49,061 nucleotides of DNA from Rhodothermus sp. (GTDB taxonomy: Bacteria > Bacteroidota > Rhodothermia > Rhodothermales > Rhodothermaceae), in NCBI GenBank assembly GCA_026989375.1, contig JALSJJ010000196.1:1-49061 (forward strand), read 5' to 3'. This document shows, in pieces, positions 1 through 49,061 of the stretch (positions within the stretch are counted from its first letter, which is position 1; each line of letters opens with the position of its first letter). The translations under genes were made by a program, and so were the position numbers. The notes under the pieces were generated by a model that worked only from the letters and a program-made list of their open reading frames with translations, had not been told where the DNA came from and searched no databases.

Positions 1-12
1 CAGATTGAATCC

Positions 13-414
13 ATGCGACAGATTCTTCAACGTTACATGCATCTTAAGTTTGATCCTATAGCTGAAGACTCTGTGGCAGTACGAATTATTTTAGAAAAAG
101 TTAAATCCGTTTATCAGCTTAATGAAAGCGCTACATCAACAGCTTTAAAGACTCTTTTCGGTGGAGGAACTAGCCAAGCTACTTATTATTGTTCTCATGA
201 AGGTAGGGTTGAAATTTTAAATTCCAGTGGAGAGATCCTTTTGTCAAGGCGTATCGCCTCATCGGCAAGTAGTCAGGATGTTGAAGCTTTAGGATATGTT
301 GTAGACAAAAAAGGAAGCAGAGATGTAATAATGGGTTCTGTTTGCAATTCTTCTATTAATAGATTTACTCTTCAATTAGATAAACTTATAAATTCAGCTT
401 TAACTAAGCAATAA
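13..414 (+). CDS. Unrecognised protein, possibly 5'-truncated by the window edge
   Basis: I do not recognise this 133-residue protein. The frame stays open upstream to base 1 (four more codons and no stop), so the ATG at 13 may be internal and this could be the C-terminal part of a larger gene. The protein has a Gly-rich turn (LFGGGTSQ) near residues 48-55, no obvious membrane segment and no signal peptide. The DNA is strikingly AT-rich, with many TTA, AAT and AAA codons, while every following gene is GC-rich. That suggests recent acquisition or an island boundary. A strong terminator lies 27 bases after the stop, which supports a real transcription unit reading rightward. Confidence 0.55.
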   Translation: MRQILQRYMHLKFDPIAEDSVAVRIILEKVKSVYQLNESATSTALKTLFGGGTSQATYYCSHEGRVEILNSSGEILLSRRIASSASSQDVEALGYVVDKKGSRDVIMGSVCNSSINRFTLQLDKLINSALTKQ

Positions 415-440
415 ATAAGACAATTCAACGACTTTAACTA

Positions 441-467
441 AAGCCCCGAGAAGCCTCGGGGCTTTTT
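441..467 (+). terminator. Rho-independent terminator
   Basis: A perfect 10-bp stem (AAGCCCCGAG at 441-450 with CTCGGGGCTT at 455-464) closes a 4-base loop and runs into a T tract. It sits just downstream of the AT-rich ORF ending at 414 and insulates it from the kinase gene starting at 580. Confidence 0.9.
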
Positions 468-579
468 ATATAGCAAATTACGACTTCGTAAATACCACAC
501 AATCGTAAATCGTTATTTTATTTGTTTTGCCTTTTTATCCGTAGACACGTAGAATGTTAAAAAATGACGCGATACAATT

Positions 580-2250
580 ATGTTGCCACCTGCCCTAACA
601 CGGGCGCGGCGGGCCCGCCAGATTGCCGAAGTGCTGCTCCGGCATGGTCTGGGCTATCTGGTAAGCATTGCAGGCCTCGACCGGTTCGTCCCGCTACACC
701 GCGGTCTGCTGGGCCACCCCCGCCGCGCAGAACCCTACGCCGCTCCCGAACACCTGCGCATGGCGCTCGATGAACTGGGCGCTGCCTGGATCAAACTCGG
801 TCAGTTTCTGGCCACCCGCGCCGACCTGCTTCCCCCTTCCTATCAACGGGAACTGGCCAGACTCCAGGATGCAGCCGCGCCGGTCCCTGCTGAGGTCATA
901 CAGTCCATCATCGAAACCGAACTGGGACGCCCCATCACGGAACTGTTCGCCCACTTCGATCCCCAACCGTTAGCGGCCGCCTCCATCGGACAGGCCCACG
1001 CAGCCACCCTGCCCGACGGCACCGAAGTGGTCATCAAGGTGCGACGCCCCGGCGTGGTCGAGCAGGTCGAACAGGACCTGGAACTGCTACTGAACCTGGC
1101 CCACACGGCCCGCCGCCACTGGGAGCTGGCCGAAACCTACGACATCGTCGGCATCGTCCAGGAATTTGCCCTGACGCTCCGGGCCGAACTGGACTACCTG
1201 CGCGAAGGCCGCAATGCTGAACGTTTTGCTCAGAACTTCGCCAACAATCCGACCGTCCACATCCCTCGCATATTCTGGGACTACTCCACCTCGCGCGTGC
1301 TCACGCTGGAGCGCATCCGAGGCATCAAAATCGACGACCTGGCGGCCCTCGACGCCGCCGGCTTCAACCGCACCGAACTGGCCGAACGCATCGCCCGTAT
1401 CCTGATGCAAATGGTCTTCGAGGATGGCTTTTTTCATGCCGATCCACATCCAGGCAACTTTTTTGTCGAAACCGACGGCACCATTGGCCTCATCGACTTC
1501 GGTATGGTAGGCGTCGTGGACACCGCTACGCAGGACCGACTGGCCCAGCTCCTGCTGGCCCTTGCGCAGCAAGATCCAGATCGACTGGTCGATGCCTTTC
1601 TGGAACTGGGCGTGGCCCGACGGCACGTGGATCGCGCTGTTCTTCGCGAGGATCTGCGCCACTTTATGCTGAGCTACTACGACCGGCCTCTCCAGGAACT
1701 GCGGATTGCGCCAATCCTGAAGGAAGTGTTGGCCATTGTCCGCCGCCACCGTTTACACCTGCCTGCCAACCTGGTCCTGCTCCTGAAGACCATCATGATG
1801 GCCGAAGGACTGGCCGGGCAACTGGCCCCCGACTTTCGGGTGACGACCCTACTCCCCGGTTACGTCCAGCATTTGCTACTGCATCGCTACCTGCCGCTGC
1901 CATGGATGCGGCGACTGGGATGGGCTACCCTGGAAGCCGCTGAATTTGGTCTGACCCTTCCCCGCCAGCTTAGACGCCTGCTTCATGCGCTGGAGCAAGG
2001 CAGAATCCAGATGGGCATGCGGCCGGAAGGCTTTGAGCCCTTCATTGCCCGGCTGGAGCGACTGACAAACCGACTGGTGTTAGGTATGCTGACGGCAGCT
2101 TTCATCATTGGACTCGCCGTGCTCATGACGGCAGTGCGCCTGCCTACCATAGAGCACCTGATCGGTCCAGCCCTGGGCTTTGGTTTTTTGCTGACAATCC
2201 TCCTTGCCGCTTATCTGATCTGGGTTATTCTGCATTCAGGACGCCTGTAA
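580..2250 (+). CDS. UbiB/AarF (ABC1) family atypical kinase
   Basis: This 556-residue protein belongs to the ABC1/UbiB atypical kinase family, whose members support isoprenoid quinone synthesis or lipid homeostasis at the membrane. The family KxGQ motif appears as KLGQ at about residues 72-75, an Ala-rich nucleotide loop (AAASIGQAHA) follows near 131, and the conserved lysine lies in VVIKV near 153. The catalytic HADPHPGN block is near 287 and the DFG metal site near 306. Two hydrophobic helices close the C terminus, as expected. The ATG at 580 is preferred; the first ATG at 564 is in another frame. Quinone synthesis genes are not nearby, so the exact substrate is unknown. It is convergent with the large leftward gene, with only 3 bases between stops. 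Confidence 0.88.
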   Translation: MLPPALTRARRARQIAEVLLRHGLGYLVSIAGLDRFVPLHRGLLGHPRRAEPYAAPEHLRMALDELGAAWIKLGQFLATRADLLPPSYQRELARLQDAAAPVPAEVIQSIIETELGRPITELFAHFDPQPLAAASIGQAHAATLPDGTEVVIKVRRPGVVEQVEQDLELLLNLAHTARRHWELAETYDIVGIVQEFALTLRAELDYLREGRNAERFAQNFANNPTVHIPRIFWDYSTSRVLTLERIRGIKIDDLAALDAAGFNRTELAERIARILMQMVFEDGFFHADPHPGNFFVETDGTIGLIDFGMVGVVDTATQDRLAQLLLALAQQDPDRLVDAFLELGVARRHVDRAVLREDLRHFMLSYYDRPLQELRIAPILKEVLAIVRRHRLHLPANLVLLLKTIMMAEGLAGQLAPDFRVTTLLPGYVQHLLLHRYLPLPWMRRLGWATLEAAEFGLTLPRQLRRLLHALEQGRIQMGMRPEGFEPFIARLERLTNRLVLGMLTAAFIIGLAVLMTAVRLPTIEHLIGPALGFGFLLTILLAAYLIWVILHSGRL

Positions 2251-2253
2251 AAC

Positions 2254-5200
2254 TCACAACACCGCGCTCAACTCCACGCGTAGCGTGTGACGAAAGGGCG
2301 CGGCTGTGCGCCATCGGCCATGATAGCCCACCGTCAGCTCAAGATTGCCCGCGAGCGTGCGGTCCAGTTCCACTCCCCAGGTCATGTTCCAACCGGCGGC
2401 CAGTCCATTGGCAAGCAGATAACCTGCGGGGCCTTCCAGCCTTCCCTGCTGCCATACGTAGGCTGGCTCGAAGCGCAGCCGCACCCGTTCATTCCCGGGC
2501 CGTGTCCGTTCGACTTCAAGCGGCAGACGCACCAGCCACAGCCGTAGCGGCAGGTCGGCCAGCCCCCGTCCGATCACCAATGCACTGCCTACCCGTCCGC
2601 GATCCAGCAGGCGATCCAGCCTGAGCTGCAACCGGTACTGCCGAAGCCGATAGGTACGGCCGCGCAGCCCTTCACTCCTCTGGCGATCGCGCTGCGCCTC
2701 GGCCTCCAGCGCCAGTATCCACTGCCCGGCCAGCCGGTAGCGTGCCTCCAGATATCCCCGCAGTATGGATCGCTGCTCCTTTCCTGTGGCTCGCTGCGCC
2801 AGCGTGCGCACACCGGCCACCGACAGCGTAAAGCTCCGATCTGGATGCCCCCGCCATAGATAGACGTCCTGTACCAGCCGCAATCGGCCATCCAGTGTGG
2901 TGCGGGAACGTAGTAGATGGGCCGGATCGAGCAGAAGCAGGCGGCCGAGTGCCGGATCCCGTGTGCGATCACGGAGCTCGACGATCGTTCGCAATGTAAG
3001 CATTCGGAGCGCCTCCCAGCGACAGCCGGGCGCCAGTTCCAGTTGTAGCCGTGACGCGATGGCCGTTGCCGCCGTAAGCGAGTCGGAGGGGACCAGCACG
3101 CGTTCGTAAACGCCTTCATCTGGTAATGTCTCCGGCACGAACTCATCCACCTGCGGCAGGCCGTCACCGTTAAAATCTTCCCAGACGTACTGGCCAAATT
3201 CCGGACCGGTGCGCACGTACACTTCCTGCAAAACGGGCGCCCGCTCGCTCTGGACACTATAGTGCCAGTTTACCCCTACCAGTTGTTGACGGCTGCGTAC
3301 AAACCCATCCCAGCGAACGGCCAGCGTCTGATCCTGTGGATACCGGGCGGCAAAGCGCGGGGGCGTATGCCGGCGCCGATAGCCCAGCTCAACGGTAGTG
3401 CCCCAACGAGTGCCGGTGCTGTACTGCAGCCGTCCCTGCATCGTCCAGATTCGGCCTGAAAGGAAACGTTGCCCCTGCCACACATCGGCTTCCTTCCGCC
3501 AGCTCATTGACAGCTCGGCCTGCAACGTTGGTCGTTGCCAGATAAGCCCGGGCCGCACCTCCAGGTAAGCAAGCGAGCCTGTGTGCAGGCTGTCGGAAGC
3601 CAGCGTCCGCTGGCGGCGGTCTTCATGCAACGCCTCCAGGTAAGGCATTAGCCCGGCTACCCGGGGAAAGGCCAGTCGTCCCTCCTGTCGAAGCCAGCGT
3701 CCTCGTTCGGCGGCTACCTCGCGTCGACTTCGGATCTGCTCCAGTCGGTAGCGAAGCTGCGCAGTTGTTTCGCGGCCCATCACCAGGCCGAGTGCCTGTC
3801 GCTTGCCACGAAACTGTCCCGGCCGCTGGAGTTGTCCCAGCTCCAACGAAAACGCCACGTCCTGCCCTGCCCGCCAGTCCAGGCGAACCTCATCGGCCGT
3901 CTCCATGATGGGTTGCACAAAAGCCCCGCTGATTTCGGTCAGATCCCGCACATTCAAGTTCCATCGGCGAGCAAATTCAACTGGTTGGATGCGGCTAAAG
4001 GCCGCGAAATTCGCATTGAGGTGCTGGCGTTGCAGCGCCGCTGTCAGGCGTCCAAGAGGCAACGGCAGCGAATCAACCCGGAAAAAGAGCCGATAGGCGT
4101 CGGCCATATCGTCGGCGGCATCGTAGGGCGAAAGGCGGTTGGCATCGTAGCGCGAACGGGCCCATTCCCCTCCGACGGTCCAGCCCGGCCGCGGATGTAC
4201 CCCAACCCGCACGCCGACCAACTGGTGTAGCAGGGGCGTGGGCAGCAGACGTACGGGTTCGTAGTCGCCCTGACCGGGTCCCCGGTAAACGTACACGATG
4301 CCATTGATGGCCTGTCCGGCCCGAACGTACCGTCCGCGTCCTGGTCCTACCCGGCTGAAGGTCACGCGATAGACAGGCGTACCAGGCGGTGGTGGACCTG
4401 TCAGGGCGACGTAGACCGTGTCGGTCGTGCCGTCGGGCAGCGTTCGCACCTCGCGTGTGTAGAGCACATAAGGTGCTTCTGGATCGAACGGCACCTGCTC
4501 GGCGCCAGAACGAACGGCCATCCCGTCACCAGCCTGGCGAAGCGCCAGCGAATCGGCACGCGTCAGGCCAAACGTCTCGCCAAAGCGCCGCCCATCCGCC
4601 TCTCGCAATGCGCCTACCTCCAGAAAAGCCACTGTACGTGTACGTCCCAGCTCCAGATGCGCCTGAGAGGCTACCAGTGAGCGTGCGCTGTTGCCTATGG
4701 TGTACGCAAATTCGACACTGATGCGACGCTCTGCCGTGATCAGATGGCGGGGGGTGAAGGTTAGCTCGCCCGTCGCATAGTCGATTACATAATCGGTACC
4801 GCGTTCGAGCAGGCGGCCGTCCAGATAAACGCGCTCAGTGCCAGGCAGCACCAGCACAAAGGGTTCGCCCGCAGCTCCGGTAAGACGATAGGGTCCCTGT
4901 ACCCCTTCAATGGGAAGGATAACCTGACGACGGTAGGTTCCTCTGGAAACGGCTCCTGAAACCTGGAAGGTTATACGTCGGATTGGCCCGGTGCCCGGCA
5001 ATTGAGCCTTCAGCATGGCTCCCTGCAGCTTGCGCTGCACCCCATAGAGCGTTCCTTCGCCCAGCGTAAGCTCGTAGTCACCCAGTTGCACCTGCGCATG
5101 GCGCGCTTGCAGACGTACGGAGATGCGGTCAAATTCGCGCAGGCGTTGGGTGGTCCCTTCAGGACTGAGGGGCACGTCGGCATCGCTGAGCAATGCCTCC

Positions 5201-5724
5201 AGCGTAACGCCTTCAGCTACTTCTCCGCTGAGCTCAAGTTGCAGGGCAGAAGCAACGGATACGTCCTGACGGTTGCCCGTCACAATCCCCCGGGTGATGC
5301 GTCCACGTGGCCGTAGTCCAGCAGCAAACTGCGGGATTGAAGCCGGCGTCGTAGTTCGAGGTGGATCCTCCGATGCCACGTCAACCGGCGGCAACAGGCG
5401 CGCCTGGTAGCGCTGATACACAGGAGGCACCGTAAAAGGAAGCGTGCGATAGGCCACCACGAGCCGCCTGCCCTGCAGACTGTCGGCCAGCACCAGCACC
5501 CCTTGAACAGCATCCAGGCGGTATGCCGTGGTATCCAGCGGTTGATCGTCGAGCCAGACCTGCACCGTCTGGCTAAGTATAAACGGACGAAGCACAAAGA
5601 CGCGCGTTGTGCCTACCTGCAGCGTATCCTGCCAAGCAAGCGTTCCCGGAAAAGTTTGCCCGTAGGCCGGCCCGATGATTCCCAGTAGCAACACCCAGCC
5701 GACCAGCCCTGAAGGCGGCCGCAC
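2254..5724 (-). CDS. Large putative outer-membrane beta-barrel protein with SprA-like segments
   Basis: This 1156-residue protein starts with a clear signal peptide (hydrophobic stretch about residues 7-20, then AYG before Q23). The rest is rich in alternating hydrophobic/polar strands and Arg/Gln/Tyr, as in outer-membrane barrels. A segment near residues 302-340 (LLERGTDYVIDY, then a GELTF strand) resembles repeats of the SprA/type IX secretion translocon family. Near residue 850 there is a Ca-binding-like DFNGDG loop followed by DEF, also typical of that family. It is about half the size of SprA, so I call it a distant relative and not SprA itself. No partner genes of a secretion system are adjacent. 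The upstream gap of about 210 bp should contain its promoter. Confidence 0.6.
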   Translation of the reverse strand: MRPPSGLVGWVLLLGIIGPAYGQTFPGTLAWQDTLQVGTTRVFVLRPFILSQTVQVWLDDQPLDTTAYRLDAVQGVLVLADSLQGRRLVVAYRTLPFTVPPVYQRYQARLLPPVDVASEDPPRTTTPASIPQFAAGLRPRGRITRGIVTGNRQDVSVASALQLELSGEVAEGVTLEALLSDADVPLSPEGTTQRLREFDRISVRLQARHAQVQLGDYELTLGEGTLYGVQRKLQGAMLKAQLPGTGPIRRITFQVSGAVSRGTYRRQVILPIEGVQGPYRLTGAAGEPFVLVLPGTERVYLDGRLLERGTDYVIDYATGELTFTPRHLITAERRISVEFAYTIGNSARSLVASQAHLELGRTRTVAFLEVGALREADGRRFGETFGLTRADSLALRQAGDGMAVRSGAEQVPFDPEAPYVLYTREVRTLPDGTTDTVYVALTGPPPPGTPVYRVTFSRVGPGRGRYVRAGQAINGIVYVYRGPGQGDYEPVRLLPTPLLHQLVGVRVGVHPRPGWTVGGEWARSRYDANRLSPYDAADDMADAYRLFFRVDSLPLPLGRLTAALQRQHLNANFAAFSRIQPVEFARRWNLNVRDLTEISGAFVQPIMETADEVRLDWRAGQDVAFSLELGQLQRPGQFRGKRQALGLVMGRETTAQLRYRLEQIRSRREVAAERGRWLRQEGRLAFPRVAGLMPYLEALHEDRRQRTLASDSLHTGSLAYLEVRPGLIWQRPTLQAELSMSWRKEADVWQGQRFLSGRIWTMQGRLQYSTGTRWGTTVELGYRRRHTPPRFAARYPQDQTLAVRWDGFVRSRQQLVGVNWHYSVQSERAPVLQEVYVRTGPEFGQYVWEDFNGDGLPQVDEFVPETLPDEGVYERVLVPSDSLTAATAIASRLQLELAPGCRWEALRMLTLRTIVELRDRTRDPALGRLLLLDPAHLLRSRTTLDGRLRLVQDVYLWRGHPDRSFTLSVAGVRTLAQRATGKEQRSILRGYLEARYRLAGQWILALEAEAQRDRQRSEGLRGRTYRLRQYRLQLRLDRLLDRGRVGSALVIGRGLADLPLRLWLVRLPLEVERTRPGNERVRLRFEPAYVWQQGRLEGPAGYLLANGLAAGWNMTWGVELDRTLAGNLELTVGYHGRWRTAAPFRHTLRVELSAVL

Positions 5725-5897
5725 CGTTCCTGCGGGTTCGTTTTGGAATAACTCCCTACCCTTCTCGTAACACAGCGATCATGGGCATGCAGGCCGGCTT
5801 GGTTACTGCTTACGCATAATATCGTAATTTGCGAGTGCAGGCATCAAGAAGCCGCCAGCAGCCAGCTCGTCGGCATACATATTGTCAGCTGCAAATC

Positions 5898-5922
5898 TAC
5901 AGGCTTAACCATTAAACCTGTA
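5898..5922. promoter_or_regulatory. Imperfect 25-bp dyad (operator or 5'-UTR hairpin)
   Basis: The left half is TACAGG-C-TTAA (5898-5908) and the right half TTAA-A-CCTGTA (5912-5922), separated by CCA. The 11-base arms have a single mismatch. The element ends 13 bases before the preferred ATG of the small gene at 5936 and lies in the gap between it and the divergent outer-membrane protein gene. It could bind a dimeric repressor or fold as RNA in front of the start codon. Confidence 0.5.
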
Positions 5923-5935
5923 AACGTTGTATTCG

Positions 5936-6148
5936 ATGATGAAGACTGACGTAGGCGAACAGGCCTTGAAGGCGGCCGAGCGGTACATTCAGGAAAACCT
6001 GCTGTTTCTCCAGGCGCACGTCCGTAGTCTCAAAGATCGCATGCGGGCGCTGCGCAAGGCCAACATGCTGACCCCGCAACGTAAATACAAAATCGTGGCC
6101 GAAATTCTGAGCACCACGGCCTACCTGCGTCCGGGAACCGACAACTGA
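5936..6148 (+). CDS. Small unrecognised helical protein
   Basis: This is a 70-residue, charged protein predicted to be mostly helical (residues 7-40 rich in A, E, K, R and L), with no membrane segment and no Cys pair. I do not recognise its family. Two adjacent ATGs (5936 and 5939) are better starts than the in-frame TTG at 5927. Coding is supported by GC-rich third positions and by the dyad directly upstream. Its last 28 bases overlap the end of the convergent NHL gene. It could be a small DNA- or protein-binding regulator, but nothing in the sequence proves that. Confidence 0.55.
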   Translation: MMKTDVGEQALKAAERYIQENLLFLQAHVRSLKDRMRALRKANMLTPQRKYKIVAEILSTTAYLRPGTDN

Positions 6149-6948
6149 GCATAATAAAGGTGCTGGCGCGACAGAATCCATCCACGCCTGCCCTGCCATA
6201 CCAACCCCACCACGTCGAACGGAAGCCACCCCATAGCCTGTAGCTGTCCAGCGGGCAGGTAGCGCATTAGTTGGTTATCGATCACCAGCCAGAGCGTGTC
6301 GCTCTGCGCAACCATTGCTCGTGGCGTACCGGGCAGCGACGGGATCCATGGCCTTTCGAACGTGCCTCGGTGGTCGTAGGCGAGCACCACGCGCCGGGCC
6401 GCATCGGCAATGAGCAGCCGATTACCTGGTCCGATCGTAAGTGCTACTGGACGCTGCAACGCACCACGGTCGAGCGCGTCCGCGACCTGCCAGCGCCCAT
6501 CTGGTCCACGCCGCCAGAGTCGTGCTGCTGCTGCATCCAGCACAAACAGCCATCGTCCAAGCTGTCGGACAGCGGCCGGGACGATTCCCATCGGTAGGGG
6601 CACTGTCTCCAGCGGCAGCCCCCGCCAGGAAAGTCGTTGCAGCCGTTGATTACCGGCTTCAGCCACCCAGAACGACAGGCCAGTCTGTGCATCAACGGCT
6701 ACGGGGGTGTCGAAGCGACCTGGTCCGCTGCCCGGTCCGCCCAGTACCGCTTCGACCCGTCCATCGGGGGCCATCCGGATCACCGCATGTCGGCCTGCAT
6801 CAGCCACATAGAGACGTCCGGTTGGATCGACTGCCAGCGCCTGCGCTTCGATGAACGCAGCCCGTGGCTCCAGTTGCAGCGTGTCCAGCGTCTGCCCTGC
6901 GACAAGCGACGCCTCAAGCACCCAGTAAAGCCACCAGCTATAGCGCAC
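6121..6948 (-). CDS. Secreted NHL-repeat beta-propeller protein
   Basis: Several NHL-type blades are visible: ALAVDPTGRLYVADAGRHAV, then PVAVDAQTGLSFWVAEAGN, then PVALTIGPGNRLLIADAA. Such propellers usually mediate binding in the periplasm or at the surface. The frame is open to an ATG at 7035, but that region lies within purD. The GTG at 6948 gives a signal-peptide-like start (WWLYWVLEASLVAGQ) and overlaps the purD stop by 11 bases, so translation is probably coupled. From that start the protein has 275 residues. Ligand and role are unknown. It is the last gene of the mutS-purD run. Confidence 0.7.
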   Translation of the reverse strand: MRYSWWLYWVLEASLVAGQTLDTLQLEPRAAFIEAQALAVDPTGRLYVADAGRHAVIRMAPDGRVEAVLGGPGSGPGRFDTPVAVDAQTGLSFWVAEAGNQRLQRLSWRGLPLETVPLPMGIVPAAVRQLGRWLFVLDAAAARLWRRGPDGRWQVADALDRGALQRPVALTIGPGNRLLIADAARRVVLAYDHRGTFERPWIPSLPGTPRAMVAQSDTLWLVIDNQLMRYLPAGQLQAMGWLPFDVVGLVWQGRRGWILSRQHLYYAQLSVPGRR

Positions 6949-8239
6949 CGGCCGCTGCCAGACGCGCCAGCCCTTTCTGCCCGATGTCACGGCGGAAGTA
7001 TTTGCCCTCAAAGTGGATCGCTTCGACGGCTTCATAGGCGCGATGGATAGCCGACGCCAGCGTATCGGCTACGGCTGTTATGCCCAGCACCCGGCCCCCG
7101 GCCGTGACCAGCCGTCCATCTGCTGCACGGCGCGTGCCGGCCTGAAAGACGATCACGTCCGCCAACGCTTCGGCTGCTTCCAGCCCTTCAATGGGCAACC
7201 CTTTGCGATAGCTACCCGGATAGCCTTCCGAAGCCAGCACCACGCAGGCCGCGGCCCGACGCGGCGGAGGTACCTTCAGACCGACCACCTGTCCCGAAGC
7301 CACGCGATCGAACACCTCCACCCAGTCCACTTCGGCCACCGGCAGTACTACCTGGGCCTCTGGATCCCCCAGGCGGCAGTTGAACTCTACCACTTTTGGT
7401 CCTTCCTCAGTAATCATTAACCCGCAGTAAAGTACTCCCTGATACGGGTGTCCTTCATCGGCCATACCGGCCAGCACGGGCTCCACAATCTCGCGGGCCA
7501 CCCGCCCCAGTACGGCCTCGGTCACCACCGGTGCCGGCGCATAAGCCCCCATGCCCCCCGTGTTGGGTCCGGTATCGCCCTCCCCAATGCGTTTGTGATC
7601 CTGAGCCGGGGCCAACAGCACATAGTCACGTCCGTCAGTCAGCGCAAAGACGCTGGCTTCTTCCCCTTCCATAAAGGCTTCGATCACCACTTCGCTACCG
7701 GCCTTACCCAGCCCCTCCTCTGCCATCATCCAGCGCAACGCCCGACGCGCCTCTTCCCGCGTCGCACACACGACGGCCCCTTTGCCCGCTGCCAGGCCAC
7801 TGGCCTTTACCACGAGCGGCTCTGGGTGTCGGTCGATATACGCCAGGGCTTCATCGAACTGCTCGGCCGAAAAGGTTCGATAAGGAGCAGTCGGAATGCC
7901 ATGGCGTTGCATAAAAGCCTTGGCGAACGCCTTGCTGCCCTCCAGTCGGGCAGCCGCCACCGACGGCCCCACAACGCGCACGCCCTCAGCCCGCAACGCA
8001 TCGGCCACTCCCTCGACCAGCGGCTGTTCCGGTCCGACAACGACCAGTTCGATCCCCTGCTCGCGCACCAGTGTGCGCAGATTGGCTGCGTCGGTAGCCG
8101 CTATCGGTACGTTCGTTCCCAGCATGGCCGTGCCCGGGTTGCCCGGCGCAATGAACAGTTCCGGACGTTGCGGGCTCTGCGCCAGAGCCCAGGTAATTGC
8201 GTGTTCGCGTCCTCCACTTCCGAGTACTAAAATGCGCAT
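6938..8239 (-). CDS. purD: Phosphoribosylamine-glycine ligase (GAR synthetase)
   Basis: The second step of purine synthesis joins glycine to phosphoribosylamine using ATP. The 433-residue length is normal for PurD. The N-terminal glycine-rich loop reads LVLGSGGREHAI, the ATP-grasp core includes VVKASGLAAGKGAVV and the acidic metal site, and NCRLGDPEAQVVLP is a strong PurD signature. The C-terminal domain is complete. It starts with ATG 51 bases after the gamma-carbonic-anhydrase-like gene stop and lies in a leftward run with mutS; the other purine genes are elsewhere. Confidence 0.96.
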   Translation of the reverse strand: MRILVLGSGGREHAITWALAQSPQRPELFIAPGNPGTAMLGTNVPIAATDAANLRTLVREQGIELVVVGPEQPLVEGVADALRAEGVRVVGPSVAAARLEGSKAFAKAFMQRHGIPTAPYRTFSAEQFDEALAYIDRHPEPLVVKASGLAAGKGAVVCATREEARRALRWMMAEEGLGKAGSEVVIEAFMEGEEASVFALTDGRDYVLLAPAQDHKRIGEGDTGPNTGGMGAYAPAPVVTEAVLGRVAREIVEPVLAGMADEGHPYQGVLYCGLMITEEGPKVVEFNCRLGDPEAQVVLPVAEVDWVEVFDRVASGQVVGLKVPPPRRAAACVVLASEGYPGSYRKGLPIEGLEAAEALADVIVFQAGTRRAADGRLVTAGGRVLGITAVADTLASAIHRAYEAVEAIHFEGKYFRRDIGQKGLARLAAAGAL

Positions 8240-8290
8240 GGTTTTTCTTCGATAGGGTTGGTCTGATGGCAGGGCCCGGCGCTAACCCGG

Positions 8291-8851
8291 CTACCTGGCG
8301 CGGGTTTCCGGTGAATCATAGAACGGATTGCGCTCGGGCCGTACCTCCCCTCGATAGATGGCGCTATATTCCAGGTAGTTCTGCGCGTAGCGGGCAATAC
8401 GCGCAATTTCTTCCTCGGAAAGCGTGCGCACCACACGTCCGGGCACCCCCAGCACCAGCGAACGCGGGGGCACTTGCATGCCGGGCGGCACCAGCGCCCG
8501 GGCGCCGATCAGGCTGTCGCGCCCGATCACCGCCCCATCCAGCACCACTGCCCCGATGCCAATCAGCACATTTTCCTCTACCGTACAGCCATGTAGCACG
8601 GCACCGTGGCCTACTGTTACCCGAGGACCTATCAGCGTAGGAGCCGTACCGCGCGTGACGTGAATAATTGCCCCGTCCTGGATATTGGAAGCCTCGCCGA
8701 TGCGGATCCAGTTCACATCGGCCCGCACGACGGCACCGTACCAGATGCTGGCATAGGGTTCCAGCGTTACATCTCCAATAACCACAGCATTCGGCGCAAT
8801 AAAATTGGTGGCATCGAAGCGTGGATAGGCGCCCAGAAAATCACGAATCAT
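8291..8851 (-). CDS. Gamma-carbonic-anhydrase-like (YrdA-type) hexapeptide protein
   Basis: This 186-residue protein forms a left-handed beta-helix from hexapeptide repeats (IGDVTL, IGEASN, IGPRVT, IGIGAV, IGRDSL). Metal-binding histidines typical of the gamma class are present: one in DGAIIHVT and two in VGHGAVLHG. Many YrdA-type proteins bind zinc without proven carbonic anhydrase activity, so the reaction is uncertain. Its ATG overlaps the mutS stop by 11 bases, pointing to co-translation. It is a paralogue of the paaY product encoded at 23109-23726. Confidence 0.88.
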   Translation of the reverse strand: MIRDFLGAYPRFDATNFIAPNAVVIGDVTLEPYASIWYGAVVRADVNWIRIGEASNIQDGAIIHVTRGTAPTLIGPRVTVGHGAVLHGCTVEENVLIGIGAVVLDGAVIGRDSLIGARALVPPGMQVPPRSLVLGVPGRVVRTLSEEEIARIARYAQNYLEYSAIYRGEVRPERNPFYDSPETRAR

Positions 8852-11537
8852 GGCGTGCTACGAGTCGCTTGAGTTCGTCCAGCAGCAATAGGGCCTCGAT
8901 AGGCGTCATGCGGTTGGGATCAAGCTGGCGCAGCCGTTCCTTGAGCTCCTCGGCCACAGGATCCGGTTCGGGCTGCGCGAAGAGCGAAAGCTGGAAGGCT
9001 GACGTATCGGCTGGAATATGCGCAGCGCGAGCCGAGCGCATCGTCCGGATCGGCTCTCCATCACCGGCCGGGGCCTCCACGACCAGATGTTGCGCCTCCA
9101 GATGGCGTAGAATCTCACGCGCCCGGCTAATGACCGGTTCGGGCAAACCGGCCATGCGGGCCACCTCAATGCCATAGGAATGGTCCGCGCCGCCCGGCAC
9201 CAGCTTATGCAGAAAGATGATTTTTCCATCGTGCTCTTCTACCTGCACGCGAAAATTCTTCACACGTGGAAAGCGTTCGGCCAGCTCGTTCAGCTCATGA
9301 TAATGCGTGGCAAAGAGCGTGCGAGCGGCCACCGAAGGTGTCTCGTGCAGATACTCGACAAGCGCCCAGGCAATCGACAGCCCGTCGAAGGTCGAGGTGC
9401 CCCGTCCGACTTCATCAAGTAGAATCAGGGAGCGTGGCGTGGCATTGTTGAGAATATTGGCTGTCTCGTTCATCTCAACGAGAAACGTGCTCTCGCCGGC
9501 GGCCAGGTTGTCCGAAGCGCCCACGCGCGTGAAGATGCGATCGACAATGCCAATGCGCGCGCGGCGAGCCGGCACGAACGAGCCGATCTGAGCCAGCAGC
9601 ACAATCAGCCCGGTCTGGCGCAGCACCACACTTTTGCCTGCCATGTTTGGCCCCGTGATGATCAGGATCTGCTGCGAGTGCGTATCCAGATAGATATCGT
9701 TTGGGATAAAGGGTTCACCGGGCGGGAGCGTGCGCTCGACCACCGGATGGCGCCCTTCTTCGATGAGCAGCTCCGTGCCCTCATGCAGCTCCGGTCGCGT
9801 ATAGTGGTAGCGGTCCGCCACTTCGGCCAGGCTGCAGAAGACATCCAGCATGGCCAAAAGCGACGCGTTGAGCTGCAGCTCGGCTGTCGCCTCGGCCACT
9901 TCCAGGCGTAGCCGGTTAAACAGCTCGGCCTCCAGACTGGCAATTTTTTCTTCGGCTGAAAGAATTTTTTCCTCGTACTCTTTCAGCTCAGGCGTGATGT
10001 AGCGTTCGGCGTTGACCAGCGTCTGCTTGCGAATGTAGTGCGGTGGGATTTTATCGCGGTGCGCGTTGGTAACCTCGATGTAGTACCCGAACACCTTGTT
10101 GAAGCCCACCTTGAGCGATGGAATCCCGGTGCGCTCGATTTCTTTCTGCTGCAGGCGGGCGATAAAGTCCTTGCCCGAACGCGCGATCTCGCGCAGCTCA
10201 TCCAGTTCCGGGCTGAAGCCATCACGGATCACCCCCCCATCGCTCAACGCAGCCGGTGGATCATCGACCAGCGCCTGACGGATGCGTTCGACGACCCGGG
10301 TGCAGAGCGTAAGCTGCTCGGCCAGCCGGCGCAGCGTGCTACAGGAGACGTCGCTCAGCGCCTGCTTGATGGGCGGAATCTGCTCAAGCGTCAGCCGCAG
10401 GTGCATCAGGTCGCGCGGCGTGGCGCGTCCGGTGCAGACGCGGGCGGCCAATCGTTCCAGGTCACCTATCTGTCGCAGCTCTTCACGCAGGTGCTCGCGC
10501 AGGTGGCGATCTCGCACGAGTGCCTCGACGGCTTCCAGGCGTTTTTCGATCTGCCGTACGTTTTTGAGGGGCCGTAGTAGCCAGCGCCGGAGCAGCCGCC
10601 CGCCCATCGGCGTGAGCGTCTCGTCCAGGATCTGTACGAGCGAGCCTTCCCGCGTGCCCTCCTGCAGCGAAGCGACCAGCTCCAGGTTACGCTTCGTCTG
10701 CGGATCAAGCACCATGTACTCATCGGTGGCGTAGCGCGTCAGCCGGCGCACATGGGGCAAGCGTCCTTTCTGCGTCTCGCCCAGATAGTGCAGTGCCGCA
10801 CCGGCCGCCCGCAGCCCCAGCCGCAACTCCTCTACGCCGAACCCTTTGAGCGAGTGCGTCTTGAAATGCCGGAGCAGGACTTCGTAGGCATAGTCGAAGC
10901 TGAAGACCCAGTCCTCCTGGGGTGTTACCACGAACGAAAGGCCCCGAACGTCCTGCAGTCGCTCCCGCTGCCGCTTGTCGACCAGCACCTCAGCCGGTTG
11001 AATGGTCTGCAGCAGTTCTTCCAGACGATGCGCCGGCGCCTCTGTTACCGAAAACTCACCGGTCGAAGCGTCCAGAAAGGCCAGACCAATACGATCCCGT
11101 TCGCTCCGCTCGGTGCCCCAGACCACTGCAGCCAGATAGTTAGCCCGCTTGGGATCAAGTAGCTGCTCATGAAACGAGACGCCCGGTGTGACCACTTCGA
11201 CCACATCGCGCTTGACCACCTTGCGGGCGTACTTGGGATCTTCGAGCTGCTCGCAGATGGCCACCCGGTAGCCCGCCCGCACCAGCTTGGGTAGGTAGTT
11301 GTCCAACGCATGGTGCGGAAAGCCAGCCAGCGGCACGTCGGCTGCCTGACCATTGGCCCGTTTGGTTAGCGTAATGCCCAGCACCCGGCTGACGATATGG
11401 GCGTCTTCGTCGAACGTTTCATAAAAGTCCCCCATCCGGAACAGCAGAATGGCATTCGGATAGCGGGCTTTGATCTTGTAGTACTGCCGCATCAGCGGCG
11501 TTTGCCCCACCTGCTTTTCCGACCGATTGGCTGCCAT
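8841..11537 (-). CDS. mutS: DNA mismatch repair ATPase MutS
   Basis: MutS binds mismatches and starts repair. The mismatch-reading FxE is in FRMGDFYE near residues 33-40 of the chosen start. The core and clamp domains follow, then Walker A GPNMAGKS near residue 627, Walker B LILLDEVGRGTSTFDG, and a helix-turn-helix dimer region. The C-terminal SALLLLDELKRL-like tail (EALLLLDELKRLVA) is typical. I start at the ATG at 11537 (898 residues), because the 38 codons upstream in the open frame look non-coding and family proteins begin close to TPLMRQYYKIK. It heads the leftward run with the hexapeptide protein, purD and NHL genes; mutL is not in the window. Confidence 0.96.
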   Translation of the reverse strand: MAANRSEKQVGQTPLMRQYYKIKARYPNAILLFRMGDFYETFDEDAHIVSRVLGITLTKRANGQAADVPLAGFPHHALDNYLPKLVRAGYRVAICEQLEDPKYARKVVKRDVVEVVTPGVSFHEQLLDPKRANYLAAVVWGTERSERDRIGLAFLDASTGEFSVTEAPAHRLEELLQTIQPAEVLVDKRQRERLQDVRGLSFVVTPQEDWVFSFDYAYEVLLRHFKTHSLKGFGVEELRLGLRAAGAALHYLGETQKGRLPHVRRLTRYATDEYMVLDPQTKRNLELVASLQEGTREGSLVQILDETLTPMGGRLLRRWLLRPLKNVRQIEKRLEAVEALVRDRHLREHLREELRQIGDLERLAARVCTGRATPRDLMHLRLTLEQIPPIKQALSDVSCSTLRRLAEQLTLCTRVVERIRQALVDDPPAALSDGGVIRDGFSPELDELREIARSGKDFIARLQQKEIERTGIPSLKVGFNKVFGYYIEVTNAHRDKIPPHYIRKQTLVNAERYITPELKEYEEKILSAEEKIASLEAELFNRLRLEVAEATAELQLNASLLAMLDVFCSLAEVADRYHYTRPELHEGTELLIEEGRHPVVERTLPPGEPFIPNDIYLDTHSQQILIITGPNMAGKSVVLRQTGLIVLLAQIGSFVPARRARIGIVDRIFTRVGASDNLAAGESTFLVEMNETANILNNATPRSLILLDEVGRGTSTFDGLSIAWALVEYLHETPSVAARTLFATHYHELNELAERFPRVKNFRVQVEEHDGKIIFLHKLVPGGADHSYGIEVARMAGLPEPVISRAREILRHLEAQHLVVEAPAGDGEPIRTMRSARAAHIPADTSAFQLSLFAQPEPDPVAEELKERLRQLDPNRMTPIEALLLLDELKRLVARHDS

Positions 11538-11710
11538 CGTCTGTTCGGGTGTCGTCCAGATTGTCCGTTGACTTCTACCGGCAAACGCGGCCCAGAATGA
11601 CCTGATCCGGTCTGTAAAAGTACCACCGCAGCATCCCCTCACGCAACGCACGTCCCTGTGTTACGAGAACGGAACCTCTACGTAAGCCTTACCGTTGACT
11701 TGAAAGCTGC

Positions 11711-11742
11711 TTGAATGTAGCAAGAAGGTTGTTTTAATTTGG
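11711..11742 (+). promoter_or_regulatory. Candidate promoter for paaABCD
   Basis: TTG at 11711-11713 is separated by 21 bases from TAATTTGG at 11735-11742, a near match to the Bacteroidota pattern TTG / TAnnTTTG. A second reading, with TTGACT at 11695-11700 as a -35, lacks a good -10. The following leader to the paaA ATG at 11788 is about 40 bases. This is an inference from pattern only. Confidence 0.35.
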
Positions 11743-11787
11743 GCCGGAAGCGGTTTCAAAAATTGCCGCCATAAAAATCAGCGACCC

Positions 11788-12753
11788 ATGGGCAACGAAG
11801 CCAAACTGTTAGAAACGTTCCAGAAGCGTATCAACGCCGGTGAAAAGATTGAGCCGCGCGACTGGATGCCCGAGCGTTACCGACGCCAGCTTATTCGCAT
11901 GATGTCGCAGCATGCCCATTCGGAGATTGTGGGCATGTTGCCCGAAGGGAACTGGATTACACGCGCGCCCAACCTGCGCCGTAAGATGGCTCTGCTGGCT
12001 AAGGTGCAGGACGAAGCCGGTCATGGGCTCTATCTCTACAGCGCCACCGAAACGCTGGGCGTTGATCGTTATCAGCTCATTCAGGATCTGCTCGAAGGGC
12101 GGGCTAAGTACTCGAACATTTTCAACTACCCCACACTCACCTGGGCCGACGTAGGCGTCATCGGCTGGTTCGTGGACGGTGCGGCTATTGTCAACCAGAC
12201 CATGCTGGCCAAGACGTCCTATGGCCCTTATGCCCGCGCCATGATTCGCATCTGTAAGGAAGAAGCTTTTCACAAACGCCAGGGATACGAGATCTGCGTA
12301 ACGTTGGCGCGGGGCACCCCGGAGCAGCGTCGGATGTTGCAGGACGCCATCAACCGCTGGTGGTGGCCCACGCTCATGATGTTTGGCCCGCCGGACGATC
12401 AGTCGCCCAACAGTGCCGAACTATTGCGCTGGAAGGTCAAGCGTAAAACGAACGACGAGCTGCGTCAGCACTTCATTAACATTACGGTGCCGCAGGTGCT
12501 GGCCCTGGGCATGACCATTCCTGATCCGGAACTGCGCTATGACGAAAAAACCGGTAACTGGCTGATTGGCCCCATCGACTGGGATGAATTTTGGCGGGTT
12601 ATCCGGGGCCACGGTCCCTGCAATCGCGAACGGCTACGCGCCCGCCGCAAAGCCCATGAAGAAGGCGCCTGGGTTCGTGAAGCGGTGCAAGCTTACGCCC
12701 GTAAGCGCCAGCAACGTGCTGCCCAACCTGTTGCAGCAATCAGTCAGGAATGA
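11788..12753 (+). CDS. paaA: Phenylacetyl-CoA 1,2-epoxidase, catalytic subunit A
   Basis: PaaA is the di-iron subunit of the multicomponent epoxidase that opens aerobic phenylacetate breakdown by epoxidising the ring of phenylacetyl-CoA. The ferritin-like fold shows its iron ligands in [13 protein letters not shown] (ExxH, about residues 74-80) and [12 protein letters not shown] (about 156-167). The 321-residue length fits the family. The ATG at 11788 follows a leader with a plausible promoter. It is the first gene of paaABCD; the next start lies 1 base after its stop. Confidence 0.96.
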
Positions 12754-12754
12754 T

Positions 12755-13039
12755 ATGGAAAACGGATTGCGTCTGTGGGAAGTGTTTGTGCAATCCCGCA
12801 CCGGTAAACCCCACGAACACGTGGGGAGTGTGCGGGCCTCGCACGCTGAGATGGCCCTGCAACATGCGCGCGACGTCTATGCACGTCGGGGCCCTGTGGT
12901 CAGCATCTGGGTAGTTCCCACCGAAGCCATCTACGCTACCCAGCCCGGCGATGAGGGGCCGTTCTTCGACCCGGCCGATACCAAGCCCTATCGGCATCCC
13001 CTTTTCTACAAGGTGCCGCACGGGGTAAAGAATATCTGA
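12755..13039 (+). CDS. paaB: Phenylacetyl-CoA epoxidase subunit B
   Basis: PaaB is the small bridging subunit that holds PaaAC heterodimers together in the epoxidase. The 94-residue product starts MENGLRLWEVF and contains the family signature FVQSRTGKPHEHVGSV followed by ASHAEMALQHARDVY. I take the ATG at 12755 and not the much longer open frame upstream, which would lie inside paaA. It is followed by an unusually long 189-bp gap before paaC, whereas these genes are normally packed tightly. Confidence 0.95.
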   Translation: MENGLRLWEVFVQSRTGKPHEHVGSVRASHAEMALQHARDVYARRGPVVSIWVVPTEAIYATQPGDEGPFFDPADTKPYRHPLFYKVPHGVKNI

Positions 13040-13044
13040 AAGCA

Positions 13045-13225
13045 TGAGGCTGCTCTCCAGTTGTGAGCAGCAAGGGTGCTGAGCCCCTGCCACTGGATCC
13101 TGGAAGCAGGTGCTAACCTGTCGGCGGGAAGTGCTGTGGCAACATAAACGAAGGTATGGTAGCGTTGGGATGAAGGTGGCGCAGGTGTAGACCCATTGCC
13201 CAAAAACAGGATACGTGTTGCTGCG
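13045..13225 (+). ncRNA. Candidate structured RNA or intron remnant between paaB and paaC
   Basis: This non-coding gap has several pairing elements: a perfect 7-bp stem GCTGCTC (13049-13055) / GAGCAGC (13065-13071), then GGGT/GCCC, CCTGC/GCAGG and AGGT/ACCT stem-loops, and a longer-range CGCAG/CTGCG pair near the paaC start. The segment beginning GTGAG at 13063 reminds me of the 5' domain of bacterial group II introns, but no maturase gene, domain V or 3' end is present. It could also be a riboswitch-like leader; it lacks the core boxes of a cobalamin riboswitch. Identity is unproven. Confidence 0.35.
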
Positions 13226-13228
13226 AAC

Positions 13229-14011
13229 ATGAACCTTGAAACCCTTGATACTGCTATTCGTCCGGCACTGTTCGAGTATCTGCTGCGCCTGGGCGACGAT
13301 GCGCTGATTCTGGGTCATCGTCTTTCGGAATGGTGTGGACACGGTCCGTACCTCGAAGAGGACATTGCACTGGCCAATCTGGCACTTGACTGTCTGGGCC
13401 ATGCCGAGGCGTTGCTGACACTGGCCGGTCAGGTCGAAGGCGAAGGCCGCACAGCCGATGATCTGGCCTTTCTGCGGGATGCCTACGAATTTCGGAATGC
13501 GCAAATGGTCGAGCTGCCGCGCGGCGACTTTGCCTTCACCATCGTCCGGCAGTTTCTGTTTGCCACCTACGCCTGCCTGCTCTACGAAGCGCTGCAGCAG
13601 AGCGTTTTTGAACCACTGGCCGGCATCGCCGCGAAGGCGCTCAAAGAGATGCGCTACCATCTGCGGCATAGCCGCGAATGGATCCGCTGCCTGGGCGACG
13701 GCACCGAAGAAAGTCACCGCCGGACGCAGAATGCCCTGGACGAGCTGTGGATGTACACCGGCGAGCTGTTTGAGGTGGACGACACCCTGCAAACCCTTAC
13801 TCAGGCCCACATTGCACCCGACATGACCGCGCTCTACTCAGCATGGAACGCACAGGTCATGACTACCCTCCAGGAGGCCACCCTGACGGTTCCAGAAAAT
13901 CCGCCCTACATGGCGACGGGGGGACGACGCGGCCATCATACGGAACACCTGGGCTACTTGCTCGCTGAGATGCAATTTCTCCAGCGAGCCTACCCGGGTG
14001 CCAAGTGGTAG
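13229..14011 (+). CDS. paaC: Phenylacetyl-CoA epoxidase structural subunit C
   Basis: PaaC is the ferritin-like partner of PaaA that has lost the di-iron site and stabilises the catalytic subunit. The protein has 260 residues from the ATG at 13229, close to the family length; an in-frame TTG at 13196 would add 11 residues from the structured gap and is less likely. Recognisable blocks include LGDDALILGHRLSEWCGHGP near the N terminus, a central helical pair, and GGRRGHHTEHLGYLLAEMQ at the C terminus. paaD follows after 24 bases. Confidence 0.94.
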   Translation: MNLETLDTAIRPALFEYLLRLGDDALILGHRLSEWCGHGPYLEEDIALANLALDCLGHAEALLTLAGQVEGEGRTADDLAFLRDAYEFRNAQMVELPRGDFAFTIVRQFLFATYACLLYEALQQSVFEPLAGIAAKALKEMRYHLRHSREWIRCLGDGTEESHRRTQNALDELWMYTGELFEVDDTLQTLTQAHIAPDMTALYSAWNAQVMTTLQEATLTVPENPPYMATGGRRGHHTEHLGYLLAEMQFLQRAYPGAKW

Positions 14012-14035
14012 CCGTCAAACCCTTTCCTACCGACC

Positions 14036-14539
14036 ATGACGCCTGCCGACATTCTGGAAGCGCTGACGGAAGTGCGGGATCCAGAGATTCCGGTCCTGAA
14101 CATTGTGGAAATGGGCATTGTGCGGGACGTGCGTCTGGAGAACGACACGGTGCATGTCGACATCACGCCCACCTACACCGGCTGTCCTGCCATGCGCACG
14201 ATCGAAAGTGAGATCGTGCGCACCCTGCAGGCTCGTGGATTCCAGCAGGTGGTCGTACACAAAGTATTTCGCGAACCCTGGACAACAGACTGGATGACCG
14301 ACGAAGCCCGCGAAAAACTTCGAGCCTATGGGATTGCGCCGCCCCCTCCTCGCGCTGAAGAAGCACCGGACCTGATTCCTCTGCCCTTTTTTGTGGAACG
14401 CAATGAGCCGTCGGTTCCCTGTCCTTTCTGTGGATCAGAACAGACACGCCAGACGAGTGCCTTCGGCTCGACCGCCTGTAAAGCCCTCTTCTTCTGCGAA
14501 GCCTGCCGTCAGCCGTTTGAGTACTTTAAGCCGCTCTGA
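14036..14539 (+). CDS. paaD: Phenylacetate pathway assembly protein PaaD
   Basis: PaaD is needed for an active epoxidase and is thought to help iron-sulfur or di-iron centre maturation. The N-terminal half is a MIP18/DUF59 domain (EVRDPEIPVLNIVEMGIV, then PTYTGCPAM with its conserved Cys). The C-terminal half carries a zinc-ribbon-like pair, CPFCGSEQTRQTSAFGSTAC and FFCEACRQPFEYF. The 167-residue length is normal. It is the last rightward gene of this block; the expected paaE reductase does not follow, and the next gene is convergent 13 bases away. Confidence 0.94.
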   Translation: MTPADILEALTEVRDPEIPVLNIVEMGIVRDVRLENDTVHVDITPTYTGCPAMRTIESEIVRTLQARGFQQVVVHKVFREPWTTDWMTDEAREKLRAYGIAPPPPRAEEAPDLIPLPFFVERNEPSVPCPFCGSEQTRQTSAFGSTACKALFFCEACRQPFEYFKPL

Positions 14540-14552
14540 CACGCGGCGCTTC

Positions 14553-16235
14553 TCACTTGATGCGATACCCCCCTTCTTCATTGGCAAAAATCCAGGCCAC
14601 GACCTCGCCGATCTCGATCGTGTCGTGCAGATAGGTAGTACGGGTAATGGAAGCGGTACCCTGCGTGTGCAGAAACGGCTTGGCCGCCATCATGCGCTCG
14701 AAACGTTCCTGCCAGCGCCGCATGTTAACCGGTCGCAGATCGACCCATCCCTTACAGGCCCAGCGGTCAATGTCTTCAGGGGTTACCGGTACCTCGTTGT
14801 AGATGCTTTCGGGGATATTGATGAACGGTCCTCGGATAAGCTGCTGGCCGTCGGGTGCCAGAATGGGCACACCGATCGAAATGATCTGATTACGCAGCGC
14901 TGCATTGGCTTCCAGGAAGCGAAAGAGCGTCTCGGCCACCTCCTCAGCCGGTGTCTGGCAGACGGCCGTCAGCGTTTCATAGTTGAGCTTGAGTAGATGC
15001 GCCTCGTAGAGCAGTTTGGACAGCTCAGGGGGCCCCAGTTGCCCGAGCGCTACGCTGTGTCCATTGGATTCCCGTTCCAGTTGGCGCAGCCGCCGCAGGG
15101 CGGTGTGGCGCAGTACGCCGGCCCGGTAGCTGGGCACCATCACGTTGCTGTCGATACCTGCGATGATATCGTGACCGGTATTACTGCCTTTGATTTCCAG
15201 GACCACCTGCTCGGCAATCTCCTCGGGCGTGAGGAATTCCATCTGTCCGATGTGCGTGATGGTTTCGAATTCGCCCCGTGCGAAAAAGCCGTTTTCTCCG
15301 GTATCAACGCCAGCCATCACCAGTTCGCCCTGCTTCTGATAGTGGCAGTCATCTTCACGCAGCACCAGGCGATCCTGCAGCGGTTCACGGCGCCCCTCAT
15401 AAACAAACTGCGGTCGGCCTCGCCGCCGCACCGGCTGGAGCGCCACGCGCCGGTAACCGATCATGGCAGCCGGCTTCACTTCCTTGACCAGTGGGCCGCC
15501 CGGCGTGCGGGCCATCAGAAACAGCAATCCTGTATGGGCAAACGCCATGGCTGTCTTCATCATCAGCGGCACGCTGGGCCGATCTTCGCTATGCGTATAG
15601 GGAATGTTGAGTCCCATGCCGCCCGTGCCTGTCGTGCCGATCTTTACGTAGACACGCGTGCCCACCTCGCACATGGCGCGGTGGAGCATCCGGATATGCC
15701 GGATAAGCTGCAAGGCTGCCTGAGAGATGAGCAGGGTCTCGACATCGGTCCTCAACGCCTCCCGGGCGGTCGGATCTTCGGGCGCCTGCTCAAGTTGCCG
15801 CAGGGTATCGTGCGTCCTGAGGCTCAGCGGCTCTACCTCCTGGTAGCTGAGCGCTGTGGCCGTATTGATGCAGTCCACAATCACATCAGGCCGGTGCTCT
15901 CGGATAAGCCGCACCAAGACCGAGCGCTCGTAAGCAGCATCGATGTCGCCAAAGAGATCTTCATACAGCGCCTCCCGATAATCAGGATTGCCCAGCAATT
16001 GCTCGCGCGGCAATTCCCGAAAATCCTCCCGCACAAACACATTCCCCCACTCGCCCACAAATTCCACCTGCGGAAACTCCTGCTGTACCTCGGCGAGCAG
16101 TTCTTCGACTTCCTGGCGAAGCAGGCTCGCCACGATCACTTTTCGGGGATGCAACTGCCGGCTTACTTCCCGCACGATCTGCGAGCCAACCAGGCCAGCT
16201 CCTCCCAGAATCAGAAAGCACTCATCACGCGCCAT
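14553..16235 (-). CDS. Unusual Rossmann-fold dehydrogenase/epimerase-like protein
   Basis: A nucleotide-binding GGAGLVGS loop at about residues 11-18 after a hydrophobic strand, plus a KVIVAS second strand and VDCINTATALSY, indicate an NAD(P)-binding Rossmann fold of the extended SDR type. At 560 residues it is about twice the length of a typical SDR, and the C-terminal 300 residues match nothing I recognise. No classic YxxxK is certain; Tyr in YVKIGTTGTGG occupies the right region, with a Lys two residues later. It is the last gene of an enoyl-CoA hydratase-E1-Rossmann operon (29-bp gap after E1), so a role in acyl or oxoacid metabolism is plausible but inferred. Confidence 0.6.
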   Translation of the reverse strand: MARDECFLILGGAGLVGSQIVREVSRQLHPRKVIVASLLRQEVEELLAEVQQEFPQVEFVGEWGNVFVREDFRELPREQLLGNPDYREALYEDLFGDIDAAYERSVLVRLIREHRPDVIVDCINTATALSYQEVEPLSLRTHDTLRQLEQAPEDPTAREALRTDVETLLISQAALQLIRHIRMLHRAMCEVGTRVYVKIGTTGTGGMGLNIPYTHSEDRPSVPLMMKTAMAFAHTGLLFLMARTPGGPLVKEVKPAAMIGYRRVALQPVRRRGRPQFVYEGRREPLQDRLVLREDDCHYQKQGELVMAGVDTGENGFFARGEFETITHIGQMEFLTPEEIAEQVVLEIKGSNTGHDIIAGIDSNVMVPSYRAGVLRHTALRRLRQLERESNGHSVALGQLGPPELSKLLYEAHLLKLNYETLTAVCQTPAEEVAETLFRFLEANAALRNQIISIGVPILAPDGQQLIRGPFINIPESIYNEVPVTPEDIDRWACKGWVDLRPVNMRRWQERFERMMAAKPFLHTQGTASITRTTYLHDTIEIGEVVAWIFANEEGGYRIK

Positions 16236-16264
16236 AGGGTATCAGGGCTTATGCTCATTGGATT

Positions 16265-18400
16265 TTAAAAGGCAAGCAGTGCACGCATGGCTGTCGCAAT
16301 CCGGGCCACATCGGGTACGGTTGCTTCGAGTAGCTGTGGGTGGTAGGGAATCGGTATATCGGGGACGGCCAGCCGCTCGACCGGTGCATCCAGGTACGTG
16401 AAGGCATCGCGGACCAGTACGGCGGCAATCTCTGCCCCGAAACCGGCTGTCAACGTATCCTCATGCACGATCAGGCATCGGTTGGTTCGCTGCACCGAAG
16501 CCAGCACGGTGTCCCGATCCCAGGGTTGTAGCGTACGCAGATCGATGATTTCGGCATCTACGCCAGCTTCCTCACAGGCCGCTTCACACCGATGGACCAT
16601 GGCGCCCCAGGTAACCACGGTGAGCGCCTCGCCGGTCCGCACGATCCGCGCTCGCCCAAACGGTAGCACGAAGTCGTCACCGGGGTAGGGACGCCGAGCC
16701 GTCGGATGATCCAGCAACAGCCTGTGCTCGAAAAAGATCGTAGGATTGAGTGAACGCATAGCAGCTCGGAGCAGGCCCACAGCGTCTTCAGCATTGGACG
16801 GATAGGCCACCTGCCAGCCGATTGCGTGTACCCAGCGCACCTCGTCCGAGACACTGTGCCAGGGATCTCCCACGCGAGCAAAACCGCCGGGCATGCGCAC
16901 CACAATCGGTGCGGCAAAGCGGTTGGCCGTACGCCAGCGGATCGTCCCACAGTTGTTGAGCTGTTCAGTAGCCGGATCCGCATACTTTCGGAACTGAATC
17001 TCGGCTACCGGCATCAGGCCGGCCAGTGCCATACCGACGGCCCGCCCGACGATGCCCTCTTCGGACAGGCTGGTATCGAACACGCGGGCTTCGCCGAATT
17101 CCTCCTGCAAGCCCAACGTGGCCGTATGCACACCGCCCTTCGGCCCCACGTCTTCGCCAAAGACGACCAGCCGCGGGTTGATGCGCAGCTCGTGGGCCAG
17201 CGTCCGGCGGATTGCCTCGATCATGTTGATCCGTGGCGGCTCCGGTCGGGGCCGGTCGGTACCTTTCGGAAGCGTGACGCCTTCCGGTGCCATACCACCG
17301 GCCTGCTGCACCTCCGGAGTACCATCAGCGCCTACCTCGGCAAAGACGTAACGGGTCACCCGCGCGGGATCCGGATCCGGCCGCCTGAGTGCAGCAGCCA
17401 GGGACTCTTCCACTTCCCGGGCCACTTCTGCTTCCAGTTGCTTCCAGGCATCGTCCGACAGCACCGAAGGCACCAGAAACCGACGCAGCGCACGCAGTGG
17501 ATCACGCGCCCGTTCTGCTTCCAGCACTTCGGGCGGTTTGTAGGCCTGGTTGTCGTGGCCGGAGTGGCCCGAAAGTCGGGGCATGGTCAACCGTAACAGG
17601 ACCGGTCCCTCGCCGGCGCGCACTCGGGTCACCGCCTCGTGCAACAGACGGGCGGCCGCTTCCGGTTGCGTGCCGTCGCCGTCCAGTACGTACAGATTGC
17701 TAAAAGCGGCGAGGTTGCTGGCAATATTACCGCCCGGGGTCTGCAGATGACCCGGCACCGAAATCGCGTACCCGTTGTCTTCGATATAGAAGAGAACAGG
17801 CAATCGCAGCGTGGTGGCAATGTTCAAGGCGGCCCAGAAACCATTCGTGGCTACCGATCCCTCGCCGCCGTGCACCACGGCCAGCGCCCCCTGGTAGTCC
17901 GCCTCCTGAAGCACATCGCGCCGGTAGCAGATGGCCTGCGCCCAGCCGACACCCGGTGTGTACTGCGAACCGACATCCCCGGCCATAGGTAAGACAGTCG
18001 GGCCGTTGCGGCCGGGCAGGTTGCACACCACGCCCACATCCCGTCCATCACTGTAGGCGCCTGCTTTACCCATCGAAGCCGCCAGGGCTTCTTCAGGGGA
18101 AACGCCCAGCGCCAGCATCAGCGGGCGCGATCGATAGTAGGTGCTGACCCCGTCTTTCGGGTGCGTCAGCAGTTGGCCGAGCAGTACCTGGGCCAGCTCG
18201 TGCCCTTTCGCCGAAAACTGGTAACGCACCTTACGTTCGGGGAGCAGACGTGTCTCTTCCAGTTCGTCAAGATAGCGAGCCATCAACACCAGTCGGGCCA
18301 CCCGCTGCCAGTCGAAGGGAGCATCCGGCCCGGTCGTTGGCGCAGCTCGGCGCTTTTTGCGTTGCGTGCCTTTTGTGCGGTTTTGTTTGGCCCCCATCAC
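16265..18400 (-). CDS. Fused 2-oxoacid dehydrogenase E1 alpha-beta (branched-chain type)
   Basis: This is a thiamine-diphosphate E1 with both subunits in one 711-residue chain. The alpha part (about 30-365) holds the ThDP motif, GGEGSVATNGFWAALNIA near 178-195 ending with EDNGYA near 207. A basic Lys/Arg leader precedes it. The beta part (about 390-711) holds the catalytic-Glu segment FDTSLSEEGIVGRAVGMA and a C-terminal transketolase domain (VVTWGAMV, DLRTLQPWD). E1 decarboxylates a 2-oxoacid and passes the acyl group to the E2 lipoamide; the 2-oxoisovalerate class is most likely. No E2 or E3 is adjacent. It begins 4 bases after the enoyl-CoA hydratase stop. Confidence 0.88.
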   Translation of the reverse strand: MMGAKQNRTKGTQRKKRRAAPTTGPDAPFDWQRVARLVLMARYLDELEETRLLPERKVRYQFSAKGHELAQVLLGQLLTHPKDGVSTYYRSRPLMLALGVSPEEALAASMGKAGAYSDGRDVGVVCNLPGRNGPTVLPMAGDVGSQYTPGVGWAQAICYRRDVLQEADYQGALAVVHGGEGSVATNGFWAALNIATTLRLPVLFYIEDNGYAISVPGHLQTPGGNIASNLAAFSNLYVLDGDGTQPEAAARLLHEAVTRVRAGEGPVLLRLTMPRLSGHSGHDNQAYKPPEVLEAERARDPLRALRRFLVPSVLSDDAWKQLEAEVAREVEESLAAALRRPDPDPARVTRYVFAEVGADGTPEVQQAGGMAPEGVTLPKGTDRPRPEPPRINMIEAIRRTLAHELRINPRLVVFGEDVGPKGGVHTATLGLQEEFGEARVFDTSLSEEGIVGRAVGMALAGLMPVAEIQFRKYADPATEQLNNCGTIRWRTANRFAAPIVVRMPGGFARVGDPWHSVSDEVRWVHAIGWQVAYPSNAEDAVGLLRAAMRSLNPTIFFEHRLLLDHPTARRPYPGDDFVLPFGRARIVRTGEALTVVTWGAMVHRCEAACEEAGVDAEIIDLRTLQPWDRDTVLASVQRTNRCLIVHEDTLTAGFGAEIAAVLVRDAFTYLDAPVERLAVPDIPIPYHPQLLEATVPDVARIATAMRALLAF

Positions 18401-18404
18401 CTCG

Positions 18405-19190
18405 TCAGGATTTACGCGCCCGCCTTCGCTCCAGAAAAGCGGTCATACGCTGGTATTTTTCTTCGTCCTCAAAGAGCACGGCCTGCATAATGGTCTCCAG
18501 CGTCAGTCCGGCGTCGGTGCTCATCTCGGCGGCCGCATTCAGCGCCATCTTGGCAAAACGGACAGCCAGCGGACTACCTGCTGCGATCTCTCTGGCCAGC
18601 GCCCGGGCTTTTTCCAGCACCTGATCGTCCGGAACCACGTAGTTGACCAGCCCGATCGCCAGTGCCTCGGCCGCCTCAATGATGCGACCGGTAAAAATCA
18701 ACTCACGCGCTTTACCCATGCCTACCAGACGCGGAAGTCGATACGTAGCACCAGCACCGGGAATAATACCCAGCCGGACTTCGGGCTGGCCGAAGCGGGC
18801 ACTCTCTCCAGCAACCCGCAGGTCGCAGGCCATCGCCAGCTCACACCCACCCCCCAGGGCCCAACCACGTACCGCCGCGATGGTCGGCACCGGAAACTGC
18901 TCAATCTCTCGAAACAGGCTGTTGTTGATCTGCCGTAGCGCTTCGGCCCGTCCCCGCTCTCGCAGCTCGGCAATATCGGCCCCGCTGACAAATGCCTGAT
19001 TGCCAGCCCCGGTAAAGATCAGCACGCGCACTTCGTCGCGAGCGGCCAGCTGCTCCAGCAGCCGACGGACCTCCTGAACCATCTTCAGGTTAAGGGCATT
19101 CCGTACCTCCGGACGATTGAAGGTACAGCACACAATGCCCTGGTCGTCTGCTTCGACCTGCAACGTGGAAAACGAAAACACCGGCATCAT
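18405..19190 (-). CDS. Enoyl-CoA hydratase (possible PaaF)
   Basis: This crotonase-fold protein hydrates 2-enoyl-CoA. The oxyanion-hole segments are GAGNQAFVSGADIAEL and AVRGWALGGGCELAMACD, and the catalytic Glu pair is in FGQPEVRLGIIPGAGATYRLPR, so activity as a hydratase is credible. The tandem ATGs at 19190 and 19187 give about 261 residues; the longer open frame adds non-coding leader. In this locus it could be the 2,3-dehydroadipyl-CoA hydratase PaaF, which is otherwise missing. It heads the leftward operon with the fused E1 and Rossmann genes and faces paaG across a 182-bp divergent promoter region. Confidence 0.9.
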   Translation of the reverse strand: MMPVFSFSTLQVEADDQGIVCCTFNRPEVRNALNLKMVQEVRRLLEQLAARDEVRVLIFTGAGNQAFVSGADIAELRERGRAEALRQINNSLFREIEQFPVPTIAAVRGWALGGGCELAMACDLRVAGESARFGQPEVRLGIIPGAGATYRLPRLVGMGKARELIFTGRIIEAAEALAIGLVNYVVPDDQVLEKARALAREIAAGSPLAVRFAKMALNAAAEMSTDAGLTLETIMQAVLFEDEEKYQRMTAFLERRRARKS

Positions 19191-19214
19191 AACATTGGGA
19201 CTGAAAGCGCTTCT

Positions 19215-19244
19215 ATTATACCAAACCTTTCCCCCTCTCTTCAA
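19215..19244 (-). promoter_or_regulatory. Candidate promoter for the ech-E1-Rossmann operon
   Basis: On the minus strand TTGAAG (19244-19239) is followed after 18 bases by a perfect TATAAT (19220-19215), preceded by TGG as in extended -10 sites. The start codon lies 25 bases downstream. An 8-bp palindrome AAGCGCTT (19205-19212) falls near the predicted transcript start and could be an operator. The rightward promoter of paaG must lie in the same gap but was not identified. Confidence 0.5.
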
Positions 19245-19372
19245 GCCGCCTGTTTCCTCAGGCCAATTTTTGGACAGACTTCGCATCGCGTCCTCCTGTC
19301 GGGGACTTTCCGTTTTAGATTTTCTTTTCATAAGTTTTCTTCCCTGGAACCGTGCTCAACCTGCGAAGCACT

Positions 19373-20164
19373 ATGAATTACCGTTTCATTCGTTATGAGC
19401 GCGACAACGGCGTAGCGACGCTCACGCTGAACCGGCCGGACGTGCTGAACAGCTTTCACCGGCCGATGGCCGACGAAACCATCGATGCCCTGCAGCGGGC
19501 TGCCGACGATCCGGCAGTGCGTGCTATTGTGCTGACAGGAGCCGGACGCGCCTTCTGTGCCGGCCAGGACCTGCAGGCCGTGCTACCGCGCGAAGGTGAA
19601 CCAGCTCCGGACCTCGGCGAGATTGTGCGCGCCCAGTACAACCCGATCATCCGGCTCATCCGGCATACCGAAAAGCCCTTTGTAGCGGCCGTCAACGGAG
19701 CAGCCGCCGGCGCCGGAGCCAACATTGCGCTGGCCTGCGATTTCGTGGTGGCCGCCGACCATGCCAGCTTCATTCAGGCCTTCTCGCGCATCGGCCTGAT
19801 CCCCGACAGCGGCGGTACATTTCTGCTGCCTCGTCTGGTTGGACAGGCCCGCGCAACGGCCCTGATGATGCTGGCTGACAAGCTTCCAGCTTCCGAAGCC
19901 CATGCGATGGGCCTGATCTATCAGGTGTGCCCGGCCGACCGCCTGATGGACGAAGCCATGACGCTGGCACGCCGCCTGGCTGCCATGCCTACCCGTGCCC
20001 TGGGTATGATCAAGCGGGCCCTGAACCGCTCCTTCACCAGCGACCTGGATACCCAGCTTGAGCTGGAAGCCGAACTGCAGGCCGAAGCCGGCCGCACACA
20101 CGACTACCAGGAAGGCGTCGCCGCCTTCCTCGAAAAACGCACGCCGGTCTTTCAGGGACGTTAG
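19373..20164 (+). CDS. paaG: Ring 1,2-epoxyphenylacetyl-CoA isomerase
   Basis: PaaG, a crotonase-fold isomerase, converts the epoxide of phenylacetyl-CoA to oxepin-CoA and later shifts a double bond. Oxyanion-hole segments LTGAGRAFCAGQDLQAV and AVNGAAAGAGANIALACDF are clear; the QAFSRIGLIPDSGGTFLLPR block carries the catalytic Asp typical of PaaG in place of the hydratase Glu. The ATG at 19373 gives 263 residues starting MNYRFIRYERDNG; a GTG at 19352 is also possible. It opens the second paa block, with paaH starting 12 bases downstream. Confidence 0.92.
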   Translation: MNYRFIRYERDNGVATLTLNRPDVLNSFHRPMADETIDALQRAADDPAVRAIVLTGAGRAFCAGQDLQAVLPREGEPAPDLGEIVRAQYNPIIRLIRHTEKPFVAAVNGAAAGAGANIALACDFVVAADHASFIQAFSRIGLIPDSGGTFLLPRLVGQARATALMMLADKLPASEAHAMGLIYQVCPADRLMDEAMTLARRLAAMPTRALGMIKRALNRSFTSDLDTQLELEAELQAEAGRTHDYQEGVAAFLEKRTPVFQGR

Positions 20165-20176
20165 CCACCTGCCACC

Positions 20177-21373
20177 ATGACCCCACCACTCACTACTGCT
20201 ACTCCCGTGGGCGTTGTCGGCGCAGGCACAATGGGACGCGGCATCGCCCAGGTGGCCGCCACGTTCGGCCATCCGGTCCTGCTCCACGACAGCAATCCCC
20301 AGGCGCTGGAAGACGCCCGCGCTTTCCTCGAACGCATCCTGCGCCGACTGGTCGAGAAAGGCAAGCTGGCACCGGGGCAGGATGCCGAGATCCTGAACCG
20401 GATTACGTTGCTGAGCGAGGGACTGGAGCCGCTGGCAGCCTGCGGGCTGATCATCGAAGCGATTGTCGAGGATCTGGCGGCCAAACAGACCCTTTTTGCC
20501 CAGTTGGAACGACTGGTCGCCTCGGACACCATTCTGGCTACCAACACATCGTCGCTATCGGTAACGGCCATTGCTTCGGCCTGCCAGCGGCCGGAACGGG
20601 TGCTCGGGTTGCATTTTTTCAATCCGGCTCCCCTGATGCCGCTGGTCGAAATAGTACCGGGCGTGGCCACCGCCTCCGAAGTAGTGAGCCGTGCACGCTC
20701 GTTGGTGGAAGCCTGGGGCAAAACGCCGGTCGTCGCCCGCGACACGCCGGGCTTCATCGTCAACCGGGTGGCCCGCCCTTTCTACGGCGAAGCCCTGCGT
20801 ATTCTGGAAGAAGGCATTGCCGACGCACCTACCATTGACTGGGCCATGCGCACGTTCGGGGGCTTCCGCATGGGTCCCTTCGAGTTGATGGATCTGATCG
20901 GCAACGACATCAACTTCCGCGTAACCGAAACGCTCTGGAAAGCGTGCTTCTACGAACCTCGCTACCGACCTTCGTTTACGCAGCAACGCATGGTCGAAGC
21001 TGGCCGGCTGGGACGCAAAGCCGGTATCGGCTTTTACGACTACCGGGAAGGCGCCACCAACCCGGATCCTGTTACCGACCCGACGCTTGGTAAACAGATC
21101 TTTCAACGAATCCTGGCCATGCTGATCAACGAAGCTGTTGATGCCGTCTTCTGGCGCATTGCCTCGCCGGCCGACATTGACCGGGCCATGCAACTGGGCG
21201 TAAACTACCCGAAGGGATTGCTCCACTGGGCTGACGAGCTGGGGTTACCGACTGTACTGGGCTGGCTGGAATCGCTCTACGACACCTACCGTGAAGATCG
21301 CTACCGTCCCAGCCCGCTCTTCCGCCAGATGATCAATCGCAATGCGCGCTTCTTTGAAGAAGCCGACACTTGA
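20177..21373 (+). CDS. paaH: 3-hydroxyadipyl-CoA dehydrogenase
   Basis: This NAD-dependent 3-hydroxyacyl-CoA dehydrogenase oxidises 3-hydroxyadipyl-CoA late in the phenylacetate pathway. The NAD loop is GVVGAGTMGRGIAQ at about residues 12-25, and ATNTSSLSVTAIA and VLGLHFFNPAPLMPLVE (catalytic His) follow. DTPGFIVNRVARPFYGEAL starts the C-terminal dimer domain, and a second half-domain ends the 398-residue chain, as in PaaH. It lies between paaG (12-bp gap) and paaI (8-bp gap), so the genes are surely co-transcribed. Confidence 0.94.
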   Translation: MTPPLTTATPVGVVGAGTMGRGIAQVAATFGHPVLLHDSNPQALEDARAFLERILRRLVEKGKLAPGQDAEILNRITLLSEGLEPLAACGLIIEAIVEDLAAKQTLFAQLERLVASDTILATNTSSLSVTAIASACQRPERVLGLHFFNPAPLMPLVEIVPGVATASEVVSRARSLVEAWGKTPVVARDTPGFIVNRVARPFYGEALRILEEGIADAPTIDWAMRTFGGFRMGPFELMDLIGNDINFRVTETLWKACFYEPRYRPSFTQQRMVEAGRLGRKAGIGFYDYREGATNPDPVTDPTLGKQIFQRILAMLINEAVDAVFWRIASPADIDRAMQLGVNYPKGLLHWADELGLPTVLGWLESLYDTYREDRYRPSPLFRQMINRNARFFEEADT

Positions 21374-21381
21374 GTCCTGCC

Positions 21382-21840
21382 ATGAGCCGTCACGACCTTA
21401 TGCCTGCGGACACACAAAACGAAACGCCGGAGCACCGGGCCCGTCGGATCGTGGACCAGATGATGGCTCGGGATGCTTTCAGCCAGTGGCTGGGGATCGA
21501 AGTGCTGACGGTGGCGCCTGGCCGGGCCGTCGTACGCATGACCGTGCGCCCGGAAATGCTGAACGGCTTTGCCGTCGCCCATGGGGGAATCGCTTTTGCC
21601 CTGGCTGATAGCGCCCTGGCCTTTGCCTCGAATACTTGCGGCTCGGTGACCATGACGCTCGAAAGCTCGGTATTCTTTGCCACGCCTGTCCGGGCCGGCG
21701 ATGTGCTTACAGCCACGGCTGAAGAAGTATCGGCCGGCAACCGCGTGGCCCTCTACGACGTGGTGGTGACGCGGGCCGATGGAACCCGTGTAGCCTTCGT
21801 GCGCGGTACCGTGTACCGCACGAAACAGGCCCACGCCTGA
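21382..21840 (+). CDS. paaI: Hydroxyphenylacetyl-CoA thioesterase PaaI
   Basis: PaaI is a hotdog-fold thioesterase that releases CoA from dead-end hydroxyphenylacetyl-CoA and related esters. The key block VAHGGIAFALADSALAFASN carries the catalytic Asp and the nucleophile-positioning Gly pair, and ESSVFFATPVRAGD is the second family strand set. The ATG at 21382 gives 152 residues; a TTG at 21370 overlapping the paaH stop is less convincing. It sits within the paaG-Z operon. Confidence 0.92.
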   Translation: MSRHDLMPADTQNETPEHRARRIVDQMMARDAFSQWLGIEVLTVAPGRAVVRMTVRPEMLNGFAVAHGGIAFALADSALAFASNTCGSVTMTLESSVFFATPVRAGDVLTATAEEVSAGNRVALYDVVVTRADGTRVAFVRGTVYRTKQAHA

Positions 21841-21874
21841 TCCGTTTGTTCGGAAGCGCTTTTCAACTTGCAAC

Positions 21875-21886
21875 CAACCCGGGTTG
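21875..21886. promoter_or_regulatory. Perfect 12-bp palindrome in front of paaJ
   Basis: CAACCCGGGTTG ends one base before the paaJ ATG at 21888, where a ribosome-binding site would be expected; no Shine-Dalgarno sequence is visible there. It may be an operator half-site or chance. A second AAGCGCTT palindrome, like the one at the ech promoter, lies slightly upstream at about 21854-21861. Confidence 0.25.
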
Positions 21887-21887
21887 T

Positions 21888-23093
21888 ATGCGGGACGCCT
21901 ATATCATCGACGGGGTACGCACCCCTATCGGACGCCTGGGCGGCGCGCTGGCCACCGTACGGGCCGACGACCTGGCCGCCCACGTGCTCCATGCCCTGCT
22001 GGACCGACATCCGGAAATCGACCCGGCCGCTATCGACGACGTGTATATGGGCTGCGCCAACCAGGCCGGCGAAGACAATCGCAACGTGGCCCGCATGGCG
22101 CTGTTGCTGGCTGGCCTGCCCCCCAGCGTGCCGGGGGTCACGATCAACCGCCTCTGCGCCTCCGGCATGAGCGCCGTCGTAGAGGCAGCCCGTGCCATCC
22201 GAGCCGGCGATGGCGACCTGTACCTGGCCGGCGGCATTGAGCACATGACGCGTGCCCCCTTCGTACTCTCTAAAGCCAGTCGCCCCTTCGGACGCGACGT
22301 CGAACTCTACGACACCAGCCTGGGCTGGCGCTTCGTCAATCCAAAAATGGAAGCCCGCTACGGCGCCGAGCCGATGGGTTGCACTGCCGAGAACCTTGTG
22401 GAACTGTACGGCATTGCTCGCGAAGATCAGGATCTGTTCGCCTATCGCTCCCACAAGAAGGCAGCGGCGGCTCGTGAGCAGGGGCGCCTGGCCCTGGAAA
22501 TCGTTCCGGTCGAAGCCCCCCAGCCCAAGGCACCTCCTCGAATGGTGCAGGACGACGAACACATCCGACCGGATACCACGCTCGAAGCACTCGCCAAGCT
22601 GCCGCCGGTTTTTCGAAAGGGCGGTACCGTGACAGCCGGCAATTCCTCTGGCCTCAACGATGGGGCCTGTGCATTGCTGCTGGCGTCGGAAGAAGCCGTC
22701 CGCCGCTTCGACCTGAAGCCAAAGGCGCGCATCGTCAGCTCCGCCGTCGTCGGTGTCGAGCCTCGTATCATGGGCATCGGGCCCGTAGAGGCAGCCCGCC
22801 GGGCGCTGCGGCGAGCAGGCCTGACGTTCGACGACCTGGACGTGATCGAACTCAACGAAGCCTTTGCCGCGCAGGTGCTGGCCTGCGTGCGGCAATGGGG
22901 ACTGGCCGACGACGACCCACGCCTGAACCCCAACGGTGGTGCTATTGCACTTGGCCATCCGCTGGGTATGTCGGGTGCCCGGTTGATCCTGACCGCTACC
23001 ATCGAGCTGGAGCAGCGCCAGGCCCGCTACGCCCTCTGCACGCTCTGCGTGGGCGTGGGCCAGGGCATGGCTACCGTCATCGAACGGATATAG
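21888..23093 (+). CDS. paaJ: 3-oxoadipyl-CoA/3-oxo-5,6-dehydrosuberyl-CoA thiolase
   Basis: This thiolase cleaves the C8 and C6 3-oxoacyl-CoA intermediates, releasing acetyl-CoA and finally succinyl-CoA. The active-site cysteine is in TINRLCASGMSAV (near residue 90), the ELNEAFAAQVLAC block and GGAIALGHPLGMSGAR (His) follow, and the terminal CTLCVGVGQGMA carries the second Cys. The protein has 401 residues from the ATG at 21888, which begins with the family MRDAYIIDGVRTPIGR; the frame extends upstream without a likely start. PaaY follows after 15 bases. Confidence 0.94.
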   Translation: MRDAYIIDGVRTPIGRLGGALATVRADDLAAHVLHALLDRHPEIDPAAIDDVYMGCANQAGEDNRNVARMALLLAGLPPSVPGVTINRLCASGMSAVVEAARAIRAGDGDLYLAGGIEHMTRAPFVLSKASRPFGRDVELYDTSLGWRFVNPKMEARYGAEPMGCTAENLVELYGIAREDQDLFAYRSHKKAAAAREQGRLALEIVPVEAPQPKAPPRMVQDDEHIRPDTTLEALAKLPPVFRKGGTVTAGNSSGLNDGACALLLASEEAVRRFDLKPKARIVSSAVVGVEPRIMGIGPVEAARRALRRAGLTFDDLDVIELNEAFAAQVLACVRQWGLADDDPRLNPNGGAIALGHPLGMSGARLILTATIELEQRQARYALCTLCVGVGQGMATVIERI

Positions 23094-23108
23094 CAACCTG
23101 TGCAGACC

Positions 23109-23726
23109 ATGGCCAACATCTTTGAATTCGAAGGCTTTCGCCCGGTCGTTCACGAAAGTGCCTTCATTCATCCCAACGCGACGGTGATCGGCAACGTCGT
23201 GATCGGCCGCAATGTGTACGTGGCTGCCGGTGCCGTCATCCGAGGCGACTGGGGGGAAATCATCATCGAAGACGGCTGCAACGTGCAGGAAAACTGCGTC
23301 ATCCACATGTTTCCCGGAATCACCGTCGTCCTGGAAGAGGCGGCCCACATCGGGCACGGCGCCATCATCCACGGTGCCCGAATCGGCCGCAATGCACTGG
23401 TGGGCATGAACGCCGTGGTGATGGACCATGCCGTGGTCGGTGCCGGCAGCATCGTCGGAGCGCTGACACTGGTCCCGGAACGCATGGCGATTCCCGACCG
23501 CAAAATCGCTGTAGGCGTGCCGGCCCGCATTGTAGGCGACGTCAGCGATGAACGACTGGCCTGGAAAACGGCTGGCACCCGGCTCTATCAACAGCTTCCG
23601 GAACAGTTGCGTCGGAGCCTCCGACCCTGTGAGCCCCTGCGCGAGATACCTCCCGACCGCCCTAAAATGGAAGCGATTTACAAAACCTTCCGCGAAACCA
23701 TTGCCGAACTTCAACACGATACATAA
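23109..23726 (+). CDS. paaY: PaaY-type hexapeptide protein (thioesterase-like)
   Basis: PaaY is a gamma-carbonic-anhydrase-fold trimer; characterised relatives hydrolyse CoA thioesters of stalled phenylacetate intermediates. Hexapeptide turns (VIGNVVIGRNVYVAAGAV, IIIEDGCNVQENCVIH) and the metal histidines in CVIHMF, IGHGAIIHGARIG are visible. Length is 205 residues. The ATG at 23109 is chosen over a GTG at 23100. The C-terminal extension (RPKMEAIYKTFRETIAEL) is characteristic of PaaY. It is a paralogue of the mutS-linked protein at 8291-8851 but clearly belongs to the paa operon. Confidence 0.9.
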   Translation: MANIFEFEGFRPVVHESAFIHPNATVIGNVVIGRNVYVAAGAVIRGDWGEIIIEDGCNVQENCVIHMFPGITVVLEEAAHIGHGAIIHGARIGRNALVGMNAVVMDHAVVGAGSIVGALTLVPERMAIPDRKIAVGVPARIVGDVSDERLAWKTAGTRLYQQLPEQLRRSLRPCEPLREIPPDRPKMEAIYKTFRETIAELQHDT

Positions 23727-23761
23727 GGCCCCGTTAGCCCCACAACCAACTGCCAGATACC

Positions 23762-25837
23762 ATGGAGACGACCGTCTATCTCGGTAAGGTGCAGAGCTTT
23801 GCCCAGGGCCGCTGGCACACACCTCAGGGTAAAGGTCGCCCGGTGTACCATGCGGTTACCGGTGAACCCATTGCCGAAATCTCCAGTGAAGGGCTGGACT
23901 TCAAGGGCATGCTGGAATACGCCCGGAACGTGGGTGGTCCGAAGCTCCGTCAGATGACCTTCCACGAACGGGCCCGCATGCTCAAAGCGCTGGCCCTCTA
24001 TCTCAACGAACATAAAGCCGAACTGTACGAGCTCTCGCGAGCCACCGGCGCCACCAAACAGGACGCCTGGCTCGACATTGACGGCGGCATCGGGACGTTC
24101 TTCGTCTATGCCAGCAAAGGCCGCCGTGAACTACCCGATGAACGTTTCCTGCTTGAAGGAGAACCCGAACGCATCTCTCGGGGCGGCACCTTCCTGGGTC
24201 ACCATCTGCTGGTGCCGCTTGAAGGCGTGGCCATCCATATCAACGCGTTCAATTTTCCCTGCTGGGGCATGCTGGAAAAGCTGGCTCCCACGTTTCTGGC
24301 CGGTATGCCCGCTATCGTCAAGCCGGCGTCGGTGACGGCCTATGTGGCCGAGCGCGTCGTCCGCCTCCTGCTCGAATCAGGCCTCCTGCCCGAAGGCGCC
24401 CTGCAACTTATTTGCGGCGGCGTAGGTGACCTGTTCGACCACCTGACCGGACAGGATGTGGTTACGTTTACGGGCTCGGCCGAAACCGGCCTGCGGCTGA
24501 AGTCGCACCCCACCATTCTACGGGAAGCCGTACGCTTTAACATGGAGGCCGACTCGCTCAACTTTTCCATGCTCGGCCCCGACGTCACCCCTGATATGCC
24601 GGAATTCGAGCTTTTCCTCAACGAGGTGGTCCGGGAAATGACGATCAAGACGGGCCAGCGCTGCACGGCAATTCGGCGCACGCTGGTACCGGCCGACCGC
24701 GTCGATGCCGTGCTTGAGGCGCTCGCTAACCGCCTGCGCGAGGTGGTAGTGGGCGATCCAGCCAACGAGCGCGTGCAGATGGGACCGCTGGTAAGCCGCG
24801 ACCAGGTGGCTGAAGTGCGCAGCCGCCTGCAGGAACTGGCTGCTGCCGGTGAAATCGTCTGCGGCGGCGACAGCGATTTCCAGCTCGTTGATGCCGATCT
24901 TGAGCGCGGCGCTTTCTTTGCGCCGACGTTGCTCTACTGCGCCCATCCTTTCGAACATACGGCGCCGCATACCGTGGAGGCGTTCGGACCTGTCAATACG
25001 GTCATGCCCTACCGCGACCTGGATGAAGCCATCCGACTGGCCCGCATGGGACGCGGTAGCCTGGTGGGCTCACTGGTGACGGCTGATCCCGAGGTGGCCC
25101 GCACGGTCGTGCTGGGCACCGCTGCCTACCACGGCCGTCTGCTGGTACTGGACCGCACCTGTGCCCGCGAGAATACCGGGCATGGCTCGCCACTCCCCCA
25201 CCTGGTGCACGGGGGCCCCGGCCGGGCTGGCGGCGGGGAAGAAATGGGCGGCATTCGCGGCCTCTACCGCTACATGCAACGCACCGCCCTGCAAGGCTCA
25301 CCCGACATGCTGACGGCTATCGGCAACGAGTGGATGCCCGGCGCTGCCCGCCCCGAGGCCGACGTGCATCCCTTCCGCAAGTACTTCGACGACCTGCGCA
25401 TCGGCGAAACGTACACAACGGCCCGCCGCACCGTCACCGAAGCCGATATCGTCAACTTTGCCGGCATCAGCGGCGACTTCTTCTACGCGCACATGGACGA
25501 TCTGGCCGCACGCGAAAGCGAAGTCTTCCAGGGACGAGTCGCACACGGCTACTTTGTGCTCTCGGCCGCAGCCGGCCTGTTCGTCGATCCCCGTCCGGGC
25601 CCGGTACTGGCCAACTACGGCCTGGAAAACCTGCGCTTCACAAAGCCGGTCAAACCGGGCGACACCATCCAAGCGAAATTGACTGTGAAGCAAAAGATTC
25701 CACGCGAAGCACGCGAGGGCGAACGTCCCAGCGGCGTTGTCAAATGGCATGTGGATGTAACCAATCAAGACGACGAGCTGGTAGCTACCTACGACATCCT
25801 GACGCTGGTGGCGCGCCGCCCTGAGCCGGAAGCCTGA
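23762..25837 (+). CDS. paaZ: Bifunctional oxepin-CoA hydrolase / semialdehyde dehydrogenase
   Basis: PaaZ opens the oxepin ring with its hydratase domain and oxidises the resulting aldehyde with its dehydrogenase domain. The aldehyde dehydrogenase part covers about residues 1-520: FTGSAETGLRLK, the general-base Glu in FNMEADSLN, and the nucleophile in KTGQRCTAIRR. A MaoC-type hot-dog domain follows at about 540-691 (DIVNFAGISGDFFYAHMDD and GRVAHGYFVLS carry its Asp/His). The 691-residue size fits. It is the last paa gene and is followed by a strong terminator. Confidence 0.95.
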   Translation: METTVYLGKVQSFAQGRWHTPQGKGRPVYHAVTGEPIAEISSEGLDFKGMLEYARNVGGPKLRQMTFHERARMLKALALYLNEHKAELYELSRATGATKQDAWLDIDGGIGTFFVYASKGRRELPDERFLLEGEPERISRGGTFLGHHLLVPLEGVAIHINAFNFPCWGMLEKLAPTFLAGMPAIVKPASVTAYVAERVVRLLLESGLLPEGALQLICGGVGDLFDHLTGQDVVTFTGSAETGLRLKSHPTILREAVRFNMEADSLNFSMLGPDVTPDMPEFELFLNEVVREMTIKTGQRCTAIRRTLVPADRVDAVLEALANRLREVVVGDPANERVQMGPLVSRDQVAEVRSRLQELAAAGEIVCGGDSDFQLVDADLERGAFFAPTLLYCAHPFEHTAPHTVEAFGPVNTVMPYRDLDEAIRLARMGRGSLVGSLVTADPEVARTVVLGTAAYHGRLLVLDRTCARENTGHGSPLPHLVHGGPGRAGGGEEMGGIRGLYRYMQRTALQGSPDMLTAIGNEWMPGAARPEADVHPFRKYFDDLRIGETYTTARRTVTEADIVNFAGISGDFFYAHMDDLAARESEVFQGRVAHGYFVLSAAAGLFVDPRPGPVLANYGLENLRFTKPVKPGDTIQAKLTVKQKIPREAREGERPSGVVKWHVDVTNQDDELVATYDILTLVARRPEPEA

Positions 25838-25874
25838 CCGCGCTATCTGCTCAGAGACATCGCAGACACCCCGC

Positions 25875-25913
25875 GGGCGCTCGTCTTCCTGACAGGGGCG
25901 AGCGCCCTTTTTT
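25875..25913 (+). terminator. Rho-independent terminator of the paaG-Z operon
   Basis: A perfect 9-bp stem, GGGCGCTCG (25875-25883) with CGAGCGCCC (25899-25907), is followed by six T (25908-25913). It lies 37 bases after the paaZ stop. Confidence 0.93.
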
Positions 25914-26075
25914 ACAAGGTGCTTTTGTGAACCTTTTCCAAACATCAAAACCGGTATAAATCACAACAGCCTCACCAGCGCATCCTGACCGTCCTTCATC
26001 TGGCCCAATGGCCTACTCGGAGGCCGAACTCCTTGCCTTTCCCGTCGTAAGTTTTTGTGAAAACCTCCGGTCGCG

Positions 26076-26627
26076 ATGCCTGAAGCTCTGGTCTTTGAAG
26101 ACGAACGGGTACTCCGGCAACTTCGCCGACAAGTAGCCTGGACGGTGATTGTTGCCGCCGCCGGATTTGTGGGCGGGCTGGTGCTGTTGAGCCTTATGAG
26201 CCGGACCCAGATAGCGGACCTGTCGGTAGCCGGGGTGCTCTGCCTGGGATGGGGCGGGCTGACAGCCTGGGCTGCCCTACGACTCTATCGCCTGCAACAG
26301 CATATCTGGCGACTCCAGCTCTCTGCAACGGCACTGACCGGCTACGATTACGGCCGCCATGCCTGGCGGATCGACTGGGGTCTGCTTGATCATGTAGAGC
26401 TGACCGACCACGATCTGCGCCTGACTACCCGTGATGGACGTCGATTCATCATCCCCGGGCACCATACAGACTTCTCAGAGCTCGGACACGCCTTGGTCGA
26501 GCAGGCCGAACGCCTCGGATGCCCCCTCTATGTGAATGGCAGGCCTTTCGAAGCCATCGATATTCGGACGCTTCTGCCTCCCGATATCACGCTGCCAGCC
26601 AATTCTTCCGGTCAACCCTCACCGTGA
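26076..26627 (+). CDS. Two-helix membrane protein of unknown function
   Basis: I do not recognise this 183-residue protein. Two hydrophobic segments lie at about residues 22-42 and 48-68, followed by a soluble domain of about 100 residues (DYGRHAWRIDWGLLDHVELTDHDL) that resembles a PH-like membrane-associated fold, as in DUF-type short bacterial PH proteins; that likeness is an impression only. It is followed directly by the YbaN-family gene, whose GTG option at 26624 would overlap its stop, suggesting one transcript. Confidence 0.7.
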   Translation: MPEALVFEDERVLRQLRRQVAWTVIVAAAGFVGGLVLLSLMSRTQIADLSVAGVLCLGWGGLTAWAALRLYRLQQHIWRLQLSATALTGYDYGRHAWRIDWGLLDHVELTDHDLRLTTRDGRRFIIPGHHTDFSELGHALVEQAERLGCPLYVNGRPFEAIDIRTLLPPDITLPANSSGQPSP

Positions 26628-26716
26628 ATCCGCTCCCCCTACCACCAGCGAAACGCAGGCTTCGCCGCTGCGTAGGCATGGTCCCAGACGCTCCACCATC
26701 AGTTTCTGGCAACGCG

Positions 26717-27112
26717 ATGCGGCTGCTACGACTCGGCAGTGGACTTCTCTGCACCGGTCTGGGATTTCTGGGCATCGTACTGCCTGTGCTGCCAGCCACC
26801 CCCTTTTTTCTGCTGGCTGCTTACTTCTTTGCCCGGAGCAGCCCACGCCTGGAACAGTGGCTGCTGAATCTGCCCCGCATCGGGCCATCGATCCGTGCCT
26901 ACCGGGCCGGCCTGGGCATCCCACGTCGTACCAAGTGGTGGGCCACGCTGATCATCGTACTCTCGATCCTGCTGAGCGCCTGGCGCCTGCCTGTACTGTC
27001 TGCCAAGGTGCTGGTAATTGCGCTGGGCGCCATCGGCATCTGGTACATCCATCGACGGGTCCCCACCCGTGAAGACGTGCTGGCCCGACGCCCACCAGAC
27101 CACCTGACGTGA
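26717..27112 (+). CDS. YbaN (DUF454) family inner-membrane protein
   Basis: The N-terminal block GLGFLGIVLPVLPATPFFLLAAYFFARSS is the hallmark of the DUF454/YbaN membrane family; its function is unknown. Three hydrophobic segments are visible and the tail is basic. The ATG at 26717 places the first membrane helix at the N terminus as in relatives (131 residues). Starts at 26678 (ATG) or 26624 (GTG overlapping the upstream stop) are possible and add a Pro/Arg-rich leader. It is convergent with the deacetylase-like gene, 11 bases away. Confidence 0.82.
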   Translation: MRLLRLGSGLLCTGLGFLGIVLPVLPATPFFLLAAYFFARSSPRLEQWLLNLPRIGPSIRAYRAGLGIPRRTKWWATLIIVLSILLSAWRLPVLSAKVLVIALGAIGIWYIHRRVPTREDVLARRPPDHLT

Positions 27113-27123
27113 GCCTTAATCAC

Positions 27124-28560
27124 TCAATGCCAGGACTTAATCGCCGATTGTAGATCTACGATCAAAGCTCCCTGATTCTCGGCCTGCCGCAGTGTGTGTT
27201 CAAAGTGAGCGCCCCAATCGGGAAAATCGCGTTCATCCCAGAGCGTGTTGTGCCAGAGGGCTACGCACAGGCCGCCATACCGTCGGCATACGTTGAGCAG
27301 CACTTCTGTGGCGCGAGTGGCTGCGTCGAGCGTCAGTCCGCGTCGCACGAACAGCACCGACTCCATCACGGCCAGCGGCAGCTCCCAGAGCGGCAACGGT
27401 GCGTTGGCCTGCACGTCAAACAGTTGAAACGGCAGACAGGTACCCCGCCGAAACCCCTCGTGATCGGGCCAGCCCAGTGAACTGTCGATCCGAAAACCGG
27501 CCGCTGCCAACATCCGGGGCGTTGTCGGTTCTACCCAGCGAAGGTAGTGCGTGCGCACTGAAAGCGGCGGCCGCCCCAGCAATGCCGTCAGCCGATCGCG
27601 TTCACGCAGCAGATGCCCTAGATGCGTGGCCGCATGATAGCTCGGATGCAAGCCGATTTCCATGGCGGACGCCTGTAGCACACGAAACCATCGGCGCAGC
27701 AGGCGTCCCGGCCGATAGCGCACGTCATGCGGGCTGGTAGCCCCTGTTTTAAAGAAGAAGGTTCCGGCTCCTGATGCCCGGATCTGCTCCACAATACGCC
27801 AGAAAGCGGCACGAAACGGATCGCTGCGGCTCAGTATTTCGCCTGTTACGCCGATCAACCGCTTCAGGCGCGCGCTCAGAGGTTGTCGGAGAAGGTTTTG
27901 AACCGGATATTGGAAAAACTCTCGATAGAGAATACCCGGCCGCCACTTGCGCATGTAGTCGATGTCAATAGTAGGGCAGCAGGCCCAGGCACGATCGCGC
28001 CATCGGCGGAGGCGCACCCGCAGACCGCACCGCTCCAGCGCCCGAGCCAGCGCCGTGCGCGTTGCTTCGACAGGTGGCCGAGTTGCAATTCCCAGCGCCG
28101 CCTGAAGCGTGTCAGCATAGCGGACGCGCCCATGCTCGTCCCGCATACGCTGCGTATGTTCCTGCCAGCCGGAGAGCCAGAAAAACACGGAAGCAACCGG
28201 GTCGTCCGCGCTCCCATCCGGACTCCCAAAAAGCGCTGGCCAGGACTCTGTGCCGTTCCACCGCCAGCGCACACGTCCGGCTGCATAGGGACGCATGGCC
28301 GCGAAATAGGCCAGCGTTGTCTCGTGCAGTGGCAGGGACAGCACGCCTTCCGGCCATCCCCGGGCTTCTGGACCGTAATAGATCCCTGTGCCCAGTGCCT
28401 TTAGCGTGAGGCGATCGACCCAACGCGGCGTCCATCCCAGCGGCAGCAACAACATCCGAAGGGCATAGGCGGCTTTTGGCAGCCAAGCTGTCGGCCCTTC
28501 CACACAACAAGGCAGATAGCCAAGCGTCGGCGCGGGATCGACGGGTTCGGGGCCGGACAT
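27124..28560 (-). CDS. Polysaccharide-deacetylase-like protein with N-terminal DUF7033-type region
   Basis: The C-terminal half resembles the NodB-like deacetylase family found in surface-polysaccharide loci: CPTIDIDYMRKW (acidic metal site), EIGLHPSYHA (metal His), RTHYLRW and a terminal LWHNTLWDERDF block. The N-terminal third lacks a catalytic motif and looks like the DUF7033 region paired with such enzymes. Length is 478 residues from the ATG at 28560; a GTG at 28572 immediately after the alaS stop is possible. It is cotranscribed with alaS, which tells nothing of its substrate. Catalytic activity is inferred. Confidence 0.7.
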   Translation of the reverse strand: MSGPEPVDPAPTLGYLPCCVEGPTAWLPKAAYALRMLLLPLGWTPRWVDRLTLKALGTGIYYGPEARGWPEGVLSLPLHETTLAYFAAMRPYAAGRVRWRWNGTESWPALFGSPDGSADDPVASVFFWLSGWQEHTQRMRDEHGRVRYADTLQAALGIATRPPVEATRTALARALERCGLRVRLRRWRDRAWACCPTIDIDYMRKWRPGILYREFFQYPVQNLLRQPLSARLKRLIGVTGEILSRSDPFRAAFWRIVEQIRASGAGTFFFKTGATSPHDVRYRPGRLLRRWFRVLQASAMEIGLHPSYHAATHLGHLLRERDRLTALLGRPPLSVRTHYLRWVEPTTPRMLAAAGFRIDSSLGWPDHEGFRRGTCLPFQLFDVQANAPLPLWELPLAVMESVLFVRRGLTLDAATRATEVLLNVCRRYGGLCVALWHNTLWDERDFPDWGAHFEHTLRQAENQGALIVDLQSAIKSWH

Positions 28561-28572
28561 ACCAGGGGACAC

Positions 28573-31434
28573 TTAGTCAACCATTTGCTGGACCAGACGT
28601 GGCACTGCCTCAAGTGCCTCGTGGAGCCGCTCGGGCTGACGTCCCCCGGCCGTAGCCAACGTCGGGCGTCCTCCTCCGCCGCCCCCGACGATGCGGGCCA
28701 CTTCGCCAACCAGCCGCCCGGCCTCCAAGCCACGCGCGACCACATCATCGGTCACGGCTGCGGCCAGATATACCTTGCGCTTTTCCGGATCGGTGGTGCC
28801 CAGCACGGCGACCCCTTCTCGGCCAAGCTGACTCCTGAGCGTTTGCACCAGTTCACGCAGCTCGTCCATCGAAAGGGCCTCCAGTTCGCCCGTCACCACA
28901 CGCAACCCGTTCACCCGATGCGCCTGTTCGACCAGCGTAGCCAGACGAGCCTTCTGTTGCTCCCGTCGGAGTGCGGCCAGCTCCTTTTCCAACCGACGCT
29001 GTGCTTCCAGCAAGGCTGCGATCTCTTCATCAAGCGGACGCTGCAGACTCTTGAACTGCGCGCGTGCCTGCTCCAGCTCAGTGAGCTGTCGGTTGATCCA
29101 GTCGAGCGCGTCCTGACCGGCCAGGGCCTCCACCCGCCGGATGCCCGAAGCAACCGATCCTTCGGAGATGATCCGGAACACACCCAGCTCACCGGTCGCT
29201 GCCACGTGCGTGCCCCCACAGAGCTCCATGGAAAAGTTCGGATCGAAGGTAATCACACGCACACGGTCGCCGTACTTTTCACCGAAAAGCGCCATAGCCC
29301 CCCGTGCAATGGCCTCTTCGAAAGGCACATCACGCTCTTCGATACGGGGCACGTTGCGCTGAATAACCTCGTTGACGCGGGCTTCGATCTGACGCAACAG
29401 CTCGGGCGTTACACGTTCGAAGTGGCTGAAGTCAAACCGCAACCGATCGGGCGCCACCAGCGAACCCTTCTGCTGCACGTGCGCTCCCAGGATTTCACGC
29501 AGCGCAGCATGCAACAGATGGGTGGCAGTGTGGTGCTTTTCAATGCGTTTGCGACGCGCGGCATCTACCACCGCTTCGACCGGTGCATCCAGTTCCGCTG
29601 GCAGCCGATTCACGTAGTGGACGATGTGGTGGCCGAGCTTCTGCGTGTCGAGCACGCGAATCTCCTCATCCCCTACGCGCAACACCCCGGTGTCGCCCAC
29701 CTGTCCGCCGCTCTCCGCATAGAACGGCGTCTGGTCGAGCACCAGTTCGTGCTGCGCGCCTTCAGACGTCTCGACCGTACGCACGGCCCGGATGTGCGCC
29801 TCCTCAACACGCGTCGTGTCGTAGCCCACAAAGACGGAGTCTTCGCCCTCGCTGATGCGCTGCCATCCGGACGCTTCCTCATCGGCCGTCAACACAACGG
29901 CGCCGAAGGTAGAGGCCGCCCGGGCCCGTTCGCGCTGGCGTTGCATCAGCTCCTCGTAACGCGCCATGTCGATGCCCAGTCCTTCTTCGCGGGCCATAAG
30001 CTGCGTCAGATCAATCGGAAAGCCGTAGGTGTCATGCAGCAGGAAGGCCACCTCACCGGGTACGTTCTTTTCTGCCGCACTTTTCAGAAAGGCCTCGACG
30101 ATGGCGGTCCGATCAGACGTATCTACGTATGCCTTCTGCAACAGGTCGAGCGCCTGGCTGTCGCGCAACAGGTCGGCCCGGATGGCCTCAATCGGACGGC
30201 CCTCGGCAGCCGCCTTCAGATAGGGTAGTAGCCGCTCGAAGAAAGCCAGTCCGGTGCCCAGTGTGGCCAGGAAACTTTCCTCCTCGGCCCGGATGACGCG
30301 CTCTACATAGAAGCGATGCCGCTCAATCTCCGGGAAAACATGGCCCATTTTGTAGGACAGAGGCTCAACAAGTCGGTGAAGAAAAGGTTCGCGAAAGCCC
30401 AGGGTCTGATAGCCGTAACGCACGGCTCGCCGCAGGATGCGCCGGATAACGTAGCCACGGCCCGTGTTGCCCGGCACCACACCGTCGGCAATCGCAAAGG
30501 CAATAGCCCGAATGTGGTCGGCTACCACGCGCAGCGCCACCCGGATACGCTCCCGTTCCCGTTCATCTGAAACGCGAATGTCGTCGTAGCCGCGCACTTC
30601 ATCACGCGGCGAGAGCTCGGCCGCGCGTTGCAGGATCGGGGCAAACAGGTCTGTGTCGTAGTTCGAAGTCTTTCCCTGAAGCACGGCCACGATGCGCTCC
30701 AGGCCCATGCCGGTATCGACATGCTTTGCCTTGAGCGGCTCCAGGCGCCCATCCGGCAGGGCGTTATACTGGATGAAAACAAGATTCCAGATCTCGATTA
30801 CCCGTGGATCATCGGCGTTGACCAGCTCAATTCCCGGCACGCGCCGCCGCTCTTCATCAGGCCGCAGGTCGATATGAATTTCGCTGCAGGGACCGCACGG
30901 GCCCGTATCGCCCATCATCCAGAAGTTATCTTTGGTCGGACAGAACTTGATGTGCGAAGGATCAATGGACGTTTCCGACTTCCAGAGCTCGGCTGCTTCG
31001 GTGTCGGGCTCCAGTCCCAGCGTCTCATCCCCTTCGTGAACGGTCGCATAGAGCCGGTCGGGATCCAGGCCCCAGCGTTCGACAAGCAGCTCCCAGGCCC
31101 AGCGAATGGCCTCTCGCTTAAAGTAATCGCCAAAGCTCCAATTGCCCAGCATCTCGAAGAAGGTGTGGTGATAGGTGTCGTGCCCCACCTCTTCGAGATC
31201 GTTATGCTTGCCCGATACGCGCAGGCATTTCTGCGTATTGGCCGCCCGTTTATAGGGCCGGGTACCGGTGCCCAGAAACACATCTTTGAACTGATTCATC
31301 CCTGCATTCGTAAACAGCAGGGTGGGATCGTTCTGCGGCACCAGTGGGGCGCTCGGGACGATCTCGTGCCCCTTCTCTCGGAAGAAGTCCAGAAACGACT
31401 GCCGAATCTGTTCGGAGGATTTATAGGTGCTCAT
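28573..31434 (-). CDS. alaS: Alanyl-tRNA synthetase
   Basis: AlaS is the class II synthetase that charges tRNA-Ala. The N-terminal catalytic domain includes RQSFLDFFREKGHEIVPSA, motif 2/3 regions and the long tRNA-binding segment. The editing domain shows its zinc site: HHTATHLLHA near residue 635-644 and a distal CGGTHVAATGELG. A C-terminal coiled coil (ARAQFKSLQRPLDEEIAALL and following) leads to the C-Ala domain with GGGGGGRPTLATAGG. The 953-residue length is typical of Bacteroidota enzymes. It starts with ATG at 31434; the deacetylase-like gene follows without a gap. Confidence 0.97.
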   Translation of the reverse strand: MSTYKSSEQIRQSFLDFFREKGHEIVPSAPLVPQNDPTLLFTNAGMNQFKDVFLGTGTRPYKRAANTQKCLRVSGKHNDLEEVGHDTYHHTFFEMLGNWSFGDYFKREAIRWAWELLVERWGLDPDRLYATVHEGDETLGLEPDTEAAELWKSETSIDPSHIKFCPTKDNFWMMGDTGPCGPCSEIHIDLRPDEERRRVPGIELVNADDPRVIEIWNLVFIQYNALPDGRLEPLKAKHVDTGMGLERIVAVLQGKTSNYDTDLFAPILQRAAELSPRDEVRGYDDIRVSDERERERIRVALRVVADHIRAIAFAIADGVVPGNTGRGYVIRRILRRAVRYGYQTLGFREPFLHRLVEPLSYKMGHVFPEIERHRFYVERVIRAEEESFLATLGTGLAFFERLLPYLKAAAEGRPIEAIRADLLRDSQALDLLQKAYVDTSDRTAIVEAFLKSAAEKNVPGEVAFLLHDTYGFPIDLTQLMAREEGLGIDMARYEELMQRQRERARAASTFGAVVLTADEEASGWQRISEGEDSVFVGYDTTRVEEAHIRAVRTVETSEGAQHELVLDQTPFYAESGGQVGDTGVLRVGDEEIRVLDTQKLGHHIVHYVNRLPAELDAPVEAVVDAARRKRIEKHHTATHLLHAALREILGAHVQQKGSLVAPDRLRFDFSHFERVTPELLRQIEARVNEVIQRNVPRIEERDVPFEEAIARGAMALFGEKYGDRVRVITFDPNFSMELCGGTHVAATGELGVFRIISEGSVASGIRRVEALAGQDALDWINRQLTELEQARAQFKSLQRPLDEEIAALLEAQRRLEKELAALRREQQKARLATLVEQAHRVNGLRVVTGELEALSMDELRELVQTLRSQLGREGVAVLGTTDPEKRKVYLAAAVTDDVVARGLEAGRLVGEVARIVGGGGGGRPTLATAGGRQPERLHEALEAVPRLVQQMVD

Positions 31435-31601
31435 GGGTTCGTACGCAGCTCCTCGGATCGCAGTTATTCAAGCCGAAAGGAAACGCTATATCCTTCGACG
31501 AAGTGCCCGCTGCTATCACCTACGGCCATCTGCACCACATCAGCCCACCCACTTGCCCGATTACGGGTACCCGCTGCTCCTGAGGCATTACGAATCCTTT
31601 T

Positions 31602-31973
31602 TCATTCGGAGCCCCGCTGCAGCAGGATCAGCGCGTCCTCGTAGGCACGCGCCACGTGCATGACGAAAGTAGCCACGCGGTCACGGTCGTAGCACCAGAC
31701 CTCCCTGCCTGAAATCGCCTCAAACTGCAGCAATGGGTGTGCCCCGTTGAGCACGACCAGATCAATAGCATCGACGCCGATGGCTTCCTGTAGGCTGGCT
31801 CGCAGCTCAGCCAACGTATCCCATGCCTGTGGATGCTTCACCAGCACTCCGATGTCCAGGTCACTGTCCGCACGCACCGTTCCTTCCCGAGCCGAACCAA
31901 ATACCCAGCCAGCCAGCACATTTGGATCACGTGCCAGCACCTGTTCGATGGCCTTGAAATCAACCGGAGACAT
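31602..31973 (-). CDS. mntA: MntA-type antitoxin nucleotidyltransferase
   Basis: This 123-residue minimal nucleotidyltransferase has an exact GSX10DXD motif (GSAREGTVRADSDLD, about residues 26-40) and a third Asp in AIDLVVL. In HepT-MntA toxin-antitoxin systems this enzyme neutralises the HEPN toxin by adding AMP units to its RX4HXY tyrosine. It starts with ATG at 31973. If the neighbouring hepT frame is restored, the hepT stop falls 14 bases inside this start, the classic overlapping order for the pair. It appears intact. Confidence 0.9.
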   Translation of the reverse strand: MSPVDFKAIEQVLARDPNVLAGWVFGSAREGTVRADSDLDIGVLVKHPQAWDTLAELRASLQEAIGVDAIDLVVLNGAHPLLQFEAISGREVWCYDRDRVATFVMHVARAYEDALILLQRGSE

Positions 31974-32375
31974 AGGCCTGTACTTCGCGAACGAACTGAT
32001 GAAAATCGCCTAACCGCTGATTGACCAGATCAATCAGAGCAGATTGGGGCTTATCTCCTCATACGGATGCACCATAAAATCTCGAAATTGCACCGTGCGC
32101 CGGTAAGGATGTTCATTCGAAAGTACCCCCAGCTGCACGCAGCGCTTTATTGCCTTAGCCGCAGTCGATGCGGGTGTCTGGCCCTTCACGCTCAGAATGC
32201 GCTGGCAAATATCGATCATGGCTTCAATGGCAATCTGGAGATTTCGCTCCACCGCACACTGAATTTTCCAGTCGGCCTGCAATTGCTCGACCGAAAGCGG
32301 CACCAGCGATTGCAACTCGGCAATCACCTGTTCAATGACGCGCACTTTGCGAAGCAATATACCATTCAATACCAT
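31960..32375 (-). pseudogene. hepT: HepT-like HEPN toxin gene with a one-base frameshift
   Basis: The reading from the ATG at 32375 (GGAG ten bases upstream) gives a HEPN domain with the RNase motif RX4HXY (RDFMVHPY) but stops early at 32034. A different frame continues as SALIDLVNQRLGDFHQFVRE and ends at 31960, exactly the missing C-terminal helix of this family. One C too few in the run of four (plus-strand G 32046-32049) explains the break; adding one base yields S-P-Q-S-A-L-I-D and a normal 138-residue protein. It could be a real null allele, phase variation, a slippage site or a sequencing error. The motif lies before the break. Confidence 0.85.
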
Positions 32376-32423
32376 GCCAGCACTCCAAATGTCTCTGTAT
32401 CCCTTCAAGTTATCAACCCGTAT

Positions 32424-32464
32424 GTCTAAAACAAAGCGGGGCGAGCCAATAGCCCGCCCCGCTT
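32424..32464 (-). terminator. Rho-independent terminator of the cytochrome oxidase operon
   Basis: A perfect 10-bp stem, AAGCGGGGCG (32434-32443) paired with CGCCCCGCTT (32455-32464), is followed on the minus strand by TTTGTTTTAG. It lies 19 bases downstream of the oxidase subunit I stop, before hepT. Confidence 0.9.
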
Positions 32465-32483
32465 CCGTACTACCAGATCTACC

Positions 32484-34169
32484 TCAGTAAATCCGAAAGC
32501 CTGGTGAGACGTAGTTGGGCGGCAGGTAGCTGAGGAAGAATGGCCCGTAGGCGATCACGATCAGAATAATGGCCACGATCACCCAGAAGCCGATCCGATC
32601 CAGGCGCATTGCCCAGCCATTTTTAGCGGGCTCGATCAGGGTTTCGGACCAGGGGATGTCTTTTGGTCCTTCGCCCGCTTTGCCTTTCCAGATGGTCATG
32701 ATGATCACCACGAAGAATAGCGCGATGCCCACGAACATGAGCGTACCCCCCACGCCGGTCAGTACGCGCCCGACAAGCCAGTCAGGATCCATGTAGGGTG
32801 CCTGCACCAGGAACGTCCGACGCGGCATGCCCTCCAGACCGGCGGAGATCATCCCACGGGAAAAGATCAACAGACCAATTGTGTAGATCCAGTTCGAAGC
32901 CAGTGCCACCTTACGTCCCCAGAGCTTCTTGCCGGTCAGATAGGGCACCATCCAGTAGGCCACGCCCATGAAGGTCATGGCCACGGCACTTCCAACGGTC
33001 ATGTGGAAGTGTCCCGGCACCCAGGTCGTGTTGTGAATGACCTGGTTCATCGTGAAGGAAGCATTAATCAGCCCTGTGATCCCGCCGAAGACGAACGTGA
33101 TCATAGCCAGTAGCTGCGCCGACAACGATGGATCGCCCCAGGGCAGCTTCGGAATCCATCCCAGCAGGCCACGTCCACCATGCGCCCGCCCCCCCATCTC
33201 CAGCGAGGCCATCACGCTGAAGGCGGTGATCAGGCTCGGGAAAAAGACGCCAAAGGTCAAAATGGCATGGACGAACTTGAGTCCCTCATGGATGCCAGGG
33301 TCGGTGTACTGGTGATGGAAGCCCGTCGGAATCGACAGAAGCAGAAAGAGAATGAACACCAGGCGCGTCAGGGAATCGCTGATAACCTTACCCCCCGCCT
33401 GGCGCGGTACCAACGCATACCACGACACGTAGGCCGGCAGCAGCCAAGCATATACGATGGCATGGCCGGTGAACCAGAAGAGCGTGCGCGTCAAAAGCGG
33501 ATCGGTCCGTTCCACCCATCCGAGTGACCAGGGAATCAGGAAGAAAAGGAACTCGACCGCAATAGGCAACGAGGCCAGAAACCACATCACATAGGAGACA
33601 ATCGAGATGTGCGCCAGCAATGGCATCCGCACGCCTGGATGGTCACGCTTCCAGCCGCGCCAGATCAGCAGCATGTTCATCAGCGCCAGCCAGGTGCTGA
33701 TCACGACAAAGACCAGTCCCACATAGTAGGTCCAGTGGGCCTGCAGCGGCGCATACGAAGTGTAGAGCACACTGGCCTTGTTCGTGACCACCGCGTAGAT
33801 CACAAGCAGATTACCCAGTACCAATGTGCCGAAACTGGCCCACAGCAGCCGCTCGTCTAAGCGACGCGAGAGGGCCCGCGCCACCATGAGCGGCAAAAAA
33901 GCATTGGAAAAAGCAAAGGTAAAGATGATGGCATTAGCTACTCCATGAGCCGTCAGCCCCTGGTAGTAACTCCTCAGAGCCGGAAAGAAGCCCAGGATGT
34001 CAATACCGGCGTATGAAAGCGCCTGTGCCAGTCCGTGAAAGATACCGGCCGTTAAAGCGGCATAGCCCACATAAAGCGTCCAGCGCAGCACACGTTGCTG
34101 CGTCTCCGGTAGCGTAAACGGCGTTGGATCGGCCACGACCGGCGTGGAAGCTGCAATATGCTCTGCCAT
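32484..34169 (-). CDS. Haem-copper oxidase subunit I, ba3-like (B family)
   Basis: Subunit I of a terminal oxidase carries haems and Cu-B and reduces O2. The 561-residue protein has about 13 hydrophobic helices. Haem and Cu-B ligands are visible in LTAHGVANAI, the WFTGHAIVYAWLLPAY block (His-x3-Tyr), FHHQYTDPG and the WVPGHFHMTVGSA block. The GHAIVYAW sequence gives the usual cross-linked His-Tyr pair. Lack of the aa3-type K/D-channel motifs and similarity to Thermus-type enzymes favour the B family. It is the last gene of the operon, 3 bases after subunit II. Confidence 0.9.
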   Translation of the reverse strand: MAEHIAASTPVVADPTPFTLPETQQRVLRWTLYVGYAALTAGIFHGLAQALSYAGIDILGFFPALRSYYQGLTAHGVANAIIFTFAFSNAFLPLMVARALSRRLDERLLWASFGTLVLGNLLVIYAVVTNKASVLYTSYAPLQAHWTYYVGLVFVVISTWLALMNMLLIWRGWKRDHPGVRMPLLAHISIVSYVMWFLASLPIAVEFLFFLIPWSLGWVERTDPLLTRTLFWFTGHAIVYAWLLPAYVSWYALVPRQAGGKVISDSLTRLVFILFLLLSIPTGFHHQYTDPGIHEGLKFVHAILTFGVFFPSLITAFSVMASLEMGGRAHGGRGLLGWIPKLPWGDPSLSAQLLAMITFVFGGITGLINASFTMNQVIHNTTWVPGHFHMTVGSAVAMTFMGVAYWMVPYLTGKKLWGRKVALASNWIYTIGLLIFSRGMISAGLEGMPRRTFLVQAPYMDPDWLVGRVLTGVGGTLMFVGIALFFVVIIMTIWKGKAGEGPKDIPWSETLIEPAKNGWAMRLDRIGFWVIVAIILIVIAYGPFFLSYLPPNYVSPGFRIY

Positions 34170-34172
34170 GGC

Positions 34173-34640
34173 TTATTCGACAATGATTTTTCCATACATG
34201 TTGTGATGCCCGGCGCCACAGTACTCGTGGCAGATAATCAAATATTCCCCCGGCTTCCGAAACCGATAGGTCAGCCGCGAAATCTGACCGGGGATGAGCA
34301 TCATGTTGACGCGCGTTCCTTCAATGTGAAAGCCGTGAATCACGTCAAAAGTTGTTGCAATGAAGTTGAGCTCGGCGCCAACCGGCACGCGAATCTCCAT
34401 TGGATGGAAACGCCAGGCCTGTCCGATAATGACCACATCATATTGATTGGGGCCCGTCTGATGGACGCCCGGATTGTCAAAGGGCGGTGTGGTGAAGACC
34501 TTGCCCGGCTCAATCTCGCCGGCACGCCCGGGCAGGTGAATGCCCATGGCGACCGTGGCATAGACGAGCGCGGCCATACACAGCACCAACAGCATACCGC
34601 CCAGCGTCATGAAAGCCCGTTCGTAAGTATGTACTTTCAT
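34173..34640 (-). CDS. Cytochrome oxidase subunit II with Cu-A site
   Basis: Subunit II takes electrons from cytochrome c and passes them to subunit I. A single N-terminal membrane anchor (about residues 10-33) is followed by a periplasmic cupredoxin. The dinuclear Cu-A ligands are in CHEYCGAGHHNMYG near the C terminus, with the upstream His in VIHGFHIEG. At 155 residues it is short, as in ba3-type enzymes. It begins 4 bases after the small subunit IIa gene. Confidence 0.93.
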   Translation of the reverse strand: MKVHTYERAFMTLGGMLLVLCMAALVYATVAMGIHLPGRAGEIEPGKVFTTPPFDNPGVHQTGPNQYDVVIIGQAWRFHPMEIRVPVGAELNFIATTFDVIHGFHIEGTRVNMMLIPGQISRLTYRFRKPGEYLIICHEYCGAGHHNMYGKIIVE

Positions 34641-34644
34641 GGCT

Positions 34645-34788
34645 TCAACGGTTTAACAGCAAATAGTAGACAATGACCCAGAACCCTACGACCATTGCCA
34701 GAAACAGCATGGTCAGAAAGAGAGTGCCTCGCACATCCGGTTCCTCTGGCGAAGCAGATTCAGGGTTTTTCTGTTGCAGTTCTGCCAT
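34645..34788 (-). CDS. Small single-helix oxidase subunit (IIa-like)
   Basis: This 47-residue reading starts with ATG at 34788 and ends with TGA at 34645. It has a charged N terminus (MAELQQKNPESASPEEPDV) and one hydrophobic helix (about residues 21-44, LFLTMLFLAMVVGFWVIVYY). The position immediately before subunit II and the single helix match the small IIa subunit of Thermus-type ba3 oxidases. Such genes are often missed because of their size. Identification rests on context and topology. Confidence 0.8.
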   Translation of the reverse strand: MAELQQKNPESASPEEPDVRGTLFLTMLFLAMVVGFWVIVYYLLLNR

Positions 34789-34822
34789 AGCCCCTTCCAG
34801 GTTAAAGTTGGTGCAATGGATT

Positions 34823-35056
34823 TCAAGCTTCCACTTCCATCCAGCGCTGCGCCTGCCGGGCTACCCACCGCAACCACACAATGAAGACAACCAGCAGTGG
34901 TAATGAAATCAGCAGGCGTGTCGGATTCACATGCAGCGCCATGAGCTGGTTAAGCGTCTCCCACAGATAGGCTACCACAGGCATCCCCAGCAATACAACC
35001 AGCCCCATTTGAAGCATCACGCGCATAACCGATAACGACGTCCGCGTATCCTGCAT
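34823..35056 (-). CDS. Two-helix membrane protein heading the oxidase operon
   Basis: This 77-residue protein from the ATG at 35056 has an AGGAAAG ribosome-binding site a few bases upstream, which argues against the longer reading from 35092. Two hydrophobic segments (about residues 11-30 and 47-65) and a basic/acidic tail suggest a small membrane protein. I do not recognise a family. It is the first gene of the oxidase operon, 34 bases before subunit IIa, and is probably an accessory or assembly factor; that is inference. Confidence 0.65.
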   Translation of the reverse strand: MQDTRTSLSVMRVMLQMGLVVLLGMPVVAYLWETLNQLMALHVNPTRLLISLPLLVVFIVWLRWVARQAQRWMEVEA

Positions 35057-35742
35057 CTTGCTTTCCTGATTAACCGCAAATGTGCTTCTCAAAAAAAGTG
35101 TTCTGTATCTTTAAATCAACAACCTGCCCCGAGAAAATTGTAACATTTGCATGAACAAAAAATAAAATAAGATGCAGTATTCTTTTATCCTAAAAAAGAA
35201 AAGACAAATGCAATGAACTCCTGTCAGATACAGCGGTGAAAACGCAAGAGACACCTACCTTGGTCGCCTGAGGGTAACAGTCTCCTGCCTCGCTTTCTAT
35301 GGCCTTGTCCCGGGAAAGCAGAAAGACTCATCCTGTTTTTACCCGCACGTTGCTCTCGCCCTTTCACCTGCCCCCTGGCTCTACCGCACGTGAACTGTTC
35401 CATGTTCTCCGGGGCAATGCTTCACCAGCGTCTGCAAAAAGTCGCTGATTTCCAGTAGGCTTTTTCCCAGGCGTTCCCTATCCCTCCACCAGGCAAGGAT
35501 ACTGTCCAATGCTCCTGGCAAGCACACACCTTCCGCCGCTCTCCGCCAGCTCCTCCTTGCCCGGAAAGTGGATCTTCTAATTTCCGGGCCATAGTCGCCT
35601 CCAGCGGGGCCACCGAGTAGCAGGCCTATATCTCTAATGCCCTTTCCTCCAAGAAAGGCCCATAATTCAACTTTTATCGCCACCGTCCCGTACGTTGGCG
35701 CCTTGTCCGGGATAAAGGATCTCCTCAGGCCCGTTGAGCCAG
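35057..35742. other. Gene-poor leader of the large intergenic region
   Basis: Just upstream of the oxidase operon (35093-35220) the DNA is very AT-rich and should hold its promoter; no convincing -35/-10 pair was found. From 35381 to 35683 a leftward open frame exists but has no recognisable domain, no ribosome-binding site and unusual composition, so I do not annotate it. Confidence 0.6.
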
Positions 35743-36178
35743 CCCCCCTTGAGAGGGGAAGCAGATTTTCTGGTTCAGCAACGTAACGCGTATTTCGGCG
35801 TGACTGTCGGCCTTCTGGCAGCGTTTTTTCCTTGAGTTCCTACTTCCCATTGGGAGGGGGGGCGGATTTATTCTGGCCAAGCCGTGTGGATGGTAACGTG
35901 ACAGCGTAGCTACCAGGCGAAACGGTCTTTACCAGGTCCCCCCTCCCCACCGGGGAGGGGGGACAGGGGGAGGGGCTAACCATCCCACCACGCCAACCCA
36001 AGCGCTGCGCTGCCACCGCAACGCTGCCTTCCAACTAACACCCCCTACATCCTTCAGACGACTCCCCCTCAAGGGGGAGCGGCTTTTCTGATTTCCGGAC
36101 TATTTCAAATTTGGCAAAGCTGTCGAGTGCAGGTTCGCGTGTATCTCAAGGTTCCCCTCCCTACTGGAGAGGGGGACA
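35743..36178. repeat. Cluster of five G/C-rich palindromes (REP-like)
   Basis: Five hairpins occur in 440 bases: CCCCTT/GAGGGG (35745-35758), TTCCCA/TGGGA (35844-35855), an 11-bp perfect stem CCCCCCTCCCC/GGGGAGGGGGG (35938-35962), CTCCCCCT/AGGGGGAG (36062-36079) and CCCCTC/GAGGGG (36154-36174). Three are followed by the same tail, roughly GCRGATTTTCTG, and two by GGGGGACAGG-like runs. They alternate in type across the gene-free region between the oxidase operon and metG. They resemble dispersed intergenic palindromes; an association with a transposase is not visible here. Confidence 0.65.
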
Positions 36179-36305
36179 GGAGGGGCAAACCCCATCATTG
36201 TGCTCGGCCTCTCCGCCAGCTTTTTGCCAGCGGCAACATGCTGCGTAGCCACCGACTTACAGGCACCTGATCCGGCAAAGTAGCCGGGTTTCCACTTCGA
36301 TGAAT

Positions 36306-38405
36306 TCAGCGCACAACGGCGCCGGGTTCGCTTTCAGCGGTGACAGGTACCAACCGGCCTTCCCGGTCTTCGGCCATGAGTAGCATGCCCTGGCTCTCGA
36401 GCCCCATCATCTTGCGCGGCTTCAGGTTGGCCACCACCACGACCCGTCGCCCTTCCAGCTCTTCGGGGGTCATCTGCTCGGCCACGCCGGCCAGAATCTG
36501 CCGCCTTTCAAAGCCCAGGTCTACTTCCAACCGCAGTAGTTTTTTAGATTTTGGTACCCGTTCGGCCTTTCGCACCAGCCCGATCCTGAGGTCCAACCGA
36601 TCGAAGTCATCGTAGAGGATCTCTGGTTTGAGCGGGGCGTAGGGTGGACCATCGGTCTGCGCGGCTGCCTGCTGTGCCCGTGCTTCAAGTCGGGCTATTT
36701 GCTGCGCAATCACTGTGTCCTCGATCTTGGTAAACAGAATTTCTGGCTGGCCGATCTGGTGGCCCTCGGGTAGCAGCGGTCGGGTGGCGTCGTCCCATCC
36801 CAGCGAGCCCTCCCCGCCCGGCGTGCTGGGACGCACGCCTTCGAGCCGCAACATCTCACGCAGCCGGGCCGCGGCAAACGGCAGCACCGGCTCCATCAGA
36901 ATACTCAGGGCTGCGCAGATCTGCAGCGAGATATGGATCGTATTGGCACAGGCCTGCGGATCGGTTTTGCGCGTATGCCAGGGCTCGGTGTCGTTGAAGT
37001 ATTTGTTGCCCAGCCGTGCCAGGTTCATCGTCTCCTGCACAGCTTCGCGGAAACGAAACTGTTCGTAGGCCGCACCGATGCGCTCCGGGAAAGTGGCCAG
37101 CTCCCGCAGCACTTCTTCATCCACGGGCCGAAGATTACGAAGTGGCGGCACCTGCCCATCAGCAAAACGCCGGGCAAAGGTCAGCGTGCGGTGCACGAAG
37201 TTGCCCAGAATGTCGGCCAGCTCTGCATTGACGCGCTGCTGAAATTCCTTCCAGCTAAAGTCGGCATCACGTGTTTCGGGCAGCATTGTCGCCAGCGCGT
37301 AGCGAAGCAGGTCGGGCGGGAATTCCTCCAGGTATTCATGAAGCCAGACGGCCCATCCCCTACTGGTCGAGAGTTTCTGGCCTTCGAGATTCAGGAATTC
37401 GTTGGCGGGCACGTTGTCGGGCAGAACGAATTCGCCATGTGCCATGAGCATGGCGGGAAACATCAGGCAGTGAAAGACGATGTTATCCTTCCCGATAAAA
37501 TGAATCAGCCGCGTGCGCTTATCCTGCCAGTAGCGTCGCCAGGCTTCTGGATCGCCCTGCTGCTGCGCCCATTCGCGGGTAGCCGAGATGTAGCCGATGG
37601 GAGCATCAAACCAGACGTAGAGCACCTTGCCTTCGGCCGAGATGCCATGTCGCCGAGCGACATCTTCCGGCACCGGGACGCCCCAGGGAATGTCGCGTGT
37701 GACGGCCCGATCGTGCAGCCCCTGCTGGAGCCAGCTCCGCACCTGTCCCAGTACGTTGGGTTTCCATTCCGGATGCGTGGCGATCCAGGCTTCGAGTCGG
37801 GGCTGAAACTCGCCCAGCGGCAGGTACCAGTGCGTAGTCTCCCGGAACTCAGGCGTAGCGTTAGAGAGCACGCTGCGCGGGTTGATCAGGTCGGCCGGGC
37901 TCAACGACGAGCCGCAGCGTTCGCACTGATCGCCGTAGGCATCTTCGTAGCCACAGATCGGACAGGTGCCCCGCACAAACCGGTCGGCCAGAAAAATACC
38001 GGCCTCTGGATCGTAAAGCTGCTGTTCGGTTTTCAGCTTGAATACGCCTTTTTCGTCCAGTCGCCGGAAGAAGTCCTGGCTTGTTTCAAAATGCACGGGT
38101 GAAGTCGTTCGACCATAGTAATCGAAGCTCATCCCAAAGCGGGCGAAGCTATCTCGGATCATGGGATGGTAGCGATCCACGATGGCCTGCGGTGTCGTGC
38201 CCTCTTCGAGGGCCCGCATCAGGATGGCCACGCCCAGCTCGTCCGATCCACAGATAAACAACACATCACGTCCTTTCAGGCGCTGGTAGCGGCAGTACAG
38301 ATCGGCCGGCAGGTAGGCCCCGGCCAGGTGCCCGATGTGGATGGGGCCGTTGGCATACGGCAGGGCTGCTGTTACCAGAATACGGTTGAATTGGGTTTCG
38401 TCCAT
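36306..38405 (-). CDS. metG: Methionyl-tRNA synthetase with C-terminal tRNA-binding domain
   Basis: MetG is the class I synthetase that charges tRNA-Met. The HIGH box is HIGHLAG near residue 23. A zinc knuckle CPICGYEDAYGDQCERCG follows, and the signature loop is KLSTSRGWAVW, the usual Bacteroidota form in place of KMSKS. A Trbp111-like C-terminal domain (LRIGLVRKAERVPKSKKLL, VVVANLKPRKMMGLESQGM) covers about residues 590-699. I start at the ATG at 38405 (699 residues), because the codons upstream do not match the family. It is divergent from hisB, sharing a 142-bp gap. Confidence 0.96.
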   Translation of the reverse strand: MDETQFNRILVTAALPYANGPIHIGHLAGAYLPADLYCRYQRLKGRDVLFICGSDELGVAILMRALEEGTTPQAIVDRYHPMIRDSFARFGMSFDYYGRTTSPVHFETSQDFFRRLDEKGVFKLKTEQQLYDPEAGIFLADRFVRGTCPICGYEDAYGDQCERCGSSLSPADLINPRSVLSNATPEFRETTHWYLPLGEFQPRLEAWIATHPEWKPNVLGQVRSWLQQGLHDRAVTRDIPWGVPVPEDVARRHGISAEGKVLYVWFDAPIGYISATREWAQQQGDPEAWRRYWQDKRTRLIHFIGKDNIVFHCLMFPAMLMAHGEFVLPDNVPANEFLNLEGQKLSTSRGWAVWLHEYLEEFPPDLLRYALATMLPETRDADFSWKEFQQRVNAELADILGNFVHRTLTFARRFADGQVPPLRNLRPVDEEVLRELATFPERIGAAYEQFRFREAVQETMNLARLGNKYFNDTEPWHTRKTDPQACANTIHISLQICAALSILMEPVLPFAAARLREMLRLEGVRPSTPGGEGSLGWDDATRPLLPEGHQIGQPEILFTKIEDTVIAQQIARLEARAQQAAAQTDGPPYAPLKPEILYDDFDRLDLRIGLVRKAERVPKSKKLLRLEVDLGFERRQILAGVAEQMTPEELEGRRVVVVANLKPRKMMGLESQGMLLMAEDREGRLVPVTAESEPGAVVR

Positions 38406-38547
38406 ACGAAATTTCGTTTTTTGAGAAAATCGCCGAATTCCCGGATATACGGTAGCGCAGCGCTCCAAACTTTAAGAAATTTGGGGAGCCCGTTTGATAG
38501 CGGGCAAACAGTGCGTAGCGGAACGCTCGAATCAGCCCTTCGGTTCG

Positions 38548-39156
38548 ATGGATGCCGCACCTACTTTTACGCCCCGTACGGCTTCCCGACGCCGCACTAC
38601 CGGCGAAACCGACGTTGAGGTCTCCCTCACGCTTGACGGAACGGGCCGTGCGGACTGTCAGAGCGGCGTTGGCTTTTTAGATCACATGCTGACGCTGTGG
38701 GCACGCCACGGCGGCTTCGATCTGATGGTTCGGTGCCGGGGTGATCTGCACGTGGACGAGCATCATTCGGTTGAAGATGTCGCGATCACGCTGGGCCAGA
38801 CTTTTGCCGAGGCCCTGGGCGACAAGGCTTACATCGCCCGCTACGGCTACGCCTACGTGCCAATGGACGAGACGCTGGCCCGGGTCGTTGTGGATCTCTC
38901 TGGCCGTTTCTATTTCGTGTTTGCCGCCGATTTTGATCGACCGACGGTCGGTGACTTGGCCACCGAGCTGGTGCCGCACTTCTGGTATACCTTCGCAGAG
39001 CAGGTACGCTGCAACCTCCACATTCAGGTGCTTTACGGTCGAAACACGCATCACAAGATTGAGGCCATCTTCAAAGCTGTTGCGCGGGCATTGCGTGAAG
39101 CTGTGCAACGCGACGTACGCTTTGGTCCGATACTTTCAACCAAAGGCATCCTATGA
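38548..39156 (+). CDS. hisB: Imidazoleglycerol-phosphate dehydratase
   Basis: HisB dehydrates imidazole glycerol phosphate in histidine synthesis. The metal-binding histidines are in GFLDHMLTLWARHGG, HVDEHHSVEDVAI and RNTHHKIEAIFKA. Only the dehydratase domain is present (202 residues from the ATG at 38548), not the fused phosphatase. The frame extends upstream to 38494 but family proteins start close to the chosen ATG. Its stop overlaps the proC start in ATGA, so the two are translationally coupled. Confidence 0.95.
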   Translation: MDAAPTFTPRTASRRRTTGETDVEVSLTLDGTGRADCQSGVGFLDHMLTLWARHGGFDLMVRCRGDLHVDEHHSVEDVAITLGQTFAEALGDKAYIARYGYAYVPMDETLARVVVDLSGRFYFVFAADFDRPTVGDLATELVPHFWYTFAEQVRCNLHIQVLYGRNTHHKIEAIFKAVARALREAVQRDVRFGPILSTKGIL

Positions 39157-39998
39157 GTACGGCCCTGCAACTGGCCCATCAGACCATTGCTATCATTGGT
39201 GCTGGCAATATTGGACGTGCCCTGATCGGGGGACTGCTGCGCGGTCATGAGCTGGCCCCCGAGCAGATCCGGGCCACGCGGCGCAACCCGGCTGCCCTTG
39301 AGGCCCTCCGGGAAGAGTTTCCGGGCATCCAGACTACCACGGACAATCTGCTGGCTGTGCGCGATGCCTCGCTGATAGTGCTGGCTGTCAAGCCCCAGAA
39401 CGCCCGGGCAGTAATCGAAGAAATTCGGGCGCATGTGCAGTCCGAGGTGCTGATTCTTTCGGTGCTGGCCGGCGTGACCATGGCCACCATTGAACGGCTT
39501 TTAGGGCGCCCCCTGCCGGTGGTGCGGGCCATGCCCAACACACCGGCCCTGGTCGATGAGGGGGCCACGGCGCTGGCTGCCGGTGCCCATGCCCGGCCGG
39601 ACCATCTGGAACTGTGCCGGCAGATCTTTGAAGCTGTTGGTACCGTCGAGATTGTACCCGAGTATCTGATGGATGCGGTCACGGGCCTTTCCGGAAGTGG
39701 TCCGGCCTATGTGTACATGTTTATTGAAGCACTGACCGATGCTGGCGTGAAGCAAGGACTGCCCCGGCCGGTGGCCCTCCGGCTGGCCGCACAGACCGTC
39801 TACGGCGCAGCCAAGCTGGTGTTGGAGACCGGCCGTCATCCAGCCATCCTACGCGACGAAGTGACTACACCGGGCGGCACAGCCATTGCGGCGGTCGCCG
39901 AGCTTGAAGCACATGGCCTGCGGACCATGCTGATCAACGCGGTCGCTACGGCCACGCGCCGCTCGCAGGAGTTAAGTCAGCTTAACCATCACGACTGA
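39153..39998 (+). CDS. proC: Pyrroline-5-carboxylate reductase
   Basis: ProC makes proline from pyrroline-5-carboxylate. The NAD(P) loop is IIGAGNIGRALIGGLL near residue 14. The substrate and dimer region includes VRAMPNTPALVDEGATAL, the AVTGLSGSGPAYVYMFIEAL block and DEVTTPGGTAIAAVAELE. The 281-residue length is normal. It is inserted between hisB and hisH, an unusual position; ATGA overlap with hisB and an 8-bp gap to hisH show it belongs to the same transcript. Confidence 0.95.
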   Translation: MSTALQLAHQTIAIIGAGNIGRALIGGLLRGHELAPEQIRATRRNPAALEALREEFPGIQTTTDNLLAVRDASLIVLAVKPQNARAVIEEIRAHVQSEVLILSVLAGVTMATIERLLGRPLPVVRAMPNTPALVDEGATALAAGAHARPDHLELCRQIFEAVGTVEIVPEYLMDAVTGLSGSGPAYVYMFIEALTDAGVKQGLPRPVALRLAAQTVYGAAKLVLETGRHPAILRDEVTTPGGTAIAAVAELEAHGLRTMLINAVATATRRSQELSQLNHHD

Positions 39999-40006
39999 GC
40001 CACTCT

Positions 40007-40633
40007 ATGGTCACCCTCATCGACTATGGAATTGGCAACCTACGCTCGCTGGAAAAGGCGTTCCAGGCCATCGGCGCCGAAGTGCTGCGCACCGATCAGC
40101 CCGAGGACCTGTTGCAGGCGCGCCGACTGGTACTGCCCGGCGTTGGTGCTTTCGGAGCCTGCATGAACGAACTCCGCCGCCGCGGACTTATCACACCAAT
40201 CCACGAAGCGGTTCGCCGAGGCATCCCGCTGCTGGGTGTATGCGCCGGGCTTCAGCTACTCTTCGAGGAAAGCGAAGAGCACGGCCGGCACGAAGGACTC
40301 GGCCTGCTACCGGGACGTGTTGTACGCTTTCCTGATACCACACCGGATGGTCAACGTCTGAAGGTGCCCCATATGGGTTGGAACACGATCACCTATGAGC
40401 AGCCCGCTCCTCTGCTTAAAGGCATCCCGGAGGGCGCCTATTTTTACTTTGTACACTCGTACCATGCCGTCGCCGCCAACGCCGACGACGTACTGGCCAC
40501 TACCACCTACGGTGGCATCTCCTTTCCCGCTATTGTCGGACGCGCCCATGTCTTCGGCGTACAGTTTCATCCCGAAAAAAGCCAGCAGCATGGCCTCCAG
40601 ATCTTAAAAAATTTTCTGGATCTATCTGAATGA
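40007..40633 (+). CDS. hisH: Imidazole glycerol phosphate synthase, glutaminase subunit
   Basis: HisH supplies ammonia to HisF. Class I glutaminase residues are present: nucleophile Cys in LLGVCAGLQLLFEES, and the His/Glu pair in VQFHPEKSQQHGL near the C terminus; the oxyanion loop GIGNLRSLEKAF and LPGVGAFGACM are also clear. Length is 208 residues. hisA follows after a 46-bp gap. Confidence 0.95.
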   Translation: MVTLIDYGIGNLRSLEKAFQAIGAEVLRTDQPEDLLQARRLVLPGVGAFGACMNELRRRGLITPIHEAVRRGIPLLGVCAGLQLLFEESEEHGRHEGLGLLPGRVVRFPDTTPDGQRLKVPHMGWNTITYEQPAPLLKGIPEGAYFYFVHSYHAVAANADDVLATTTYGGISFPAIVGRAHVFGVQFHPEKSQQHGLQILKNFLDLSE

Positions 40634-40679
40634 ACAGGCTTTACAAACCATAACCCGAAACGCACTCAGGATCTGGACC

Positions 40680-41480
40680 ATGCTTCTGGTCATTCCGGCC
40701 ATCGACATCCGCGGCGGGCGTTGCGTGCGCCTTTATCAGGGGTCGTATGAACGGGAGATGATCTACTTCGACGATCCGGTCAAAATGGCCCGCCTGTGGC
40801 GGGTACAGAACGCCCGGGTCCTTCATGTCGTGGATCTGGATGCAGCGCGCGGCCAGGGACATAATCGTGAAGTAATCGGTGCGATCTGTCGTGCGCTGGA
40901 CATTCCGATCCAGGTGGGAGGTGGTATCCGAACGCTCGACGACATCGAAAGCTTGTTGCAGCAGGGGGTCTACCGGGTGGTGCTGGGCACGGTGGCCGTC
41001 CGTGAGCCGGATATGGTCTCAGAGGCGATTGCGCGCTACGGATGCAGCCGCGTTGTGGTAGGTATCGATGCTCGCGACGGCGAAGTGCGCGTGCAGGGCT
41101 GGACTGAGGGCACGGGCGTCGATGCCATCGAGCTGGCACTCGACATGGAGCGGCGTGGCGTGCGGCGCTTTGTCTATACAGACATCAGCCGCGATGGTAC
41201 CCTTGAAGGCCCTAACGTTGACATGTACCGCACACTGGGCCTGCACCTGCAGAAAGCACGGATCACCGCATCGGGAGGGGTGGGCGGCTACCGCGACCTG
41301 ATGCGATTGCAGGAACTGGAGCCCTACCGGGTTGATTCGGTCATCATCGGCCGAGCTCTCTATGAAAATCGATTCCCCTGCCAGCAGTTCTGGTGCTGGC
41401 ACGAGAAGGAACAAGTAGATCTGAGTCGTTTTTCAACGGCTCCCCTGAAGCGCAAAATTAAGCTGCCAACCACGGAGTAG
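40680..41480 (+). CDS. hisA: ProFAR isomerase
   Basis: HisA is a TIM-barrel isomerase that converts ProFAR to PRFAR. The first catalytic Asp is in [17 protein letters not shown] at the N terminus, the second in [15 protein letters not shown], and phosphate loops [10 protein letters not shown] and [11 protein letters not shown] are present. The chain is about 20 residues longer than usual because of a basic C-terminal tail. hisF starts 5 bases later. Confidence 0.95.
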
Positions 41481-41485
41481 CGTAC

Positions 41486-42277
41486 ATGCCGCTGGCTCGC
41501 CGCCTCATCCCCTGTCTGGACGTCGACCGGGGCCGTGTGGTCAAAGGGGTAAACTTTGTGGACCTTGTCGATGCTGGCGACCCGGTCGAACAGGCCCGTT
41601 TTTATGATCGAGCCGGTGCTGATGAGCTGGTCTTTCTGGATATTACGGCGACCCATGAAGGCCGGGCAATCATGCACGAGGTAGTGCGGCGCACAGCCGA
41701 CCAGGTGTTCATTCCGCTGACCGTAGGCGGTGGCCTACGGACGCTTGAAGACATGCGGGCTATGCTCCAGGCAGGTGCTGATAAGGTGTCGATCAATTCG
41801 GCCGCCATTCGCTCACCTGAGCTGATTACAGCAGGCGCTGAAGCTTTTGGCAGCCAGTGTATTGTGGTAGCTATCGATGCCCGGCGCGTCTCGAATAATC
41901 CTCCGCGCTGGGAAGTCTATACGCACGGCGGGCGCCATCCTACCGGGATCGACGCTGTTGCGTGGGCGCAGGAAGCCGAGGCACGTGGCGCCGGCGAACT
42001 CCTGGTTACTTCGATGGATCGAGACGGCACAAAAAATGGCTATGATCTGGAGCTGCTACGGGCCATCAGCACGCGCGTCTCGATCCCGGTCATTGCTTCC
42101 GGCGGCGCCGGGACGCTGGAGCACCTGCGCCAGGCGTTCGTCGAAGGCCAGGCCGATGCCGTCCTGGCCGCCTCCATCTTTCACTTCCGCCTCTATACGA
42201 TCCAGGAGGCTAAAGCTTACCTGCATCGTGCCGGGATTCCTGTACGCCTGACCGAACCCATCGATGTCCTCGCCTGA
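41486..42277 (+). CDS. hisF: Imidazole glycerol phosphate synthase, cyclase subunit
   Basis: HisF closes the imidazole ring using ammonia from HisH. The N-terminal [17 protein letters not shown] holds the catalytic Asp11, and [17 protein letters not shown] holds the second (Asp130 type). Phosphate loops [11 protein letters not shown] and [11 protein letters not shown] are present. The protein has 263 residues. The last 14 bases overlap the next gene, so translation is likely coupled. hisG, hisD, hisC and hisI/E are not in the window. Confidence 0.96.
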
Positions 42278-42590
42278 AGTACGCCAGACCATACGCCTGC
42301 TTCGCGGCGCTGCCCTGCTATTCGGGGTGCTCGGACTGGGCATTGCCCTCTGGCTGGCCGACAAGGCGATCCGCTATCCCCACATTCTGGCACGTCAGGG
42401 CGATGCGCAGGCACCGCTCTGGATTCCCATGCTGGTGTTCGTGCTGCTGTGCACGGGAGCCAGCATTTTCCTGTTCCTGCGGGCAGCCCGGCGTGTGGCC
42501 CGTGGCGAAGCGCTTGGCAGCCAGTGGCCCCATTATCGCCGCTCTGCACGCGCCGCTAACGAGCGAAACAGCGCGACCAGCACCTCATAG
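42264..42590 (+). CDS. Small two-helix membrane protein after hisF
   Basis: This 108-residue protein has two hydrophobic stretches (about residues 15-33 and 51-71) and a basic tail, with no recognisable family. It starts inside hisF (14-base overlap), which supports translation as part of the his operon. Its last 58 bases overlap the convergent YpsA-like gene. Any role in histidine synthesis is unlikely. Confidence 0.6.
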
Positions 42591-43030
42591 GCCTGGCGAT
42601 AAATACCGGCTGCCTGGCTTTCGCGCGGCCCGGCCACGTTGAGCACGCGAATCTTTTCCGTCTCAAGCCAGCGACGAATCTCCGCGACCAGCTCCGAAAC
42701 GGGACGATCCAGCGTCAGCACCAGACAGGGCTTTCCCAGTTGCTGTGCAGCCCCTTCGGTCTGTGCTGTGCCACCTCGAAGCGGACCACCTGGATGTAGG
42801 ATGAGCGTACCATCGCTGTCGCGCACGTTCCATTGCGTGCGGACGATTGGATCTGGCGACGGCGTCTCCCGAAGTGGATAGCTATCGGGAATCGGGCCAT
42901 CCTCGGCCCATCTTCCTCGAGGACACCAGCCGCCGATGGGAACCCCGGACGCCCGCGCAGCGTCGAGCGCCGCACGATCGACCCCGGTTTGCCCACCGGA
43001 AACGACGCGCTCAAGCTTCCAGCTTTCCAT
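42533..43030 (-). CDS. YpsA-like putative molybdenum-carrier/nucleotide-binding protein
   Basis: The 165-residue protein matches the cpYpsA/putative molybdenum-carrier family (Rossmann-like, SLOG-related): VSGGQTGVDRAALDAA near residues 10-25, IGGWCPRGRWAEDGPIP near 32-48, and a C-terminal VLNVAGPRES loop. Family members are annotated as possible molybdenum-cofactor carriers, but function is unproven, and SLOG-like proteins often bind nucleotides. Its ATG (43030-43028) shares the palindrome CATG with the ATG of thpR on the other strand, so the two genes start from the same 4 bases. Confidence 0.85.
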   Translation of the reverse strand: MESWKLERVVSGGQTGVDRAALDAARASGVPIGGWCPRGRWAEDGPIPDSYPLRETPSPDPIVRTQWNVRDSDGTLILHPGGPLRGGTAQTEGAAQQLGKPCLVLTLDRPVSELVAEIRRWLETEKIRVLNVAGPRESQAAGIYRQAYEVLVALFRSLAARAERR

Positions 43031-43568
43031 GTTGCGTCTTTTTATTGCCCTGGACCTTCCCGAAGATCATCGGCACCAGCTCTATACCCTGCGCAATCCT
43101 TCCTGGAAGGCGCGCTGGGCAACGCCCAACCAGTTTCACCTGACCTTGCGTTTCTTAGGGCCCGTCGAAGAAGCACGGCTGCCCGAACTGATCCAAACGC
43201 TGGCCCGAATCGAAGCACCGGCGTTTGAGCTGACTCCCCGGGGACTGATTGCGTTGCCTTCGCCAGCGCGTCCGCGCGTGCTGGCCGCAGCGGTCGATCC
43301 GATTCCGGAATTGCACACGCTTCAGGCCGAAATCGAACGGCATGTGGTCGATCTGGGCTTTACACCCGAGGCCCGTCCCTTCCGCCCGCATATTACCCTG
43401 GCTCGCCTGAAGCAAGTTCCGGCCACTGCAGTGCGCGCATTTCTTCAACGACATCGCAATTTTTCGCTGGCGCCGTTTCCGGTCCAGGCCTTCTATCTCT
43501 ACGAAAGCCATCTGCATCCTGACGGAGCACGCTATGAAATACTTCACCGGTTTCCTCTGCAACGCTAA
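43029..43568 (+). CDS. thpR: RNA 2',3'-cyclic phosphodiesterase (2H family)
   Basis: This 179-residue protein belongs to the 2H phosphoesterase (LigT-like) family that opens 2',3'-cyclic phosphate ends of RNA. Both catalytic motifs are present: HLTL in QFHLTLRFLGP near residue 38, and HITL in RPHITLARLKQ near 123. MLRLFIALDLPEDH is the usual start, so the ATG at 43029 is well placed; the frame continues upstream without support. It overlaps lolA at its end by 35 bases. Confidence 0.93.
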   Translation: MLRLFIALDLPEDHRHQLYTLRNPSWKARWATPNQFHLTLRFLGPVEEARLPELIQTLARIEAPAFELTPRGLIALPSPARPRVLAAAVDPIPELHTLQAEIERHVVDLGFTPEARPFRPHITLARLKQVPATAVRAFLQRHRNFSLAPFPVQAFYLYESHLHPDGARYEILHRFPLQR

Positions 43569-44199
43569 GCGGTGGGCATGGCTTTGGGTCTGCTTCAGCT
43601 TCTGGGGCACGCGGGCCCAGGCACAGAATACAGCCCACCAGCTCATGGAGCAACTGCGCGCACGGTATCAGCAGATCGAAGCGCTGCAGGCTTCGTTCGT
43701 GCAACTCTTGCAAACGCCCTACGCCGAACAACCCGACACGCTGCAGGGCAGAATCTGGCTACAGGGCGACCGCTACCGCATCGAAACCCCCCAGCAGACC
43801 ATCGTTACCGACGGCCGTACCACCTGGGTATACCTGCACGACACCCGCCAGGTGCTTATCAACGACTATATACCTGACGAAACCGCCTTTTCGCTGAACG
43901 AATTTCTGCTGCACTACCGCAAGCGTTATGAAGTAAGCGGTGGCGAAACGGTGCAACGGGCAGACGCGACTTATTACCGATTGCACCTGCAGCCGCTTCG
44001 CCCTGATGCCCCCTTTCAGGAAGTAGTACTCTGGGTGCGTGCGCAGGACCTGCTGGTTACCCGGGTCGAAGTGCGCGACGTCAATGATACGCGCATGACT
44101 TTTGTATTATCCGATCTGGTGGTCAACCCCACCCTCTCCGCCGACATGTTCACATTCCACCCCCCTGACGGGGTTGAGGTGGTAGATCTCCGTCAGTAA
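43534..44199 (+). CDS. lolA: LolA-like periplasmic lipoprotein carrier
   Basis: LolA-fold proteins shuttle lipoproteins across the periplasm. An N-terminal signal peptide (WAWLWVCFSFWGTRAQAQ) is followed by an amphipathic start (MEQLRARYQQIEALQASF) and strands of an open barrel (LQGRIWLQGDRYRIETP, TTWVYLHDTRQVLI). Length is 221 residues. A GGAG box sits 6 bases before the ATG. It overlaps thpR by 35 bases and the flippase-like gene starts 3 bases after its stop, so the three are one transcript. LolB and LolCDE are not in the window. Confidence 0.88.
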   Translation: MKYFTGFLCNAKRWAWLWVCFSFWGTRAQAQNTAHQLMEQLRARYQQIEALQASFVQLLQTPYAEQPDTLQGRIWLQGDRYRIETPQQTIVTDGRTTWVYLHDTRQVLINDYIPDETAFSLNEFLLHYRKRYEVSGGETVQRADATYYRLHLQPLRPDAPFQEVVLWVRAQDLLVTRVEVRDVNDTRMTFVLSDLVVNPTLSADMFTFHPPDGVEVVDLRQ

Positions 44200-44202
44200 T
44201 TC

Positions 44203-45273
44203 ATGTACCGTACTGCCAGGATTCGAACGCTACTTTTTCGGCTGGGCAGTTTTGCCCTCGGGGGCCTTTTACTGTATCTGGCTCTGCGCGGCGTTGATCT
44301 GAGGGAAGTGTGGCACAAGTTGGAGCAAGCCGATTACCGATGGCTCGCCCCCCTTGTTGCCCTGACGCTGCTGAGTCACCTGGTCCGTGCCTGGCGATGG
44401 TGCCTGTTACTGGAGGCGCTGCCCGATACAGCCGGTCAACATAGCCCTACCATCGCCCAGGCCTTTCGTGCGTTAATGATAGGCTATATGGTCAACTATG
44501 CGGCGCCTCGATTGGGAGAACTGGCCCGTGCAGCCAGTCTGAGCCGTACCGCTGGCCTACGCCTCAGTAGTGTGCTGGGCACGGTCGTAGCCGAACGACT
44601 CCTGGACCTGCTGGTGCTGGGATTGGCGCTGCTCAGCGTACTGGCCCTCCTCCTGGATCGCTGGGTCGAGCTTCACCAACTGCTTGTAAAGCCCCTGCTG
44701 CAGCAGGGCACGCTGAAAGGGTTAAGCCTGGGCGGCCTGCTCTTCCTGGTGCTGACCGGGATTGGCCTTTATCTGAAACGACAGAGCCGTCTGTGGCAGC
44801 GCCTCAGCGAGCGGATACGTGCGCCGCTTCAGGCGTTCAAACACGGACTATTTACTGTGCACCGTACCCATCGACCCATCGCCCTGCTTTTCAGCACGCT
44901 GCTGATGTGGGCCTGTTACTGGGGCATGGCCTATCTGCCGTTGCGCCTGTTACACCTGGAGACCCCCTATGGCCTGGGATGGACAGAAGCCTGGATTTTA
45001 CTTGTGCTGGGAGCCGTTGGCGTAGCGCTTCCTGCTCCTGGTGGGCTGGGATCTTATCACTACATTACTGTGCAGGTCATGGTACACCTGTTTGCCGTGC
45101 CTCAGGAGCCGGCTGCGACGTATGCGGTGTTAACCCATGCAGCCCAGATGGTGCTGTATACGGCTGTCGGCTTCCTCTGCCTGCTGCTTCAAGGGGGACA
45201 CTGGCGTCCACCGGATGATACTGATTTAGAAGCGCTTCCGGCCACATTTCGAGCCCCTTCTACGTCTCCTTAA
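44203..45273 (+). CDS. LPG-synthase-TM (UPF0104) family membrane protein
   Basis: The 356-residue protein has about 8 hydrophobic helices, basic loops and the family motif YAAPRLGELARAASLSR near residues 99-115; a PAPGGLGSYHYI block near 280 completes the signature. Family members include flippase-like and lipid-modifying membrane domains such as the transmembrane part of lysyl-phosphatidylglycerol synthase, here without the transferase domain. The substrate is unknown. It ends the thpR-lolA transcript. Confidence 0.82.
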   Translation: MYRTARIRTLLFRLGSFALGGLLLYLALRGVDLREVWHKLEQADYRWLAPLVALTLLSHLVRAWRWCLLLEALPDTAGQHSPTIAQAFRALMIGYMVNYAAPRLGELARAASLSRTAGLRLSSVLGTVVAERLLDLLVLGLALLSVLALLLDRWVELHQLLVKPLLQQGTLKGLSLGGLLFLVLTGIGLYLKRQSRLWQRLSERIRAPLQAFKHGLFTVHRTHRPIALLFSTLLMWACYWGMAYLPLRLLHLETPYGLGWTEAWILLVLGAVGVALPAPGGLGSYHYITVQVMVHLFAVPQEPAATYAVLTHAAQMVLYTAVGFLCLLLQGGHWRPPDDTDLEALPATFRAPSTSP

Positions 45274-45427
45274 ACGACGGATCAGGAGCGTCTCCTTTCC
45301 ATTGATTCCAGAAATTTGACCGTTCAGCCAGTTGGTTCTGCGGAGTACCTCGTTTTCATATACACTTTGGATAGTCGCGCAGCCATACGTGCCCGGGTTT
45401 TCTTTAACCATTTTAACAGCCGGACCT

Positions 45428-45682
45428 ATGGAAGCCCTGGTCAAACACCACAACCCGCTCTCTGATCTGATCAGTGACGAAGTGTATCAGTTGCTTGTCG
45501 AGCACAACTTGCTGGATGCCAGAAGCGTACGTGACTATCAGATTCGCAGGCGATTTCGTCAATTACGTGCGCAGAACGTACCAGCTTATGACGCCATTGA
45601 ACGCATCCAGGAAGAGTATCCCTATCTGCAATTTGATACCATTCGGAAGATCGTCTACCGGGGCAACGGCGCGCGTCAGTGA
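45428..45682 (+). CDS. Small unrecognised helical protein
   Basis: From the ATG at 45428 this protein has 84 residues, mostly helical and charged, with a patterned run of Leu, Arg and Gln (EHNLLDARSVRDYQIRRRF). The layout of two short helices with Arg-rich ends could be nucleic-acid-binding, but no family is recognised. The open frame extends upstream to 45332 without support. Its end overlaps the rlmB-like gene by 7 bases. Confidence 0.55.
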   Translation: MEALVKHHNPLSDLISDEVYQLLVEHNLLDARSVRDYQIRRRFRQLRAQNVPAYDAIERIQEEYPYLQFDTIRKIVYRGNGARQ

Positions 45683-46440
45683 CGTGAGCGGGTGGCGGCA
45701 AACAGAAGAATGCCAGCCGCTACGGAGACGTTGAGCGATTGAACGGGTCCGTGTAGCGGGATCGACACAAGCAGATCACACGTCCGCGCTACACGGGGGC
45801 GAAGTCCGCGTCCTTCGTTGCCCAGCACGAGTACGAGTGGCCGGCGCCAGTCCATCTCCCACACCGATGTTGTGCCGGAAGGGCTGGCGCCGGCTATCCA
45901 GAATCCGTGCACTTTGAGCGTCTCCAGTGCCTGTGCCAGGTTGGTCACGCGGGCGATAGGTATCCGCAAAGCCGCACCGGCGCTCGCTTTCAACGCAACA
46001 GCATTTAAAGGGGCCATGTGATGCCGGGGTACCAGCACGCCGGCCACGCCGGCTGCTACGGCGGTCCGCAAGATAGCGCCGTAGTTGTGAGGATCTTCGA
46101 TCTGGTCCAACGCCACCAGCAGCGGCTGCCGCGCCTGGACCACTTCAGGTGAAGGCGCTACCTCTTCTAACAGCGTCTCCAGCATCCAGTAGGCGACCGG
46201 TGCCACAAATGCCACCACGCCTTGATGTGCTGCCCCCTGCGCCAGCCGATCCAGACGGGCTCTGGGTACCGTATGTACCGGAATGCCACGAGCACGCGCT
46301 GCCTGCCGTATCGCTTCGATCGCCGTTCCCCGCGTGCCCTCTTGCAGAAAAATTTTTTCTACCCGTGTTTCCGGCCTCTCCAGTGCTTCACGCACCGGAT
46401 TACGCCCCACCAGCCGATCAACCGTGTCGCTCATATTCAT
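45676..46440 (-). CDS. rlmB: SpoU-family rRNA 2'-O-methyltransferase (RlmB-like)
   Basis: This TrmH/SpoU methyltransferase carries the three knot motifs: VALDQIEDPHNYGAILRTA, LVLVLGNEGRGL and IPLHGPVQSLNVSVAAGI. The N-terminal region (VGRNPVREALERPETRVEK) is the RlmB substrate-recognition domain, so methylation of 23S rRNA G2251 is likely. Start at the ATG at 46440 gives 254 residues and overlaps the decarboxylase stop as ATGA; a second ATG is at 46434. The 45 codons upstream in the open frame are inside the decarboxylase. Confidence 0.93.
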   Translation of the reverse strand: MNMSDTVDRLVGRNPVREALERPETRVEKIFLQEGTRGTAIEAIRQAARARGIPVHTVPRARLDRLAQGAAHQGVVAFVAPVAYWMLETLLEEVAPSPEVVQARQPLLVALDQIEDPHNYGAILRTAVAAGVAGVLVPRHHMAPLNAVALKASAGAALRIPIARVTNLAQALETLKVHGFWIAGASPSGTTSVWEMDWRRPLVLVLGNEGRGLRPRVARTCDLLVSIPLHGPVQSLNVSVAAGILLFAATRSRH

Positions 46441-47828
46441 GTAAGCGTTCGAACACGATGGACCAGCTGTTGCAACCGCTGATGTAGATGCGGTATGTAG
46501 GTCTCGTGCTCTGGCTTCATCAGGACACTTCGAAGCACGCGAACTTCCGGTCGGTCTGGTTGTAGCGCCGGCCATTGGTGGCGCAGTGCTTCGGTGCGCA
46601 ACCGCAACACGCTAAGAAACACCGGATCTTCGGCATCCTGCATGGCCTCCTGAAACAGCCGTTGGCTGGCCTCGTCGACGGCGGAAGCCCGGGGCGTCTC
46701 CGGCACGGGATAGAACGTCAGAATGTCCAGCTCAGGCGGTTGCACTGGCCGGAGCGTTTCGGTTTCTTGCATGAGATCAGCCCACCGACGAGCTGCCCGC
46801 AGACAGGCCGCCAGGATGGGTCCCAGCCCCCGATCGGCTGCCAGCGGCAGCACCTGCAACGTGAGCCACAGCGCACCGGCCGCTGCTCCTGCGCGTGAGC
46901 ATTCCAGACTGATCTCTCCCAGATGCAGCGCATCTGAGGTGAAATAGGTATATGGAGAATCGTGGCGGTAAAAGCGGCCGACGGACGGATCCCGGAAAAG
47001 AATGGCCCCGCAGCCATACGGCTGCAGCCCGTGTTTGTGTGGATCAATGGCTACTGAATCACAGGCAGCAATGGCAGTCAGATGGCGCCGGGTTGTTTCG
47101 CTCAGTTCCGGCGCCCCGGCATGGGCCAGCAGCGCAAAGAAGCCGCCATAGGCGGCATCAACATGGACCCGACAGCCATACGCTCGGCAAAGCGGCAGTG
47201 CATCGGCAATCGGATCGACCACCCCGCGTCCCGTCGTGCCGGCGGTCAGCACGACGGTCCCGATGCGGCCCGTCTGCAACACTGCTTCGAGCGCCTCCAG
47301 GTCCATGCGTCCTTCGGGATCGGTAGGCACCTCCACCGCTTCAAGTTGCAGCACAGCGCTCATGCGAGCGTGTGTGTAGTGCGCCTCCCGTGAAAACGCC
47401 ACCCCACGATCTGGATGCAGACAGCGCGCCACCCAGAGGGCCTCCAGGTTGGCCATGGTTCCCCCGCCGGTAAGGTGACCGAGCGTGGTTTCTGGCAGAT
47501 GCAGCATGGCCGCCAGCATCCGCACCACCTCTTTTTCCATTTCGCCCGTAGGCGGCCCCCCATCCAGTGCGTGATTGTTGGGATTGATTAGCTGCGCAGC
47601 CAGGTAGCCAATTACAGCCACTGGATGCGGCGGCTTCAACATCTGACCCGCATAGCGTGGATGGAAGAAGGGATAGTTGCCACGCAGGCGTTCCAGGTAA
47701 CGCACCAGCGCAGCCTCCAGCGCGGTCGGATGTACCTGCCCGGCGGGATGTGGCTCGAAGGATCCCCAGGATGCTTCCCAGGCCCGAATGGCGTGGACCA
47801 CGCGTTCAAGCCACGAGGTCAGCTCCAT
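46437..47828 (-). CDS. PLP-dependent decarboxylase of the aromatic/glutamate group
   Basis: This 463-residue fold-type I enzyme belongs to the group II amino-acid decarboxylases. The PLP lysine is in VAIDPHKHGLQPYGCG near residue 263. The upstream VHVDAAYGGFFALLAH holds the Asp that pairs with the cofactor, and GNYPFFHPRYAGQMLKPPHP is the substrate-side N-terminal block. The amine product cannot be read from sequence; tyrosine, DOPA, aspartate and glutamate relatives are all possible. It overlaps the rlmB-like gene by 4 bases (ATGA). Confidence 0.88.
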   Translation of the reverse strand: MELTSWLERVVHAIRAWEASWGSFEPHPAGQVHPTALEAALVRYLERLRGNYPFFHPRYAGQMLKPPHPVAVIGYLAAQLINPNNHALDGGPPTGEMEKEVVRMLAAMLHLPETTLGHLTGGGTMANLEALWVARCLHPDRGVAFSREAHYTHARMSAVLQLEAVEVPTDPEGRMDLEALEAVLQTGRIGTVVLTAGTTGRGVVDPIADALPLCRAYGCRVHVDAAYGGFFALLAHAGAPELSETTRRHLTAIAACDSVAIDPHKHGLQPYGCGAILFRDPSVGRFYRHDSPYTYFTSDALHLGEISLECSRAGAAAGALWLTLQVLPLAADRGLGPILAACLRAARRWADLMQETETLRPVQPPELDILTFYPVPETPRASAVDEASQRLFQEAMQDAEDPVFLSVLRLRTEALRHQWPALQPDRPEVRVLRSVLMKPEHETYIPHLHQRLQQLVHRVRTLT

Positions 47829-47846
47829 GATGTGCTGTCGGTTAGT

Positions 47847-48332
47847 TCAGACTTCCGGTGCCCGCAGGGCCGGATCGCCCCGTCGACGCAGCAGCCGGTT
47901 CCACCAGGCCACGCCCACTGCAAAGAAGACTCCTCCTACCAGGCTCATAATCGCCTGAATCAGGGCCATGCGCCACTGAGTCTGGACCAGCTCCACAATC
48001 ACCACATCTTCGGGGTTCTCCGGCCGGATCCGTACTTCGATAGAATCACGTCCACGCAACAAAGGTGCGAGCGTATGCGGCAAACTCAGTTGCTTGCGCT
48101 CAACTACCCGTCCATCGGGTAGTCGAATCCGCAGATTGACATAGTCATAGGTCACGTCCACCCGCGCCGAAATCTCCAGGGCTGTGATTTCCGCGATGGC
48201 CGGAATGCCTTCCTGCCAGACATGGTATAATCGATAGGCCGACCATCCCAGATATACCCCCAGCGCAAACAATAGCCCGGGCGCCAGCCAGAGCAACCGG
48301 GCAACCCATACCAAAAGTGATTGCTTTGCCAA
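47847..48332 (-). CDS. DUF3592-like membrane protein
   Basis: This protein of 161 residues has hydrophobic helices near residues 10-30 and 122-140 flanking a soluble beta-rich domain (AEITALEISARVDVTYDYVNLRI), the layout of DUF3592 proteins. Function is unknown. It lies 18 bases before the decarboxylase start and about 100 bases after the HNH gene stop, so it probably shares a transcript with the decarboxylase. Confidence 0.7.
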   Translation of the reverse strand: MAKQSLLVWVARLLWLAPGLLFALGVYLGWSAYRLYHVWQEGIPAIAEITALEISARVDVTYDYVNLRIRLPDGRVVERKQLSLPHTLAPLLRGRDSIEVRIRPENPEDVVIVELVQTQWRMALIQAIMSLVGGVFFAVGVAWWNRLLRRRGDPALRAPEV

Positions 48333-48429
48333 GACAGCCCTTCTCGTTTGGATTCGCAGGGATAAGAGCCAAACGCCCCAACGCTTTCCCGGTTTTTGAC
48401 CTTACGGATTCTTTGCAGGCAGACCGTCG

Positions 48430-48930
48430 TTATGCCATAAACAGATAGGGCTTCCAGGCCTCATCGACCGTGCCTACAAATTCCCGGATAAACATAATAT
48501 GGCTGGGGCGAAACGGCCGTGCCCGTAACTTCATTCCTGCCTCTTCGGGCGTCCGGTTCCCTTTGCGATTGTTGCAGCGCGTACAAGCCGTCACCAGGTT
48601 TTCCCAGGTGTCGCGCCCGCCTCGCGAGCGGGGAATAACATGGTCGACCGTCAGGTCTTCCCGCCTCCCACAGTACTGACAGCGGTAGCCATCCCGACGC
48701 AAAATGTTCTTCCGATTCAACATAATATGCTTGTAAGGAACCCGCACGTACCACTTGAGCCGCACGACGCTGGGCCAGGGTATCTGCAAACTGGGCGAAC
48801 GCACAAAGCGCCCGGGATGGGCAGCCACCACCTCTGCCTTATGCAGCAGGACCAGAATAACCGCACGTTCTACACTACAAACAGTAAGCACACTGTAATC
48901 CTGGTTTAGAACCAGTACTCGCCCTTTCAT
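48430..48930 (-). CDS. HNH endonuclease family protein
   Basis: The ATG at 48930 gives 166 residues starting MKGRVLVLNQDYSVL, a start typical of short HNH proteins of this type. The nuclease core reads CQYCGRREDLTVDHVIPRSRGG with a second Cys pair in NLVTACTRCNNRKGNRTPEEAG, so both the zinc knuckle and the catalytic His are present. Its biological target is unknown; these proteins are widespread, often single and not linked to restriction. An upstream start at 48957 is possible. The last 130 bases of the window, above its start, show no gene. Confidence 0.9.
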   Translation of the reverse strand: MKGRVLVLNQDYSVLTVCSVERAVILVLLHKAEVVAAHPGRFVRSPSLQIPWPSVVRLKWYVRVPYKHIMLNRKNILRRDGYRCQYCGRREDLTVDHVIPRSRGGRDTWENLVTACTRCNNRKGNRTPEEAGMKLRARPFRPSHIMFIREFVGTVDEAWKPYLFMA

Positions 48931-49061
48931 GGCACCCACCGACAAGCTGAAATGCACAGAACTACCAGACTCGCCTTGCTATACCCGCAGGCGCCTGCCG
49001 CAAGCTGTAACCCTATGTGCGTGTTGTAGTACGGGAAGGTTTCTTAGGATTGCAATAACGG

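Follow-up and report, generated by a model that had tools for sequence, protein, structure and literature searches.

What are a 2-oxoacid dehydrogenase E1, an enoyl-CoA hydratase and a protein of unfamiliar type doing in the middle of a gene cluster for phenylacetate (PAA) catabolism? The question is raised by a 49,061-nucleotide stretch of DNA from a heat-loving Rhodothermus, referred to here as the window. A leftward unit in it lies between rightward paaABCD (11788–14539, forward strand), whose phenylacetyl-CoA epoxidase would consume the product proposed below, and rightward paaG, paaH, paaI, paaJ, paaY and paaZ (19352–25837, forward strand).

Organization of the operon and its locus

An earlier note, made from the sequence alone, had described three tightly spaced leftward genes separating paaABCD from paaG–Z, and the reading frames and gaps agree with that description. 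The hydratase gene (ECH, crotonase family; 18405–19190, reverse strand), which encodes 261 residues from the ATG at 19190 or 308 from the ATG at 19331, is separated by 4 bases from the E1 gene (16265–18400, reverse strand; 711 residues), and the E1 stop codon by 29 bases from the gene for the Rossmann protein (14553–16235, reverse strand; 560 residues), a predicted SDR-fold protein of an unnamed conserved family with a GGAGLVG motif. A sigma-70-like promoter for the operon, TTGAAG-18-TATAAT (19215–19244, reverse strand), lies 24 bases ahead of the ATG at 19190 and within the longer reading frame (18405–19331). As the scan by itself performs near chance (2 found versus 1.2 expected), the weight of this call comes from conservation: by a pattern search, a similar promoter precedes ECH in all six Rhodothermus genomes having ECH at this position, with TTGAA and GGTATAAT conserved and the spacer sequence variable (two loci of the comparison set, L007 and L140, are apparently one and the same contig). 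Because of this conserved element, a start at 19190 (or 19187/19181) is preferred over the longest-frame start at 19331; 19190, also the earlier choice, is most likely correct.

The flanking genes were named from NCBIfam matches, except paaB (12755–13039, forward strand), which was named from its sequence and position. PaaA, PaaC and PaaD matched TIGR02156, TIGR02158 and TIGR02159 (524.6, 313.7 and 192.5 bits), and PaaZ (1038.5 bits) and the 3-oxoadipyl-CoA thiolase (636.7 bits) likewise scored above cut-off; the epoxidase subunits PaaA, PaaC and PaaD, PaaZ and the thiolase, by which a PAA catabolon is recognized, are thus all in place. PaaG (344.4 versus 345.15) and PaaI (115.7 versus 118.9) fell slightly below their cut-offs, and PaaH (480 versus 669.4) and PaaY (237 versus 319.6) below theirs; PaaE was not found among the window proteins scanned. 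A further PaaY match, a gamma carbonic anhydrase-like gene at 8291–8851, adjoins mutS and is not part of the paa block. In a published review (PMC9493321), PaaK catalyzes the usual first step of the pathway and PaaF the eighth. The classical catabolon shares PaaABCD, PaaG, PaaH, PaaI, PaaJ, PaaY and PaaZ with the present cluster, which differs in that the genome lacks PaaK as judged by TIGR02155 and in that an operon with E1 and Rossmann genes is set inside the cluster. No PaaK match (TIGR02155, E ≤ 1e-20) was found in any of the 12 PaaA-positive Rhodothermales genomes.

Across 114 Rhodothermales genomes, a close E1, the Rossmann protein and PaaA each occurred in 12 genomes, which are the same ones for all three (G000, G003, G008, G050, G058, G155, G296, G030, G306, G309, G310 and G313). 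These carriers span families f1, f3 and f51, the last of which is divided between three genomes with all three genes and three (G308, G311 and G312) with none. A trio without paa, which would have spoken against the reading in the earlier note, was found in none of the 114 genomes. Since the genes are linked, the 12 carriers reflect co-inheritance of one block rather than 12 independent events. The conserved order is paaG–Z facing away, then ECH-E1-(E2)-Rossmann gene, then paaDCBA convergent with it, the block being split over contigs in G309, G306 and G313. In G030, an insertion of ∼10 kb separates the Rossmann gene from paaD (L132, about 1060–10900), and a reading frame named by eye as transposase-like lies between ECH and E1 (L055, 3968–4900); the operon there is in the course of disruption, perhaps through mobile DNA. 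This same locus was considered as a trio without paa and rejected, paaA being found ∼11 kb further on.

That the fused E1 has no adjoining E2 or E3 gene, as first noted, is true of the window, and no E2 gene was found at the locus in any of the seven Rhodothermus carriers, where E1 and the Rossmann gene close up. All five carriers outside Rhodothermus have an E2 gene between the two; the G030 copy (L055, 7099–8301) possesses lipoyl, E3-binding and catalytic domains. Three E2 matches lie elsewhere in the genome of the window: one on C225 (33% identity to the operon E2) that adjoins another E1 alpha gene, a stand-alone one on C226 (40% identity) where the contig ends, and one on C160 in frame with an E1 match. 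The Rhodothermus E1 would, we infer, use an E2 encoded elsewhere, for which the stand-alone gene on C226 is the candidate.

The fused E1 and its distribution

The E1 is a complete alpha/beta fusion, with the alpha domain and both beta domains on one chain (PF00676, PF02779 and PF02780, all above cut-off); every NCBIfam match was below its cut-off, and no curated name applies. GEG at 179–181, DNGYAIS at 208–214 and H515 are present, which we take to be the ThDP/Mg motif (GEG...N) and the catalytic histidine of E1 enzymes. Its closest solved relatives are the E1 components of pyruvate, branched-chain (2-oxoisovalerate) and Thermus 2-oxoacid complexes, the beta half matching a 2-oxoisovalerate dehydrogenase beta subunit at E = 1.7e-69 and the alpha half the 1um9 alpha subunit at E = 3.5e-31. 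The domains are of the same kinds as those of the branched-chain enzymes 1qs0/2bp7, presumably of the Pseudomonas putida type, and 1um9–1umd, presumably from Thermus thermophilus; in contrast to these, the window E1 is fused and its distribution tracks PaaA.

These relatives, and a GEG...DNGYAIS motif of the E1 alpha type, would suit a 2-oxoacid dehydrogenase of branched-chain or general specificity whose location in a paa cluster is incidental. Three observations argue against such an enzyme, which we consider unlikely. Firstly, the same genome has a separate fused E1 (G000:C53), a member of another clade that occurs across Rhodothermales with or without paa. In a maximum-likelihood tree of 59 sequences (41 from the window clade, a subset of the loci of all carriers, and 18 general), the general fused E1s form a separate clade with 100/100 support. 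Secondly, the two clades carry different, nearly fixed residues at 66 positions, including D512, P513 and W514 just before H515, the presumed catalytic histidine. Thirdly, the window clade tracks PaaA in 59 of 60 genomes, as detailed below. In Rhodothermales, close E1s share 62 to 100% identity with the window E1 and the next matches at most 43%; an E1 match at E ≤ 1e-60 is found in 113 of the 114 genomes irrespective of PaaA. A third fused E1 type with ∼36% identity to the window E1 is present in many Rhodothermales (e.g., G003:C1:1921379–1923361).

Across the phylum, 296 evenly drawn genomes were scored for the E1 clade (E ≤ 1e-140, the weakest found being 5e-233), PaaA (above its own cut-off) and PaaK (E ≤ 1e-60), yielding 60, 100 and 65 genomes, respectively; the Rossmann protein was found in 60, and none of the 65 PaaK matches exceeded the curated cut-off. 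PaaA was present in 59 of the 60 E1-positive genomes as compared to 41 of the 236 E1-negative ones (59/1/41/195; Fisher 1e-33), a p-value that overstates independence since both genes are clustered in families. Counted by hand per family, PaaA occurred in 11/11 E1-positive and 14/39 E1-negative families (p = 2e-4). No family in the sample lists mixes PaaA-positive genomes with and without E1, which leaves about a dozen lineages as the basis of the pattern.

Concerted movement of the block as one piece, with the E1 and Rossmann genes as passengers, would also produce a shared distribution. In Rhodothermales all the genes are linked, making their common distribution one event, and the Rossmann tree, which joins Rhodothermales with Anaerolineae (100/98) far from the other Bacteroidota members, is consistent with transfer. 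In other families, however, E1 and PaaA remain concordant on different contigs or >0.5 Mb apart; in two single-contig genomes, G043 and G059, E1 lies 0.8 and 0.6 Mb from paaA, and linkage is therefore not the cause of the match everywhere. An island effect of this kind is accordingly held to be very improbable, and a functional tie between E1 and PAA catabolism is preferred.

PaaK was absent from all 60 E1-positive genomes and present in 6 of the 41 genomes with PaaA and no E1, so the prediction that the latter carry PaaK held only weakly. The 35 of 41 without PaaK (E ≤ 1e-60) point to another entry route in the phylum, and absence of PaaK extends beyond the E1 carriers; its step could be taken over by an acyl-CoA ligase unrelated to it. 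PaaK and PaaA are anti-correlated in the sample (PaaA in 6/65 PaaK-positive versus 94/231 PaaK-negative genomes), since most PaaK-like matches fall in family f23, which has small genomes and in which PaaA was not found.

A putative partner of E1 is encoded in family f14, in which 16 of the 28 E1-positive genomes were inspected. In 15 of the 16, E1 is immediately preceded by a codirectional gene for a HisC-type aminotransferase, with identities to the G262 copy down to 61%; the exception, G108, is also the sole E1-positive genome without PaaA. The aminotransferase scores above the curated HisC cut-off (311.9 versus 276.55, NCBIfam) and may for that reason be a histidine enzyme. Histidinol-phosphate aminotransferases come first among its solved relatives, with a putative phenylalanine aminotransferase (4r2n) third. 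At 13 E1 loci outside f14 and Rhodothermales, a gene for this aminotransferase, for E2 or for the Rossmann protein was not found within ∼7 kb. As judged by sequence and distribution, the E1 is a 2-oxoacid dehydrogenase component tied to the PAA pathway. This link, earlier drawn from position only, is now strongly supported by the identical distribution in 114 Rhodothermales genomes, the 59 of 60 concordance across the phylum, the lack of PaaK in every carrier and the aminotransferase partner in f14.

The Rossmann protein

The earlier note called the Rossmann protein unfamiliar and could not place its C-terminal 300 residues. No Pfam-A or NCBIfam family matches the protein at E ≤ 0.001, and only weak Rossmann families recur when 15 members are compared with Pfam at E ≤ 1. 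Sequence searches of the PDB, with the protein or a 15-row profile, matched its first 60 to 90 residues and gave one chance-level match in the C-terminal part; a search of a plasmid collection gave no match. Structure prediction had been proposed in the earlier note as a check. In an AlphaFold model from 15 rows (pLDDT 80, pTM 0.60), residues 1 to 371 are predicted to be SDR-like, resembling many SDRs at Z ∼15 to 16 (best Z 16.3, 4.0 Å over 231 residues, with many chains tied), while the C-terminal 189 residues, folded alone, reached a pLDDT of 69.5 and had no Foldseek match at E ≤ 0.001.

Conservation in the family is high: across 57 sequences, 92 positions are conserved to at least 97%. G11, G14 and G17 of the GxxGxxG motif are present in all 55 sequences having that column, and K227 is invariant (57/57). 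This lysine, on helix 222–242 of the model, may correspond to the SDR lysine; four residues before it stands V, Q, P, M or K, and the tyrosine of the SDR YxxxK motif did not figure among the residues listed there. The protein shares the GxxGxxG motif with the SDR superfamily (e.g., 3u4c, YwfH; 6jh7, AerF), which its modeled residues 1 to 371 would also resemble, but differs in lacking the tyrosine at K227−4, in ∼190 extra C-terminal residues and in having no family entry. The fold and motif suggest that it probably binds a dinucleotide; a low-confidence guess at its reaction would be redox chemistry with an oxoacid or a CoA thioester as substrate.

The family occurs in Rhodothermales, other Bacteroidota, Ignavibacteriota, Chloroflexota, Acidobacteriota, Gemmatimonadota and KSB1. 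One scan found 15 Rossmann loci, 14 of which were aligned with the window protein (42–92% identity), the fragment L006 being left out; on that Chloroflexi contig (2260–3507), the Rossmann gene immediately follows a codirectional thiolase gene. The phylum count of 60 includes two fragments and excludes 24 further weak matches (E between 1e-5 and 1e-3). PaaA was found in 32/60 carriers versus 68/236 non-carriers (odds 2.8, p = 7e-4), an association not counted as evidence because it is not independent of kinship. Neighbors inspected elsewhere include ftsA-ftsZ with a P5C dehydrogenase gene, scpB-pseudouridine synthase, uracil phosphoribosyltransferase, FtsX permeases and pyruvate kinase, and no recurring functional theme was found among them; at L056 and L057, the Rossmann gene sits between ftsA-ftsZ and the P5C dehydrogenase gene.

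One possible explanation is a dedicated pathway enzyme, such as an oxidoreductase that supplies phenylpyruvate to E1 from phenyllactate or phenylalanine, as a counterpart to the aminotransferase of f14. Such a role is compatible with the preferred explanation of E1, agrees with the predicted SDR-like N-terminal fold, and would account for the Rossmann gene adjoining E1 or E2 in Rhodothermales, where all 12 carriers have it and the other 102 genomes do not. It is nonetheless highly unlikely, considering that 28 of the 60 phylum carriers lack PaaA, that the protein is independent of E1 among PaaA-positive genomes (18/59 with E1 versus 14/41 without), that the gene elsewhere stands beside ftsA-ftsZ, scpB or uracil phosphoribosyltransferase genes, and that the YxxxK tyrosine is not conserved. 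The suggested functional partnership of the Rossmann protein therefore fits Rhodothermales, in which the trio never occurs without paa, but not the wider sample, in which the gene alone is widespread without paa and does not track E1. Its reaction is probably also needed by bacteria without paa, and a general role beyond PAA is likelier than a paa-specific one.

A proposed entrance from phenylalanine

The operon is best explained as an entrance to the PAA pathway that bypasses PaaK, converting phenylpyruvate derived from phenylalanine to phenylacetyl-CoA, with the hydratase acting as PaaF; we regard this as reasonably probable, the substrate being suggested by the genomic associations described above. 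An aminotransferase would first convert phenylalanine to phenylpyruvate. The fused E1, assigned to its class from sequence, would then decarboxylate phenylpyruvate on ThDP and pass the phenylacetyl group to a lipoyl E2, which with E3 would yield phenylacetyl-CoA, NADH and CO2; the E2 would come from the operon in the relatives and from elsewhere in Rhodothermus (candidate G000:C226). Phenylacetyl-CoA would then enter the established pathway through PaaABC(DE), PaaG, PaaZ and PaaJ, followed by the operon hydratase as putative PaaF, PaaH and PaaJ again, to give acetyl-CoA and succinyl-CoA.

The hydratase is a crotonase (Pfam ECH_1, E = 2e-68), and its best NCBIfam model is PRK05809, a short-chain enoyl-CoA hydratase (270.7 bits). 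That it might be the missing PaaF was suggested earlier and is plausible from the locus, but the protein scores below the curated PaaF equivalog cut-off (226.7 versus 371 bits) and higher with other hydratase models; its solved relatives include Escherichia coli PaaF (4fzw), though not as the nearest. ECH lies inside the block in 11 of the 12 Rhodothermales carriers. The exception is G155, a Rhodothermus relative without a hydratase gene between E1 and paaG (L054, 12211–12369), and the PaaF step there must fall to another hydratase. From its place in the locus, the operon hydratase probably performs the PaaF step.

The proposed conversion is reminiscent of that by PglB/PglC of Streptomyces pristinaespiralis, reported to be pyruvate dehydrogenase-like and to turn phenylpyruvate into phenylacetyl-CoA in phenylglycine biosynthesis (PMC7089894, PMC10685826). 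As described there, PglB/PglC are of the alpha/beta E1 type but consist of two subunits in an antibiotic pathway, whereas the window E1 is one fused polypeptide that paa links to catabolism; the likeness is one of description. The literature searched, which covered subscription journals only in small part, yielded no report of an E1 that serves these bacteria as an entrance without PaaK. The complex is of a known kind and the pathway is known; the variant is new. A broader claim, that the E1 clade is the main PaaK-free aerobic entrance to PAA catabolism in at least 11 families of the wider Bacteroidota and that the Rhodothermales SDR-fold protein is an atypical enzyme of the same pathway, appears distinctly unlikely.

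With the Rossmann protein comes a conserved family of bacterial proteins that has no name in Pfam or NCBIfam. Of wider consequence for the phylum, 94 of the 100 PaaA-positive genomes lack a recognizable PaaK (E ≤ 1e-60), leaving the start of the phenylacetyl-CoA pathway in them unexplained, and for 59 of these the PaaA-linked E1 clade offers an answer that can be tested directly. The clade would help annotators to separate phenylpyruvate from branched-chain E1 enzymes, and a phenylpyruvate E1 would account for the absence of the usual entry enzyme from these bacteria.
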